Made by a program: the position numbers and the translations under genes
The notes under the pieces: model-generated
Told to the model about the DNA's origin: nothing
Database searches by the model: none
Seen by the model: the letters and a program-made list of their open reading frames with translations, nothing else
Part shown: positions 1 through 42,212 of the stretch, piece by piece
How positions within the stretch are numbered: the stretch's first letter is position 1
Layout of the letters: the number at the start of each line of letters is the position of its first letter
DNA from: a virus
Length of the DNA: 42,212 nucleotides
Virus record (IMG/VR): IMGVR_UViG_3300036845_000193
Span: 1 to 42,212 of that record
Strand: one strand, 5' to 3'

Positions 1-117
1 GCTGCTGGTCTACGGGCCCCATCGGTGACCGTGCACAACCACATGGGCGACGTGCTGATCGCGACGGCGCTGCTGGTGGTGCTGCTGTTCGCCTACTTCG
101 CGTGGCCGAGGCGATGA
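1..117 (+). CDS. C-terminal end of a small membrane protein (partial, 5' end outside window)
   Basis: An open frame runs from base 1 to the TGA at 115-117. Its last 24 codons, starting at an ATG at 43, encode a hydrophobic helix (LIATALLVVLLFAYFAW) followed by PRR and stop, which looks like one membrane segment with a positively charged cytoplasmic tail. The gene may be longer and start upstream, or be a 24-residue peptide starting at 43; the window cannot decide. Its TGA overlaps the ATG of the next gene (ATGA at 114-117), the joining pattern used throughout this arm. Function unknown. Confidence 0.5.
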   Translation, partial: AAGLRAPSVTVHNHMGDVLIATALLVVLLFAYFAWPRR

Positions 118-404
118 CTTCCAAGCGCCGCCCCCCCGCCGAGCCCGGCCCGATCGACCCGGCCTACCGCGCGCAGATGCAGGGCCTCGCCCAGGCGCTC
201 GACGAGACGTTCAACGGCAAGCTGAAGGGCCACGATCGCAAGGTGTGGTTCTTCCTGGCGGCCGGCAATTTCGGCGGGCCGCCCGGCCTGTTCAACTACA
301 TCAGCAACGCCAACAAGGTCGACGTGCGCGACATGTTGCAGGACATCCTGGATCGGCTGGAGCAGCGGCTGGCCAACGAGGCCCCGGAGCCGCGCGATGG
401 CTGA
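114..404 (+). CDS. Small phage protein, paralogue of the 5637-5861 gene
   Basis: This encodes 96 residues. I chose ATG 114, which overlaps the previous stop as ATGA, over the in-frame GTG at 102. The core around FNYISNANKVDVRDMLQDIL aligns with YAYASNASRTAVTAMLKDFL in the gene at 5637-5861: an F/G-rich strand, a Y-x-SNA motif, then an amphipathic helix ending in LEQ. I recognise this as a recurrent small phage and prophage protein without assigned function. It overlaps the next gene by 8 nt, so translation is probably coupled. No membrane segment or catalytic motif is visible. Confidence 0.75.
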   Translation: MTSKRRPPAEPGPIDPAYRAQMQGLAQALDETFNGKLKGHDRKVWFFLAAGNFGGPPGLFNYISNANKVDVRDMLQDILDRLEQRLANEAPEPRDG

Positions 405-603
405 GAAGATCGACGTGACGTCGGGCGAGCGCATCGCGCTGGAGGGCTTCGGGGCGCCGATCGAGGTGTACGACCACGGCGACTTCCTGGGGTTCTGGAA
501 CCCCGAGCGCAACATCAACGTGACCATGCTGAAGTCGACGCCGCTCACCTCCGACAAGGCGGCGGCGGTTCGCGCGGCGCTGGGGGTGTTCCCGCATGGC
601 TGA
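397..603 (+). CDS. Small hypothetical phage protein (68 aa)
   Basis: This is a soluble 68-residue protein with no recognised family. It starts at ATG 397 inside the end of the previous gene and overlaps the following gene by 8 nt. The sequence (SGERIALEGFGAPIEVYDHG, then FLGFWNPERNINVTMLKS) alternates hydrophobic and polar residues and suggests a small beta-rich fold. Membership of a tightly coupled operon is the main evidence that it is real. Confidence 0.65.
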   Translation: MAEKIDVTSGERIALEGFGAPIEVYDHGDFLGFWNPERNINVTMLKSTPLTSDKAAAVRAALGVFPHG

Positions 604-1021
604 TCAGGTTTGGCGGCCACGGGTCCGCCTCTCAGCGGATGGCTTGGCCATGAAAGCGCAGATCGTCGCGGACCTGGAAGTCAGCCGCGACATGTCGTTC
701 GCCGAGCTGGCCGGGCGCTGGCCGGAACACTTCCGCGACGGCCCCTACCTGCTGCCGTGGCCGAAGCTGGAGAACGTGTTCATCTGGGTCGGCCTGACCG
801 AGGATGCGCTGCGCCTGATCGAGGAGTTGCTGAACGAAGGGTTGGCCGAGCTGGGGTCGACCAGCTACCTCGTCTACGTGGCTGACGGGATGATGCCGAC
901 GCAGCCCATCGCCAAGCGGTTCAGGAGTTACAAAGCGCCGCACTGGGTGCCCTCGGTGCTCCTACTGCCGGGCGTCGACCGCCGCTCGCGGAAACACCCC
1001 GGAAAGGCTCAGCATGGCTGA
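596..1021 (+). CDS. Hypothetical phage protein (141 aa)
   Basis: A 141-residue soluble protein with no family that I recognise. The N-terminal half carries RLSADGLAMKAQIVADLEVS and a predicted helix (SFAELAGRWPEHF). The middle has a hydrophobic stretch (LENVFIWVGLTEDALRLIEE) and the C-terminus is basic. The ATG overlaps the previous gene by 8 nt, and its stop at 1019-1021 overlaps the next start. Overlapping frames in this GC-rich stretch are shadows; this one fits the chain of coupled starts. Confidence 0.6.
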   Translation: MADQVWRPRVRLSADGLAMKAQIVADLEVSRDMSFAELAGRWPEHFRDGPYLLPWPKLENVFIWVGLTEDALRLIEELLNEGLAELGSTSYLVYVADGMMPTQPIAKRFRSYKAPHWVPSVLLLPGVDRRSRKHPGKAQHG

Positions 1022-1496
1022 TTTCTGCCGCCAGTGCTCGATCGAGGAGTTCGGCCAGGATTTCGGCGACCTGGCCGGGCTGGTGAGCCCCGGGTCGGCC
1101 GGCCGGGTGATCTGCGAGGGCTGCGGCATCACCTACGTCAACCACCTCGGCGAGTGCGTGGCCGAAAACTGCCTGCTGGCCCACGGCCTGCGCCCGAAAA
1201 CCAAGGAGACCCCGATGCTCTGGTTCAAACACAAGCACACCGGCGAGATCGCCATGCACGCCAACGCGCCGGGCTCGTACTGGGAGCCGTATGAGCCGCC
1301 CGTCCTCCCCGACCCGCCGGCCGACCGCGACGACGACGACGCCGACGACGACAGCAGCACGCTCTCGGGGATCGAGACGGCCACGAGCGCGGTCGAGGCC
1401 CTGGAAAGCATCGAGAGCGCCCCCGACACCTCCACGCCCGACTTCAGCGGCGGCGGCGGCGACAGCGGCGGGGGCGGCGCGAGCGACACCTGGTGA
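1014..1496 (+). CDS. Zinc-ribbon phage protein fused to an acidic Gly/Ser-rich tail
   Basis: This 160-residue protein has two parts. Residues 1-60 hold cysteine pairs (FCRQC, CEGCG, then C-x5-C in the GECVAENC segment) typical of a small zinc-ribbon protein common in phages. Residues 68-160 begin MLWFKHKHTGEIAMHANAPG and end in an Asp-rich then Gly/Ser-rich tail finishing in W. An in-frame ATG at 1215 is preceded by AAGGAG (1203-1208, 6-nt spacing), a stronger ribosome site than most in this operon. A separate 93-residue product from the second start is therefore likely, and the gene may be a fusion of two ancestral genes. Confidence 0.7.
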   Translation: MADFCRQCSIEEFGQDFGDLAGLVSPGSAGRVICEGCGITYVNHLGECVAENCLLAHGLRPKTKETPMLWFKHKHTGEIAMHANAPGSYWEPYEPPVLPDPPADRDDDDADDDSSTLSGIETATSAVEALESIESAPDTSTPDFSGGGGDSGGGGASDTW

Positions 1497-1759
1497 GCCT
1501 GCACCGCACCCCGCCGGACGCCTGCCCGTACTGCGGCCACGCGGTCGACGCGGCGACCGACCTGCCCAGCGGCAGCGGCTCGGCGCCCTGCCCGAACGAC
1601 GGCTCGATCTGCATCGCCTGCGGCTCGCTGTTGATCTACGACGACGATCTGCGCCTGCGCCGGCCCGATCCGGGCGAGCTGGCCGAGCTGGAGGGCATGC
1701 CCGCCGTGCAGCAGGCCCTGCGCGCGTGGCGCAGCGCCTTCGGGAGCCGGGCGACGTGA
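1493..1759 (+). CDS. Small zinc-ribbon protein (88 aa)
   Basis: GTG start overlapping the previous TGA (GTGA at 1493-1496). The protein has four close Cys positions: CPYCGH near residue 11, CPN near 33, and CIACG near 40. That is a treble-clef or zinc-ribbon arrangement. The C-terminal half is helical (GELAELEGMPAVQQALRAW). Similar small Cys-rich proteins occur in phage accessory operons, but no role is known. Its TGA overlaps the GTG of the next gene. Confidence 0.65.
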   Translation: MSLHRTPPDACPYCGHAVDAATDLPSGSGSAPCPNDGSICIACGSLLIYDDDLRLRRPDPGELAELEGMPAVQQALRAWRSAFGSRAT

Positions 1760-2121
1760 AGCGGTTCGAGGCGCTGGCGGTGGGCGACCAGCTCGAACAG
1801 CGCACCCTCTACGGCGGACACCACCTCAGCTACTGGCTGGTCACCGATCTGTGGTTTGACCCGGTGCGCGGCCAGCACAGGCCCTACAGCGGCCAGATGG
1901 CCGGCGTCGCCCACATCCGCCCGGACGGCGAGCTGTCGCCGAAGTGGGGCCACTCTCGCCACGCGCTGGCGACGCTGGGCTACCACTACGCCAAGATCGA
2001 CTACCTGGCGCTGGCCAAGGCGCGCGCCGAGGCGTTGGCGACCAACGACAACACCGTGGTGGGGATCGGCTACGCGAACGCGATCCGCCGCCGGCCGAAG
2101 GCGCCGGGAGCGAGCTGGTGA
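1756..2121 (+). CDS. Hypothetical phage protein (121 aa)
   Basis: I place the start at GTG 1756, which overlaps the preceding stop as GTGA. The same frame is open upstream to 1291, but that part lies across two other genes and has the low-complexity look of a shadow. The protein is mixed, with aromatic strands (LSYWLVTDLWFDPVRGQ) followed by a helix (KIDYLALAKARAEALATND). No family recognised. The stop overlaps the next GTG. Confidence 0.6.
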   Translation: MKRFEALAVGDQLEQRTLYGGHHLSYWLVTDLWFDPVRGQHRPYSGQMAGVAHIRPDGELSPKWGHSRHALATLGYHYAKIDYLALAKARAEALATNDNTVVGIGYANAIRRRPKAPGASW

Positions 2122-2573
2122 CCCTCTGGACCCCCGAGCAGGTGGCCAAGTTGAACGAGTGGCAGGGTTGCGGCTGGGTGCACGAGTTCACCTGCCCGAA
2201 CGCGCACCCCGACGCACACCAGGAGCTGGTGGCCACGGTCGACGGCTGGATTTGCCCGAGCTGCGACTACACCCAGGACTGGGCGCACGACTTCATGTTC
2301 AACGGCGCGCCGCCGGACCCGCTGGCCCCGCGCCCTCGCCGGCCGCGCCACCCGCAGACCACCTCCACCGAGCGTTCGATCAGAGCCCGCGCGCAGGCCA
2401 AAGCCCGGGTCACCGAGCGCCAGGCGATGCTCCAGGCGCTGCTGGCGTGGGATCGGGTGGGCGCGGCGCTGGAGGCCGACAACGCGGGGATGCTGGTGGT
2501 GGCGCGCACCCGCGCCCGCAAGGCCCGCGAGCTGACCCTGGCGGCGATGATGCTGGTGCAGGCGACGCGCTGA
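2118..2573 (+). CDS. Zinc-finger-like phage protein (151 aa)
   Basis: Start at GTG 2118, again a GTGA overlap with the previous gene; the longer frame from 1944 would cover its neighbour. The N-terminal 60 residues contain EFTCPNAHPDAHQ and WICPSCDYTQDWAHDFM, a Cys/His pattern consistent with one zinc site. The C-terminal half is a basic helical segment (ERSIRARAQAKARVTERQAM) that could bind nucleic acid. Function unknown; inclusion rests on coupling and motif regularity. Confidence 0.65.
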   Translation: MTLWTPEQVAKLNEWQGCGWVHEFTCPNAHPDAHQELVATVDGWICPSCDYTQDWAHDFMFNGAPPDPLAPRPRRPRHPQTTSTERSIRARAQAKARVTERQAMLQALLAWDRVGAALEADNAGMLVVARTRARKARELTLAAMMLVQATR

Positions 2574-2785
2574 TGGCCGGCGCCCGCGTCATCCAGATCA
2601 GGGGCGAGCACCGCTGGGCCGGGGCGCTGGCGATCGTGTCCGACGTGCGCCCGTGGGGGGTGATCGCCTTCGTGCCGATGCCGACCAACGACGGCGAGCC
2701 CACCGGCCAGGCGTTCACGCGGGTGGCGCACGGCGAGTTTCGCGAGGTGGGGATCGGCATGTGGCCGCCGGACGCCATGCCGTGA
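2573..2785 (+). CDS. Small SH3/KOW-like phage protein (70 aa)
   Basis: ATG 2573 overlaps the previous TGA as TGATG. The protein is beta-rich: RVIQIRGEHRWAGALAIVSD followed by VRPWGVIAFVPMP and FTRVAHGEFREVG. The pattern of basic strand, W-G turn and hydrophobic strand resembles small SH3 or KOW barrels found in phage operons. That fold is inferred by eye only. The next gene starts inside its stop (GTGA at 2782). Confidence 0.6.
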   Translation: MAGARVIQIRGEHRWAGALAIVSDVRPWGVIAFVPMPTNDGEPTGQAFTRVAHGEFREVGIGMWPPDAMP

Positions 2786-2889
2786 CGCACCTGGCCGCCG
2801 AGGCGCTGTTCGGGCTCTGGGTGGTGCTCTGGGGGCTGATCGGCTGGGGGGCGGGTCGCCGCTCCAGGCGCGCGAGGAGAAAACGCTGA
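2782..2889 (+). CDS. Single-pass membrane peptide (35 aa)
   Basis: A very short gene starting at GTG 2782, coupled to the previous stop, and ending at the TGA shared with the next ATG (TGATG). It encodes one hydrophobic helix (LFGLWVVLWGLIGWGAG) and a strongly basic tail (RRSRRARRKR). This is typical of a single-pass inner-membrane peptide with a cytoplasmic C-terminus. It resembles the membrane peptide ending at 117. Holin-like or membrane-perturbing roles are possible but unsupported. Confidence 0.55.
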   Translation: MTHLAAEALFGLWVVLWGLIGWGAGRRSRRARRKR

Positions 2890-3074
2890 TGTCGACCCAC
2901 GCCAACCAGAAGCTGCTCGCCGACCGGCTGCGCACCACCGCCGAGCGGTCGGGGCTGACCTACGTCGAAATCGTCGGGATTTTCGAGTTCCTGACCGAGG
3001 AGTGGCGCGCCCGCCAGGCGCGGGCCGAGGCCGACGCGTTCATCGCCAAATCCGACGCGAAAGGGCGTAGCTGA
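2889..3074 (+). CDS. Small helical hypothetical protein (61 aa)
   Basis: ATG 2889 overlaps the previous stop. The 61 residues are almost entirely helical: QKLLADRLRTTAERSGLTYV, then EIVGIFEFLTEEWRARQARA. The first helices could form a small helix-turn-helix-like unit, but no family is recognised. It is the last gene of the first operon; a 77-nt spacer with two inverted repeats follows. Confidence 0.6.
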   Translation: MSTHANQKLLADRLRTTAERSGLTYVEIVGIFEFLTEEWRARQARAEADAFIAKSDAKGRS

Positions 3075-3151
3075 CCACGATTTTCCGTGGCAGGGCCCGG
3101 CTCACCGTGCTACGGCGTTTCGTAGGGGCTCAACACGCCAAGGAGGCCCGC
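3075..3151 (+). promoter_or_regulatory. Intergenic leader with two matched dyads and a strong ribosome site
   Basis: Two inverted repeats of identical geometry lie here: CCACG-N6-CGTGG at 3075-3090 and CTACG-N6-CGTAG at 3110-3125, centres 35 bp apart. Both contain the core ACG-N6-CGT and resemble the ACGGNTTTCCGT element in the other leaders. AAGGAGG at 3140-3146 sets the start of the VWA gene at 3152. No T-tract follows either repeat, so I favour operator or promoter elements over a terminator. Confidence 0.5.
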
Positions 3152-3871
3152 ATGGCCGATCCGCAAGCCACCACCATCGTCACTTTCCTGCTCGATCAGA
3201 CCGGCAGCATGGGCGCGGTCAAGCCGCAGACGATCGACGCCTTCAACAGCTACATCGACGAGCTACAGGCGACGCCGTCCGACATCCGCTTCACGCTGCT
3301 GCTGTTCAACAGCATCCGCACCGAGAAAGTCTTCCACAACGAGCCGATCGCCGACATCCCGCACCTGACGGCGGGCACCTACCATCCGGAGGCGGTGACG
3401 CCGCTGATCGACGCCGCCTACAAGACCATCAAGGGCGTCGAGCGGATGATCGCCGAGACCGGGGCCGACGCCAAGGTGGTGATCTGCATACAGACGGACG
3501 GCCACGAGAACGCCTCGACCGAGCACACCTGGGACCAGCTCCAGGCGCTGATCAAGGAGAAGACCCTGGCCGGCTGGCAGTTCAACTTCATGGGCTGCGG
3601 GATCGACGCCTACAACCAGGGCCGCCGCATGGGCTTCGCCGCCGGCCAGACGGTCAGCTACGACATCGCCACCGACACCACCCGGGCGGCGTTCGCGGCT
3701 CAGGCGGTCAACACGATGAATTTCGCGCGCGGCCGCACGATCAGCACCGGCTACAGCGACGACCAGAAGGCGGCGTCCGGCGACAGGTTCAGCGCCCAGG
3801 CGCCCAAGGTCGCCAAGCCCCCCGAACCGCCCAAGCCGCCCAAGAGCCTCGCCGACGACGTGAACCTGTAG
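3152..3871 (+). CDS. von Willebrand factor A (VWA) domain protein
   Basis: I chose ATG 3152 because AAGGAGG lies 5 nt upstream; the frame is open from 3107 without a ribosome site. The 239-residue protein begins with a VWA/integrin-I fold. VTFLLDQTGSM gives the metal-ion site D15-x-T17-x-S19, and T83 and D116 (in IQTDGHEN) are likely further MIDAS ligands. The C-terminus is Pro/Lys-rich (KVAKPPEPPKPPKS) and probably flexible. VWA domains bind partner proteins through a divalent metal. No MoxR-type ATPase partner lies nearby, so the target is unknown. It opens the second operon. Confidence 0.85.
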   Translation: MADPQATTIVTFLLDQTGSMGAVKPQTIDAFNSYIDELQATPSDIRFTLLLFNSIRTEKVFHNEPIADIPHLTAGTYHPEAVTPLIDAAYKTIKGVERMIAETGADAKVVICIQTDGHENASTEHTWDQLQALIKEKTLAGWQFNFMGCGIDAYNQGRRMGFAAGQTVSYDIATDTTRAAFAAQAVNTMNFARGRTISTGYSDDQKAASGDRFSAQAPKVAKPPEPPKPPKSLADDVNL

Positions 3872-3880
3872 GGGGCGGCG

Positions 3881-4390
3881 ATGACCGACGAACCGACCGA
3901 CACCACCCCCGAGGAGCCGTTTGGCGACGACATCGACATCAGCGACGTCACCGCCATGAGCGCCGACGACTTCATCGGCAGCATCGCCGACGAAATCGTC
4001 GCCCGGGTGCGCAGCCGCGTGCCCAATCCGGCCGCCCTGCCCATGGGCCTCAGCGAAGGGGAGGGCCGGCGCGGCATGGCCCTGATGCTGGCGATCAAGT
4101 ACCACACCGACAACCAGGTGAAGGACCCGAACCTGCTGCGCGAGCTGAAGATGGACCCGCACTACCCGGGCATCCGCTGGGTCGACTACACCCGCGTGGT
4201 CGAGATCGCCGAGGCGTTCGACGACTTCCTGCGCGGCGACGCGCCGGGGACGCTGATGATCGGCGACCAGGAGGTGCAGTCCGGCTCGGGGTTCGAGGGC
4301 GTCGCGGCGGCGGCCGACGTGATCATCGCCAAGGAGAAGAAGCGCAAGCGGAAGAAGGGCGCCTCGGAGGACCCGCCATCAGCGACCTAG
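3881..4390 (+). CDS. Acidic hypothetical phage protein (169 aa)
   Basis: It starts 9 nt after the VWA gene, with a G-rich ribosome site. The N-terminus is acidic (DDIDISDVTAMSADDFIGS). The middle is helical (GRRGMALMLAIKYHTDNQV) and a charged basic tail (KEKKRKRKKG) precedes the end. No family recognised. The spacing implies co-transcription with the VWA gene, and the two may act together. The end overlaps the likely start of the next small gene. Confidence 0.65.
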   Translation: MTDEPTDTTPEEPFGDDIDISDVTAMSADDFIGSIADEIVARVRSRVPNPAALPMGLSEGEGRRGMALMLAIKYHTDNQVKDPNLLRELKMDPHYPGIRWVDYTRVVEIAEAFDDFLRGDAPGTLMIGDQEVQSGSGFEGVAAAADVIIAKEKKRKRKKGASEDPPSAT

Positions 4391-4563
4391 ACCCGGTCAA
4401 GGTGATCCGCATGATGCTGGTCAAGCAGGCTCTCGCCACCAGGCTGTTCCAGTATGGCGACGAGAGCGGGTTTTCCGACGAGGAGCTGCTGCTGCTGGTC
4501 GAGGAGTTCGCCGCCGACATGAAAACCGCGCTGCGGCTCGGCGAGACGAAGGGGCGGTCATGA
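4378..4563 (+). CDS. Small helical protein with a probable ATC start (61 aa)
   Basis: The frame reads (M)SDLDPVKVIRMMLVKQALAT and then FSDEELLLLVEEFAADMKTA before the TGA at 4561-4563. ATG 4411 and GTG 4402 have poor ribosome sites. GGAGGA at 4366-4371 sits 6 nt before the ATC at 4378, and an initiator there gives the typical MSD N-terminus. The codon may be a rare non-AUG start or a mutated ATG. The product is two or three amphipathic helices. Its stop overlaps an 11-codon frame (4560-4595) too short to call. Confidence 0.5.
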   Translation: MSDLDPVKVIRMMLVKQALATRLFQYGDESGFSDEELLLLVEEFAADMKTALRLGETKGRS

Positions 4564-4832
4564 TCATCGCCCGAGGCCCCAATTCAGTCAGGTGAAACCC
4601 TGAGACGGCGCCCCGATGTCGGGAATTTACCTTACGAAAACCCGCACCCGGCGGTTGTCCCTCCGGCCCGCGACATGGTACGGATTTCCGTCACGCGGCG
4701 CGTAGCCGCAGCCGATGGGTGTCTCGTTCTCACGCCCCGAGACTGGACGACGACCCTCGGCGAGCCGGGCCGCCACCCCCCTTCTATGGCGGTCGCCAGG
4801 TCGGCGCCTGGCCGTGACACCCGGGAGGACCG
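4564..4832 (+). promoter_or_regulatory. 269-nt structured leader without a convincing gene
   Basis: No credible gene lies here; the open frame across it starts without a ribosome site and has shadow-like composition. It holds four inverted repeats: CCCGA-TG-TCGGG (4612-4623), ACGGATTTCCGT (4680-4691), GTCTCG-N11-CGAGAC (4721-4743) and GCCAGG-N6-CCTGGC (4795-4812). TTGTCC at 4655-4660 lies 18 nt before TACGGA at 4679-4684, so a sigma70-like promoter is possible. The last hairpin is just upstream of the GGGAGG ribosome site of the 4833 gene and could affect its translation. Confidence 0.4.
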
Positions 4833-5057
4833 ATGCACACCAAAGACAAGCTCGCCAACGCCCTTCGCGACGCCGGCCTCGACGATCTGGCCGCCAGGGC
4901 CGCCGGGGGCTACTACCACGACTTCCTCAGCCCGCTGGCGACCCCGGCGATGCAGTTGGGGGCCGATCTGGCCGCCGTGGGCAGCAAGCCCGCTCTCGAC
5001 ATCCGCAAGCGTCACCTTCAGGGTGAATTTGACGCCACCACTGACGAGATGCAGTAA
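4833..5057 (+). CDS. Small hypothetical phage protein (74 aa)
   Basis: ATG 4833 is preceded by a clear GGGAGG. The protein is short and helical: TKDKLANALRDAGLDDLAAR, a GGYYHDF turn, then LATPAMQLGADLAAVG. It resembles small phage proteins of unknown role that start MHxKDxLAxxLRxAGL, but I cannot name a family. It is the first gene of the third operon and ends 2 nt before the next start. Confidence 0.7.
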   Translation: MHTKDKLANALRDAGLDDLAARAAGGYYHDFLSPLATPAMQLGADLAAVGSKPALDIRKRHLQGEFDATTDEMQ

Positions 5058-5059
5058 TC

Positions 5060-5230
5060 ATGCATGACGACGACGACGACGTCCCCCTGGTCCTGCACTT
5101 CTCGGACGTCGAAATCGCACTGATCGACAAGCTGCGCGGGGCCACGCCGCGCGATGAGTTCTGCCTTGCCCTGCTGGAGCGCGCGATCCTGCGCCTGAAG
5201 GAGGAGGGCGTCCTACCCGAAATCCACTAG
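5060..5230 (+). CDS. Ribbon-helix-helix-like small protein (56 aa)
   Basis: A short gene with ATG 5060 and TAG 5228-5230. After a HDDDDDV start, the sequence has a short strand (LVLHFSD), a helix (VEIALIDKLRG), a turn (ATPRDEF) and a second helix (CLALLERAILRLKEEG). That is the order and size of a CopG/Arc ribbon-helix-helix DNA-binding unit. If correct it could be a local repressor and a candidate for binding the repeated dyads in the leaders. Fold assignment is by pattern only; the acidic N-terminus is unusual for this family. Confidence 0.55.
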   Translation: MHDDDDDVPLVLHFSDVEIALIDKLRGATPRDEFCLALLERAILRLKEEGVLPEIH

Positions 5231-5241
5231 AAGGAGATCAC

Positions 5242-5640
5242 ATGTACGCCAAGTTACGGGTGAAGCTGAAATCGCTCACCGCAGAGGCCAGGATCATCCG
5301 GTTCGAGGAGCGCCGCACCAAGCGGACCTGGCGCCGTCTGGCCGAGCGACAGGCGCACAAGAACCCCCAGGCGATCCCGGCCCTGCACGACACCTTCGAC
5401 AGCCTGCACCGTCACCGCACCTGCGACGTGCGCGTCGAGACCAGGGCGGCCCTGCTGGCCTACGCCATGCTGCGCAAACGGCCCTACGAGCTGGTCGAGA
5501 AGCCCGGCGCCCGCAAGCCGCCGCTGGCCAAGGTCGCCGACCTGGTGAGCCGGTTCGGCGGCGTCGAGCTGGGCCGCGAGACCGCGCTGGCCCAGGTGCG
5601 CGACTGGCTGGGCCTCGCCGAGGCGGCGCCCGCCGCATGA
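5242..5640 (+). CDS. Hypothetical basic phage protein (132 aa)
   Basis: It has one of the best ribosome sites in the window (AGAAGGAGATCACATG). The N-terminal half is rich in Lys and Arg (KLRVKLKSLTAEARIIRFEE, RRTKRTWRRLAERQAHKN); the C-terminal half is helical (LAKVADLVSRFGGVELGRE). The basic N-terminal helices suggest nucleic-acid contact. Family not recognised. Its TGA overlaps the next ATG (ATGA at 5637-5640). Confidence 0.7.
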   Translation: MYAKLRVKLKSLTAEARIIRFEERRTKRTWRRLAERQAHKNPQAIPALHDTFDSLHRHRTCDVRVETRAALLAYAMLRKRPYELVEKPGARKPPLAKVADLVSRFGGVELGRETALAQVRDWLGLAEAAPAA

Positions 5641-5861
5641 CCACACCCTCAGAACCGGGGCCGCCCAACGACCTCGAAGACATCGCCGAGGCCCTTGGCG
5701 ACAGCATCGGGGCGCGGGGATTTTGCCTGCTGGTGTTCCCGCTGGGGGGGTCGAACGAACCCTACGCCTACGCGTCGAACGCCAGCCGCACCGCCGTCAC
5801 GGCCATGCTGAAAGACTTCCTGAAGGAGCTGGAGCAGGGGGGTCGGAACGGGTCCGGGTGA
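5637..5861 (+). CDS. Small phage protein, paralogue of the 114-404 gene
   Basis: This 74-residue protein shares its core with the gene at 114-404: a hydrophobic strand (GFCLLVFPLGG), Y-x-Y-x-SNAS, and a helix TAVTAMLKDFLKELEQ. The two copies differ strongly outside this core, so the duplication is old or each came from a different phage. The family is widespread among phages with no known function. It ends the third operon and is followed by an AT-richer regulatory gap. Confidence 0.75.
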   Translation: MTTPSEPGPPNDLEDIAEALGDSIGARGFCLLVFPLGGSNEPYAYASNASRTAVTAMLKDFLKELEQGGRNGSG

Positions 5862-5941
5862 CCCGAATTTTTCCCGAAAAAACGCTTTTCCCGGACGATC
5901 GGCGGGTTTACGGTTTTCCGCAGTTTCTAGGGGAGGCAGTG
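5862..5941 (+). promoter_or_regulatory. AT-richer leader with ACGGTTTTCCGC element
   Basis: An 80-nt gap that stands out by its T and A runs (GAATTTTTCCCGAAAAAACG). It contains ACGGTTTTCCGC at 5910-5921, matching the element in the other three leaders. A TTTTCC at 5886-5891 lies 17 nt before TACGGT at 5909-5914, a weak promoter match. GGGGAGG at 5930-5936 serves the ATG at 5942. It is a probable promoter/operator region. Confidence 0.5.
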
Positions 5942-6139
5942 ATGAGTATGAACCATGGTCAGGCTCTCGCGCCCCGCGTCACGGTGGCCGATTTGCGCCT
6001 GATGTCGACCCAGGACCCGCGCGCCATGAAGCGGGTCGAGCTGCGCGAGTGGGCGATCACCCTCAGCGACGTGTTGCCGCAGATCGTCGCCGCCCTGGAC
6101 AACATCGCCGTCGCCTCGCGACAGGTGCCGCCGGTATGA
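5942..6139 (+). CDS. Small hypothetical phage protein (65 aa)
   Basis: ATG 5942 is chosen because GGGGAGG lies 5 nt upstream; the frame is open from 5723 but that part covers the previous gene. The product is helical (RAMKRVELREWAITLSDVLP, QIVAALDNIAVASRQV). No family recognised. It opens the fourth operon, and its TGA overlaps the ATG of the next gene. Confidence 0.65.
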   Translation: MSMNHGQALAPRVTVADLRLMSTQDPRAMKRVELREWAITLSDVLPQIVAALDNIAVASRQVPPV

Positions 6140-6474
6140 CCGGCCACCTCGAAGACGAAGGCGTGGAACACCGGGGCGGCCCGGCGGCGCTGTCGGGCGC
6201 CCTCAACGCCTACCTCCACGCCCCGAAGGGGACGGTGATCACCTTCATGCTCGGCTCGACCGGCCCGGCCGACCCGCTCCAGGTGGTGGTGCACATCGGC
6301 GAGGAGAAGTTCGTCTTCCCGCCCATCGGCGCGCGCATCCTGGCCGACATCTGGGAGCAGCTTCCCGAGGCGCTGGGCGGCGGCACGGCGGGCTTGGCGC
6401 AGGTGATCGAGGGCCTGCGCTTGGCGGCCGACCGCGCCGACCGCGAGAACGGCGTCGGGGCCACCCTTCAGTGA
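6136..6474 (+). CDS. Hypothetical phage protein (112 aa)
   Basis: Start ATG 6136 by ATGA overlap. The middle is beta-rich (KGTVITFMLGSTG, LQVVVHIGEEKFVFPPIG) followed by helices (ARILADIWEQLPEALGG, GLAQVIEGLRLAADRA). It looks like a compact alpha/beta protein. Function unknown. The stop overlaps the GTG of the next gene. Confidence 0.65.
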   Translation: MTGHLEDEGVEHRGGPAALSGALNAYLHAPKGTVITFMLGSTGPADPLQVVVHIGEEKFVFPPIGARILADIWEQLPEALGGGTAGLAQVIEGLRLAADRADRENGVGATLQ

Positions 6475-6896
6475 AACTGCGCCCCCGCCCCCTGACGCCG
6501 CGCGAGCAGGCGATGGTCGCCGCCGTGATGCAGATTTTCCAGCACCCGCGCGGCGCCGGGGGCGTGCTGGAGGACCAGGAGCTGGCGAAAGGCGCCAAGC
6601 TGATCCCGATCGGCGCCTACGAGCCGTTCGAGGTGAGCGAGTACGACTGGATGGCGCCGCACCTGATCAGCGTGCTCGGCGACGAGGCGTTCATCATCGC
6701 CATCTGCGCGCGCCATCGCGGGGAGGGGGCTTTCCGCCACCTGATCCACAACATCCGGCGCGCCGGCTTTCGGCCGGTGGTGGTCTGCCCTACGGGCGAG
6801 ATCATGCCGGCGATCATGAAGAAGTGGGGCTGGACCCAGCGCACCGTGGGCGACGACTTCGAGAGTCGCCGCGACGAGTGGAGGCCGCCGCCATGA
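6471..6896 (+). CDS. GNAT-like phage protein (141 aa)
   Basis: GTG 6471 start, GTGA-coupled to the previous gene. The sequence fits a short acetyltransferase-like alpha/beta fold: strand EAFIIAICARH, helix GAFRHLIHNIRRAGF, strand RPVVVCPTGEIM, then MPAIMKKWGWTQRTVGDDFE. The combination of G-F-R-P-V-V-V and a terminal K-K-W-G-W is common in phage proteins I associate with a GNAT-type fold. No clear acetyl-CoA loop (R/Q-x-x-G-x-G/A) is visible, so it may be inactive or wrongly assigned. Confidence 0.55.
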   Translation: MKLRPRPLTPREQAMVAAVMQIFQHPRGAGGVLEDQELAKGAKLIPIGAYEPFEVSEYDWMAPHLISVLGDEAFIIAICARHRGEGAFRHLIHNIRRAGFRPVVVCPTGEIMPAIMKKWGWTQRTVGDDFESRRDEWRPPP

Positions 6897-7243
6897 CCAG
6901 CGCGCCGTACCTGCGCGAGGACGTCACGCACGTCGCCACCCGAGGGCCCGAGGCCATCGAGCGGCTGCTGGAGCGCCTGGTGCTCTCGGCGCCCGACGCG
7001 GTGATCGGCGTCGAGCCCGGCGAGCTGGTGCGCCGCGTGGCCGCCACCGACGCCTGCGTGATCGCCCGCGTGGACGACTTCCTGGTGGCGCTCACGCCCC
7101 GCGAGGCGCGCCAGTTCGCGCGCGGCTGCGCCGAGGCGATCTACGAGGACGCCGAGACCGCCAAGGCGATGTCGCTGGACCGGCTGCAACACGCCCTGGC
7201 CAGCGTCGCCGAGCAGATGGACCCCGGGGAGCAGGCTGCATGA
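6893..7243 (+). CDS. Hypothetical phage protein (116 aa)
   Basis: ATG 6893 overlaps the previous stop as ATGA. The protein is helical with short strands: EAIERLLERLVLSAPDAVIG, VARVDDFLVALTPREARQFA and ETAKAMSLDRLQHALASVAE. No known domain recognised. The next gene starts inside its stop codon. Confidence 0.6.
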   Translation: MTSAPYLREDVTHVATRGPEAIERLLERLVLSAPDAVIGVEPGELVRRVAATDACVIARVDDFLVALTPREARQFARGCAEAIYEDAETAKAMSLDRLQHALASVAEQMDPGEQAA

Positions 7244-7485
7244 CGGTGATGATCCAGGACGCCCTCACCGGCGAGTATCTGCGCCGGTTCGATCCCGAGT
7301 TCGCCGGTGGCGTCGGCGCCGCGTGGTGGACCGACGACCCGGCCCAGGCGATGCGGTTCGCCGACCTGGGGGAAGCCTTGGCGACCTGGAAGACCAAGTC
7401 GGCCATCCGGCCGCTGCGTGACGACGGCAAGCCCAACCGGCCGCTGACCGCCTACACCATCACCTTCGTCGAGGCCCCGCCATGA
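7240..7485 (+). CDS. Small hypothetical phage protein (81 aa)
   Basis: It starts at ATG 7240 by ATGA overlap. The pattern DALTGEYLRRFDPEFAGG, WWTDDPAQAMRFADLGEALA and TAYTITFVE fits a small beta-alpha-beta fold seen in many phage proteins that begin with a hydrophobic strand and carry an AMRF-x-D-x-x-EA helix. Role unknown. Its frame contains a tRNA-like T-loop string by chance (see rejected items). Confidence 0.65.
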   Translation: MTVMIQDALTGEYLRRFDPEFAGGVGAAWWTDDPAQAMRFADLGEALATWKTKSAIRPLRDDGKPNRPLTAYTITFVEAPP

Positions 7486-7718
7486 GACGCCCGACCCGCG
7501 AGAGCTTCCTGATGCGCATGGCCCCCGACCCGGAGACCGCCATGCGCCTGCACGCGCTGGGGACCGCGATCCGGCAGGCGTGCGAGGACACGGCCATCCC
7601 GGTGGCCGACATCGCCCTCATGCTGAACGTGCTGGCGCTCGATTTCGCCAGGGAGGGCGGCGCCGAGGCCCAGGCGGCCTTGCAAGAGGAGGAGCCCGAT
7701 GACGAGCGCCCACACTGA
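7482..7718 (+). CDS. Small hypothetical phage protein (78 aa)
   Basis: ATG 7482 overlaps the previous TGA. The product is helical (ETAMRLHALGTAIRQACED, VADIALMLNVLALDFARE) with an acidic C-terminus (QEEEPDDERPH). No family recognised. Its last 20 nt overlap the next gene. Confidence 0.6.
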   Translation: MRRPTRESFLMRMAPDPETAMRLHALGTAIRQACEDTAIPVADIALMLNVLALDFAREGGAEAQAALQEEEPDDERPH

Positions 7719-8034
7719 CACCCGCGCCGCCGGCCTCGACGAGCTGGCGTTCATGACCTGGCTGAAGGCCAACCACTACACGCACCTGAAGCCGCTCCCG
7801 GGCGGCCGGTGGGGCGGCCTGATGCGGATGATGTTCACCCACGCCATCGTCGCCGGCCGCCTCGGCGACATGGATGGTTACGACGATCGGTGGTGCTACA
7901 AGAGCCTGGAGGACGCCGCCGCCGCGCTGGAGCTGTGGAACGGCGTCGGCGAACCGCGCGGCTGGCATCGACACCCGGACAGCGGCCGGCGGCGGGTCGA
8001 CGGCGATCCGGCCCAGGAGACCATCAGATGGTGA
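7699..8034 (+). CDS. Hypothetical phage protein (111 aa)
   Basis: ATG 7699 lies inside the end of the previous gene, with AAGAGGAGG 5-13 nt upstream as ribosome site. The sequence is rich in aromatic residues and His (YTHLKPLPGGRWGGLMRMMF, RWCYKSLEDAAAALELWNG). This is typical of small phage proteins that read R-W-x-x-L...MFT...I..G. Function unknown. Confidence 0.65.
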   Translation: MTSAHTDTRAAGLDELAFMTWLKANHYTHLKPLPGGRWGGLMRMMFTHAIVAGRLGDMDGYDDRWCYKSLEDAAAALELWNGVGEPRGWHRHPDSGRRRVDGDPAQETIRW

Positions 8035-8411
8035 ACTTCGAGAAGATCAAAGCCTGGTTGTTCAGTGAGCCCGAGACCTGGTTTCGGGTCGCCGACTACT
8101 TCATCTACGCCTGCATGGGGTGCGACCTGGCCATCCAGGTGATGCTCTACGTGGTGTCGCCCCACAACACCTACACGTTAGCCCGGGTGGTGGCCGACGT
8201 GTTCTGGCCGATCGCCGTGACCATGGCCCTCCTCGGCCGGCGCGTCGCCATGAACGGGATGCACACCTGGCGCGACATCGCCAAGATGCGCGAGCAGCAG
8301 GTGCAGCTCCTGGAGCACGTCAACCAGGTGAACCACGAGCGGTTCATGCGCTGGGCGCACAGCCTGGAGACCGGCCTGCCGCCCGAGGATGAGTACACTA
8401 GCGTGCACTGA
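8028..8411 (+). CDS. Two-pass membrane protein with a coiled-coil tail (127 aa)
   Basis: I chose ATG 8028; the frame open from 7809 covers the previous gene. Residues 22-45 (YFIYACMGCDLAIQVMLYVV) and 55-70 (VVADVFWPIAVTMALLG) are hydrophobic enough to be two membrane helices. A charged helical tail follows (RDIAKMREQQVQLLEHVNQV). Size and topology would suit a holin or a membrane scaffold, but no lysin is adjacent, so holin is only a possibility. It ends the fourth operon. Confidence 0.6.
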   Translation: MVNFEKIKAWLFSEPETWFRVADYFIYACMGCDLAIQVMLYVVSPHNTYTLARVVADVFWPIAVTMALLGRRVAMNGMHTWRDIAKMREQQVQLLEHVNQVNHERFMRWAHSLETGLPPEDEYTSVH

Positions 8412-8507
8412 CGAGCTTGCTACGCCCTAGCGACGCACTGTACGGTTTCTCGTCATGTCGGACAGGCGGCACAGTGGGGGTCGCCGCGACATGCGGGAGA
8501 CCTGCCC
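8412..8507 (+). promoter_or_regulatory. Leader with promoter-like element, similar to 10757-10797
   Basis: It carries ACGGTTTCTCGT at 8442-8453, the fourth leader with this element. TTGCTA at 8417-8422 precedes TACGGT at 8441-8446 by 18 nt. The stretch 8415-8455 also shares GCTTGC, CGCCCTAGC and TTTCTC, in the same order and nearly the same spacing, with 10757-10797. GGGAGA at 8495-8500 sets the start at 8508. A 41-codon frame from ATG 8455 lacks a ribosome site and is not called. Confidence 0.5.
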
Positions 8508-9224
8508 ATGGCGGTTCGCAGAAGGGTGTTCGCACCCGCTTTCAAAGCCAAGATCGTCGAGGAGGTGCGCGGGGAGCTGAACAACGACACCGAGCTGACG
8601 GAGTACGCCGCGTGCGTGCGCGTCGGCGATCGGTGGCAAATCCACCAGTCGGTGGTGCGCTCCTGGGTGCAGCTCGCGCGCGGCGAGGAACCCACCAAGA
8701 CGCCGGTCAAGCACCGCAAGGCCCCGCGCGGCAACCAGCACACCCGCAAGGTGGGCACGGGCCATGTCTACGACGACGCCTACAAGGCCGCCGCCGTGGC
8801 CGAGCTGCATGAACGCCTCCCCGGCGAGGGCGGCGAAGTGTGGGCGAAGGTCGCCGCCAAGCACATGATCCACGCCACCACCCTGCGCTCCTGGGTGCGG
8901 GCGGCCGAAGGCGCGCCGAGGGTCGATGAACACACCGGCAAGCGCACCCGCGCCCTGCCGCCGGGCCCCGAACACGTGGGCGCGCCCAGCCTGCCTGCCA
9001 CCACCTCAGGAAGCCATGAGTTGACCCACGAGAGGCACGCCGAGCCGCGCGATCCCGAGGGCACGCTGAAGTGGGCGATCCTCGGCTCGCAGTCCGACGC
9101 CAACCGCTACCTCGCCAGGCGGATTGACGAGCTGGAGGACGAGGTGAAACTGCTGCGGGCGGAAAAGGTGGTGCTGATGCAGGCGATGGGCATGGTCAAC
9201 ACCCACAAGGTCAGCGTGACCTGA
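8508..9224 (+). CDS. Double helix-turn-helix, transposase-OrfA-like DNA-binding protein
   Basis: The 238-residue protein has two related IS3-type HTH units. Unit 1 (about 7-58) starts VFAPAFKAKIVEEVRGE and ends QSVVRSWVQLARG. Unit 2 (about 85-135) starts VYDDAYKAAAVAELHER and ends ATTLRSWVRAAEG. A Pro/His-rich linker follows, then a coiled coil (RRIDELEDEVKLLRAEKVVL) like the leucine zipper of IS3 OrfA. No catalytic OrfB partner or terminal inverted repeats are present, so it looks like a transposase-derived regulator rather than a mobile element. It sits next to the recombinase and the shared leader elements. Confidence 0.7.
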   Translation: MAVRRRVFAPAFKAKIVEEVRGELNNDTELTEYAACVRVGDRWQIHQSVVRSWVQLARGEEPTKTPVKHRKAPRGNQHTRKVGTGHVYDDAYKAAAVAELHERLPGEGGEVWAKVAAKHMIHATTLRSWVRAAEGAPRVDEHTGKRTRALPPGPEHVGAPSLPATTSGSHELTHERHAEPRDPEGTLKWAILGSQSDANRYLARRIDELEDEVKLLRAEKVVLMQAMGMVNTHKVSVT

Positions 9225-9562
9225 TGGAAATTCCCAAGATTGGCCCGCTGTTCTGGAAGCTGGTCGACCGCAAGGCTGTTCCTTGCGCTGACGTGGTCGA
9301 GTGGGGCGCGTTCTGCGAGGTCGACGAAAACCGCCGCGTCGGCTGGACAGACATCGACGGCGTGAGGGTGTCGACAATCTTCCTGGGCGTGGCCGGCGGC
9401 AACCCTTTCGGGCCGCCGATGCTGTTCGAGACGGTGGTGTTCGACGACTACGGCAATCGCGGCTTCGCCCGGTACGAAACATGGGAACAAGCCGAGGCCG
9501 GCCACACCGCCGCTGTAGCCGAAATCCTGGCTCACGCGGGCAAACCGTGCGAGATTTCGTAA
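9224..9562 (+). CDS. Hypothetical phage protein (112 aa)
   Basis: ATG 9224 overlaps the previous TGA as TGATG. The core VSTIFLGVAGGNPFGPPMLF, ETVVFDDYGNRGFARYETW, EQAEAGHTAAVAEI is a pattern I recognise from many phages and prophages, always unannotated. The fold looks beta-rich with a terminal helix. Co-transcription with the HTH gene is likely. Confidence 0.7.
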   Translation: MEIPKIGPLFWKLVDRKAVPCADVVEWGAFCEVDENRRVGWTDIDGVRVSTIFLGVAGGNPFGPPMLFETVVFDDYGNRGFARYETWEQAEAGHTAAVAEILAHAGKPCEIS

Positions 9563-9568
9563 TGACAT

Positions 9569-9594
9569 AGGGAGCGAAGCACCTTAGGCTCCCT
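9569..9594 (+). promoter_or_regulatory. Inverted repeat immediately before the serine recombinase
   Basis: AGGGAGC (9569-9575) pairs with GCTCCCT (9588-9594) across a 12-nt loop, ending 3 nt before the recombinase start at 9597. There is no T-run, so it is a poor terminator. It includes the only purine-rich stretch that could serve as a ribosome site for the recombinase. Control of recombinase translation, or a recombination site, are both possible. Confidence 0.4.
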
Positions 9595-9596
9595 GC

Positions 9597-10283
9597 ATGG
9601 TCAATTTCATCAGTTACATCCGCGTCAGCACCGAGCGTCAGGGGCGCTCGGGACTTGGCCTCGAAGCACAGCGCGACACCGTCGCCCATCACATCAAGAT
9701 CACCGGCGGAACACTCCTGGAGGAGTTCCTGGAAGTCGAAACCGGCAAGGGCTCGAACGCCCTGGCGCGCCGGCCGCAGCTCCGGGCGGCCCTCGACGCC
9801 GCCAAGCGCGCCAAAGCCGTGCTGATCATCGCCAAACTCGACCGCCTGGCCCGCAACGTCGCCTTCATCGCCACGCTGATGGACAGCAAGGTCGAGTTCA
9901 TCGCCGCCGACAACCCGCACGCCACCCGCCTGACCCTGCACATCCTCGCCGCCGTCGCCGAGCACGAGCGGGAGATGATCAGCCAGCGCACCAAAGCCGC
10001 GCTCCAGGCCGCCAAGGCCCGAGGCACCCGCCTGGGCGTCTACAGCGACGTGCTCAGCGTGCAAAACAAGGCCGACGCGGTGCTGCGGCTGACCGAGATC
10101 GGGCCCGTGCTGCTGACCCTGCGCAAGGGCGGCCTGTCGACCCGCAAAATCGCCGCCCAGCTCAACCTGGACGGTGTCGCCTCACCCGGTGGGGGCCTCT
10201 GGCACCGGACCAGCGTTCAACGCGCCCTCGGGCGCCTTCAGGAGACAGCAGATGCCGAGCAACTGGCAACGATGGGTCGGTGA
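9597..10283 (+). CDS. Small serine recombinase (resolvase/invertase family)
   Basis: A 228-residue protein. The N-terminal catalytic domain (1-140) begins FISYIRVSTERQGRSGLGLE, with S11 as nucleophile. It continues with LIIAKLDRLARNVAF (D82, R83, R86) and an AEHEREMISQRTKAAL helix-E region. The C-terminal 60 residues (TLRKGGLSTRKIAAQLN, GLWHRTSVQRALGRL) form a helix-turn-helix. The size fits resolvases and invertases, not large serine integrases, so a role in inversion, resolution or cassette exchange is likelier than classical phage integration. There is no good ribosome site. A short hairpin precedes it, and its last 32 nt overlap the next gene. Confidence 0.88.
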   Translation: MVNFISYIRVSTERQGRSGLGLEAQRDTVAHHIKITGGTLLEEFLEVETGKGSNALARRPQLRAALDAAKRAKAVLIIAKLDRLARNVAFIATLMDSKVEFIAADNPHATRLTLHILAAVAEHEREMISQRTKAALQAAKARGTRLGVYSDVLSVQNKADAVLRLTEIGPVLLTLRKGGLSTRKIAAQLNLDGVASPGGGLWHRTSVQRALGRLQETADAEQLATMGR

Positions 10284-10713
10284 GGTCCAGAAAAAGGGCG
10301 TGTCGATCAACGAGCCGACCCACCGTCGACTGAAAGCGGTCTCCGAGGAGACCAGTATGTCGATGCAGTTCTGGGCCGACGCCGCCGTCCGGTTTTTCTT
10401 CGCCCACACCAGCTCGGCCGCGCTGATCAACGCCGCCAAGGGCGTCACCCTGGAGGAGTACAGCGCCCGGGTGAACGCCGCCGACAAGCTGATCACCCAC
10501 CTGATCGAGCACGGCATGGAGGAGCCGGAAATCGTCGAAAAGCCGCTGCTGGAGCCCACCCGCAAGGGTGAGGAGGAGCTGCGGCGCGAGACGCTGAAGC
10601 TGCCCGGCGGCGGTGGCGCCGGCGGCACCAAGGCGCGGGTCCACGCCACCGAGGCGGCCCCGGCGCTGGCCAAGGCCGCGCGCACACAGGCCCCGGAGAC
10701 CTGGAGGCACTAG
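10252..10713 (+). CDS. Arc-like ribbon-helix-helix protein (153 aa)
   Basis: AGGAGA at 10240-10245 sets ATG 10252, inside the recombinase gene. The N-terminal 45 residues read KKGVSINEPTHRRLKAVSEE, then TSMSMQFWADAAVRFFF: a beta strand plus two helices, as in Arc/CopG/MetJ DNA-binding proteins. The rest is a helical segment (EEYSARVNAADKLITHLIEH) and a Gly/Ala-rich tail. The overlap implies it is made together with the recombinase. It may repress that operon or serve as an accessory DNA-binding factor. Confidence 0.65.
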   Translation: MPSNWQRWVGEVQKKGVSINEPTHRRLKAVSEETSMSMQFWADAAVRFFFAHTSSAALINAAKGVTLEEYSARVNAADKLITHLIEHGMEEPEIVEKPLLEPTRKGEEELRRETLKLPGGGGAGGTKARVHATEAAPALAKAARTQAPETWRH

Positions 10714-10794
10714 AAAACACTGAGGATTTTGGGCCGGGTCGGTAAGACACACATCCGCTTGCGAGCGCCCTAGCCGCGCTGTCTTTTCTCTACC
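10714..10794 (+). promoter_or_regulatory. Intergenic region sharing a leader element with 8415-8455
   Basis: The gap before the packaging module holds GCTTGC (10757-10762), CGCCCTAGC (10766-10774), CTGT and TTTCTC (10785-10790). These occur in the same order as in the leader at 8415-8455. It could be a second copy of one promoter; the following gene would then start leaderless or nearly so. It could also be a recombination-related repeat, because the two copies bracket the recombinase segment. Confidence 0.4.
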
Positions 10795-11454
10795 GTGGGT
10801 AAAAAGGCGGCAAAGCGTGATCTTAGGCGTCTTCGTGGCCGCATGATCGCCGCTGGTCGCATCGCCGCCGCCCGCCCCAAGAAATCAGACGCGCCGCGCT
10901 ACCCGGGGGGTCGGTTGAAGCCGCCGACCCCCAACGCGCGCGTCATCGCCGAGCGCCGGCTGCTGCTGGCCGACGCCGCCGCCAAGGGCGCGGCGCTGCG
11001 CCACGCCGAGAACGCCCTCGACCTGATGCTCGCCCGGGGCTGGCTCACCCAGCCGCTCCACGAGGCCGCGACCAGCTTCCGCCGGCTCTACAAGGCGGCC
11101 CTCCCACCCCTCCCGGACCTGAAGACCACCACCATCGCCGAGGAGCCGAGCCACGATCCGGATGTCCGGGCCGTCAGGGTGTCGGTCACCTCGCCCAACC
11201 CCGATGGCAACCCTGCGGCGATGGACAGTCTGAGGTCCATCTGGCGCGTGCTGGCCCTCCAGCCCGCCGCTCGCAGCGAAGTCATCGAGCTGTGCCTGCT
11301 GCACGGCTCCTGGCCGACCTGGCTGGTGGGGATGGTTGAACGGCGCCGCCTCAGCGCCGACGAGCAAGCGGCTCGCCGCAGCTTCTACTGGGGCCTGCAC
11401 AACATCAACGCCGTGCTCGCGCACCACCCCCAGGCGCGGGCCCTCGCGGCATAG
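10795..11454 (+). CDS. Hypothetical protein upstream of terminase (219 aa)
   Basis: The frame opens at GTG 10795 without a ribosome site; ATG 10843 is an alternative. The first 45 residues are very basic (KKAAKRDLRRLRGRMIAAGR). The body is helical (ARVIAERRLLLADAAAKGAA, DSLRSIWRVLALQPAARSEV). The basic start suggests DNA binding. No family recognised. Its place just before the terminase genes would suit a late regulator or an accessory packaging factor. Confidence 0.6.
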   Translation: MGKKAAKRDLRRLRGRMIAAGRIAAARPKKSDAPRYPGGRLKPPTPNARVIAERRLLLADAAAKGAALRHAENALDLMLARGWLTQPLHEAATSFRRLYKAALPPLPDLKTTTIAEEPSHDPDVRAVRVSVTSPNPDGNPAAMDSLRSIWRVLALQPAARSEVIELCLLHGSWPTWLVGMVERRRLSADEQAARRSFYWGLHNINAVLAHHPQARALAA

Positions 11455-11463
11455 GAGATCGAC

Positions 11464-11637
11464 ATGGCCAAGGGAAACGACAGCGGGCGCGCCAGCGTGG
11501 TGGGCCCTGGCTACGGCAAGAGCACATCGGCCAGCGGCAAGACGTCGAGCCCGCCCTACTACGACAAGACCAGCAAGGGTCAGACCAACACCGCCTCGGT
11601 GGGCGGGGGCCCGAACGGCAAGGGACAGTTGAAGTAG
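11464..11637 (+). CDS. Gly/Ser/Lys-rich small protein (57 aa)
   Basis: ATG 11464 follows GGAGAT by 4 nt. The 57 residues are low complexity (MAKGNDSGRASVVGPGYGKS, TSSPPYYDKTSKGQTNTASV) and end in a basic GKGQLK. It is probably disordered. Similar basic MAKG or MAR proteins lie at 13853-13999 and 14003-14173 within the terminase gap. Such peptides are common near phage head genes; roles in DNA condensation or as virion components are speculative. It ends 1 nt before the small terminase start. Confidence 0.6.
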   Translation: MAKGNDSGRASVVGPGYGKSTSASGKTSSPPYYDKTSKGQTNTASVGGGPNGKGQLK

Positions 11638-11638
11638 G

Positions 11639-12079
11639 GTGTCTGAGTCGACGACGATCGAGGGCGAGGCCACCGTCGTCCGCGAGGGCCCCGTTCTGCG
11701 CCACCCCAGCGGCCAGTTCGCGCCGGGCAACGCCTGGGCCTACACCTCCGCGAACCCGTCCCCGGGTAGGCGCGGCTCGCGCGACAAGATCAGCCGCGAC
11801 TTCATCAGCGCCCTCGCCAAAGACTTCGAGGTCCACGGCGCCGCCGCCATCCGCAAGATGCGGATCAAGAAGCCGGCCGACTACTGCAAAGTGATCGCGT
11901 CGCTCCTGCCGAAGCAGTTCGAGGTCCGCGAGGAGCTGTTCGATGGCGTCTCCGACACCGAGCTTGCTGCAATCATCGCTGCCGCCCGAGGAAGTCTCGT
12001 TGCTGCTGAGGGCGGCCGAGGCCGAGATCAAGCGGCGGACAGAGACCAACCGCCTCCAAGCCTACCGGCCGTACCCTAA
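11639..12079 (+). CDS. terS: Small terminase subunit (DUF5681-type)
   Basis: GTG 11639 start. After GQFAPGNAWAYTSANPSPGR comes RRGSRDKISRDFISALAKDF, then AAAIRKMRIKKPADYCKVIA, SLLPKQFEVREELFDGVSD and TELAAIIAAARGSL. This matches the DUF5681/small-terminase-like proteins found directly before P22-type large terminases. It should bind packaging-start DNA and recruit the motor. The conserved core ends near residue 120. The last 25 residues (from AAEGGRG) are read out of frame over the start of the large terminase and look like an extension after loss of the original stop. Confidence 0.75.
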   Translation: MSESTTIEGEATVVREGPVLRHPSGQFAPGNAWAYTSANPSPGRRGSRDKISRDFISALAKDFEVHGAAAIRKMRIKKPADYCKVIASLLPKQFEVREELFDGVSDTELAAIIAAARGSLVAAEGGRGRDQAADRDQPPPSLPAVP

Positions 12080-12677
12080 GCAGGCGGTTTTCCACGCCGA
12101 GGGGTCGGTGCACCGCGAGCGCCTGCTGATGGCCGGCAACCAGCTCGGCAAGACCTTCAGCGGTGCGGCCGAGGCGGCGATCCACGCCACCGGCCAGTAT
12201 CCCGACTGGTGGATCGGCCGGCGCTGGGATCGCCCGACTCGGGGCTGGGCCGGATCGCAGACCGGCGAGGTGACCCGCGACGGCGTGCAGCGGCTGCTGG
12301 TGGGCGAGCCCAAAGACGAGCGATCCTGGGGCACGGGGATGATCCCCAAAACGACTCTGATCGACTGGTCGCGGCGCCAGCACGTGCCCGACGCCGTCGA
12401 CAGCGTCATGGTCCGGCACGTCAGCGGCGGGGTCAGCACCCTGGGCTTCAAGAGCTACGACCAGGGCCGCCAGAAGTGGCAGGGCGAAACCCTGGACTAC
12501 GTCTGGTGTGACGAGGAGCCGCCCATGGACATCTACATGGAGGCCCTGACCCGGACCAACGCCACCGCCGGGATGACCTTCATCACCTTCACCCCGCTGC
12601 TCGGCATGTCCGACGTGGTGCGCATGTTCCTCGGCGAGGAAGGCGAGCAGCGGATCGCTTCGGAGCAGCCGACATGA
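11943..12677 (+). CDS. terL: Large terminase, ATPase half (split gene, N-terminal fragment)
   Basis: This is the complete ATPase domain of a P22-like large terminase in 244 residues. It contains YRPYPKQAVFHAEGSVHRER, Walker A AGNQLGKT (64-71), a typical TGEVTRDGVQRLL segment, GFKSYDQGRQKWQGETLDYV, Walker B VWCDEEP (D190, E191) and the coupling motif FITFTPLLG (213-221). In intact relatives GMSDVVRxFL leads through a short linker into MTIxDAEHYTPEQ. Here a stop follows GEEGEQRIASEQPT, and the nuclease half is a separate gene at 14836. The start region overlaps terS by 137 nt. The stop overlaps the next ATG (ATGA at 12674-12677). Confidence 0.92.
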   Translation: MASPTPSLLQSSLPPEEVSLLLRAAEAEIKRRTETNRLQAYRPYPKQAVFHAEGSVHRERLLMAGNQLGKTFSGAAEAAIHATGQYPDWWIGRRWDRPTRGWAGSQTGEVTRDGVQRLLVGEPKDERSWGTGMIPKTTLIDWSRRQHVPDAVDSVMVRHVSGGVSTLGFKSYDQGRQKWQGETLDYVWCDEEPPMDIYMEALTRTNATAGMTFITFTPLLGMSDVVRMFLGEEGEQRIASEQPT

Positions 12678-13174
12678 GCGACGCGTGGACCCCAGGCGAC
12701 AGCGGCGGCGCCGGCGGCGGCGACACGGGCGCGCTCGTCACCGACCTGGGCGACAGCATGGGCGGCCTTCCCGACAGCATCGCGCCGAACACCGACTGGG
12801 GCAGCTCGGGTGACGCCCAGAGCGCCATGCAGCCCGGGCAGGCTGACCTCAACCCGGGCGCGCTCGCCATGCCGCAGCAGTTCACGGCGGCGGACCTGCA
12901 AGCGCCGAACCCCGGCCAGCTCACCGGCGGCCCGCAGGCCGTGAACATGAACCTCACGACCGGCGGCCCACCCCCGCCGCAGAGCTTCTACCAGAAGGCG
13001 TTGGCCGGCATCGCCAGCATGGCGCCGCCGGGCGCCGCCCAGCCCGCCGCCGCCCAGAAGATTTACGCGCCGCTGCCGGTGATCACCCCGCCGGCGCCGA
13101 CCACGTCGCAGCGCCTGGCGCAGATCGCCTCGGGGCAAATCCCCGTGCGCCCCGCCTGGCAGAACATCCGCTGA
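12674..13174 (+). CDS. Gly/Pro/Gln-rich protein inside the terminase gap (166 aa)
   Basis: First gene between the terminase halves, coupled by ATGA. It is low complexity: GDSGGAGGGDTGALVTDLGD, then NPGALAMPQQFTAADLQAPN and repeated Pro/Ala stretches. The last third has a short helix (QSFYQKALAGIASMAPPG) and ends TTSQRLAQIASGQIPVRPAW. Composition resembles linker-like virion proteins rather than an enzyme. There is no homing endonuclease, intein or reverse-transcriptase motif that would explain the split. Confidence 0.55.
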   Translation: MSDAWTPGDSGGAGGGDTGALVTDLGDSMGGLPDSIAPNTDWGSSGDAQSAMQPGQADLNPGALAMPQQFTAADLQAPNPGQLTGGPQAVNMNLTTGGPPPPQSFYQKALAGIASMAPPGAAQPAAAQKIYAPLPVITPPAPTTSQRLAQIASGQIPVRPAWQNIR

Positions 13175-13185
13175 GAGGCTGAACC

Positions 13186-13455
13186 ATGGCCGCCGCCCCC
13201 AAGCGCAAGCCCACCCACGCCGAGCGCGCGGCGCTGATCCGGGCGCTGCTCGCCCACGCGGTGGCGCAGCACGCCATGCTCCAGAACCCGGCCAACCACT
13301 CCGACGCGCCCCCAGGCGGCCCGCCGATGGCCATGCCGCCGATGGGCCCGCAGCCCAGCGACCCCAACTCGCCGCCGATGGGCGGCATGTCGGGAGGGCC
13401 CCCGGGCGGCGCCTCCCCGGCCTTCCCCTTCGGCCCGCCCCCTCCAGGACAGTAA
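13186..13455 (+). CDS. Pro/Met/Gly-rich small protein (89 aa)
   Basis: ATG 13186 with a weak GAGAGG ribosome site. The N-terminal 40 residues are a basic helix (KRKPTHAERAALIRALLAHA, VAQHAMLQNPANHSD). The rest is disordered Pro/Met/Gly sequence (GGPPMAMPPMGPQPSDPN). No family recognised. It is in line with its neighbours and 2 nt before the next gene. Confidence 0.55.
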   Translation: MAAAPKRKPTHAERAALIRALLAHAVAQHAMLQNPANHSDAPPGGPPMAMPPMGPQPSDPNSPPMGGMSGGPPGGASPAFPFGPPPPGQ

Positions 13456-13457
13456 CC

Positions 13458-13850
13458 ATGACCGCACCCCTTGTCGGCGACATCGTCTTCTACCGCAGCA
13501 GCGACGCCCCCACCCGGGCCGACCCCGCCATCGTGACCGCGATCCTCGACGATGGCGCAGACCCGTGCGTGAACCTCACCGTGTTCCGCGACGCCCAGGC
13601 GACCATCCAGGCCGCGCACGTCGAGCCGTGGGGCGAGGTCGATCCCGTGCCGACCGCCATGTCGCACGGCTACGCCACCCGCGCCGAGATCGACGCCGCC
13701 AGGAAGGCGCGCGAGAAGGCCGCCGAGGACGCCGCCAAGGCCAGCGCCGCCAAGTCCGCCGCCGACACCAAGGCCAAGGCCGAGCAGGCCGCCGCCCCGC
13801 CGCCCAAGGCCGAGCCGCCCAAGGCCCCGGCCCCCGTTCAAGGTCGCTGA
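13458..13850 (+). CDS. SH3-like phage protein with Ala/Lys-rich tail (130 aa)
   Basis: Residues 1-60 (PLVGDIVFYRSSDAPTRADP, AIVTAILDDGADPCVNLTVF, then AAHVEPWGEV) form a beta-rich module that I recognise as frequent near phage head genes. From residue 75 a long Ala/Lys/Glu helix (ARKAREKAAEDAAKASAAKS) ends in a Pro-rich tail. The charged repetitive helix could be a coiled coil. Function unknown; a head or packaging accessory role is suggested only by position. Confidence 0.6.
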   Translation: MTAPLVGDIVFYRSSDAPTRADPAIVTAILDDGADPCVNLTVFRDAQATIQAAHVEPWGEVDPVPTAMSHGYATRAEIDAARKAREKAAEDAAKASAAKSAADTKAKAEQAAAPPPKAEPPKAPAPVQGR

Positions 13851-13852
13851 TC

Positions 13853-13999
13853 ATGGCCAAAGGCAAACCCCCGGGCCCGACCAAGGCCCAGATGGCGGCC
13901 TACGAGAGGTCGCCGAAGGACAAGCGGGAAGACCGCAAGGGTGCGATGGCCATGGCGAAGGGCCCCAAGGGCCGCGTCGTGGCGGTGAAGCGGCGCTGA
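13853..13999 (+). CDS. Small basic protein (48 aa)
   Basis: ATG 13853 follows the previous TGA by 2 nt. The 48 residues are rich in Lys and Arg: MAKGKPPGPTKAQMAAYERS, then KDKREDRKGAMAMAKGPKGR and VVAVKRR. It has no hydrophobic core and is probably disordered and nucleic-acid binding. It resembles the basic proteins at 14003-14173 and 11464-11637. Confidence 0.55.
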   Translation: MAKGKPPGPTKAQMAAYERSPKDKREDRKGAMAMAKGPKGRVVAVKRR

Positions 14000-14002
14000 C
14001 CG

Positions 14003-14173
14003 ATGGCCAGGACAGGACGCGGGCCCACCGACGACCGCAAGGCCCAGGTGAAGATGCCGGCCGTCAAGCAGACCGCCCCCAAACCGAGCGGCCCGCGCGC
14101 GGTGGCCAAGCCCGACAGCCACCCCAACGCCGCCAAGATGGTCACCCGGGGGTCGCGGAAGGGGGGATGGTAG
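14003..14173 (+). CDS. Small basic protein (56 aa)
   Basis: ATG 14003, stop TAG 14171-14173, abutting the next ATG with no gap. Sequence MARTGRGPTDDRKAQVKMPA, then VKQTAPKPSGPRAVAKPDSH and a GSRKGGW end: Lys/Arg/Pro-rich and histone-tail-like. It is the second of three consecutive small basic proteins. Role unknown. Confidence 0.5.
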   Translation: MARTGRGPTDDRKAQVKMPAVKQTAPKPSGPRAVAKPDSHPNAAKMVTRGSRKGGW

Positions 14174-14386
14174 ATGGCCAAGCTCACCTCCCGCAGCCGC
14201 AACAGTCTCCCCGACAGCAAGTTCGCCGGGCCCGATCGCAGCTACCCCGTACCCGACGCGAGCCACGCCGCGAACGCCAAGGCCCGGGCGACTCAGGCCG
14301 TGAAAGCCGGCCGGATGAGCGAGCGCACCAAGGTGGCGATCGACCGCAAGGCCAACGGGGTGATCCAGCGCGACCGTAGCCGGTGA
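14174..14386 (+). CDS. Small phage protein of the LPDSKFAGPxRSYPVPD type (70 aa)
   Basis: It directly abuts the previous stop. The sequence SRNSLPDSKFAGPDRSYPVP followed by DASHAANAKARATQAVKAGR matches a very common small phage domain (I believe annotated DUF6582) that can stand alone or be fused to head proteins. The motif FAGP-x-RSYP-(V/I)-x-D-x-SHA is the hallmark. It is usually found near portal or head-protease genes, which fits its place here. Function unknown. Confidence 0.75.
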   Translation: MAKLTSRSRNSLPDSKFAGPDRSYPVPDASHAANAKARATQAVKAGRMSERTKVAIDRKANGVIQRDRSR

Positions 14387-14649
14387 GCGCCGATGTCGTC
14401 GCGCTCCCGGGCGTCGTCCAGGAGCTGCGCGGGGCCGATCCGGCCGTCGTGGAGGTGGCCGAGAAGCTGCTGGCCGACACCCAGGCGGGTGTCATCGCCG
14501 GCTTCGCCTACGCCGCCCTGACCAGCGACGGCATGATCAAGTGGAGCTGGATCGGCGCGGCGGTGAGCGGCAACGCCATGGCCGGCGCCATCGCCATGCT
14601 GAGCGCGGCGTTCAGCGCCAAGCGGCTCGCCGACTACGAGGAAGACTGA
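14383..14649 (+). CDS. Small phage protein (88 aa)
   Basis: GTG 14383 overlaps the previous TGA. After a charged helix (DPAVVEVAEKLLADTQAGVI) comes AGFAYAALTSDGMIKWSWIG and then AMAGAIAMLSAAFSAKRLAD. The pattern helix, then strand with G-x-A-Y-A, W-x-G, then an A-I-x-M-L helix, is common among phage and plasmid small proteins of unknown function. The Ala-rich C-terminal helix is amphipathic rather than clearly membrane-spanning. Confidence 0.65.
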   Translation: MSADVVALPGVVQELRGADPAVVEVAEKLLADTQAGVIAGFAYAALTSDGMIKWSWIGAAVSGNAMAGAIAMLSAAFSAKRLADYEED

Positions 14650-14651
14650 CC

Positions 14652-14831
14652 ATGCTCCTCACCCTGCTCGTCATCGTCATCGTCATCGGGCTGCTGCTCT
14701 ACCTGGTGCAGGTGCTGCCGCTCCAGCCGCCGTTCAAGACCATCGCCCTGGTGCTGGTGGTGCTGATCTGCATCGTCTGGCTGCTCTCGGTGGTCGGCGG
14801 CATCCCGGGACTGGGTCACCTCGAACGTTGA
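14652..14831 (+). CDS. Two-pass small membrane protein, Thivi_2564-like (59 aa)
   Basis: Two hydrophobic helices are obvious: MLLTLLVIVIVIGLLLYLVQ and IALVLVVLICIVWLLSVVGG, joined by a VLPLQPPFKT loop. This arrangement and the loop match the small membrane family I know as Thivi_2564, found in many phages and bacteria. It is the last gene before the terminase nuclease half and ends 4 nt upstream of that start. Role unknown. Confidence 0.7.
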   Translation: MLLTLLVIVIVIGLLLYLVQVLPLQPPFKTIALVLVVLICIVWLLSVVGGIPGLGHLER

Positions 14832-14835
14832 TCCG

Positions 14836-15570
14836 ATGTCCCGCTCGATCATCCAGATGACGATCGAGGACGCCGAGCACTACACGCCCGAGCAGCGCCA
14901 GGCGGTCATCGACAGCTACCCGGTGCACGAGCGCGAGGCGCGCACCCTGGGCATCCCGGTCATGGGCTCCGGTCGGGTGTTCCCGATCGGCGAGGAGGGG
15001 ATGGTCATCGAGCCCATCCGCATCCCGCCGCACTGGGCGCAGATCAACGGCCTGGACTTCGGCTACGACCACCCCTTCGCGGCGGTCAACATGGCCTGGG
15101 ATCGCGAAGCCGACGTGCTCTACGTCTGCAAGGAGTATCGCGAGCGCGAGACCACGCCGCTGATCCACGCCGGGGCGATCAAGCCCTGGGGCGACTGGAT
15201 ACCGTGCGCCTGGCCCCACGATGGACTCAGCCACGACAAGGGCTCTGGCTACGCGCTGCGCGACCAGTACGCCGCCCAGCAGCTCAACATGCTCCCCGAG
15301 CGGGCGACGTTCCCTGACGGCGGCTTCGGGGTCGAGGCCGGCGTCATGGAGATGCTGGACCTGATGCAGACCGACCGCTGGAAGGTGTTCAAGACCTGCG
15401 GCGGCTGGCTCAGCGAGTTTCGCATCTACCACCGCAAGGACGGCCTGATCCAAAAGGTCCGCGACGATCTGATCAGCGCCTCGCGCTACGCGATGATGAT
15501 GCGCCGCGAGGCCAAGACTGCGCCCCGCGTGCGCAAGAACCGCGACTACTTCAAGAGCTGGATGAATTGA
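14836..15570 (+). CDS. terL: Large terminase, nuclease half (split gene, C-terminal fragment)
   Basis: This is the RNase-H-like nuclease domain of a P22-like large terminase, 244 residues. It opens SRSIIQMTIEDAEHYTPEQR, the sequence that in intact relatives continues from the ATPase linker. Likely metal ligands are D74 in GLDFGYDHP, D129 in WPHDGLSHDKG and D211 in RDDLISASRYAMMM. GSGRVFPIGEEG and LPERATFPDG are also family hallmarks. The ATG has no strong ribosome site and lies 4 nt after the previous stop, so translation probably depends on coupling. The two fragments total 488 residues, about the length of an intact enzyme. Confidence 0.9.
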   Translation: MSRSIIQMTIEDAEHYTPEQRQAVIDSYPVHEREARTLGIPVMGSGRVFPIGEEGMVIEPIRIPPHWAQINGLDFGYDHPFAAVNMAWDREADVLYVCKEYRERETTPLIHAGAIKPWGDWIPCAWPHDGLSHDKGSGYALRDQYAAQQLNMLPERATFPDGGFGVEAGVMEMLDLMQTDRWKVFKTCGGWLSEFRIYHRKDGLIQKVRDDLISASRYAMMMRREAKTAPRVRKNRDYFKSWMN

Positions 15571-15791
15571 TGCGCCTCTACGACATCAAGACCGACGAGT
15601 TTCGCGAGCCGACGCAGGAAGACATCGACCACCTGGCGCTCGCCGAGGCCGCCCACGGCGTGATGGTGGTTGGGGTGCGGACGCTGATCGAGGTCTGCCG
15701 CGAAATCGCCAACGGCGAGACCGTCCCGTTCGACGTCGCCGCCGCCATCCGTCGCGGGTGCGACGCCGCCGTGGCTTCGCAGGCCACCTGA
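15570..15791 (+). CDS. Small hypothetical protein between terminase and portal (73 aa)
   Basis: ATG 15570 overlaps the terminase TGA as TGATG; the TTG at 15567 is less likely. The product is alpha-helical: FREPTQEDIDHLALAEAAHG, VRTLIEVCREIANGETVPF, then AAIRRGCDAAVASQ. No family recognised. Its stop overlaps the portal ATG. Confidence 0.6.
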   Translation: MRLYDIKTDEFREPTQEDIDHLALAEAAHGVMVVGVRTLIEVCREIANGETVPFDVAAAIRRGCDAAVASQAT

Positions 15792-17848
15792 TGGCTGACG
15801 GCGGCCTCCACTCCCGCACGGCTGCCTACCTCGACGGCTCGCCCCGTATGCCGGCGAGCGAGAAGGGCGACGACGACATCCTGAAGGAGGCCCGCGAAGC
15901 CTACGACATCTGCACCGAGCACGAGCGCCTGAACCGCATCGAGGCGATGGACGATCTGCGCTTCGTGGGGCTGGCCGACCAGTGGCCGGCGCGCGTTCGG
16001 GCCCAACGCGAGCAGGAGGGCCGGCCGGTCCTGACGGTCAACAAGCTGCCCAGCTTCATCCGCCAGGTGGTCAACGACGCCCGCCAGAACAAGCCGGCGA
16101 TCACCGTCCACCCGGCCAACGACGCCGCCGCGCCGGCCACCGCCGAGATCATCTCCGGGCTCATCCGCAACGTCGAGTACACCTCGGACGCCGACGTCGC
16201 CTACGACACCGCCCTAGAGAGCGCGGTGACCATCGGGTTCGGGTTCTTCCGGGTGAACACCCGCTGGGCCGACGACGACACCTTCGACCAAGACCTGATC
16301 ATCGACGCCATCCCCAACCCGTTTTCGGTGTTCGGCGACCCCTTCTCGATGCGCCACGACAGCGCCGACTGGAACACCGCGTTCGTGGTCGACATGATCC
16401 CCAAGAAGCGGTTCGAGGCGATGTACCACGGCACGCCGGCCGTCGACTGGGAGGCCGAGCAATACTACCGGGGCATGTTCCAGCCGTGGCTGGAGGACGA
16501 CCAGGTCAGAGTCGCCGAGTATTGGAAACGCGAGCCCTTCGAGCGCCTGATCCTGGCGCTGTCGAACGGCCAGGTGGTCCCCGAGGACGAGTACGAGCTG
16601 AACAAGCCGATGTGGGACGCCATGAACGTCTACGTGGTCGGCCAGCCGCGCACCGTGCACTCCCACAAGGTGGTGCAGTATCTGATGACCGGCGTGGAGG
16701 TCATCCGCAAGATCAACTGGGGCGGCGTCTACATCCCCATCGTGCCGGTCTACGGCCAGGTGGTGGTGATCGGCCAGGACCGCCGCTTCCGGGGCCTGGT
16801 GCGCGACGCCAAAGACCCGATGCGGATGTTCAACTACTGGCGCACCATGGCCACCGAGCTGGTCGCGCTCGCCCCCAAGGCCCCCTTCGTCGGCAAGAAG
16901 GGCGCGTTCGAGACCGACATGGCCAAGTGGGAGACGGCCAACAGCGAGGCGCACGCCTTCATCGAGTACGACGGCGAGCTGGCTCCCACCCGCCAGCCGT
17001 TCGCCGGTGTGCCGGCCGGCGTGCTCCAGGAAAGCCTGAACGCCTCGGATGACCTGAAGGCGGTCACCGGCCTCTACGACGCCAGCCTGGGCGCCAAGAG
17101 CAACGAGACCAGCGGCCGGGCGATCCTGCTGCGCCAGAAAGAAGGCGACACCTCCACCTTCCACTTCATCGACAACCTCAGCCGGGCGATCCGCCACACC
17201 GGCCGCATCCTCATCGACCTGATCCCCCGGGTCTACACCACCCCGCGCGTGCTGCGGGTGATGAGCCCCGACCGCAAGGCGACAGCCGTCCCGGTCAACC
17301 AGCCGATCCAGGGCGACCCCGGGCCCGATGGGCTGCCCGTCGAGCACATCTTCGACCTCACCGCCGGCAAGTACGACGTCACCGTCGAGGCCGGCCCCAG
17401 CTTCACCACCAAGCGCGAGGAAGCCGCCAACCAGATGCTGGAGCTGATCCGGGCCTTCCCGCAGGCGGCGCCCGTGCTGGGCGACCTGCTGGCCGAGAAC
17501 CTGGACTGGCCGGGCGCCGACAAGGTCGCCCAGCGCCTGTCGCTGCTGCTGCCGTCCGTGCTCCAGCCGCACGGCCCGCAGGGCGCCGCGCCGACCGGGC
17601 CGCCCGGGCCGCCGATGGTCCCGGCCGCGATGCACCAGCAGGCCATGGCGCACGCACAGACCGCCCAGGGCCAGGCGCAGTCGGCGCAGACCCAGGTGCA
17701 GCAGCTCCAGCTCCAGATCGCCCAGATGCAGGCGAACAAGCAGATCGAGCAGCAGAAGGCCGACACCGGCGACTTCCGCGCTCAGACCGAACGCATGAAG
17801 GCCCAGGCGGACATCGCCAAGCCTCAGATCGTCCCCGGCGGCGGGTAG
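15791..17848 (+). CDS. Portal protein (P22 gp1-like)
   Basis: I chose ATG 15791, which overlaps the previous TGA; the frame is open from 15758. The 685-residue protein has the P22-type portal signature: GRPVLTVNKLPSFIRQVVND near residue 75, ARQNKPAITVHPANDAAAP, YDTALESAVTIGFGFFRVNT and DAIPNPFSVFGDP. It forms the dodecameric DNA gate at one head vertex and the docking site for terminase and the gp4-like adaptors. The last 80 residues are Gln-rich (HQQAMAHAQTAQGQAQSAQT), probably a coiled coil like the P22 portal barrel. Length fits the family. Confidence 0.92.
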   Translation: MADGGLHSRTAAYLDGSPRMPASEKGDDDILKEAREAYDICTEHERLNRIEAMDDLRFVGLADQWPARVRAQREQEGRPVLTVNKLPSFIRQVVNDARQNKPAITVHPANDAAAPATAEIISGLIRNVEYTSDADVAYDTALESAVTIGFGFFRVNTRWADDDTFDQDLIIDAIPNPFSVFGDPFSMRHDSADWNTAFVVDMIPKKRFEAMYHGTPAVDWEAEQYYRGMFQPWLEDDQVRVAEYWKREPFERLILALSNGQVVPEDEYELNKPMWDAMNVYVVGQPRTVHSHKVVQYLMTGVEVIRKINWGGVYIPIVPVYGQVVVIGQDRRFRGLVRDAKDPMRMFNYWRTMATELVALAPKAPFVGKKGAFETDMAKWETANSEAHAFIEYDGELAPTRQPFAGVPAGVLQESLNASDDLKAVTGLYDASLGAKSNETSGRAILLRQKEGDTSTFHFIDNLSRAIRHTGRILIDLIPRVYTTPRVLRVMSPDRKATAVPVNQPIQGDPGPDGLPVEHIFDLTAGKYDVTVEAGPSFTTKREEAANQMLELIRAFPQAAPVLGDLLAENLDWPGADKVAQRLSLLLPSVLQPHGPQGAAPTGPPGPPMVPAAMHQQAMAHAQTAQGQAQSAQTQVQQLQLQIAQMQANKQIEQQKADTGDFRAQTERMKAQADIAKPQIVPGGG

Positions 17849-17873
17849 CCGCTCACCCAGCTCCTGGAACACG

Positions 17874-18833
17874 ATGACCGAAACGACCCCGACCAGCCTG
17901 GTCGAGGGCGCGGACCCTGCTGCCGCCTCTCGCCCAGAAGTCGAAGAACACACCGCCCACACCCCCGATCCCCCCACCCCGGAGGAGGAAAGCCCGTCCG
18001 ACGCCAGCGATGGCGCAACCGAACAGGCCCAGTCCGAACCCGAGGAAGACGAGATCGAGCACGAGGGCACGAAGTACAAAATTCCGAAGGCCCTGAAGGA
18101 CAGCTTCCTCCGTCAGGCCGACTACACTCGGAAAACCCAGGCCGTGGCCGACGCCGCGCGCCAGGTGCAAGCAGCCCAGGCCGAGTTCGAACGGGAGGCT
18201 CACGCCAACCGCGCGGCCCTTGAGGCCGAGATCGCCGACCACGCGAACGTACACGCGCTCAAGACCCAGCTCGACGCCTGGAAGAACGTCAACTGGGAAG
18301 CCCTTGAGGCACACGACCGCGAGAACGGCACCCAGGAGCTGGCGTCGGCCCTCCGTCGCCACACCATGCTGAAGGACGCCCTGGCCGAGGCCGAGGCGAC
18401 CCTCAACGGCAAGATCACCGCCCGGACCACCAAGGAAAAAGCTGACCAGCAGCGTCTCCAAGAGGCCAACCAGGCCGAGGACGCCAGGCTGATCAGTGAC
18501 GGGGTCCGTCACCTCCAGGCGAAAATCCCAGACTGGTCAACCAAGGCGCCCCAGGTGGCCGCCTTCGGACAAGAGCGGTTCGGTTTCTCCCCGCAAGAAC
18601 TTGCGGCGGTTCGAGACCCCCGGATGTTCGAAGTGCTGCATCTGGCGATGCTTGGAGCCAAGGCGCTGGGCGAAAGCAAAACCGTCGCGCGCGTCCAAGC
18701 CGCCACCGCCATGCAGCCCGCCGCTACTGTCGGCGCCCGCGCAGCACCTGCGCAGGACATGGGCCGCCTGTCGACGGACGAGTGGATGCGCGCTCGTCAG
18801 AAACAAGTCGCCGATCGGCGCCGCAAGAAATAG
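17874..18833 (+). CDS. Scaffolding protein
   Basis: It lies between portal and coat genes, as expected. The 319 residues start with an acidic disordered region (rich in E, P, T). Then come EIEHEGTKYKIPKALKDSFL, RQADYTRKTQAVADAARQ (a motif seen in many podovirus scaffolds), long charged helices, and a basic C-terminus (RARQKQVADRRRKK) that would bind coat protein. It directs procapsid assembly and is then released. Codon choice looks less GC-biased than in the portal gene, so this gene may have a different recent history. Confidence 0.82.
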   Translation: MTETTPTSLVEGADPAAASRPEVEEHTAHTPDPPTPEEESPSDASDGATEQAQSEPEEDEIEHEGTKYKIPKALKDSFLRQADYTRKTQAVADAARQVQAAQAEFEREAHANRAALEAEIADHANVHALKTQLDAWKNVNWEALEAHDRENGTQELASALRRHTMLKDALAEAEATLNGKITARTTKEKADQQRLQEANQAEDARLISDGVRHLQAKIPDWSTKAPQVAAFGQERFGFSPQELAAVRDPRMFEVLHLAMLGAKALGESKTVARVQAATAMQPAATVGARAAPAQDMGRLSTDEWMRARQKQVADRRRKK

Positions 18834-18872
18834 TCAGCGCGACCGGCGGCCTCACCCAGAAAGTGAAAGGCC

Positions 18873-20069
18873 GTGGCCAACACCATCCTCACGGCTTCGC
18901 AGATCACCCGCGAAGCCCTCCGTATCCTGCACCAGAAGCTCAACTTCATCGGGACGATCAACCGCCAGTACGACGACGCCTACGCCAAGGAGGGAGCCAA
19001 GATCGGCGACACCCTGCGCATCCGTCTGCCCAACCAGTACGTGGTGCGCAACGGCCCGGTGCTGACCACCCAGGACACCGTCGAGCAATCGACCAGCTTG
19101 CAGATCGCCACCCAGAGGGGCGTCGACCTGAACTTCACCTCGGTGGACCTCACCCTGTTCCTGGACGACTTCAGCCAACGCATCCTCGAACCGGCGATGG
19201 CCGTGCTCGCGTCGAACATCGAGAGCGACGCGATGAGCATGTACCAGACGGTCTACAACGCCAGCTACAACGCCGGCCAGCCGGCGGTCTTCAAGGGCCT
19301 CCTGGCGGGCGGCAAGCAGCTCACCGACAGCCTGTGTCCGCGTGACCGGCGCACCGCCAACCTGTGCACCCAGGACACCGTCGACCTGGTCGACAGCTTG
19401 AAGGGTCTGTTCCAGGCCAGCGACAACATCGCCGAGCAATACCGCGAAGGCATGATGGGGCGCACCGCCGGGTTCGACTTCTACGAGAACACCCTGTGGC
19501 CCGCCGTCACCCGTGGGGCCGCCAACGCCCTCTACACGGTGGGCGCCGCCAACCAGTCCGGCGCAAACCTGGCGATCGGCGCCGGGACCGGGGCGGCCAA
19601 CGTCGGCGACATCTTCACCATCGCGGGCGTGTTCCGGGTCCACCCCGAGACCAAGCTGTCGACCGGCGTTCTCCAGCAGTTCACGGTCACCAGCGTGACC
19701 GGCTCACCGATGACCTCGATCGGCATCTCGCCGGCCATCGTCACCGCGACCGCCGGCCCGGGGTTCCCGGCTGCGCAGAACGTCAGCAACTCGCCGGCCG
19801 CCGCCGCCCTGCTCACCTTCCTGGGCACGGTCGGCGCCGTGGACGGCCTGTCGATGCTCTACCACGAGGACGCCTTCACCTTCGCGACCGCCGACCTGGT
19901 CATGCCCAAGGGCATCGACTTCGCCGCCCGCGAAGTATTCGACGGCCTGTCGCTGCGGATCGTGCGCATGTACGACATCATCAACGACAAGTTCCCCTGC
20001 CGTCTCGACATCCTCTACGGCTACAAGGCGATCCGGCCGCAGTTGGCGTGCCGGTACATCAACAACTGA
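18873..20069 (+). CDS. Major capsid protein (P22 coat family)
   Basis: A 398-residue protein starting at GTG 18873. The N-terminus (ILTASQITREALRILHQKLN, FIGTINRQYDDAYAKEGAKI, GDTLRIRLPNQYVVRNG) and the segment GVDLNFTSVDLTLFLDDFSQ are characteristic of P22-coat-type major capsid proteins, which have an HK97 fold with an inserted I-domain. The C-terminal SLRIVRMYDIINDKFPCRLD, ILYGYKAIRPQLACR also fits. The ribosome site is weak (GAAAGG close to the start), which is odd for the most abundant virion protein. A strong terminator follows. Confidence 0.9.
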   Translation: MANTILTASQITREALRILHQKLNFIGTINRQYDDAYAKEGAKIGDTLRIRLPNQYVVRNGPVLTTQDTVEQSTSLQIATQRGVDLNFTSVDLTLFLDDFSQRILEPAMAVLASNIESDAMSMYQTVYNASYNAGQPAVFKGLLAGGKQLTDSLCPRDRRTANLCTQDTVDLVDSLKGLFQASDNIAEQYREGMMGRTAGFDFYENTLWPAVTRGAANALYTVGAANQSGANLAIGAGTGAANVGDIFTIAGVFRVHPETKLSTGVLQQFTVTSVTGSPMTSIGISPAIVTATAGPGFPAAQNVSNSPAAAALLTFLGTVGAVDGLSMLYHEDAFTFATADLVMPKGIDFAAREVFDGLSLRIVRMYDIINDKFPCRLDILYGYKAIRPQLACRYINN

Positions 20070-20083
20070 CCCCGTGAGGGATT

Positions 20084-20115
20084 GGGCGGCGCCTGCGGGC
20101 GTCGCCCTTTTTCTT
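20084..20115 (+). terminator. Rho-independent terminator after the capsid gene
   Basis: GGGCGGCGCC (20084-20093) pairs with GGCGTCGCCC (20098-20107) through a TGCG loop, a 10-bp stem with one G-T wobble, followed by TTTTTCTT. It lies 15 nt after the coat stop and would limit read-through into the tail genes. Confidence 0.88.
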
Positions 20116-20150
20116 GCTGCCTGCCGCCCTCGCACCCGTAGGAACGCCCC

Positions 20151-20831
20151 ATGTCCCTCGACGGCACCTATGCCGGCCTCCAGACGTCGGTCGGGGACTT
20201 CCTGAACCGCGCCGACCTGTACGCCTCGATCCCCGACTTCATCACCCTCGCCGCCGCCCAGATCAACCGCCGGGTGCGCTGCGCCGACATGATCACGGCC
20301 ACCACCCTGACCATCTCCACCCTGTCGGCCGCGCTGCCCGCCGACTTCAACGGCATGGTGGCGTTCGAGCTGCCCTCCGGGAGCGGCAACCCGCTGCGCT
20401 ACGTGAAGCCCGAGGAGGTGCGCAGCCTGCGCCAGGGCATCTACGCGACGGCCGGCACACCGGCGGTGTGGACGATCAGTGGGCTGAACATCGAGACCGC
20501 GCCCGTGCCGGCCACCTCGTTCGTGTGCCCGATGCTCTACTACTCGCGCCTGCCGGTGCTGTCGGCGAGCCAGACCACCAACTGGCTGCTCACCAAGCAC
20601 CCCGACACCTACCTCTACGGCGCGCTGCTCCAGTCGGCCCCCTACCTGAAGGACGACGCCCGCATCGCCGCCTGGGGCAAGCTCTACGAGGAGGCGCTGG
20701 CCGACGTCGTCGTCAACGACGGGCGCGTCAGCTACGGCCACGGGATGCTCGCGCCGGTGCGTGGCGCGGCGGCTCCGATGGGCAACGAGCCGCAGGGCGC
20801 TGCGCCCCCGCCGCCTGGGCCGCCGCAGTGA
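20151..20831 (+). CDS. Head-tail adaptor, P22 gp4-like, copy 1
   Basis: A 226-residue protein. TSVGDFLNRADLYASIPDFI, TLAAAQINRRVRCADM at the start and TYLYGALLQSAPYLKDDARI later are hallmarks of the gp4-like adaptor family that binds the portal and closes the head. The region between is beta-rich. It ends in a Pro-rich tail (PQGAAPPPPGPPQ). A weak TAGGAA precedes the ATG. It is paralogous to the next gene. Confidence 0.8.
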   Translation: MSLDGTYAGLQTSVGDFLNRADLYASIPDFITLAAAQINRRVRCADMITATTLTISTLSAALPADFNGMVAFELPSGSGNPLRYVKPEEVRSLRQGIYATAGTPAVWTISGLNIETAPVPATSFVCPMLYYSRLPVLSASQTTNWLLTKHPDTYLYGALLQSAPYLKDDARIAAWGKLYEEALADVVVNDGRVSYGHGMLAPVRGAAAPMGNEPQGAAPPPPGPPQ

Positions 20832-21523
20832 CCGACGTCACCTGGCTGTCGGCGACGATCGGCGACTACGTCAACCGCTCCGACGTCTACCCCGCGATCC
20901 CCAACCTGATCCTGATGACCGAGGCGCAGCTCAACCGGCGCCTGACGCAGCCGGGCGTGCCCAGCGCCGTCGCCCGGGTGGGCGCCACCATCAGCCAGGA
21001 GTGGGAGACCGCGCCCCCCGACATGCAGTTCTTCATGGGGATGACGATCTTCGATCCGACGCTCCAGACGTGGACGCCGATCGAGCCCGTGACCCCGTTC
21101 GGCGTGGAGGTGATCCGGGGCTACCGCGAGGCGTGGCCGATGATCCCCGGCCGCGTCGCCGTGGTCGGCGGCAACTTCCAGTTCTCGCCGGTCCCCGACC
21201 AGCCCTACCAGGTGAACGTCCAGTACATCCAGCGCATCCCGGCCCTCAACCTGGCCGCGAACCCGACCAACTGGGTGATCAGCGAGTATCCCGACGTCTA
21301 CCTCTACGGCTGCTTGACCCAGTCGGCCGGCTACTTCCCCGACATGGCCGTGGACGCCCGGATCAGGGGCTGGAGCAAGGCGTTCGACCTGGCCTGCGCC
21401 GAGTGCGTGCTGGCTGAGCGCGCCAAGCGTGGGCCCAAGTGGACCCCGGCCTTCCGGGCCTCCGACACCCCGCCGAACTTCGGGCGCCGGACCTGGAGCT
21501 TCAACATCAACACGGGGCAGTGA
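20828..21523 (+). CDS. Head-tail adaptor, P22 gp4-like, copy 2
   Basis: GTG 20828 overlaps the stop of copy 1; the longer frame over copy 1 is a shadow. The 231 residues open LSATIGDYVNRSDVYPAIPN, LILMTEAQLNRRLTQ and later have SEYPDVYLYGCLTQSAGYFP. These align with the same positions of copy 1. The middle (QFFMGMTIFDPTLQTWTPIE, FQFSPVPDQPYQVNVQYIQR) is strand-rich. The copies are strongly diverged, so they probably form two different rings or have different partners. Confidence 0.75.
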   Translation: MTDVTWLSATIGDYVNRSDVYPAIPNLILMTEAQLNRRLTQPGVPSAVARVGATISQEWETAPPDMQFFMGMTIFDPTLQTWTPIEPVTPFGVEVIRGYREAWPMIPGRVAVVGGNFQFSPVPDQPYQVNVQYIQRIPALNLAANPTNWVISEYPDVYLYGCLTQSAGYFPDMAVDARIRGWSKAFDLACAECVLAERAKRGPKWTPAFRASDTPPNFGRRTWSFNINTGQ

Positions 21524-21526
21524 CCC

Positions 21527-21616
21527 GTGACCACCTGGACGCCCGCCCCGGCCCCAGATGACCCCGGCTGGTCGCCCCTGACGGTGGCCCCGCCCACCGC
21601 GTGGACCCCCCTCTGA
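21527..21616 (+). CDS. Tryptophan/proline-rich mini-protein (29 aa)
   Basis: A GTG-started 29-codon frame fills the gap between adaptor and fibre, and its TGA overlaps the fibre ATG. It reads TTWTPAPAPDDPGWSPLTVA, then PPTAWTPL, with three WTP/WSP units. Similar short W-P repeat peptides occur between adaptor and fibre genes of other phages. I call it with moderate confidence because of the coupling and the repeat. Confidence 0.45.
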   Translation: MTTWTPAPAPDDPGWSPLTVAPPTAWTPL

Positions 21617-22935
21617 TGGCCGACACCACCACCACCAACTACGGCTGGGTGAAGCCCACCGTGAACGCCGACCTCAACCTGTGGGGCGGGCTGCTCAACA
21701 CCAACCTCGACAACCAGGACAGCACCGTCCACGGCATCGACGTGATGGCGCGCGCGGCGGCGCCGATCGCCGGGGCGGTGTTCACCGGGCCGGTCGTCAC
21801 GACCAACACCCTGACGATCGGCGGCGTCGCGGGCACCAGCCGCGTCGTGTACTTCAACACCGGCGCCCCGGGTGCGGGCCTGCACCGTTGGGGCATCTTC
21901 ACCAGCACCGAAGCCGAGAACGGCACCAACACCGGCTCGAACTTCGCCATCCAGCGGATGGACGACACCGGGGCCACCATCGACAACCCGCTGTCGATCA
22001 ACCGCGCGACCGGCGCGGTCACCATCCCCAACAACCTGGTGGTCAACGGTTCGATCACCGGCGTGACCGGCGGGGTGCTGGCCAGCTTCAACGGGCGCAC
22101 CACCCCCGCCGTCGTGCTGACCGGCGGCGACGTCAACAACGCCGTGGGCTTCGCCATCCAGAGCGCGGCCGGCGCAGCGATCGGCACCAGCGGCGGCACT
22201 GTCCCGCTGCTCAACACCAACCTGACCTTCTCGGGCTCGGTGAACCACACGGGGCCGCTGACCGCCGGCACGCCGCCCAGCGGCGACTGGTCGAGCAACG
22301 TGGCGACCACGGCGTTCGTTTGGAGCCGGGGCTGGCAGTCCAGCGGCCAGCAGGTGATCAACACCAGCACCACCTTGAACGACGGCTACGCGGGCTCTGA
22401 TCTGCTGGTGGGCGGCGGCATCACCATCACCTTCCCGCCCAGCTCGCGCACCTTCATCCTCAGCAACGTCGGCCAGCCGTTCGTCAACCAGGACACCCTC
22501 CTGGCGTTCACCGGGCCGGGGCCTGGGACCGACTTCAGGGGCGTGCTGCACGCGGGCGAGAAGGTCGTCCTGTGCGGCGACGGCAACGGTTACTGGCGGC
22601 TGATGGCGGCGGCCAACCTCCAGGACCCGCGCCTCACCGGCCTGCCGATCACCAGCTCAGGCGGCGACCACACCATCGGCCCCACCGACTACGGCGGCTG
22701 CGTGCACCTGACCGCCAACGGCTCGGTGTACATCAGCACGTCCATGCCGATCGGCACGGTGGTGGAGATTTCCTGCGACGCCGGCGCCCAGGCGATCATC
22801 CGCTACACGGCCGGCACCCTGCGCACCGTGCCCGCCAACTCCACCGCCAACAACGCCGTCATGAACGGCCCGGGCTCGACCTTCATCGAGCAGAAGAAGG
22901 CCACTGAAATCTGGGCGCGCGGGGACGCCGTCTGA
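21616..22935 (+). CDS. Tail fibre protein 1
   Basis: ATG 21616 overlaps the previous TGA; the GTG at 21601 is less likely. The 439 residues start TTNYGWVKPTVNADLNLWGG, a common fibre attachment domain. One RW-type repeat follows (LHRWGIFTSTEAENGTNTGS, then INRATGAVTIPNN), then AGTPPSGDWSSNVATTAFVW and a terminal module (GTVVEISCDAG to EIWARGDAV). It probably forms a trimeric receptor-binding or base fibre. The N-terminal and C-terminal modules are shared with the next gene. Confidence 0.85.
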   Translation: MADTTTTNYGWVKPTVNADLNLWGGLLNTNLDNQDSTVHGIDVMARAAAPIAGAVFTGPVVTTNTLTIGGVAGTSRVVYFNTGAPGAGLHRWGIFTSTEAENGTNTGSNFAIQRMDDTGATIDNPLSINRATGAVTIPNNLVVNGSITGVTGGVLASFNGRTTPAVVLTGGDVNNAVGFAIQSAAGAAIGTSGGTVPLLNTNLTFSGSVNHTGPLTAGTPPSGDWSSNVATTAFVWSRGWQSSGQQVINTSTTLNDGYAGSDLLVGGGITITFPPSSRTFILSNVGQPFVNQDTLLAFTGPGPGTDFRGVLHAGEKVVLCGDGNGYWRLMAAANLQDPRLTGLPITSSGGDHTIGPTDYGGCVHLTANGSVYISTSMPIGTVVEISCDAGAQAIIRYTAGTLRTVPANSTANNAVMNGPGSTFIEQKKATEIWARGDAV

Positions 22936-24857
22936 TGGTCGACGCACCGCAGCCGCTCGCCGACGCCACCACGCCGAACTACGGCTGGACGCTGCCGACC
23001 GTGATGGCCGACAGCAACGTCTGGGGCGGCTTGCTCAACGGCAACCTGTCCGCCCAGGACACCACGCTCTTTCGGATCGACACCACCGCGTCGGCCGCCA
23101 TGCCCAAGAGCGGCGGCACGTTCACCGGCAACGTCATCGCCGCCGGGACCTACCTCGCCATCAGCGGCCCCACCGGCGTCGCCAAGATTTTGTACTACGA
23201 GACGGCCGGCTCGCTGCGCTGGGCGTCGTATGTGACCGCAGCGGCCGAGGGCGGCGGCAACGCCGGGTCCGACTTCGCGATCAACCGCTACACCGACACG
23301 GGCGCCTCGCTCGACGCGCCCTTCACCATCCAGCGCAGCACCGGCAACGTCACGGTGCTCCATGTGCTCGGGGTGCAGGGCGGCCTCAACGTCGGCGGCG
23401 CCCTCGCCGCCTTCCTCGCCGGGGCGACCACCACCGGCACCCACAACATCACCGGCGCCCCCGGAAGCCAGCGCAACCTGGTCTACCAGACCAACGGCGT
23501 CCCCCGCTGGAACGTGCTCGCCGACAGCTCGGCCGAGAGCGGCAGCAACGTCGGCTCGAACTTCTACATCCAGCGGTTCAACGACGCCGGGACGGCGATC
23601 GACAACCCGTTCACCATCTCCCGCAGCACGGGCGTCGTGAGTATGCCCAACGCCGTCTACACGGGGCTGCTCACGGCCACGGGCGGCCTCCAGGTCAACA
23701 ACGGCCAGGTCAACCTCAACGGCGCCGTCGCTACGAACCGAGGCATCGCCTGGCTGACGGCCGGGTCACCCCGCTGGATTGCCTACGCTGACGGCGAGGC
23801 CGAGAGCGGCGGCAACGCCGGGACCAATTTCGTCATCGGCTGCTACACCGACACCGGGGCCTACAACGTCAACGTGATGGTCCTCAACCGCGCGACCGGC
23901 GCGGTCAGCATGCCCGGCGCCCTGGATGTGACCGGCGCGCTGGGGGTGCACACCAGCGCCACGTTCTATGCCGGGTCGCCGCTGAACATGACCGGGGCCG
24001 CCGGGCTCGCCCGGCCGATCAACTTCCAGACCTCCGGGGTGGCGCGCTGGCAACTGCTCACCGATGCCTCGGCCGAGGGCCCCGTCAACAGCAACAACGG
24101 CTCCAACTTCTACATCGCCCGCTACAACGATGCCGGGACGCTGATCGACAGCCCGATCCAGATCATCCGCGCCACCGGCGCGGTGACCATCGCCGATGGC
24201 CTCGCGGTGGCTGCCGGCGCAGCCACCGTGCCGACGCCGGCAAACATCTATGACAACACGCAGAACGTCGCGACGACAGCGTGGGCCACCACTCGCGGCA
24301 TGACGGCGGGGCCCTGCCAAGTCCAAAGCGGCCAGAACTTTTACCCGAACGGGACGAATACCGGCCGACCCATCGTCTGCACGGTGGCGGGCGCAGTCTA
24401 CCTGCCCGGCGACGCGAACGGCAGTCAAGCCACCTTCATCGTTTGCAACCAGTCCACTGGTACGGTCGGCATAGCGGGCGCGCCCCTGACCAACCCGTTG
24501 CAACCCGGTGAAGGCGTGATCCTGGTCGGCAACAGCGCCGGCGGGTACTACCCGGTAGGCATCTTTAGAAAGGCTTCCGTTGAACTGACCGCGTCATCTC
24601 AGGCTGAAGACTACACGATCACTGGAGACGACGGCGAGGTTCACTTCACGGCCGACGCCACGGTGACGATCCCAGATGATCTCGCCCACGCCGTCGAGGT
24701 GTCCTGCGATCCGGGCGTGGTGGTCACCTTCGACTACGGCGGCGTGATGCGCACCGTCCCGACCAACCGCACCGACCAGCACACGATGACCGGCCCGGCT
24801 GAGGTGACCGTGCGGCGCAAGGGCGCCGAAATCTGGCTGCGGGGCGACGTCACATGA
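22935..24857 (+). CDS. Tail fibre protein 2 with four ~90-residue repeats
   Basis: 640 residues, ATG 22935 overlapping fibre 1's TGA. The same N-terminal domain appears (TTPNYGWTLPTVMADSNVWG). Four repeats follow, each with R-W, A-E-x2-x-N, GS(D/N)F-x-I, Y/F-x-D-x-G and R-(S/A)-TG-x-V, at about 95-140, 191-238, 280-328 and 371-420. Residues 437-545 differ in style and base composition, then a C-terminal module ending EIWLRGDVT mirrors fibre 1. The repeats probably build a beta-helical or triple-stranded shaft. The odd patch near 24230-24620 suggests recombination. Confidence 0.85.
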   Translation: MVDAPQPLADATTPNYGWTLPTVMADSNVWGGLLNGNLSAQDTTLFRIDTTASAAMPKSGGTFTGNVIAAGTYLAISGPTGVAKILYYETAGSLRWASYVTAAAEGGGNAGSDFAINRYTDTGASLDAPFTIQRSTGNVTVLHVLGVQGGLNVGGALAAFLAGATTTGTHNITGAPGSQRNLVYQTNGVPRWNVLADSSAESGSNVGSNFYIQRFNDAGTAIDNPFTISRSTGVVSMPNAVYTGLLTATGGLQVNNGQVNLNGAVATNRGIAWLTAGSPRWIAYADGEAESGGNAGTNFVIGCYTDTGAYNVNVMVLNRATGAVSMPGALDVTGALGVHTSATFYAGSPLNMTGAAGLARPINFQTSGVARWQLLTDASAEGPVNSNNGSNFYIARYNDAGTLIDSPIQIIRATGAVTIADGLAVAAGAATVPTPANIYDNTQNVATTAWATTRGMTAGPCQVQSGQNFYPNGTNTGRPIVCTVAGAVYLPGDANGSQATFIVCNQSTGTVGIAGAPLTNPLQPGEGVILVGNSAGGYYPVGIFRKASVELTASSQAEDYTITGDDGEVHFTADATVTIPDDLAHAVEVSCDPGVVVTFDYGGVMRTVPTNRTDQHTMTGPAEVTVRRKGAEIWLRGDVT

Positions 24858-25213
24858 CAGGCGTGCTCGCCGCCATGGCCACGAGCCGCAAGCCGCTCGG
24901 CTTGTCCGTCAGCACGCCGGGCGCCGCCGCCACCGGGACCACCAACGCCCACACGTTTCCGGCCGCCGTGGCGACGCCGTCCGGGGGGTCGGGCAACTAC
25001 AGCTTCGCGTGGTCGCTCACCAACACCGGCGGCACCTACGGGCAGTGGTCGTTCACCGGGCAGGGGACGGCCTCGGCGGTGCTCACGGCCACCATCGCCT
25101 CGATCATCGCCAACCTCAGCGCCACCGCGAACCTCTCGCTCACGCTCACCGACACCACCACCGGCCGCACGGTGAGCTTCGGCCCGGTTGCCTACAGCTA
25201 CAAGGCGAGCTGA
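24854..25213 (+). CDS. Ig-like fold virion protein (119 aa)
   Basis: ATGA-coupled to fibre 2. After a short start, the sequence is a regular beta sandwich: LGLSVSTPGAAATGTTNAHT, GGSGNYSFAWSLTNTGGTYG, ANLSLTLTDTTTGRTVSFGP. The GSGNYSFAWSL motif is typical of bacterial and phage Ig/PKD-like domains that decorate virions. It probably binds the fibre or another tail surface. Confidence 0.6.
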   Translation: MTGVLAAMATSRKPLGLSVSTPGAAATGTTNAHTFPAAVATPSGGSGNYSFAWSLTNTGGTYGQWSFTGQGTASAVLTATIASIIANLSATANLSLTLTDTTTGRTVSFGPVAYSYKAS

Positions 25214-25217
25214 CCGC

Positions 25218-26984
25218 ATGGCCCAACCCGCAATCGGCGCGAACCTCCTGGCGATCACCTTGCCGCCAGGGGTCTTTCGCAACGGCACCCAGTATCAGGC
25301 CGAGGGCCGCTGGTACGACTGCAACCTGATGCGCTTCTACGAGGGGGCGCTGCGCCCGATCGGCGGCTGGTCGCCCTTCTCGCCGAACAAGGTCACCGGC
25401 GCGCCACGCCGGATGATGGTGTGGGCCGACGACAAGTCGAACATCTGGGTGGCGGTCGGCACGCACAGCAACATCTACGCGTTCGACGCGGGCGGCGGCA
25501 TGAACGACATCACCCCGACCGGCTTCACGGTCGGGCGCGCCGACGCCACCAACCTCGCCGGCTACGGCGCCGGCCTCTACGGCCAGAACACCTATGGCGG
25601 CGCGGCGGCGGCGGCCAACGTGCTCAACCCGGCCACCGTGTGGTCGCTGGCGCTGCTGGAGCAGTACCTGGTCGGCTGCACCGTCGAGGACGGCTACCTC
25701 TACAAGTGGGACGTCAACCCCGGCCACAAGATGACCTCGCTGAGCACGGTCACCACCCTGGCCGGCGGCAGCACCAGCGCCGGCTCGGCCGTGGTGACCG
25801 GGATCACCAGCACCGCCGGGGCCAACCAGGGCGACCTGCTTTCCGGGACCAACGTGCCCGCCGGCGCCATCTACATCGCCTCGGTCGACAGCGCCTCGCA
25901 GATCACCATGACCGCCAACGCGTCGGCGACGGCGGTGGCCACCATCACCGCCACCGGCACGGCGCCGATCAACAACCGTGGCGTGCTGGTGACCGACGAG
26001 GGCTTCCTGATGGCGCTGGGGGCCAACGGCGACCCGCGCCTGGCCATGTGGGCCGACCAGGGCTCGTTCAGCCTGTGGACCCCCTCCACCACCAACCAGG
26101 CGGGCTTCTACTCGATCCAGACCGAGGGGCAGCTCATGTGCGGCTGCACGGTCGCCGGAGCCTGCGTGATCTTCACCAGCACCGAGGCGCACCTGGCCGT
26201 CTACCAGGGCTACCCGCTGCTGTACTCGTTCACCCTGCTCGGCGAGGGCTGCGGGATCATCTCGCAGGCGGCCTTCGTGAGCACCCACAACCAGGTCGCG
26301 TGGATGGGCGGCAACGGCTTCTGGTACTACAACGGCACCCTCAACCCGCTGCCATCCGACGTCGGCGACTACGTGTTCAGCCGGCTCAACCGCCAGCAGG
26401 CGTCGAAGATTTACGCCGTGCACCACCCCGGCTTCGGCGAGGTGACCTGGTACTACGTCTCGACCAACTCCACCGAGATCGACAGCTACGTGCTGTGGAA
26501 CTACCGCGAGAGCACCTGGAACATCGGCTCGATCACCCGCACCTGCGCCTTTGAGGCGGGCGTGCTGACCTACCCGCTGATGGTCGACCCCACCGGCCAG
26601 GTGTGGAACCACGAGTACGGCTACACCTCGGCCTACTACCCCGGCGTCGCGGCGGCCGGCCTCTACGCCGAGACCGGCCCCGTCGAGCTGAGCCAGACCT
26701 ACCGGGGCCTCGAAATCCAGGGCATCCACCTGGGCGAGAACGTCTGGGACGTGGTGCAGATGGAGCCCGACGCGCTCACCCTGGGCGACGGCACGGTGAG
26801 CTTCTACACCCGGTTCCACCCGACCCTCGGGACCGAGACCGCCTACGGCCCCTACACCCTGAAGAACCCCACCGACCTGCGCATGAGCGGCCGGCAGCTT
26901 CGGATGCGGGTGACGTGCGCCATGAACGGCGACGTGCGGTTCGGGTCCATCCGCCTCGACTTCCGGGCCGGCGGCAAGCGGTGA
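25218..26984 (+). CDS. Large tail protein, possible gp10-like hub (588 aa)
   Basis: ATG 25218; the start at 25188 would overlap the previous gene. The protein is strand-rich with many W/G turns: FRNGTQYQAEGRWYDCNLMR, GALRPIGGWSPFSPN, SNIWVAVGTHSNIYAFDAGG, NQVAWMGGNGFWYYNGTLNP and SYVLWNYRESTWNIGSITR. Blade-like repeats suggest a beta-propeller. Residues about 180-255 form an inserted domain (TSAGSAVVTGITSTAGANQG) with an Ig-like look. P22 gp10 (tail hub, DNA stabilisation) would fit by position, but that is inference. Confidence 0.6.
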   Translation: MAQPAIGANLLAITLPPGVFRNGTQYQAEGRWYDCNLMRFYEGALRPIGGWSPFSPNKVTGAPRRMMVWADDKSNIWVAVGTHSNIYAFDAGGGMNDITPTGFTVGRADATNLAGYGAGLYGQNTYGGAAAAANVLNPATVWSLALLEQYLVGCTVEDGYLYKWDVNPGHKMTSLSTVTTLAGGSTSAGSAVVTGITSTAGANQGDLLSGTNVPAGAIYIASVDSASQITMTANASATAVATITATGTAPINNRGVLVTDEGFLMALGANGDPRLAMWADQGSFSLWTPSTTNQAGFYSIQTEGQLMCGCTVAGACVIFTSTEAHLAVYQGYPLLYSFTLLGEGCGIISQAAFVSTHNQVAWMGGNGFWYYNGTLNPLPSDVGDYVFSRLNRQQASKIYAVHHPGFGEVTWYYVSTNSTEIDSYVLWNYRESTWNIGSITRTCAFEAGVLTYPLMVDPTGQVWNHEYGYTSAYYPGVAAAGLYAETGPVELSQTYRGLEIQGIHLGENVWDVVQMEPDALTLGDGTVSFYTRFHPTLGTETAYGPYTLKNPTDLRMSGRQLRMRVTCAMNGDVRFGSIRLDFRAGGKR

Positions 26985-27199
26985 AGCTCCCCCCGGCGCC
27001 GCTCAAATACGATCAGACCGACGAGGCCAACAACCGGCGGCTGCTCTACCTGGCCGACGAGCAGAACCTGAAGAACACCCAGGACGTCATCCTCGGCGGC
27101 CACGAGCGCCTGGTGCTGCGATCGGCCAACGGCAGCCTGTGGATCGTCTCGGTGAGCAACGCCGGGGCCCTCTCGGCGATCCCCTACGTGAAGCCATGA
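26981..27199 (+). CDS. Small tail-associated protein (72 aa)
   Basis: GTG 26981 overlaps the previous stop. The sequence LKYDQTDEANNRRLLYLADE and NGSLWIVSVSNAGALSAIPY is a short helix followed by strands and is a common type after podovirus tail hub genes. Function unknown. Its stop overlaps the next ATG. Confidence 0.6.
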   Translation: MKLPPAPLKYDQTDEANNRRLLYLADEQNLKNTQDVILGGHERLVLRSANGSLWIVSVSNAGALSAIPYVKP

Positions 27200-27582
27200 C
27201 CGACCAGCCCGACGACTTCGACGCCAACTGGGCCCGCTGCGCGCCCTGGCTCCAGGCGGCGCTCGACCGCGATCCCAGCCACACGCTCGATCAGGTCAAG
27301 CACCTCTGCCAGACCAACCCGGCGCGCTACCACTTCTGGCCGGGCGACACCGCCGCCGTGGTCACCGAGATCGCCGACTACCCCGAGTACCGGGCGTTCA
27401 ACTCCTGGCTCGCAGGGGGATCGTTCGCCGAGATGACGCGCGGCCACGGCAGCGCCGAGGCGTTCGCCCGCGCGTGCGGCTGTCACCGCATGACCAGCCT
27501 GTCCCGCCTGGGGATGATGAAGCGCATGGCCCCGCTCGGCTACCGGCCCCTCTACGTGAAGATGTCGAAGGAGCTGACCTGA
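27196..27582 (+). CDS. GNAT-like virion assembly protein (128 aa)
   Basis: ATGA start. The pattern WARCAPWLQAALDRDPSHTL, HFWPGDTAAVVTEIADYPEY, FNSWLAGGSFAEMTRGHGSA, then EAFARACGCHRMTSLSRLGM and a final GYRPLYVKMSKEL matches a phage protein type I associate with an acetyltransferase-like fold, located before ejection proteins. It may aid head or ejection-protein assembly, as proposed for T7 gp13-type proteins. Catalysis is not evident. The next gene starts in its TGA. Confidence 0.5.
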   Translation: MTDQPDDFDANWARCAPWLQAALDRDPSHTLDQVKHLCQTNPARYHFWPGDTAAVVTEIADYPEYRAFNSWLAGGSFAEMTRGHGSAEAFARACGCHRMTSLSRLGMMKRMAPLGYRPLYVKMSKELT

Positions 27583-28895
27583 TGGGCAGCAAGAGCACGC
27601 AGAACCAACAGTCGCAGACCACCAACACCCTCGACCCGTGGGTGAAGGGCCTGCTGTCGACCAACGTCGCCCAGGCCGGCGCGGTGGCGGATCAGCCGTT
27701 TCAGGCGTTCGGCGGCGAGAGCGTGGCCCCGTTCACCGGCGCGCAAATCCAGGGGCAGGGGATGCTCTCGAACTTGGCCACCGACCCGACGCTCAACGGC
27801 GCCAACACGCTCAGCTCGGCCATCTCGGCGGCTCAGGCGTCGTCGGGCTACAAGCCGATGCAGGTGACGCCCACGACCGCGACGTCGGAGGGCTACGCCC
27901 CGACCAGCTACAACGCCTCGCTGCTCGACCCCAACCAAATCCAGTCGTTCATGGACCCGTATCTGGGGACGGTGGTCAAGAACACTGTCGACGCCTCCAA
28001 CCTGGCGCTCTCGCAGCAGGAGAACCAGAACAACGCCCAGTTCAACAAAGCCGGCGCGTGGCGCGGCTCGGCCATCGCGGTCCAGAACGCCAACGCGCAG
28101 GGGCTCAGCAACACCGGGCTCGACACCGCCGTGGGCAACCTCGAAAACACCGGCTGGAACACCGCCGCCGGCCTGGCGAGCGGGAACGTCGATCGCACCA
28201 ACACCGCCGCCGCCGCCAACGCCGGGGCCGCCAACACCGCCGCCCAGTTCGGGGCCAGCGCCGCCAACGCCGCCGCCGAGGCCAACGCCACCCGGGGCAT
28301 GACGGCGCAGCAGACCAACCAGGCCGCCGGCCTCACCGCCAACCAGCAGAACCAGGCCGCCTCGACGCTCCTGGCCAACCAGTCGGCGCAGCAGCTCACC
28401 CAGGGCCAGAGCTACGCCGACCTGCTCACGGGCGTCGGCGCCACCCAGCAGGCGCAGACCCAGGCGCAGGACACCTTCAACTACAACCAGTACCTCGCCG
28501 AGCGCGCCTACCCGGCCCAGCAGCAGGCCATCCGCAACGCGGCCCTCGGCCTCGTGCCCGCCACCACCAACAGCGCCAGCACGGGCTCGTCGACCAGCAC
28601 CACCGACCCGGGCATCGCCGCCGACATCGGCACCGCCATCTCCGACGCCTCGAAGCTCGCCCAGGCGGGGATGATGATGTCCGACGAGCGGATCAAGAAG
28701 GACGTCACCACGGCGGGGTGGGATCGTCGTGGCCGCCGGTGGGTCGACTTCCGGTACAAGACCGAGCACCCGGCCGCGCCGAAGCATCGCGGGCTCCTGG
28801 CGCAGGAGACCCTGCGCACCGACCCCCACGCCGTTGGCCGGCTCCCGGCCGGTGGCGGCCTGCTCGGCGTCGACTACGGCAAGCTGGCCGCGTGA
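27582..28895 (+). CDS. Virion ejection-type protein with C-terminal S74 chaperone domain
   Basis: 437 residues; ATG 27582 by TGATG overlap. Residues 1-345 are Gln/Asn/Ala-rich helices (GNVDRTNTAAAANAGAANTA) like DNA-ejection proteins. From M366 comes MSDERIKKDVTTAGWDRRGR, then WVDFRYKTEHPAAPKHRGLL, AQETLRTDPHAV and VDYGKLAA. This matches the S74 intramolecular chaperone (endosialidase-type), which cuts itself before the conserved Ser of the SD-x-R motif (S367-D368). Such domains usually finish fibres or some tail proteins. Here the chaperone may help fold a helical virion protein and then be removed. Confidence 0.7.
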   Translation: MGSKSTQNQQSQTTNTLDPWVKGLLSTNVAQAGAVADQPFQAFGGESVAPFTGAQIQGQGMLSNLATDPTLNGANTLSSAISAAQASSGYKPMQVTPTTATSEGYAPTSYNASLLDPNQIQSFMDPYLGTVVKNTVDASNLALSQQENQNNAQFNKAGAWRGSAIAVQNANAQGLSNTGLDTAVGNLENTGWNTAAGLASGNVDRTNTAAAANAGAANTAAQFGASAANAAAEANATRGMTAQQTNQAAGLTANQQNQAASTLLANQSAQQLTQGQSYADLLTGVGATQQAQTQAQDTFNYNQYLAERAYPAQQQAIRNAALGLVPATTNSASTGSSTSTTDPGIAADIGTAISDASKLAQAGMMMSDERIKKDVTTAGWDRRGRRWVDFRYKTEHPAAPKHRGLLAQETLRTDPHAVGRLPAGGGLLGVDYGKLAA

Positions 28896-28904
28896 GGCTG
28901 ACTC

Positions 28905-30509
28905 ATGTCCATGACCGACTACTACGCCGGGCCGCCGCTGACTCAGACGGGCCTGCTGGCGCTGCCGGGGGGTCCGGACCCCGGGCTGCTCGCGGCGGCT
29001 GCGCCGCCGGCCGCCGCGCCCCAGCTCGACCCGACCCTGGCGTTTGACCTGAACGCCGTCGCGCCGCAGCACGCCGACTTCACCCAGGGTCAGATCACCG
29101 GCCAGGCCAACGCCCCGTTGCCCGGCCTGCCGCCGGCTGACGTCAGCGGCCCGGGGGGAACCACCGGGGCCGTCGACAGCATCCTGGCGCAGGCCCCGCC
29201 CAGGCCGGTCAATCCGCTCTCGACCCCCGAGGGACTGGCGGCGTTCAACGCCAAGTTCCTGGCTGAGAACCCGCAGCCGGCCGACCCCAACGAAGTCAAG
29301 GGCAAGGGCGAGAAGGGGCTGTTCGCCAACCCGCAGTACAGCACCAAGCAGAAGTGGATGATCGGCCTGGCGGCCCTCGGCGACATCGGCGAGTCCTTGC
29401 GGGGCAAGGACACCAACGCCTACGCCACCCAGGCGGCCGGCTTCGACGCCGCCAACAAGGCCACCTACGACGCGGCCATCGCCGAGCACAACCGGGCCTA
29501 CATGCAGGCGTTCGCCGAAGCCGACCCGGACATCTCGCCCCTCGACAAGGCGTTCTTCCGCACCGCCGACACCGCGACCCTCAACAAGGCGCTCGGCACC
29601 CACCTGGAGGCGTTCAGCTTGCCCGGCGGCGACACCCGCTACCCCGGGCCCGGGGCAGCGCCCATCACCTCGCCGAAGCTGTTCGACACGCCCGGCGTCG
29701 CGGGGACCAACACCCCCGCCGGGGTGACGAGCCTGACGGTGCTGCCGGCGGGCGGCAAAGAAGCGGCCGAGCAGGAGCTGGCGGAGGCGCGCATCCGGTT
29801 GGTCAACACCCAGGCGGAGTACGAGAAGAGCCGGGCGCCGGACGCCGCCGCGCGGCTCCAACTGGAGAGGCAGAGGGTCGGCATCGCCGCCGGCCAGGCC
29901 CTCGCCTACGAGGCGCACCTCAGGCGAGTGACCCCGACAGACCTGGTGGGGAGCATCATGCAGAAGGTGCAGCAGTACGGCATCGGCAGCGTGACGGACC
30001 AGGACAAGGAGATGCTGAGGCTCAGCGACGAGTACACAGCGGGGAAGACGGCGAGGGGCCTGACCGACGCGGCCATGGGGCTGACGCCGAACGACCTGAT
30101 CCCCAGTGCGTCAGCTCCAGCAGCAGCGCCGGCCGTGGCCCCGAGGGTGGCTCCGCGCGTGGCCCCCCCACCCGTGCGCGGCCCGTTCGTTCCGCCGCCC
30201 TCCAGCGCGATGAACCCCGGCGGGATCGGCGCCGCGCCGCCAGCCGCCGTGGCGACGCCCACCGTCACGCGCCCCGCCGTCACGCGCCCCACCGTCTCGG
30301 CCCTCACGCCGCCGATCGTCGGCGCCCCGGTCCTCAACTCCGTGAACGCCGTCCTCGGCGCCCGGACCCCGGCGACGCCGGCCGCCGCCACTTCGCCAGG
30401 ACCAACCGCCTCGGACCTCACGCAGATGCAGACAGGCCGGGCCTACCAACTGAACGACGGCACGTATTGGGCCAAGACGCCCAACGGCACAGCGATGCAG
30501 GTGCGGTGA
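28905..30509 (+). CDS. Ala/Pro-rich virion protein, possible ejection protein (534 aa)
   Basis: ATG 28905, just after the previous stop. The first 90 residues are Ala/Pro/Gly-rich. Residues about 95-220 contain helices (AGFDAANKATYDAAIAEHNR), then a coiled coil (ELAEARIRLVNTQAEYEKSR). Residues about 400-495 are long Pro/Val/Ala-rich spacers before a short C-terminal motif (GRAYQLNDGTYWAKTPNGTA). The order and composition suit an internal virion protein ejected with the DNA, next to the giant protein. No catalytic motif seen. Confidence 0.6.
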   Translation: MSMTDYYAGPPLTQTGLLALPGGPDPGLLAAAAPPAAAPQLDPTLAFDLNAVAPQHADFTQGQITGQANAPLPGLPPADVSGPGGTTGAVDSILAQAPPRPVNPLSTPEGLAAFNAKFLAENPQPADPNEVKGKGEKGLFANPQYSTKQKWMIGLAALGDIGESLRGKDTNAYATQAAGFDAANKATYDAAIAEHNRAYMQAFAEADPDISPLDKAFFRTADTATLNKALGTHLEAFSLPGGDTRYPGPGAAPITSPKLFDTPGVAGTNTPAGVTSLTVLPAGGKEAAEQELAEARIRLVNTQAEYEKSRAPDAAARLQLERQRVGIAAGQALAYEAHLRRVTPTDLVGSIMQKVQQYGIGSVTDQDKEMLRLSDEYTAGKTARGLTDAAMGLTPNDLIPSASAPAAAPAVAPRVAPRVAPPPVRGPFVPPPSSAMNPGGIGAAPPAAVATPTVTRPAVTRPTVSALTPPIVGAPVLNSVNAVLGARTPATPAAATSPGPTASDLTQMQTGRAYQLNDGTYWAKTPNGTAMQVR

Positions 30510-30512
30510 CCC

Positions 30513-33500
30513 ATGGCTGACGGCTCGCGCCTCGCTGGTCCTTCCTACGCTCTGAGCGGCGGTGGGGATGGCGCCGCCACGCCCGCGTCGAACCTGACCG
30601 GACTGAGCGTGCAGCTCGGCTCCACGGCCGACCCCGATCCGGCCAGCCAGGGCGAGGCGCTGATGACCCTCGGGCAGTTGGGCACGACCCCCGAGCTGGC
30701 GCCCGGCGATCCCAACCGGCTCCTGATGTCGTCGGGCCTGCCGTTGCCCAACTACGCGCCCCCGCCGCTCGGCATCTGGGACGCGACGCGGGGGGCTCTC
30801 GCCGAGACCATCAGGGGCATCGGCACCCACGACCCCGAGGCGCTCGGCCGCGCGGTGGACTTCCTCACGGGCCAGCCGATCGGCCAGACGTCGCAGGCGC
30901 TCCGGGCCGGGACCGACATCGCCGCCGGCCAGACCAGCGAAATCCCCGCAGCCTTCGCCAACCTCATCCGTCACGAGAACGACCCGGGCATGACGCGCGG
31001 CCTGCCGATCGGCGAGGGCGCGGGCTGGGCGGCGGCCGAGAGCGACCTGGGCTTCCCCGCCCGCACCCAGCCCGCGAAGGGGCCCGACTACGCGCCGCCG
31101 GCCTTTGCGGCGCCCCTGGCCGCGCAAGGCGAGGCGAACGTCCCCGTCAACCCGGGCTTCGCCTCGCAGGTCGCGTTGCAGGTCCCGCAGCTCGCCGAGT
31201 TCGCCGGCCTCGCGGCTGTGCCTGAAGTCGGCGCGCCTCTCGCCGCCGCCGCGATGGGCGGCCAGGGCATCGTCGAGCAGCAGGAGAAGGCCGAGAAGGC
31301 GGGGCTGGCTGGCACGCCCGAAGCCTACCGCGCCGAGGCGCTGGCCGGCGGCCTCCAGGGCGGCCTGGCGCTGGCCCCGCTCGGCGCGGCGACGGGCGCG
31401 CTGCTGCCGGCCGGTCTGAAGCAGACCGGGCTCAACGTCCTGGAGCGGCTGGGGTTCGAGCAAATCCCGGGCTGGGTGGCGCGCGGCGCTGGGGAGCTGC
31501 CGGGCGGGGCGCTGTTCGGCGCGGGCTCTACGGTCGCCTCCAACCTCGCCACCCAGCAGCTCAACCCCAAGCAGGACTTGTTCGAGGGCGTCGTCCCCGG
31601 CTCGGCGCAGATGGCCGCGATCTCGCTGCTCACGGGGATCGCTCACGGCCACGGCGAGGCGCCGGTCTACACCCCCAAGGGCATCGAAGGGCCGGCGGCC
31701 GACGCCACCAACAGCTACCTCCAATCCCTGAGCGACGCGCACCTGGCCGCCGCCAACGCCGCCGACGATCCGATGCACATGATGGCGCATCTCAACGCCG
31801 CCCAGGCGCTGGCGGGCAAGACGATCACGCCCGAGCAAGCCACCAACATGGCCGCCACGGAGCGCCAAAAGGGCTGGCTGTTCCGAGGACAGCCGCCCGT
31901 CGCGCTCACCCCGCACGACGCGGCGGTCGACCGCGCCCAGGCGCGCATCGAGCAGATCGACCCCTCGGCCAAGCCGCCGCCAGAGTCAGAGTTCGCGCCG
32001 CCGACAACAGTCACCACGCCTGCGGTCGCCGATCTCAACCAACGCCTGGACGTTCTGGGGCGGGAGTACGCCGCGATGAGCGCCGCCGATCGCGCGTCGC
32101 CGCTCGGCCGGGCGATCGGCGTCGCCAACCAAGTCGGTGGCGTGCTCGGGCCCACGACGATGACGGGGGGCGTGGAGCACACGCCCATCTCGATCCAAAC
32201 CGTGCAGGCGATCCGCGCCGCCCGCGACGCCGGGCGCCAGGACGTGGTGCAGGCGATCCTGGATCGCGGTGACCGGCAGGCCGCGACCGCCGAGAGCGAC
32301 CCCGAGGGGCAGGCGTTTCTGGCGCAGCAGCTCCACACCGCCGCCAACGCGCCGCCGATCACTGACCCGGCCGGCGACGAGGCGTACCGCCAGGCCGTCG
32401 ACCTGGTGCAAGGCGGCGGCACGCCCCACCGCTACTTCGTCGGGCCGGCGATCGGCATCAGCCACGACGCGGCCGAACAGCACCTGCGGGAGATGACGCT
32501 CAACGGCATCGTGTCCAACGTCGACGAGCGTGGGCTGCGCACCCTCCTGCCTCCCGAGACTGGCGGCGCGCCGCCTCCCGTGACGACGCCGCCCGCCGCC
32601 ACGACTCAGCCGACCACCACCGAGCCCCCGCCTCCCGAGACGGTCACGCCAGGCGCAGAACCGACGACGACGCCGACCGTGCCGGCCGACATCAACCCGC
32701 TGGCGAAGCCGCCGGTCGACCCGCGCGACCAGGTCACCGTGATCTCCCACTACAACCCGCAAACCAGGGGCACCTACTACGGCGTCAGCATCAACGGGCG
32801 GACAGTGGTCGAGCCCACCCAGGGCGCCCAGAAAGCGTGGGAGCTGGCCCACGCCCTCGTGGGCCCGTTCCCGGCCGACCGCGTCATCGACACGGCCACT
32901 GTCGGGCCAGTACGTGCGCAAGGCGTGCCGGACGATCCGCAGCACGCGCACTTCGGACCCGCCGACCTGCCTCGCGAGGGGGCGCTGTCCCTGCCGGCGA
33001 TCCACCAGGCGTACTTCGCGGCCTACGGGTCCAACAAAACGGCGGCTGGACACGGCCTGGCGTTCCAGGCCGGCGCGCTCGGGGCTCCCCTCGACCCGGC
33101 GCTGAGCAAGAAGTTCCTACCGGCCTACATGGCGGGCTCGCGCTACCGCGACATGGCCATCAACGCCGGCGCGCCGACCGGGCCTGCCGCGCCCGTCGTC
33201 GCGCCCCGGCCGGCGCCCGTGGCGGCGGCGCCCGAGCCCACCGCGCCGCCCCCGCCGACGTTCCAGCACGGCGACACCGTCCACTGGACCGACAGCAAGG
33301 GCGTCAATCGCCAGGGCACGTTCGAGGGCACTTACGACGGCCATCCCATCGTCAGGCAACCGAGCGGCTGGGCGACGCTCCAGGCGGGTGTCGATCTGCA
33401 ACCGGGCCCGCACCCCGACCCGAACAGCGTCATGGTCACCCAGCCCGGCCAGAAGATGTCGGACGGGACGCAGCTCGCGGGCATGGATCATCCGCTCAAC

Positions 33501-36500
33501 TGGCCCGCCGACGTGCCGCCGATGGTCTACCACGGCTACGGGCGCCCCGATCAGGCCAGCGCCTACAACAGCGACTTCCACGGCATGACGACGCCGATCC
33601 TGGGACCCGGCCGCTACTTCGCCTTCAACAAGGCCGACGCCGGGGAGTTCGGCCCCAACGTCGAGAACGAGCTGGCCCCGCTCAAGAACCCGGTCGTGAT
33701 CCGCTCGGACGCGGATTGGAGAAACCTCACCGAGCAGGCCGGCTGGGACTTCGCCGGTATGCCCCAGGGGGAGGACATCGAAAACCTCCACTACATGCTC
33801 CTGGGCCGAGGCTACGATGGCGCGATCGTCCACTGGGACGACAACACCGAGACCGACAAGGACAGCCGGGGCAACTGGATCAAGCTGCTGCGCAACACCT
33901 TCGGCACGCCCCAGGCGGTCGACTTCACGCGCACCGCTGGCCCCGCTGAAATCGCCGCCAAGGCCGCCGCGCCGTTGCCCGAGCCCGAGCCCAAGCCCGC
34001 GCCCACTGACACCACCCCGGCCGGCGGCGGGGCTCCAGCGCCCGCCCAGGTGGCCCCCACGGTGGCTGGGACGCCGTGGGACTTCGTCGACACCTTCCCG
34101 ACGCCGCAGCCGGGCAGCGAGACGGTCTACGCCAACCCCAACGACGTCGCCGAGCAGCGCGCCTACCACGACGCGGTGGCCAAGCGGCTGCTCGGGCTAC
34201 AGCTCCAGGATCGCCAGCTCACCGCCGCGCTTGAGGGCGGTTACGACGTCGAGAGCGGGCGCCCGCTGGACGAGCTGAAGAACGGGGCCAAGGTCGAAGC
34301 CTCGATGAAGGAGGACCAGCGCAACGCGGCCGGCGCGTACCACGGCTCCCTGGAAGCCTACCGGAGCCTGTTCGGCGCGGACGCGGCCAACGCCTTCCGC
34401 GATCACATCGAAAACATGTTCGCCGGGCACACGCCGTTCCCCAAGGGGTACGAACGGGCGCAGGACGCCATCCGCGAGCACCACATCGCCACGGCGCTGG
34501 GCGAGCCCGCCGACAGGGGCAGCACGGCCCGCGCCTATGCCGGGTCGGAACGCTACGGCTTCCCCGGCGCGGACCCGACGACCAGGATCGCCCAGGCGAT
34601 GGAGCTGGCCCAGTTCCGGAGCAGGCTGGAGGCCGAGAACCCGAAGGGGCTCAAAGCGATCGACGCCCTCCCCGGCGGACCCCGCCCGGGCACCACGGGC
34701 GACATCGTCAAGCGCCTGGAAGCCGTCCTCGGCGCCACGAAAGACGGGCGCTCCCGTGTGGCGGAATACCTCGGCGCGCAGAATGACGAGATGAGGGGTT
34801 ATCGCCCGCACGGCGTCCCCCTCAGCCAGCAGCGCGGCCTCATGACGCCCTACACCCGCGACGCGGTGGACGCGATCCTCAACCCCGTGCTGGCCAGGCC
34901 CAACGAGCCGCCTCCCGAGCGCGCTGCGCGGCCGGGCGCGACGCAGGGCCTCACGGCGGCCGACTCGCTGGTGATGGACCCCAAGAAGAACGCGATGGGG
35001 AACGCCAACATCCAGTTGGCGACCGACGCCAACGGCCAGTGGTGGCACCGCACGACGGCCATGCACGCGGAGGGGACCGGCCTGTGGCCCGACCACCACG
35101 AGGGCCCGTTCGCCACCCGCGAAGAGGCGATCCGCGACGGCCTGGCGCGCATCCGCATCAGGATGGCCGAGCCCGAGCGGTACGGTCATCCCAGCGCCGT
35201 CGAAAAGAGCCAGATGGCCCAGCGCGCCAAGTTCCGGGCGTGGGCCGACACGGTCGAGGCCGGCCTGGCGAAGACGGCGCCGGCCGCAGGCCAGGGCGCG
35301 GCGACGCCGGCCGAGCCCACGGTCGCCCCGCCAAAGCCGGGCGAACGCTACGTGCCGATCGTGCCTCGCGGGACCGAGCAAGCCATCACGATGCCGATCG
35401 TCAAGACCGGCATGGCGCGCGCTCAAATCCAGGTCGGCCAGGGCGCGGACGGCAAGTGGTACGCCGGCCACGGCTACGAGCTGGGCGCCGAAACCGGAGC
35501 GCACATCCCGATCGGCCTGGGCCCCTACGACACGCGCGCCAAGGCGATCTTCGCCGCCGGGCTCGACCTCCACGCCAGCATGGTCCGCGACCTGGCCCAC
35601 TACGGCGACCGCGCCACGCCAGGCATGAGGGCGGCGGCCGAGCGCATCGGCAAGTGGCTGGCGACGGTCGATCCCGACAAAATCCCGCAGACCAGCACGT
35701 CGGCCCACGTCGTCGGCGCCGAGCCCGAGCGCCAGCCGCTCGACTACCGCCCGGGCGCCGCCGGCACGATCAGCGTACCCGGGCGGCCCGACCTCGCCGT
35801 GCAGTACGGCCTGGCCGAGGCCGGCGACCTCACCGCCTCGAACAACGCCGACTTCTCGGCCAACCCCGAGTACCCCGCCGAGCTGCAACCCCGTCAGCGC
35901 GACCGGGGCGCCATGCGTGGCCAGATCGCCGCCATGCTCAACCCCGAGCAGTTCCGTCCGGGGATGCTGGGAGCCTCCACCGAAATCGGCACGGGCGCCC
36001 CGATGGTCGGCCCCGATGGGGTGGTCGAAAGCGGCAACGGCCGGGTCATGGCGCTGCGCCAGATGTACGCCGAGGGCGGCCCGGCCGCGCAGGCTTACCG
36101 CGACTACCTGGAGAGCCAGGGCCACGACACCAGCGGCATGAAGCAGCCGGTCCTGGTGCGCGTGCGCCAGACGCCGCTCACTCGCGCCGAGCTGATCCCC
36201 TACCTCCAGGACGCCAACACCAGCGCCATCGCTAGGATGGGCGCCGGCGAGCAGGCCAAGGTCGACGCCTCCAAGCTCACTGGCGAGGTGCTGGACAGCT
36301 ACCGGGGCGGCAGCCTGACCAACGTCGAGAACGTCCCGTTCGTGCGCGCCGTGCTGGGCCAGATCGCCTCGCCCGCCGAGCTGAACCAACTGGTCGACGC
36401 CAAGGGCGCGCTGTCAGCCGAGGGTGTGCGCCGGCTGCAAGCGGCGTTCACCGCCAAAGCCTACGGCGACAACTCGCTGGTGCAGGCGATGTTCGAAAAC

Positions 36501-39500
36501 CCCAACCCGGACATGGGCACGCTGGGCAAGGCCGCCGTGGCCGTGGCGCCCCAGTGGGCGATGATGCGGGAGGCCGCCGCCAGGGGTGTGATCGACCCCG
36601 GGCTCGACCCCACCGACGCGCTCAACACCGCGTTCAGCCTGGTGCGCCAGCAGCGCGAGGGCGCCGTCAATCTCGCCGACAAGTACAGCAGCATCGACGC
36701 CTTCTCGGACGAGGACCCGCGCGTCGAGCGGTTCCTGCGGCTGTTCTACCAGGGCGACGGCTTCAGGCGCGTGCGGGCCGGCGACAACATCGCTCGCGAC
36801 CTCCAGGACTACACCGCCATGGCGCGGGCGCAGGCCACCAACGACATGTTCATGGCCCCCGCCCACGAGATGTCGACGGCCTTCCTGAACGGCCTGATCG
36901 AGCGCGCCAACACCGCCAAGGCCAAGGGCCAGCCCGAGCTGACGCTGGATGAACAGGCGCCGGGCGCGCTCTACACCCTGCCGGGGCGCGACGAGCCCGA
37001 AGGCGAGACGCCCGACCAGCTCGACCTCACCACCTGGCACGGCTCCCGCCACCTGTTCGGCCAGCCCGACGACCGCTTCATCGGCGAGGGCGAGGGCAAC
37101 CAGACCTACGGCTACGGCCACTACAGCGCCGGCAATCTCGCCACCGCCGAGACCTACCGCAACGCGGGCGGCGATCGTCGGCGCCTGGACACCTTCGGCA
37201 CGGAAGGCGAGCCCTGGCACGTGCAGCAGTTGGTCGAGAAGGCCCGCAACCACCTCGACATCACCACGGAGAAGGTCTCCGACATCACGCCCGAGGCTGT
37301 CGCGGGTGCTGTCGGCCAGCGGCTCGACAAAATCTGGCCTGAGCACGTGCTCCGGGACCCTGGCGCGCAGGCGCAGATCGCCCAGCACGTGGCCGACGTC
37401 GCCGACAGGGTGCGGCGGGGTGAGATGGGTGTTCGCGCCACCGGCACTGACGGCAACATCTACCGCTGGGAAGTCCCCGCGCACGACGAGTTCATCGACC
37501 ACGACCTGGCGCTCTCCGAGCAGTCGCCGAAGGTGCGCGAGGCGATGCAGCGGATCAGCGACCAGATCGCCATCGCCCGGCGCTGGGGCTACTCGCTCAA
37601 CGAGGTGCGCTCGCCGAACCGGGTGGACCGGATGGCCGAGCTGCTGGGGACGATGAAGCTGGGTTCGCGCGAGCGCCCGGACATCATGGAGGCGACCTCC
37701 CGCGAGGGACACGCAACCGGCTCTGACTTCTACCAGGAGCTGGCGCACTACGCCTCCGAGCACATCACGGAAGGGCGCACCAAGGCCACCGGCCCGCGCG
37801 AGGCCACCCGCGTGCTGCGGGAGGAGGGTGTCGCCGGCCTGAGCTACCTCGACCATCGGTCGCGCGACGTGCTCAACATCGACAAGTTCCGCCGGCAGGT
37901 GGTCGCGGGCGAGAAGCGGCTGCGCGAGTACGGTCCCAACCCGCCCCAGAACATCATCGACCAGCTCAGCCGGGCGCGCTTCGCCCTGGAGTACGCGGAG
38001 GCGATCAAGAACCCCACCTGGAACTACGTCACCTTCGACCCGAGCCGCATCCAGGCCGAGCGGGTGGAGGAGGGCGAGCACCCCGAGCCGGCGACTCTGG
38101 AGGACCGCGAGCACCCCGAGGCCGACACCCTGGAGCGCCCCGAACCCGACCCCCTGGTGGGCCGTGGCCGGCGCCGCCCGGCGGGCACGATCGCCGAGGC
38201 CCAGGCGCGCGGCGTGGTCGGCTTCACCTCCTCCAAGATCAAGCGCGTCGACCAGATGGCGCACGAGCTGGGCAAGCTGCTCGGCGTGCCGATCCGGGTC
38301 GGCCGGATGGGTGGCGGGACGCTAGGCTACTTCGTCCCCAGCACGGGCGAGACGAAGGTCAAGTGGTTCGACGAGTACAACACCGTCGCGCACGAGCTGG
38401 GCCACGCGCTGGAGCTGCGCGACCGGGGCCTCTACCCCGAGCTGAACAAGGCCATCAAGGCGCACGCGGGCGAGCTGCGCCCCATCGACTACATCCCCAA
38501 CCGGGCGAACAAGACGGTCGGCCTGCACGAGGGGTTCGCCGAGTTTTTCCGCTACTACATGACCAACCAGAACCACGTGCTGCGGGAGACGCCGAACTTC
38601 TACAAGGCGTTCGAGGCGGCGCTGGCCAAGGACAACCCGAAGCTGCTCGCCGGGCTCCGCGAAATCCAAAAGGACTACCACGACTTCCTGGCCTCGGGCC
38701 CGACCGAGCACCGCAACGTGCTCCACCCCAGCGAGTACATGGTCAAGAAGGGCCCGGCCGCCTGGGCGGCCATGGCCAAGGACGCCGCGAGCCGTCCGAT
38801 GGGCTGGATCGGCGAGCTGGCCGACGAGGCTTACCGTCGCTACATCGACCACCTCAACCCGCTGAAGATCGCCCGCAACCGGCTCATGGCGATCCGGGCC
38901 CACAACCTCGGCTACCGCGAAGACCTGCCGGCGTGGCGCGACCCCTACAAGCAGGCCCAGATGGGGGTCGACGCCTACAGTGCGGCCCACGCCGACCTGG
39001 TGTACGGCGTCCACAAGTACCACACCAACGAGCTGGCCAACGTCCCGCAGGGCGCGCCGGCGCCGGGCACGGCGGCCATCCCCGACCGGCCCGCGTCGTC
39101 GCTGTACGCGGCCCTCGAACATGCCGTGGGCAGGCCGCCGGGCGTGCTGACGCCGGGCGCCAGGTGGGACATCAACCAGCTCGCCGAGTTCGGCCACTAC
39201 CTGGTCGCGCGCCGGTCGGTGCAGCTCTGGGATCGCTACAACCGGAAGCAGCTCCGACGCCCCCCGGATGGCCTCTCGGCGACCAGCAACAAGAACGCGG
39301 TGATCTGGTACGAGCAGCACAACCCCACGTGGGCGAAGGCCGCCGAGATGGTCTACGAGTACAACCGGGCGCTGTGGGACAAGCGCCTCGACAGCGGCCA
39401 GATCACCGCACAAATCCACCGCCTCGGGATCGAGATGAACCCCGACCACGTGCCGTTCGCGCGCACCCGGAAGGGGCGCCCCGGCGGCTCGGGCGGCGAA

Positions 39501-42158
39501 GGCGATGTGGGCGGATCGGGCGGCGGCAACCTGCGTCACGCGGGCGGCGCGCACGCCATCACCGGCGACTTCGGCGCGGTCATCAACCCGATCCAGACGA
39601 TCATGGAGCAGACCCACGCGCTGCACCAGTTCATGGCCCAGAACGACGTCAACCGGGCCCTGTTCAAGCTGGCCGACGAGGCGGGTACGCGCAGCTCCGA
39701 CATCCTCACCCGCGTCCCGACCACGACCCGCGCGCCTGTCCAGGTCGACGCCCTGGAAGCCTTCAAGACCGCCGCCATCGCGGCCGGCGCCGACCCCAAC
39801 GAGATCGCGGCGCTGGGGCAGGACATCGAGAGCCTGCTGGCCGGCGAGACCACGGCCACGATGTGGAGGACGGTCGACGCCAAGGAGACGCGCACCCCCA
39901 CCATCTACGCCTGGGTGAACGGCCAGCGGATCGCCGGGGAGCTGGCCGACAGCCAGTTCGGCCACCAGCTCCGCAACGTGCTCGACGGCATGGACCGCGA
40001 CAGCAAGAACCTGCTGGTGAGCGTGCTGCGCGGGACCACCACGTCGCTGCGGGCCGGCGTGGTGACGCACCCGACGTTCATCCTGGCCAACTACATCCGG
40101 GGCGAGATCGCCGACGCCCTCAACACCAACGTCGGGTTCATCCCGTTCTGGCACGGCGGGCAAGGCGCCTGGGCCGACATCACCCAGTCCGACCTCACTA
40201 GGCGCTACGCGGCGGCGCGCGGCATCGTCGGCGGCACCGTCGTGGCCAGCATGGACAAGGCGCGCACGCAGAAGAGCATCAGCGCCCTCAACCGGGGCCG
40301 CGTCCAGATCAGGCGCGTCAGCTCCCTGTCGGGCCTGATGCACCTCACCGAAATCTCCGAGACCGCCAACCGCCTGGGCATCTTCCTGGCCGGGTCGAAG
40401 TATTTCCAGAACCGTGGGATGACCCCCTGGCAGGCCGACCAGGAGGCGGCGTTCGAGGCCCGCGACGCCCGCAACTACGCCAGGCGTGGCGCGCACATGG
40501 GCTCGATCAGCAAGATCGCCGCCTTCCTCAACGCCTCCGTGCAGGGCGCCGAGAAGTACGTCCGCACCGGGACCGGCGACTACAACATCCACAACCTGGC
40601 CATGCAGGCGATGGGCTGGCAGCAGCAGCGCGCGCTCACCGGCCAGGGCAAGCCGGCCCCGGCCGGGCCGCCGCCCCTTCCTCCCGGCGCCCGCAAGCCG
40701 ACCTTCTCCAACCTCACCCCGAACGAAAGCCGCCAGCTCACGCAGACCATCCGGGCCTACACGTTCCTGACCGCCGCCGGCCTGCTCTACGCCGGCTACA
40801 AGTACGGGACCGGCCTCGACAAAGACCCGGAGTATCAGAACGTGCCGCCCGAAATTCGCGGCAGCCACTGGGTGTTCAAGGGCCCCGGCGGCGACATGCT
40901 CGTCGTGCCCAAGCCGTTCGAGGGCTCGATCGTGCTGGACGCCATCGAGCGCGCGTTCGAGTACGCGGCGACTCAGAACCCTGAAATCCTGCCCTACCTG
41001 GGCGAAGACCTGGAGCGGTGGATTTTCCCGCCGGTCGACATCCCGGCGCTGTCGATGGTCAAGCAGCTCGCCACCAACCGCGACGACCGTGGCGCGCCGT
41101 TCATCCAGCAGGTGCTCACCGGCAAGTTCAACCAGGGCGCGCCGATCATCCCCGAGAGCAAGATGGGCCTCGACCCGCAGTTCCAGACCAACTCCTACAC
41201 GTCCTACCTGGCCAAGGTGGTCGGCGCGGGGCTGCACGTGGCGCCGGCCGACATCGACGTGATGCTCTCCGGGGTGCTCGGCAACTGGGGGCAGACCATC
41301 GAGCACGCGAGCAACGTGTTCGAACCCGGGCGCCCCAAGCGGGCCGACACGCCCGAGAACAACTGGATCACCGGCCGCTTCCTCAAGGACCCCGACCGCA
41401 ACGCCCTGCCGACGCGGGTGTTCTGGGACAACATGGCGCAGAACGGCGGCACGCTCGCCCAGGTCAAGGCGACCGTCGACAACCTGCGCACCAACGGCGA
41501 CACCGCCAACCTGATCACCTACGTCAACGGCCTGCCACCGGCCGAGAAGCAGTACGCCGAGCTGGCGCTCATCCCCGGGGGCTACCAGGAATACCACCCG
41601 ATGAACCGCGCCGCGAAGGTGGTCGCCCAGGTCGGCGACATCCGCCGCGAGCTGGAGGCGGGTGAACTCACCACGCTGCAAGGCCAGCGCATCCGCCTGA
41701 CTCCCGAGCAGATCGTGGTGGTCGACCGCGCCCTCGAACACTACGCCGTGGGTGAGATGGGCGACGCGCTCACCCTGATCGGCCAGAAGGGCTGGGTGCA
41801 GAAGCCGCTCGCCCCCTACGCCGACCTGCGCCAGGGCGTGATGAAAGTCAGCCCGGCCGTGGCCCGCACGCTCCAGCAGCGCATGGCGATGGCCGGCATC
41901 CTCCTGGGCGAGCAGAACATGGCGGCGTGGCAGAAGATCGCGCCGCACATCTCGGACACCTACCAGAAGTTCGGACCCGCCAAGCTGGCCGAGGCGGGGC
42001 GGCTGAACAGCCCGCAAGGGATGATCCGCCAGATCGAGCTGAACGCCGCAAACAGCAACGCGCCCGACGCGCCCGACGAGGCGCCACCCGCTGCGCCTGA
42101 GCCGGCGGCGGCCGAGCCCGAGCAGGCCATGGCCGACACCGGCGGCGCCGAGCCCTGA
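30513..42158 (+). CDS. Giant polyvalent protein (3,881 aa) with several enzymatic domains
   Basis: One uninterrupted frame. Visible parts are listed by residue. About 216-383: Ala/Gly-rich hydrophobic segments. 617-690: FtsK-gamma-like winged helix (AYRQAVDLVQGGGTPHRYFV, HLREMTLNGIVSNVDERG). 1004-1095: ADP-ribosyltransferase-like (MVYHGYGR, GPGRYFAF). 1495-1725: two copies of an unknown module. About 1755-2100: DdrB/ParB-like (VVESGNGRVMALR, 1837 on). 2175-2510: second ADP-ribosyltransferase (WHGS, GYGHY, then EEGVAGLSYLD, NYVTFD). 2590-2700: zincin with HELGH at 2627-2631 and EGFAE after it. About 3400-3605: LPD38-like. By family precedent (polyvalent proteins) it is probably injected to modify host targets or protect phage DNA. 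Confidence 0.85.
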   Translation: MADGSRLAGPSYALSGGGDGAATPASNLTGLSVQLGSTADPDPASQGEALMTLGQLGTTPELAPGDPNRLLMSSGLPLPNYAPPPLGIWDATRGALAETIRGIGTHDPEALGRAVDFLTGQPIGQTSQALRAGTDIAAGQTSEIPAAFANLIRHENDPGMTRGLPIGEGAGWAAAESDLGFPARTQPAKGPDYAPPAFAAPLAAQGEANVPVNPGFASQVALQVPQLAEFAGLAAVPEVGAPLAAAAMGGQGIVEQQEKAEKAGLAGTPEAYRAEALAGGLQGGLALAPLGAATGALLPAGLKQTGLNVLERLGFEQIPGWVARGAGELPGGALFGAGSTVASNLATQQLNPKQDLFEGVVPGSAQMAAISLLTGIAHGHGEAPVYTPKGIEGPAADATNSYLQSLSDAHLAAANAADDPMHMMAHLNAAQALAGKTITPEQATNMAATERQKGWLFRGQPPVALTPHDAAVDRAQARIEQIDPSAKPPPESEFAPPTTVTTPAVADLNQRLDVLGREYAAMSAADRASPLGRAIGVANQVGGVLGPTTMTGGVEHTPISIQTVQAIRAARDAGRQDVVQAILDRGDRQAATAESDPEGQAFLAQQLHTAANAPPITDPAGDEAYRQAVDLVQGGGTPHRYFVGPAIGISHDAAEQHLREMTLNGIVSNVDERGLRTLLPPETGGAPPPVTTPPAATTQPTTTEPPPPETVTPGAEPTTTPTVPADINPLAKPPVDPRDQVTVISHYNPQTRGTYYGVSINGRTVVEPTQGAQKAWELAHALVGPFPADRVIDTATVGPVRAQGVPDDPQHAHFGPADLPREGALSLPAIHQAYFAAYGSNKTAAGHGLAFQAGALGAPLDPALSKKFLPAYMAGSRYRDMAINAGAPTGPAAPVVAPRPAPVAAAPEPTAPPPPTFQHGDTVHWTDSKGVNRQGTFEGTYDGHPIVRQPSGWATLQAGVDLQPGPHPDPNSVMVTQPGQKMSDGTQLAGMDHPLNWPADVPPMVYHGYGRPDQASAYNSDFHGMTTPILGPGRYFAFNKADAGEFGPNVENELAPLKNPVVIRSDADWRNLTEQAGWDFAGMPQGEDIENLHYMLLGRGYDGAIVHWDDNTETDKDSRGNWIKLLRNTFGTPQAVDFTRTAGPAEIAAKAAAPLPEPEPKPAPTDTTPAGGGAPAPAQVAPTVAGTPWDFVDTFPTPQPGSETVYANPNDVAEQRAYHDAVAKRLLGLQLQDRQLTAALEGGYDVESGRPLDELKNGAKVEASMKEDQRNAAGAYHGSLEAYRSLFGADAANAFRDHIENMFAGHTPFPKGYERAQDAIREHHIATALGEPADRGSTARAYAGSERYGFPGADPTTRIAQAMELAQFRSRLEAENPKGLKAIDALPGGPRPGTTGDIVKRLEAVLGATKDGRSRVAEYLGAQNDEMRGYRPHGVPLSQQRGLMTPYTRDAVDAILNPVLARPNEPPPERAARPGATQGLTAADSLVMDPKKNAMGNANIQLATDANGQWWHRTTAMHAEGTGLWPDHHEGPFATREEAIRDGLARIRIRMAEPERYGHPSAVEKSQMAQRAKFRAWADTVEAGLAKTAPAAGQGAATPAEPTVAPPKPGERYVPIVPRGTEQAITMPIVKTGMARAQIQVGQGADGKWYAGHGYELGAETGAHIPIGLGPYDTRAKAIFAAGLDLHASMVRDLAHYGDRATPGMRAAAERIGKWLATVDPDKIPQTSTSAHVVGAEPERQPLDYRPGAAGTISVPGRPDLAVQYGLAEAGDLTASNNADFSANPEYPAELQPRQRDRGAMRGQIAAMLNPEQFRPGMLGASTEIGTGAPMVGPDGVVESGNGRVMALRQMYAEGGPAAQAYRDYLESQGHDTSGMKQPVLVRVRQTPLTRAELIPYLQDANTSAIARMGAGEQAKVDASKLTGEVLDSYRGGSLTNVENVPFVRAVLGQIASPAELNQLVDAKGALSAEGVRRLQAAFTAKAYGDNSLVQAMFENPNPDMGTLGKAAVAVAPQWAMMREAAARGVIDPGLDPTDALNTAFSLVRQQREGAVNLADKYSSIDAFSDEDPRVERFLRLFYQGDGFRRVRAGDNIARDLQDYTAMARAQATNDMFMAPAHEMSTAFLNGLIERANTAKAKGQPELTLDEQAPGALYTLPGRDEPEGETPDQLDLTTWHGSRHLFGQPDDRFIGEGEGNQTYGYGHYSAGNLATAETYRNAGGDRRRLDTFGTEGEPWHVQQLVEKARNHLDITTEKVSDITPEAVAGAVGQRLDKIWPEHVLRDPGAQAQIAQHVADVADRVRRGEMGVRATGTDGNIYRWEVPAHDEFIDHDLALSEQSPKVREAMQRISDQIAIARRWGYSLNEVRSPNRVDRMAELLGTMKLGSRERPDIMEATSREGHATGSDFYQELAHYASEHITEGRTKATGPREATRVLREEGVAGLSYLDHRSRDVLNIDKFRRQVVAGEKRLREYGPNPPQNIIDQLSRARFALEYAEAIKNPTWNYVTFDPSRIQAERVEEGEHPEPATLEDREHPEADTLERPEPDPLVGRGRRRPAGTIAEAQARGVVGFTSSKIKRVDQMAHELGKLLGVPIRVGRMGGGTLGYFVPSTGETKVKWFDEYNTVAHELGHALELRDRGLYPELNKAIKAHAGELRPIDYIPNRANKTVGLHEGFAEFFRYYMTNQNHVLRETPNFYKAFEAALAKDNPKLLAGLREIQKDYHDFLASGPTEHRNVLHPSEYMVKKGPAAWAAMAKDAASRPMGWIGELADEAYRRYIDHLNPLKIARNRLMAIRAHNLGYREDLPAWRDPYKQAQMGVDAYSAAHADLVYGVHKYHTNELANVPQGAPAPGTAAIPDRPASSLYAALEHAVGRPPGVLTPGARWDINQLAEFGHYLVARRSVQLWDRYNRKQLRRPPDGLSATSNKNAVIWYEQHNPTWAKAAEMVYEYNRALWDKRLDSGQITAQIHRLGIEMNPDHVPFARTRKGRPGGSGGEGDVGGSGGGNLRHAGGAHAITGDFGAVINPIQTIMEQTHALHQFMAQNDVNRALFKLADEAGTRSSDILTRVPTTTRAPVQVDALEAFKTAAIAAGADPNEIAALGQDIESLLAGETTATMWRTVDAKETRTPTIYAWVNGQRIAGELADSQFGHQLRNVLDGMDRDSKNLLVSVLRGTTTSLRAGVVTHPTFILANYIRGEIADALNTNVGFIPFWHGGQGAWADITQSDLTRRYAAARGIVGGTVVASMDKARTQKSISALNRGRVQIRRVSSLSGLMHLTEISETANRLGIFLAGSKYFQNRGMTPWQADQEAAFEARDARNYARRGAHMGSISKIAAFLNASVQGAEKYVRTGTGDYNIHNLAMQAMGWQQQRALTGQGKPAPAGPPPLPPGARKPTFSNLTPNESRQLTQTIRAYTFLTAAGLLYAGYKYGTGLDKDPEYQNVPPEIRGSHWVFKGPGGDMLVVPKPFEGSIVLDAIERAFEYAATQNPEILPYLGEDLERWIFPPVDIPALSMVKQLATNRDDRGAPFIQQVLTGKFNQGAPIIPESKMGLDPQFQTNSYTSYLAKVVGAGLHVAPADIDVMLSGVLGNWGQTIEHASNVFEPGRPKRADTPENNWITGRFLKDPDRNALPTRVFWDNMAQNGGTLAQVKATVDNLRTNGDTANLITYVNGLPPAEKQYAELALIPGGYQEYHPMNRAAKVVAQVGDIRRELEAGELTTLQGQRIRLTPEQIVVVDRALEHYAVGEMGDALTLIGQKGWVQKPLAPYADLRQGVMKVSPAVARTLQQRMAMAGILLGEQNMAAWQKIAPHISDTYQKFGPAKLAEAGRLNSPQGMIRQIELNAANSNAPDAPDEAPPAAPEPAAAEPEQAMADTGGAEP

Positions 42159-42180
42159 GTCGTCGAGCGCCCAAAAAGAA

Positions 42181-42212
42181 GCCCCCCGGCCTCGCGGCTG
42201 GGGGGCGCTTTT
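42181..42212 (+). terminator. Rho-independent terminator after the giant gene
   Basis: GCCCCCCGGCC (42181-42191) pairs with GGCTGGGGGGC (42196-42206) across a TCGC loop. It is an 11-bp stem with one G-T wobble, followed by GCTTTT at the window edge. An A-run (AAAAAGAA) precedes the stem, so it could also act on the opposite strand. Confidence 0.85.

Follow-up and report, generated by a model that had tools for sequence, protein, structure and literature searches.

Two similar sequences that bracket a small serine recombinase gene in a virus record from IMG/VR are best read as two related promoters on the main transcribed strand of the phage, each placed in a noncoding gap ahead of an operon, and from the sequence we put the probability of this reading at roughly 0.6. 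A pair of repeats around a recombinase gene is easily misread as a mobile cassette. Here the rarity of the motif, its spacing and the available relatives point to promoters, and the two copies look like ordinary promoters of neighbouring gene sets. For a little-known group of alphaproteobacterial podoviruses, they provide two specific positions at which transcription may start.

The window, by which we mean the whole stretch of DNA that was analysed, is 42,212 bases long and encodes a P22-type portal (Pfam PF16510, 2.5e-191) together with a scaffold and a major head protein. Close relatives of the portal occur in several Phenylobacterium and other alphaproteobacterial genome contigs, and an alphaproteobacterial host for this phage is therefore likely. 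No DNA match was found among the phage records searched with the window. Positions 30513-42158 encode a protein of 3,881 residues that contains ddrB-ParB and LPD38 domains, and CTAG is strongly depleted across the whole window (11 found against about 113 expected from base composition).

Similarity of the two copies

As the preliminary description of this DNA had stated, the copies share GCTTGC (8415 and 10757), CGCCCTAGC (8423 and 10766), CTGT and TTTCTC in the same order, with gap offsets of 1-2 nt. Aligned over 8415-8451 and 10757-10790, they are identical in 30 of 38 columns, with four small gaps. Among the 66 pairs that can be formed from the 12 plus-strand noncoding gaps, as defined in this analysis (1,310 nt in total), this pair ranked first, with a local score of 29 compared to 28 for the runner-up. 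That score was equalled in 12 of 60,000 trials with paired dinucleotide shuffles of both gaps, a probability of about 0.013 once corrected for the 66 pairs. When 8412-8480 was searched against both strands of the window, the right copy scored highest (29; next 26); when the query was the whole left gap, 2 of 2,090 other comparison windows scored 30, both near 38.9 kb. CGCCCTAGC occurs without a mismatch only at these two places in the window. By these comparisons we consider the similarity real, in that it exceeds what chance would give, yet modest.

RNA folding of the gaps was ordinary (z -1.76, +1.08 and -1.39). A possible third copy at 9563-9596, ahead of the recombinase gene, was rejected because its weak similarity gave p values from 0.03 to 0.7 depending on target and scoring. 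The same stretch holds an inverted repeat, GGGAGC...GCTCCC, immediately ahead of the recombinase start (z -1.39), which could be an operator or a recombinase site. A terminator-like match at 10764-10780, inside the right copy, was not relied on (one match compared to a shuffle mean of 2.2).

Features between and beside the two copies (window coordinates)
Feature	Coordinates	Strand	Remarks
Left copy	8415..8451	+	Candidate promoter of the HTH-hypothetical-recombinase-10252 operon; TTGC 8417 as putative -35, TACGGT 8441-8446 as putative weak -10, spacer 18
Presumed leader of HTH gene	8455..8507	+	GGAG ahead of ATG 8508; short out-of-frame ORF from ATG 8455
HTH protein, 238 aa, probable DNA-binding	8508..9224	+	HTH_Tnp_1, Pfam PF01527 1.5e-6
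Hypothetical protein, 112 aa	9224..9562	+	No counterpart between the HTH and recombinase genes of L044
Small serine recombinase, resolvase/invertase type, 228 aa	9597..10283	+	PF00239 9.7e-26
Small protein, 10252 family, 153 aa	10252..10713	+	Fold unconfirmed
Right copy	10757..10790	+	Candidate leaderless promoter of gene 10795; TTGCGA 10759 as putative -35, TCTTTT 10782-10787 as putative weak -10, spacer 17
Gene 10795 product, conserved phage protein, 219 aa	10795..11454	+	GTG start, no Shine-Dalgarno match; first gene ahead of the terminase genes

Candidate promoters within the copies

The tetramer TTGC is found 30 times on the plus strand of the 42 kb and 167 times on the other strand. Only 2 of the 30 plus-strand occurrences fall in the 12 noncoding gaps, and these are exactly the two copies. 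One of two options in the preliminary description was that both copies are copies of one promoter. The rarity and position of TTGC agree with this, whereas the -10 elements are weak, and we accordingly speak of candidate promoters: TACGGT and TCTTTT each match TATAAT at only 3 of 6 positions by eye, and a strict promoter scan of 7600-11600 returned no site at its threshold.

The right copy could be compared in two relatives, L043 (portal 94% identical) and the far diverged L044 (portal 61%). TTGCG precedes the start of gene 10795 by 36 bases in the window, by 36 in L043 and by 35 in L044; for L044, a hit at any of three positions would arise by chance with a probability of about 0.0015. Gene 10795 begins without a Shine-Dalgarno match in all three sequences; a match of at least 4 bases precedes 20 of the 51 listed starts of the window. 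This nearly constant spacing, combined with a start codon that has no Shine-Dalgarno match, suits a leaderless sigma-70-type promoter. The right block outside the shared core is kept at 31 of 34 positions between the window and L043, compared to 79-85% conservation at the fourfold sites of four genes in the vicinity. At the left copy, TTGC stands at -38 from ATG 8455, and in L044 a TTGC lies 62 nt ahead of the HTH gene and is followed by GGAG. The two L044 gaps align neither with one another nor with the window copies, and what is carried over is TTGC and its spacing only.

For RpoD of Caulobacter, promoters are reported to have TTG as their -35 element, with the start point in most cases 34-37 nt downstream of its first base (PMC4287350). 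Applied to the right copy, this spacing would place the transcript start at or beside GTG 10795, although the rule comes from Caulobacter, which may not be the host. The likeness to Caulobacter sigma-70 promoters includes the TTG and a distance to the presumed start of gene 10795 that fits the 34-37 nt range, and leaderless messages are described there too (PMC4287350). The window copies differ in their weak -10 sequences, and the comparison is between start points presumed from sequence here and those mapped in Caulobacter. CTTGC also recalls the -12 element of Caulobacter sigma-54 (RpoN) promoters as given in that same account (PMC4287350). A sigma-54 reading was rejected, as the GG-N10-GC pattern is absent and AC replaces GG in both copies.

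We propose only in outline how the two sites might work. The left promoter (TTGC 8417) probably drives the operon of the HTH, hypothetical, recombinase and 10252 genes, with a transcript that would start near 8452-8455 and carry a leader of about 55 bases in which the GGAG ribosome site precedes ATG 8508. The right promoter (TTGC 10759) probably drives gene 10795 together with the terminase genes that follow, and its transcript would be a leaderless message beginning at or beside the GTG. A host polymerase of the sigma-70 type presumably uses both promoters, with the -10 elements at the putative positions listed in the table. A promoter alone does not account for CGCCCTAGC, the stretch in which the copies agree most strongly. 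Placed in the spacer of both sites, it may be bound by a regulator or be left over from a local duplication, or it may be shared by chance.

Farther right, a 10-pair terminator-like hairpin with a T run follows the major head gene (20084-20151). A TTGC at 20114, after this strong hairpin and 37 nt before ATG 20151, has CGCCCTCGC nearby and is a possible third promoter; it too would be noncoding if gene 20114 started at ATG 20151 instead.

Genes and relatives around the copies

The preliminary description had placed four proteins between the copies. The claimed recombinase is indeed of the resolvase type by its Pfam match, and it also matches the DNA invertase family phrog_125 (1.2e-32) and invertase structures in the PDB (6.9e-7); it carries what we take to be the catalytic motifs of such enzymes. 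The gene described as double-HTH has one clear HTH_Tnp_1 match, whereas a second stretch was seen only with relaxed settings. The Arc-like label of the 10252 protein was not borne out, as it had no Pfam, PHROG or NCBIfam match and its model was poor; the predicted structures of the 10252 and HTH proteins (mean pLDDT 48.9 and 46.2) were too poor for use. The protein on the left flank, 7699-8034, returned no relatives when used as query. To the right, separate genes encode the ATPase (11943-12677) and the nuclease (14836-15570) of the terminase large subunit, 2.16 kb apart with small genes between. In 18 relatives hand-picked from those fetched, this subunit occupies two separate ORFs in 15 and a single ORF in one (L164); the other two are cut short by a contig end or not resolved.

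Genes of the segment are present on three contigs. L043 starts inside the recombinase gene and keeps everything rightward. L044, which is the same contig as L123 and L218, has the order HTH protein, recombinase, 10252 family, 10795 family and terminase genes, with protein identities to the window of 54% for the recombinase, 46% for the 10252 family and 51% for the 10795 family. L044 lacks the gene at 9224-9562, and its HTH gene overlaps its recombinase gene. Because the HTH proteins of the window and L044 have no significant BLASTP similarity (E 0.67), the left part of this gene order rests on domain and place, both proteins matching HTH_Tnp_1.

Most of the portal relatives fetched are without the segment's genes by tblastn. 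Three contigs, L099, L224 and L225, hold relatives of gene 10795 with no recombinase group detected nearby, and two distant cyanophage relatives of this gene were found among the phage records. Across the order, 398 genomes searched with gene 10795 gave 4 matches, with surroundings taken for G339 and G357, and for G395 and G158 the comparison was a tblastn of short loci only. Recombinase neighbourhoods in 24 of 41 relatives contained no relative of the other segment genes, in a comparison made without a positive control.

Other explanations of the repeat pair

The other option in the preliminary description was that the 2.3-kb segment is an exchangeable cassette whose ends carry recombination sites. 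The copies would then be crossover sites of the recombinase, with the segment excisable or exchangeable between them, which we regard as very unlikely. It is true that the copies point the same way on either side of a recombinase gene that appears intact, that the segment's genes are absent from most of the portal relatives fetched, and that none were detected near gene 10795 in L099, L224 and L225. However, L044 keeps its gene order across the right point at 43-54% protein identity, and L043 keeps the order up to the contig end inside the recombinase gene. Order retained at about 50% identity points to genes that have long been resident there rather than to a recent exchange at this point. 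Serine-recombinase crossover sites are partly palindromic and about 26-30 bp long, whereas the best dyad symmetry with 12-base arms is 7 of 12 pairs for the left copy and 6 for the right copy, a level reached by 3-10% of all window positions, and the copies differ from one another by four gaps in 38 columns. The catalytic domain of gene 9597-10283 resembles that of resolvase/invertase-type recombinases (PF00239; PHROG 125; PDB 4m6f, 3uj3 and 2gm4), but the repeats that flank it look unlike the crossover sites of those enzymes, with no inverted pair or res-like array shown. The core, identical in the two window copies, is the least conserved part of the right block in L043 (4 of 9 positions kept compared to 31 of 34 elsewhere, Fisher p 0.006; 35 of 43 overall), and the two gaps of L044 have no detectable repeat pair (p 0.58). 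A search of the viral collection for phages that lack the segment and retain one copy gave no empty-site form, in a collection from which near records of the same virus may be absent. The right-block pattern matched there only L043 itself, and the core pattern matched 8 contigs, all overlapping an ORF in other, unrelated sequence. Upstream of gene 10795 in L099, L224 and L225 no copy of the block was seen by eye, these relatives being too distant to define a junction. A cassette thus appears weakened and is not supported by these comparisons, in which the left copy of L043 falls off its contig. Also very unlikely, in our estimate, is the further proposal that the recombinase excises or exchanges its own regulatory operon through the direct copies, so that loss of the segment would fuse the left promoter directly to gene 10795 and the terminase genes and turn on late expression; if true, this would be an unusual switch for late genes.

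The shared core could be an operator at which the HTH or the 10252 protein represses the late genes as well as the operon that encodes it; the promoters would then be of host type, with only the operator shared. This is doubtful, although both copies flank genes of probable DNA-binding proteins and CGCCCTAGC, the most identical part at 9 of 9 positions, sits between the presumed -35 and -10, a common place for an operator. Against it, the right copy of L043 retains so little of the core (its left copy lying off the contig), the dyad symmetry given above is ordinary for an operator as well, and the HTH proteins of the window and L044 are not detectably homologous. Coincidence, by which a 9-mer and the short words around it are common to two unrelated gaps that each hold a weak promoter, seems to us rather unlikely. 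It gains from a corrected probability of only about 0.01 with another gap pair just one point below, from the other region that scored 30 against the left gap, and from the lack of such a pair in L044, but it has to accommodate an exact 9-mer found nowhere else in the window and copies that are the sole places of TTGC in the noncoding gaps as defined. The two related promoters remain our preferred reading of the pair.

Related recombinase genes also occur near terminase genes on other phage contigs: in L017 (2,500-8,700) and L033 (1-8,000), about 4 kb separates a split terminase from a related recombinase in the opposite orientation.

What the first reader, a model, noticed from the sequence alone, without database searches (positions are those of the whole stretch)
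11943..15570. Large terminase split into ATPase and nuclease genes by 2,158 nt carrying eight small genes
Seen: the ATPase half keeps Walker A AGNQLGKT, Walker B DEE and FITFTPLLG, then stops at 12677. The nuclease half restarts at 14836 with IIQMTIEDAEHYTPEQ and keeps its three likely metal-binding Asp. In relatives I know, these segments join directly through a short linker. Both halves are 244 aa and total about one intact enzyme. The inserted genes are coupled, on the same strand, and contain no homing endonuclease, intein, group II reverse transcriptase or transposase motif, which are the usual causes of split terminases. Inference: the packaging motor works as two separate chains, possibly with inserted genes acting as partners.
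Basis: partly seen in the sequence, partly recalled or inferred. Interest (0 to 1): 0.87.

Follow-up and report, generated by a model that had tools for sequence, protein, structure and literature searches.

The report
Phage packaging motor made as two chains
This phage makes its DNA-packaging enzyme, normally one protein, from two separate genes, and comparison with over a hundred relatives shows that this two-part enzyme is an old, stable and repeatedly evolved design whose join has become a landing place for unrelated small genes.

Summary
A P22-type large terminase (TerL) is encoded as two 244-aa genes, 11943-12677 and 14836-15570, with 2,158 nt and eight small same-strand genes between them. 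It is not an assembly error: an independent contig (L053) has the same arrangement, with both halves under purifying selection (dN/dS 0.19 and 0.28). It is not peculiar to this phage. Of 265 related loci with both halves, 104 are clean splits at the same junction, including prophages of cultured Bradyrhizobium, Methylobacterium, Sphingomonas and Denitrobaculum. Most split pairs simply overlap by 4 nt (ATGA). Inserts of 0.1-2.5 kb enter later at that seam; a 109-nt insert lies between flanks 90-91% identical to an empty site. On the ATPase tree one supported clade holds 52 split and 7 nested intact rows, and further splits lie elsewhere. Intron, intein, frameshift and second-copy explanations fail wherever tested. 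One correction: the break is not between ATPase and nuclease domains but inside the ATPase domain, so the "nuclease" chain carries the last ATPase strand and the lid helices. The chains must therefore rebuild the motor in trans (inferred). The eight inserted genes are best read as cargo, not partners.

The parts
11943..12677 (+). TerL chain 1: ATPase core with Walker A, Walker B and coupling motif (TFTPLLG), ending just after the helix GMSDVVRMFL
   Evidence: Pfam Terminase_6N 2-159/215, E 1.1e-25; PHROG 31467 (unknown function), E 2e-47; dN/dS 0.19 versus L053
12674..13174 (+). inserted gene 1, 166 aa, Pro/Gly-rich; its ATG overlaps the ATPase stop (ATGA seam)
   Evidence: ORF list; conserved in L053, 76% identity, dN/dS 0.36; no family match
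13186..13455 (+). inserted gene 2, 89 aa, Pro/Met-rich C-terminus
   Evidence: dN/dS 0.20
13458..13850 (+). inserted gene 3, 130 aa, Ala/Lys-rich C-terminus
   Evidence: dN/dS 0.49
13853..13999 (+). inserted gene 4, 48 aa, basic
   Evidence: dN/dS 0.23
14003..14173 (+). inserted gene 5, 56 aa, basic
   Evidence: dN/dS 0.53
14174..14386 (+). inserted gene 6, 70 aa, PHROG 16160 (unknown function); homologues lie upstream of the ATPase gene in L029, L030 and L110
   Evidence: PHROG 16160, E 2e-25; positions of homologues
14383..14649 (+). inserted gene 7, 88 aa; starts at a GTGA overlap with gene 6
   Evidence: dN/dS 0.93, weakly constrained
14652..14831 (+). inserted gene 8, 59 aa, very hydrophobic (probable small membrane protein), PHROG 23151 (unknown function)
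   Evidence: PHROG E 2.7e-7; dN/dS 0.80 on few changes
14836..15570 (+). TerL chain 2: last ATPase strand and lid helices (about residues 1-45), then the RNase H-like nuclease
   Evidence: Terminase_6N 164-212/215 plus Terminase_6C, E 1.5e-24; 4dkw E 5.3e-58; model pLDDT 84.8, 4dkw rmsd 1.3 A; dN/dS 0.28
11639..12079 (+). probable small terminase (TerS) by position; overlaps the ATPase gene start by 137 nt
   Evidence: homologous ORF at the same place in many relatives; only PHROG 8771, unknown function, E 0.001
15758..17848 (+). P22-type portal protein
   Evidence: Pfam P22_portal, E 2.5e-191
18873..20069 (+). P22-type coat protein
   Evidence: Pfam P22_CoatProtein, E 1.4e-31

Best explanation
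The phage packages its DNA with a P22-type TerL that is translated as two polypeptides. Chain 1 is the ATPase core up to the helix after the coupling motif. Chain 2 begins with the strand and lid helices that complete the ATPase domain and continues into the RNase H nuclease. The chains associate so that chain 2 supplies the last strand and the lid in trans, and ATP-driven lid movement is passed across a chain boundary to the nuclease/DNA-handling domain. The split is old. It most likely began as adjacent genes overlapping by 4 nt (ATGA), which couples their translation. Once separated, the seam became a tolerated landing site for whole small genes; the eight genes here are such later cargo. 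SHOWN: two ORFs, same break in many relatives, purifying selection on both, inserts at the seam, break inside the ATPase domain. INFERRED: association of the chains, completion of the ATPase in trans, cargo nature of the inserts.
For: Same break and same eight genes in an independent contig, L053. 104 clean split loci of 265 with both halves, 89 non-redundant; 41 overlap by exactly 4 nt, 26 carry inserts over 100 nt. Prophages of cultured bacteria are split, and the genomes searched hold no unsplit copy of this family (second Denitrobaculum copy also split). Trees: concatenated 9 changes against a shuffled mean of 46.6; ATPase-only 6 (46.3); nuclease-only 15 (46.1). dN/dS 0.19 and 0.28, portal 0.21. 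SD-like motif before 19 of 32 gapped nuclease starts, background 0.19. Empty/occupied pair L132/L067, flanks 91% and 90% identical. Intact relative model: break in the loop 231-236 between helix 224-230 and strand 242-247. In the chain 2 model alone that strand is not formed and residues 1-10 have pLDDT 58. The lid segment is as conserved in split (66%) as in intact (63%) enzymes.
Against: No direct evidence that the chains bind each other or package DNA. No free-living isolated phage with this split was found: the isolated relatives listed or inspected have one ORF, apart from a two-piece match in KR296686 that was not examined. Seven intact enzymes sit inside the main split clade, so a single chain remains viable. 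The two halves recombine independently in both split and intact enzymes, so the number of origins is uncertain.
Confidence: 0.84

Rival explanations
1. The halves are rejoined after transcription or translation: an intron removed from the mRNA, a split intein, or programmed frameshifting yields one continuous TerL.
For: Introns and inteins are known causes of interrupted terL, for example group I introns in Jug phages (PMC12363816) and inteins in Mic1 (PMC7156551). One relative here, L024, has an apparent intein in an otherwise unsplit TerL.
Against: No Rfam intron match in the window. The insert is a run of coding genes, most of them constrained. With 4-nt overlaps there is no room for an intron or intein. 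No in-frame slippery heptamer in 43 overlapping pairs of the -1 type, and in 9 of 50 overlapping or abutting pairs the nuclease frame is closed within two codons upstream of its start.
Confidence: 0.05
2. The locus is broken: TerL is dead here (decayed element or assembly error), and the real motor is elsewhere.
For: The record is a single 42.2-kb virus contig, so a second terminase off the contig cannot be excluded. Some relatives do look decayed: L136 (5.1 kb of FAD oxidoreductase and GST-like genes) and L208.
Against: Independent contig with the same structure. Purifying selection on both halves and the portal. All catalytic residues kept. Large tree-clustered set of split relatives. No unsplit copy of this family in searched genomes of split prophages.
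Confidence: 0.04
3. The two-chain motor is real, and the eight inserted genes are functional partners or regulators of it, kept between the halves for that reason.
For: All eight are conserved with L053 in order and strand, and most show dN/dS below 0.55. Gene 1 overlaps the ATPase stop by 4 nt, so translation may be coupled.
Against: Other split relatives have no insert or unrelated inserts: HNH endonucleases in L025 and L077, an NnrU-like protein in L196, single small ORFs in L012, L079, L184, L257. Gene 6 homologues sit upstream of the ATPase gene in other phages. Genes 7 and 8 are barely constrained.
Confidence: 0.07

Closest known systems
P22 gp2-type large terminase (Pfam Terminase_6N + Terminase_6C)
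   Same: Same motifs, same nuclease fold (4dkw, 47% identity over 185 columns), same neighbourhood with P22-type portal and coat
   Different: One chain in P22 and in the isolated relatives inspected; two chains here, broken inside the ATPase domain
Parabacteroides phage phiPDS1 TerL (MN929097 gp45/gp46; PMC10773633)
   Same: An isolated phage whose TerL is annotated as two CDS; the authors noted it and suspected codon usage or assembly
   Different: Halves of 337 and 148 aa with 92 nt between them, so the break is probably at a different place; reported as a single case
Intron- or intein-interrupted terL (Jug phages PMC12363816; Mic1 PMC7156551; N4-like JA1 PMC3670811)
   Same: TerL coding sequence interrupted
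   Different: There the protein is restored by RNA or protein splicing; here no intron or intein was found and the pieces have their own stops and starts
Herpesvirus UL15/pUL89 terminase genes (two exons with other genes between; from memory, not checked here)
   Same: ATPase and nuclease coding parts separated in the genome by unrelated genes
   Different: Herpesviruses rejoin the exons by mRNA splicing into one protein

Membership tests
P22-type TerL | Walker A, Walker B and coupling motif of the ATPase domain | tested here: met
   Terminase_6N E 1.1e-25; AGNQLGKT, DEE, TFTPLLG in the translation
P22-type TerL | RNase H-like nuclease with conserved acidic residues | tested here: met
   Terminase_6C E 1.5e-24; 4dkw rmsd 1.3 A; D74, D129, D210/D211 invariant
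P22-type TerL | Both domains on one polypeptide | tested here: not met
   Separate ORFs 2,158 nt apart; stops in all three frames of the gap
P22-type TerL | Next to a P22-type portal and coat gene | tested here: met
   P22_portal E 2.5e-191; P22_CoatProtein E 1.4e-31
Intron-split terL | Group I or II intron structure in the insert | tested here: not met
   No Rfam match at gathering score; with threshold E 1 only two sub-threshold chance matches
Intron-split terL | Spliced mRNA restoring one frame | not testable with these tools
   No transcript data held
Split-intein TerL | Intein fragments on the facing ends of the two halves | tested here: not met
   Chain 1 ends about 14 residues after the conserved helix, chain 2 starts a few residues before the conserved strand; 4-nt overlaps in 41 relatives leave no room
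Homing-endonuclease-interrupted gene | Endonuclease ORF in the gap | tested here: not met
   No endonuclease match for the inserted genes; gene 4 was scanned in PHROGs only. Met in two relatives, L025 and L077 (HNH_3)
Programmed-frameshift gene | Slippery site in an overlap of both frames | tested here: not met
   No overlap between the two frames in the window; 0 of 43 in-frame slippery heptamers in overlapping relatives

The most novel reading that the evidence does not exclude
A large lineage of tailed phages runs a two-polypeptide packaging motor in which the nuclease chain donates the last core strand and the lid of the ATPase in trans, so that the force-transmitting element lies across a protein-protein boundary; this split has arisen more than once at the same point and can be re-fused.
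Probability: 0.7. Interest if true: 0.78.

Novelty: new variant of a known kind. Interest (0 to 1): 0.7.

Why it matters
TerL is treated as a single-chain enzyme universal to tailed phages and is widely used as a marker gene. A stable, recurrent two-chain form shows that ATPase and nuclease need not be covalently joined, which makes the question of how ATP hydrolysis is coupled to DNA movement directly testable: mix, swap or titrate the chains. It also explains why a profile library labels the ATPase half "unknown function" (PHROG 31467), and bears on why one reported split TerL was suspected to be an artefact. Searches for full-length TerL may truncate or miss these phages.

Tried and rejected
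Rfam scan for introns, two thresholds: nothing. Sequence search of the PDB with chain 1: chance matches only. Search for an isolated phage with this split: the relatives listed by tblastn were single-piece except KR296686 (two pieces, not examined), and MJing1, ctDrO704, EBPR podovirus 1 and RHph_Y25 were checked by annotation; Bradyrhizobium phages ppBjS10J-1, ppBeUSDA76-1 and -2 show no pair of adjacent terminase genes in their annotation. Eight apparent splits were discarded as likely pseudogenes or sequencing frameshifts (L015, L022, L034, L047, L142, L144, L185, L263), and L136/L208 were left out of the separate trees as probably rearranged prophages. The Arg of VVxRF (70 of 84 intact, 5 of 60 split) was considered as something lost whenever TerL splits and rejected: it is a mark of the main clade, since several independent splits keep it. 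Preferential swapping of halves in split genes was considered (27 of 85 close nuclease pairs discordant versus 49 of 801), but a few recombinants explain most cases in both groups.
Full report
OBSERVATION. The window is a single virus record of 42,212 bases. Two ORFs of 244 aa each, 11943-12677 and 14836-15570, are the two parts of a P22-type TerL. Between them lie 2,158 nt with eight same-strand ORFs whose ends overlap or abut. The next genes are a P22-type portal and, further on, a P22-type coat. Catalytic residues of both parts are kept.

THE BREAK IS INSIDE THE ATPASE DOMAIN. Pfam Terminase_6N is 215 positions long; chain 1 covers 2-159 and chain 2 begins with 164-212. The P22 nuclease crystal fragment aligns only from residue 43 of chain 2. 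In the AlphaFold2 model of the intact relative L056 (mean pLDDT 88.7), the break falls in the loop 231-236 between helix 224-230, just after the coupling-motif strand 212-216, and strand 242-247, which is followed by helices 257-266 and 272-277 and then the nuclease. Chain 2 modelled alone folds its nuclease well (4dkw rmsd 1.3 A) and forms the lid helices, but leaves the strand unformed with pLDDT 58. From the D6E and Sf6 structures the lid is the element that moves on ATP hydrolysis and contacts the P-loop residue (PMC5727402; PMC7617512). The contact between P-loop and lid must therefore run between chains here (inference; which helices are the lid is assigned by position, not by superposed coordinates).

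NOT AN ARTEFACT. The contig L053 carries the same split and the same eight genes (ATPase 90%, nuclease 92% identity). dN/dS between the two is 0.19 (ATPase), 0.28 (nuclease) and 0.21 (portal). Of these, 41 overlap by exactly 4 nt, 12 overlap otherwise, 8 are 0-50 nt apart, 2 are 51-100 nt apart and 26 have over 100 nt between the genes. In 70 of 89 the nuclease start codon lies at the same distance from the conserved DDAEH block. Split prophages occur in cultured Bradyrhizobium sp. C9, Methylobacterium sp. R2-1, Sphingomonas sp. Root720 and Denitrobaculum tricleocarpae, whose genomes hold no unsplit copy of this family. The second Denitrobaculum copy is split as well, with only a few bases between the genes. 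The loci were chosen by similarity to the window, so the share of split enzymes is not a prevalence estimate.

HISTORY. On a tree of 145 representatives without junction columns (IQ-TREE, quick search), the window lies in a supported clade of 25 rows, all split. The label needs 9 changes against 46.6 for shuffled labels. Because halves recombine, separate trees were made. The ATPase tree needs 6 changes, and a supported clade of 59 rows holds 52 split and 7 intact. Two of those intact ones, L024 and L172, keep the Met typical of split enzymes in place of the Arg of VVxRF, which fits re-fusion. The nuclease tree needs 15 changes, with supported branches forcing 7. L118/L128/L119, L042/L044 and L059/L073/L081 stand away from the main clade, so splitting at this junction probably happened more than once. 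The exact number is uncertain.

THE INSERTS. The seam takes different genes in different phages: HNH endonucleases in L025 and L077, an NnrU-like protein in L196, single small ORFs in L012, L079, L184 and L257, and up to about seven ORFs in L110. In most cases the first insert starts on the ATPase stop as ATGA, GTGA or TTGA, as gene 1 does here. L067, with 109 nt inserted, and L132, with none, share 91% of the last 500 nt of the ATPase gene and 90% of the first 600 nt of the nuclease gene. Inserts therefore arrive between genes that are already separate. The window's eight are conserved only with L053, and gene 6 relatives sit upstream of the ATPase gene elsewhere. Cargo is the better reading, though most are under selection.

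RIVALS. No intron family matched. There is no room for an intein in the overlapping pairs. No slippery heptamer occurs in 43 overlapping pairs of the -1 type, and in nine of 50 the nuclease frame is closed directly upstream. A second terminase outside this contig cannot be excluded for this phage itself.

KNOWN. Literature searches found interrupted terL by introns or inteins and one isolated phage, phiPDS1, with TerL in two CDS that its authors suspected of being an artefact; judged by gene lengths its break is elsewhere. No report of a lineage-wide split TerL was found in the open-access library searched; subscription papers and annotation guides are not covered. My recollection that some phage annotation guides have separate names for ATPase and nuclease parts of TerL was not checked.

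VERDICT. A real, old and recurrent two-chain TerL: new variant of a known kind. Two chains: shown at sequence level, very likely in fact. Trans completion of the ATPase: likely inference. Partner role for inserts: unlikely.

Noticed in passing
L024:96-2501: TerL of 802 aa in one ORF with an apparent intein inside the nuclease domain (between DDILSA and CRYAMMM); its closest relative L025 is split with an HNH gene at the seam.
   Followed up: partly
window 11639-12079: TerS-like ORF overlaps the start of the ATPase gene by 137 nt in another frame; similar long overlaps in several relatives.
   Followed up: no
window 30513-42158: A single ORF of 3,881 aa fills the last 11.6 kb of the record.
   Followed up: no
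window 9597-10283: Resolvase/invertase N-terminal domain gene (Pfam E 9.7e-26) just upstream of the packaging genes.
   Followed up: no
intact versus split TerL, window residue 228 of chain 1: A nearly invariant Arg after the coupling motif (70 of 84 intact) is Met, Leu or Ser in the main split clade (5 of 60 split rows keep Arg); its role is unknown.
   Followed up: partly
L224, L222, L174 versus relatives: ATPase and nuclease halves of unsplit TerL have also been exchanged by recombination (nuclease 83-92% identical, ATPase about 55-63%).
   Followed up: no
L136:889-6000 and L208:3038-6000: Prophage terL halves separated by 3-5 kb with host-like FAD oxidoreductase genes; probably rearranged or decayed prophages rather than working splits.
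   Followed up: partly

What the first reader, a model, noticed from the sequence alone, without database searches (positions are those of the whole stretch)
30513..42158. 3,881-residue polyvalent protein with two ADP-ribosyltransferase-like domains, ParB-like domain and zinc protease
It fills more than a quarter of the window. Known polyvalent proteins (described in phages and conjugative elements, e.g. P1 DarB-like) are ejected with DNA and carry mixed effector domains. This one combines YHG...GRYF and WHGS...GHY ADP-ribosyltransferase-like domains, a DdrB/ParB-like GNGR motif, HELGH protease and an LPD38-like end. It could modify host targets or defend incoming DNA.
Basis: partly seen in the sequence, partly recalled or inferred. 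Interest (0 to 1): 0.72.

Follow-up and report, generated by a model that had tools for sequence, protein, structure and literature searches.

The report
Giant phage-injected polyvalent effector protein
The last gene of this short-tailed phage genome encodes a 3,881-residue protein that is probably packed in the virus particle and injected with the DNA, carrying two ADP-ribose-transferring domains, a ParB-like domain and a protease; it is a new member of an already described kind, the phage polyvalent proteins.

Summary
Window 30513-42158 is one real ORF of 3,881 codons, coding throughout. All five domain claims check out: ART1 (1002-1140), DdrB-like ParB (1761-1885), ART2 (2166-2516), HELGH zincin (2577-2729) and LPD38 (3438-3604). 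Family-conserved catalytic residues are not lost, although the third ART residue cannot be assigned. The genome is a P22-like podovirus, and the gene sits last in the head/tail/ejection operon. VvAW1, BA3 and Vibrio phage 1.211.A have their giant protein in the same place. The C-terminal ~1,080 residues (zincin plus LPD38) form a shared chassis found on 71 ORFs here. What lies upstream varies: DarB methylase-helicase, DdrB-ParB, ART, pyrophosphatase, lysozyme or RadC. Here the payload is ART + ParB + ART with no methylase-helicase. A homologue of the C-terminal module, JC1 gp69, is a mass-spectrometry-proven virion protein. Best reading: a virion-ejected effector whose zincin cuts the payload from the chassis so the ARTs and ParB act on the host early. 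Ejection, cleavage and targets are inferred. Iyer et al. (2017) describe this class, and ART+ParB fusions occur in other contigs. Verdict: new member of a known kind.

The parts
30513..42158 (+). 3,881-aa polyvalent protein gene
   Evidence: Open frame, GC3 0.90-0.97 throughout; homologues in the same frame from residue 1010 to 3660
31155..31712 (+). Ala/Gly-rich hydrophobic stretch (residues 215-400), no family match; possibly membrane or ejection-associated (inference)
   Evidence: Composition; no Pfam match
33516..33932 (+). ART1, ADP-ribosyltransferase-like domain (residues 1002-1140); H1007, Y1035; third residue D1102 or Q1134
   Evidence: PF18760 E 1.6e-4, below gathering score; homologue in L147, 38% identity, phmmer E 3.6e-20
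34980..35687 (+). Two divergent tandem copies of a ~100-aa segment (about residues 1485-1590 and 1625-1725), unnamed
   Evidence: Local alignment score 61 against shuffles of mean 29, sd 5, maximum 55 in 500
35793..36167 (+). DdrB-like ParB domain (residues 1761-1885) with GNGR at 1841-1844; homology extends to about residue 2136
   Evidence: PF18763 E 8.6e-28, 97.4 bits against cut-off 27.6; P1, P7 and D6 DdrB-type proteins 32-33%; alignment A6
37008..38060 (+). ART2, ADP-ribosyltransferase-like domain (residues 2166-2516); H2176, Y2204, D2447, N2504
   Evidence: Family profile 268 bits (the profile was built with this domain as seed), residues invariant; 54/59 family members match PF18760
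38241..38699 (+). Zincin metallopeptidase (residues 2577-2729), HELGH 2627-2631, EGFAEF with E2673/E2677
   Evidence: Motif residues invariant with three podoviruses; profile 124 bits
39837..41480 (+). C-terminal chassis (residues 3109-3656) containing LPD38 (3438-3604)
   Evidence: PF18857 E 1.6e-18; profile 436 bits; JC1 gp69 and BcepIL02 gp70 match at E ~1e-17
28905..30509 (+). 534-aa gene directly upstream, no family match; in the position of virion-associated JC1 gp68 by order only
   Evidence: no sequence match to JC1 proteins
27474..28895 (+). DNA-ejection-like virion protein with a Peptidase_S74-type C terminus
   Evidence: phrog_4287 E 1e-15; PF13884 E 9e-5
15758..26984 (+). P22-like portal, scaffold, major head protein, adaptor, tail-spike-like pair and virion structural protein that fix the gene context
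   Evidence: PHROG matches, Pfam SU10 adaptor

Best explanation
This is a phage-type large polyvalent effector of a P22-like podovirus. Step 1 (inferred): it is made late, with the head and tail proteins, and packaged through its C-terminal zincin-LPD38 chassis and/or an N-terminal signal. Step 2 (inferred): it is ejected with, or just ahead of, the DNA. Step 3 (inferred): the zincin, which lies exactly at the payload/chassis junction, cuts the polypeptide so that the payload separates from the virion-anchored part. Step 4 (inferred): ART1 and ART2 use NAD+ to ADP-ribosylate host macromolecules, as T4 Alt does with host RNA polymerase, while the DdrB-like ParB domain acts as an NTP-dependent nickase/NTPase or, as P1 DdrB does, helps load virion effectors. 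Shown here: the architecture, the conserved active-site residues, the gene position, and the constant chassis with an exchangeable payload.
For: Gene is the last of a podovirus morphogenesis operon, right after an ejection-like protein. VvAW1 (3,640 aa), Vibrio phage 1.211.A (2,715 aa) and BA3 (2,631 aa) carry their giant protein in the same position, homologous only over the C-terminal part starting at residue 2577. 74 IMG/VR loci carry the zincin. Among 71 ORFs with both parts, the zincin-to-C-terminal-module gap has a median of 324 aa while the stretch upstream of the zincin varies up to 2,957 aa. Payload types: methylase-helicase, DdrB-ParB, ART, pyrophosphatase, lysozyme, SLT, RadC. JC1 gp69 shares the C-terminal module (E 1.2e-17) and is in purified virions with 51 unique peptides (PMC9144972). 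P1 DarB and DdrB are head proteins and DarB carries an N-terminal capsid-targeting signal (PMC9024508). Iyer et al. predict injection, zincin processing and host modification for this class (PMC5512222).
Against: No direct evidence of packaging, cleavage or activity for this protein. ART1 scores below the Pfam gathering cut-off and ART2 has no direct Pfam hit. The third catalytic residue is ambiguous in both: the strand-5 position looks like Q1134 in ART1 and N2504 in ART2, with D1102 and D2447 as alternatives. In L147 the ART1-like domain lacks the strand-1 histidine, so at least one relative may be inactive. JC1 gp69 lacks this zincin at profile sensitivity. Residues 1-1000 have no detectable homologues. 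No structure model could be made.
Confidence: 0.72

Rival explanations
1. The protein is mainly structural or ejection machinery. The ART- and ParB-like domains are packaging or assembly modules (as P1 DdrB aids loading of DarB) with little catalysis in the host.
For: P1 DdrB is listed as aiding DarB addition to the capsid. ART2's strand-5 residue is an asparagine in nearly all family members, which is unusual for the H-Y-[EDQ] clade. The ART1-like domain of L147 has lost its histidine.
Against: H2176, Y2204 and D2447 are invariant across 59 diverse sequences, the pattern of a kept active site. The payload is exchanged for plainly enzymatic ones on the same chassis.
Confidence: 0.15
2. The ARTs and ParB protect the incoming DNA against host defences (restriction or NAD-dependent immunity) rather than reprogramming the host.
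For: The same chassis carries DarB-type methylase-helicase in VvAW1-like phages, and P1 DarB is antirestriction. ADP-ribosylation is used on both sides of phage-host conflict (PMC9503650).
Against: The methylase-helicase itself is absent here (profile searches). No defence target is known for this ART family in the papers read.
Confidence: 0.3
3. The domains act after lysogeny or at lysis, for example as a toxin released with the cell contents, and not on entry.
For: HYD2-type ARTs are shared with bacterial polymorphic toxins (PMC9503650). Portal relatives lie in Phenylobacterium and other bacterial contigs, probably as prophages.
Against: Late virion operon position and the virion-proven homologue JC1 gp69.
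Confidence: 0.06

Closest known systems
Vibrio phage VvAW1 gp1, the 3,640-aa 'DarB-like antirestriction' protein (AFH14473)
   Same: Same operon position, similar size, homologous zincin and LPD38-type C-terminal half
   Different: Payload is methylase plus SWI2/SNF2 helicase; no DdrB-ParB and no ART detected
Burkholderia phage JC1 gp69, 4,515 aa (Lessievirus; BcepIL02 gp70 alike)
   Same: Podovirus, last gene of the morphogenesis module, homologous C-terminal module with LPD38, mass-spectrometry-proven in virions
   Different: DarB methylase-helicase payload with an LT-like lysozyme; zincin not detected by the profile; no ART
Phage P1 DdrB
   Same: DdrB-like ParB domain, 33% identity over 314 residues, plus a zincin in the same protein (PMC5512222); a head protein
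   Different: Much smaller (108.7 kDa); no ART and no LPD38 described
IMG/VR loci L147, L124, L130, L136, L178
   Same: Same zincin-C-terminal chassis, each with one of the same payload parts: ART1-like (L147), DdrB-ParB (L124, L130), ART2 (L136, L178)
   Different: None carries ART1 + ParB + ART2 together
Roseovarius Plymouth podovirus 1 vRNAP-type polyvalent protein
   Same: ART domain in a giant zincin-containing podovirus protein; prototype of the polyvalent ART family (PMC5512222)
   Different: Payload is an N4-like RNA polymerase
Phage T4 Alt
   Same: Works alike in the proposed reading: a head-packaged ART injected to modify host proteins
   Different: R-S-E clade ART, a single-purpose protein, not a polyvalent protein (PMC5512222)

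Membership tests
Phage-type polyvalent proteins (Iyer et al. 2017) | Domains of unrelated activities combined in one polypeptide | tested here: met
   ART, ParB, zincin and LPD38 in one ORF
Phage-type polyvalent proteins (Iyer et al. 2017) | Late/virion gene context | tested here: met
   Follows portal, scaffold, head, tail and ejection-like genes; same place in VvAW1, BA3 and 1.211.A
Phage-type polyvalent proteins (Iyer et al. 2017) | Injected into the host with the DNA | not testable with these tools
   Only by homology to virion proteins (JC1 gp69, P1 DdrB/DarB)
ART-PolyVal, PF18760 | Score above the family gathering cut-off | tested here: not met
   ART1 22.9 bits against 31.2; ART2 no direct hit. 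Related families or remote members, not filed as curated members
ART-PolyVal, PF18760 | Homology to the family through intermediates | tested here: met
   54 of 59 ART2 family members match PF18760, best 1.5e-8
ART superfamily, H-Y-[EDQ] clade | His in strand 1 and Tyr in strand 2 | tested here: met
   H1007/Y1035 and H2176/Y2204; the latter pair invariant in all 59 sequences
ART superfamily, H-Y-[EDQ] clade | E, D or Q in strand 5 | tested here: inconclusive
   Candidates D1102 or Q1134 (ART1), D2447 (ART2; N2504 at the PARP-like position); no structure available
DdrB-like ParB, PF18763 | Gathering score and the conserved active-site arginine | tested here: met
   97.4 bits against 27.6; R1844 in GNGR invariant in A6
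Zincin metallopeptidase of polyvalent proteins | HExxH plus a downstream glutamate | tested here: met
   HELGH 2627-2631 and EGFAEF invariant in four proteins. No Pfam peptidase model reaches its cut-off
LPD38, PF18857 | Gathering score | tested here: met
   67.9 bits against 27
DarB antirestriction proteins | Adenine methylase (NPPF) plus SWI2/SNF2 helicase | tested here: not met
   Profiles built from VvAW1 find neither in this protein

The most novel reading that the evidence does not exclude
P22-like podoviruses use a constant ~1,080-residue zincin-LPD38 chassis as a general protein-delivery module, onto which unrelated effector payloads are swapped and from which the zincin releases them in the host. 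This phage replaces DNA methylation by a double ADP-ribosylation plus ParB payload, a different early-infection strategy.
Probability: 0.3. Interest if true: 0.6.

Novelty: new member of a known kind. Interest (0 to 1): 0.36.

Why it matters
It adds a two-ART architecture to a class whose activities are largely predicted. It also shows, by comparing 71 ORFs, a fixed C-terminal module with an exchangeable N-terminal payload, which makes delivery and release by the zincin testable. If the chassis alone suffices for packaging and release, it would be a natural protein-delivery carrier.

Tried and rejected
Near-DNA search of the phage collection: no match. Direct scans of viral contigs with the ParB region and the C-terminal region as single sequences found no relative; alignments did. 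Whole-record searches of 50 portal-bearing contigs, 10 portal-bearing genomes and 199 related genomes gave nothing but one weak 71-residue match. These have no positive control and many records are fragments, so absence is not shown. ART1 alone has no phage match. Solved-structure searches with ART2, zincin and ART1 profiles gave no significant match; PARP12 at E 0.91 is only suggestive. NCBIfam: none for this protein. Chance ORF rejected. DarB membership rejected.

Full report
What was checked. The window is a complete 42,212-base IMG/VR virus record. The ORF at 30513-42158 reads 3,881 codons without a stop. At 70% G+C long chance frames are common: the opposite strand has one of 1,296 codons. 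So coding was tested: third-position G+C is 0.90-0.97 in every 300-codon step, with first 0.62-0.77 and second 0.44-0.59. Homologues match in this frame from residue 1010 to 3660.

Domains. Pfam finds DdrB-like ParB (1761-1885, E 8.6e-28) and LPD38 (3438-3604, E 1.6e-18) above their cut-offs. ART1 gives PF18760 ART-PolyVal at E 1.6e-4, below the cut-off. ART2 has no direct Pfam match, but an alignment-based scan of viral contigs returned at least 455 relatives. In the 59-sequence alignment A3 the window copy keeps all 18 invariant positions, including H2176, Y2204, D2447, S2450 and R2451, and 54 of the 59 match PF18760. ART1 has a 38% identical homologue inside a 3,790-residue protein, L147, that carries the same C-terminal half. 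The zincin HELGH and the later EGFAEF are invariant with three cultured podoviruses.

Catalytic residues. His and Tyr of the H-Y-[EDQ] clade are present in both ARTs. The third residue is not settled. PMC5512222 gives H-Y-D for the polyvalent family, with the D in strand 5; PMC7955679 describes E, D or Q in strand 5. D1102/Q1134 and D2447/N2504 are the candidates. In L147 the strand-1 His is missing, so some relatives may be inactive.

Context. The upstream operon encodes a P22-like portal, scaffold, coat, adaptor, two tail-spike-like proteins, a virion protein and an ejection-like protein. In VvAW1, Vibrio phage 1.211.A and BA3 the giant gene occupies the same place, yet only residues from about 2577 on are homologous. 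Portal relatives in bacterial contigs are mostly alphaproteobacterial, several in Phenylobacterium, which suggests but does not prove a similar host.

Chassis and payload. 74 IMG/VR loci encode the zincin. With home-made profiles, 71 ORFs carry zincin then C-terminal module, with a median gap of 324 residues, while the stretch upstream of the zincin ranges up to 2,957 (some ORFs are cut by contig ends). Upstream parts found: methylase-helicase, DdrB-ParB (L124, L130), ART2 (L136, L178), ART1 plus methylase-helicase (L147), and in 37 non-redundant payloads lacking the helicase part also pyrophosphatase, lysozyme, SLT and RadC. None shows this window's ART1 + ParB + ART2 set. The census is biased by its seeds, which came from Vibrio-type phages. 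A scan for ParB relatives found ART+ParB in one polypeptide elsewhere (L320; ART-like motif in L264, L296, L301), so the combination is not unique in kind.

Virion evidence. JC1 gp69 and BcepIL02 gp70 share the C-terminal module at E ~1e-17. JC1 gp69 was found in CsCl-purified virions with 51 unique peptides, second to the major capsid protein by score (PMC9144972). P1 DarB and DdrB are head proteins, and 30 N-terminal residues of DarB target a reporter to the capsid (PMC9024508).

Mechanism. Iyer et al. (PMC5512222) predict injection, zincin processing and host modification by ARTs for this class, with T4 Alt as a model. The zincin's constant place at the payload/chassis junction fits release of the payload (inference). 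The likeliest sequence is packaging, ejection, self-cleavage, then ADP-ribosylation of host targets by two ARTs with a ParB domain acting as NTP-dependent nickase/NTPase or loading factor. None of these steps was shown here, and targets are unknown.

Verdict. New member of a known kind, with a payload set not seen in the other ORFs surveyed.

Noticed in passing
window 11943-12677 and 14836-15570: The terminase large subunit is split into an ATPase ORF (PF03237 positions 2-159) and a nuclease ORF (PF03237 164-212 plus PF17289), 2.2 kb apart, with several small ORFs between. The split is conserved in L002 (2.1 kb gap) and L003 (1.1 kb gap), while L054-L057 and other relatives are contiguous. No Rfam intron was found.
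   Followed up: partly
window 34980-35687 (residues about 1485-1725): Two divergent tandem copies of a ~100-aa segment without a family name precede the ParB domain.
   Followed up: partly
window 21601-22935 and 22935-24857: Two adjacent tail-spike-like proteins match the same PHROGs (4013, 29706), suggesting duplication.
   Followed up: no
window 27474-28895: Ejection-like protein ends in a Peptidase_S74-type chaperone domain, more usual in tail spikes.
   Followed up: no
window 8508-9224 and 9597-10283: Transposase-like HTH protein and a serine resolvase (PF00239, E 1e-25) upstream of the packaging genes.
   Followed up: no
L147:3776-4318: ART1-like domain on a DarB-type methylase-helicase protein; keeps Tyr and GxDG but lacks the strand-1 His.
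   Followed up: partly
L104:4555-10479: Contig vir555, with host written as Methanomicrobiales, carries an ART2-family domain in a 1,974-aa protein next to an internal virion protein.
   Followed up: no
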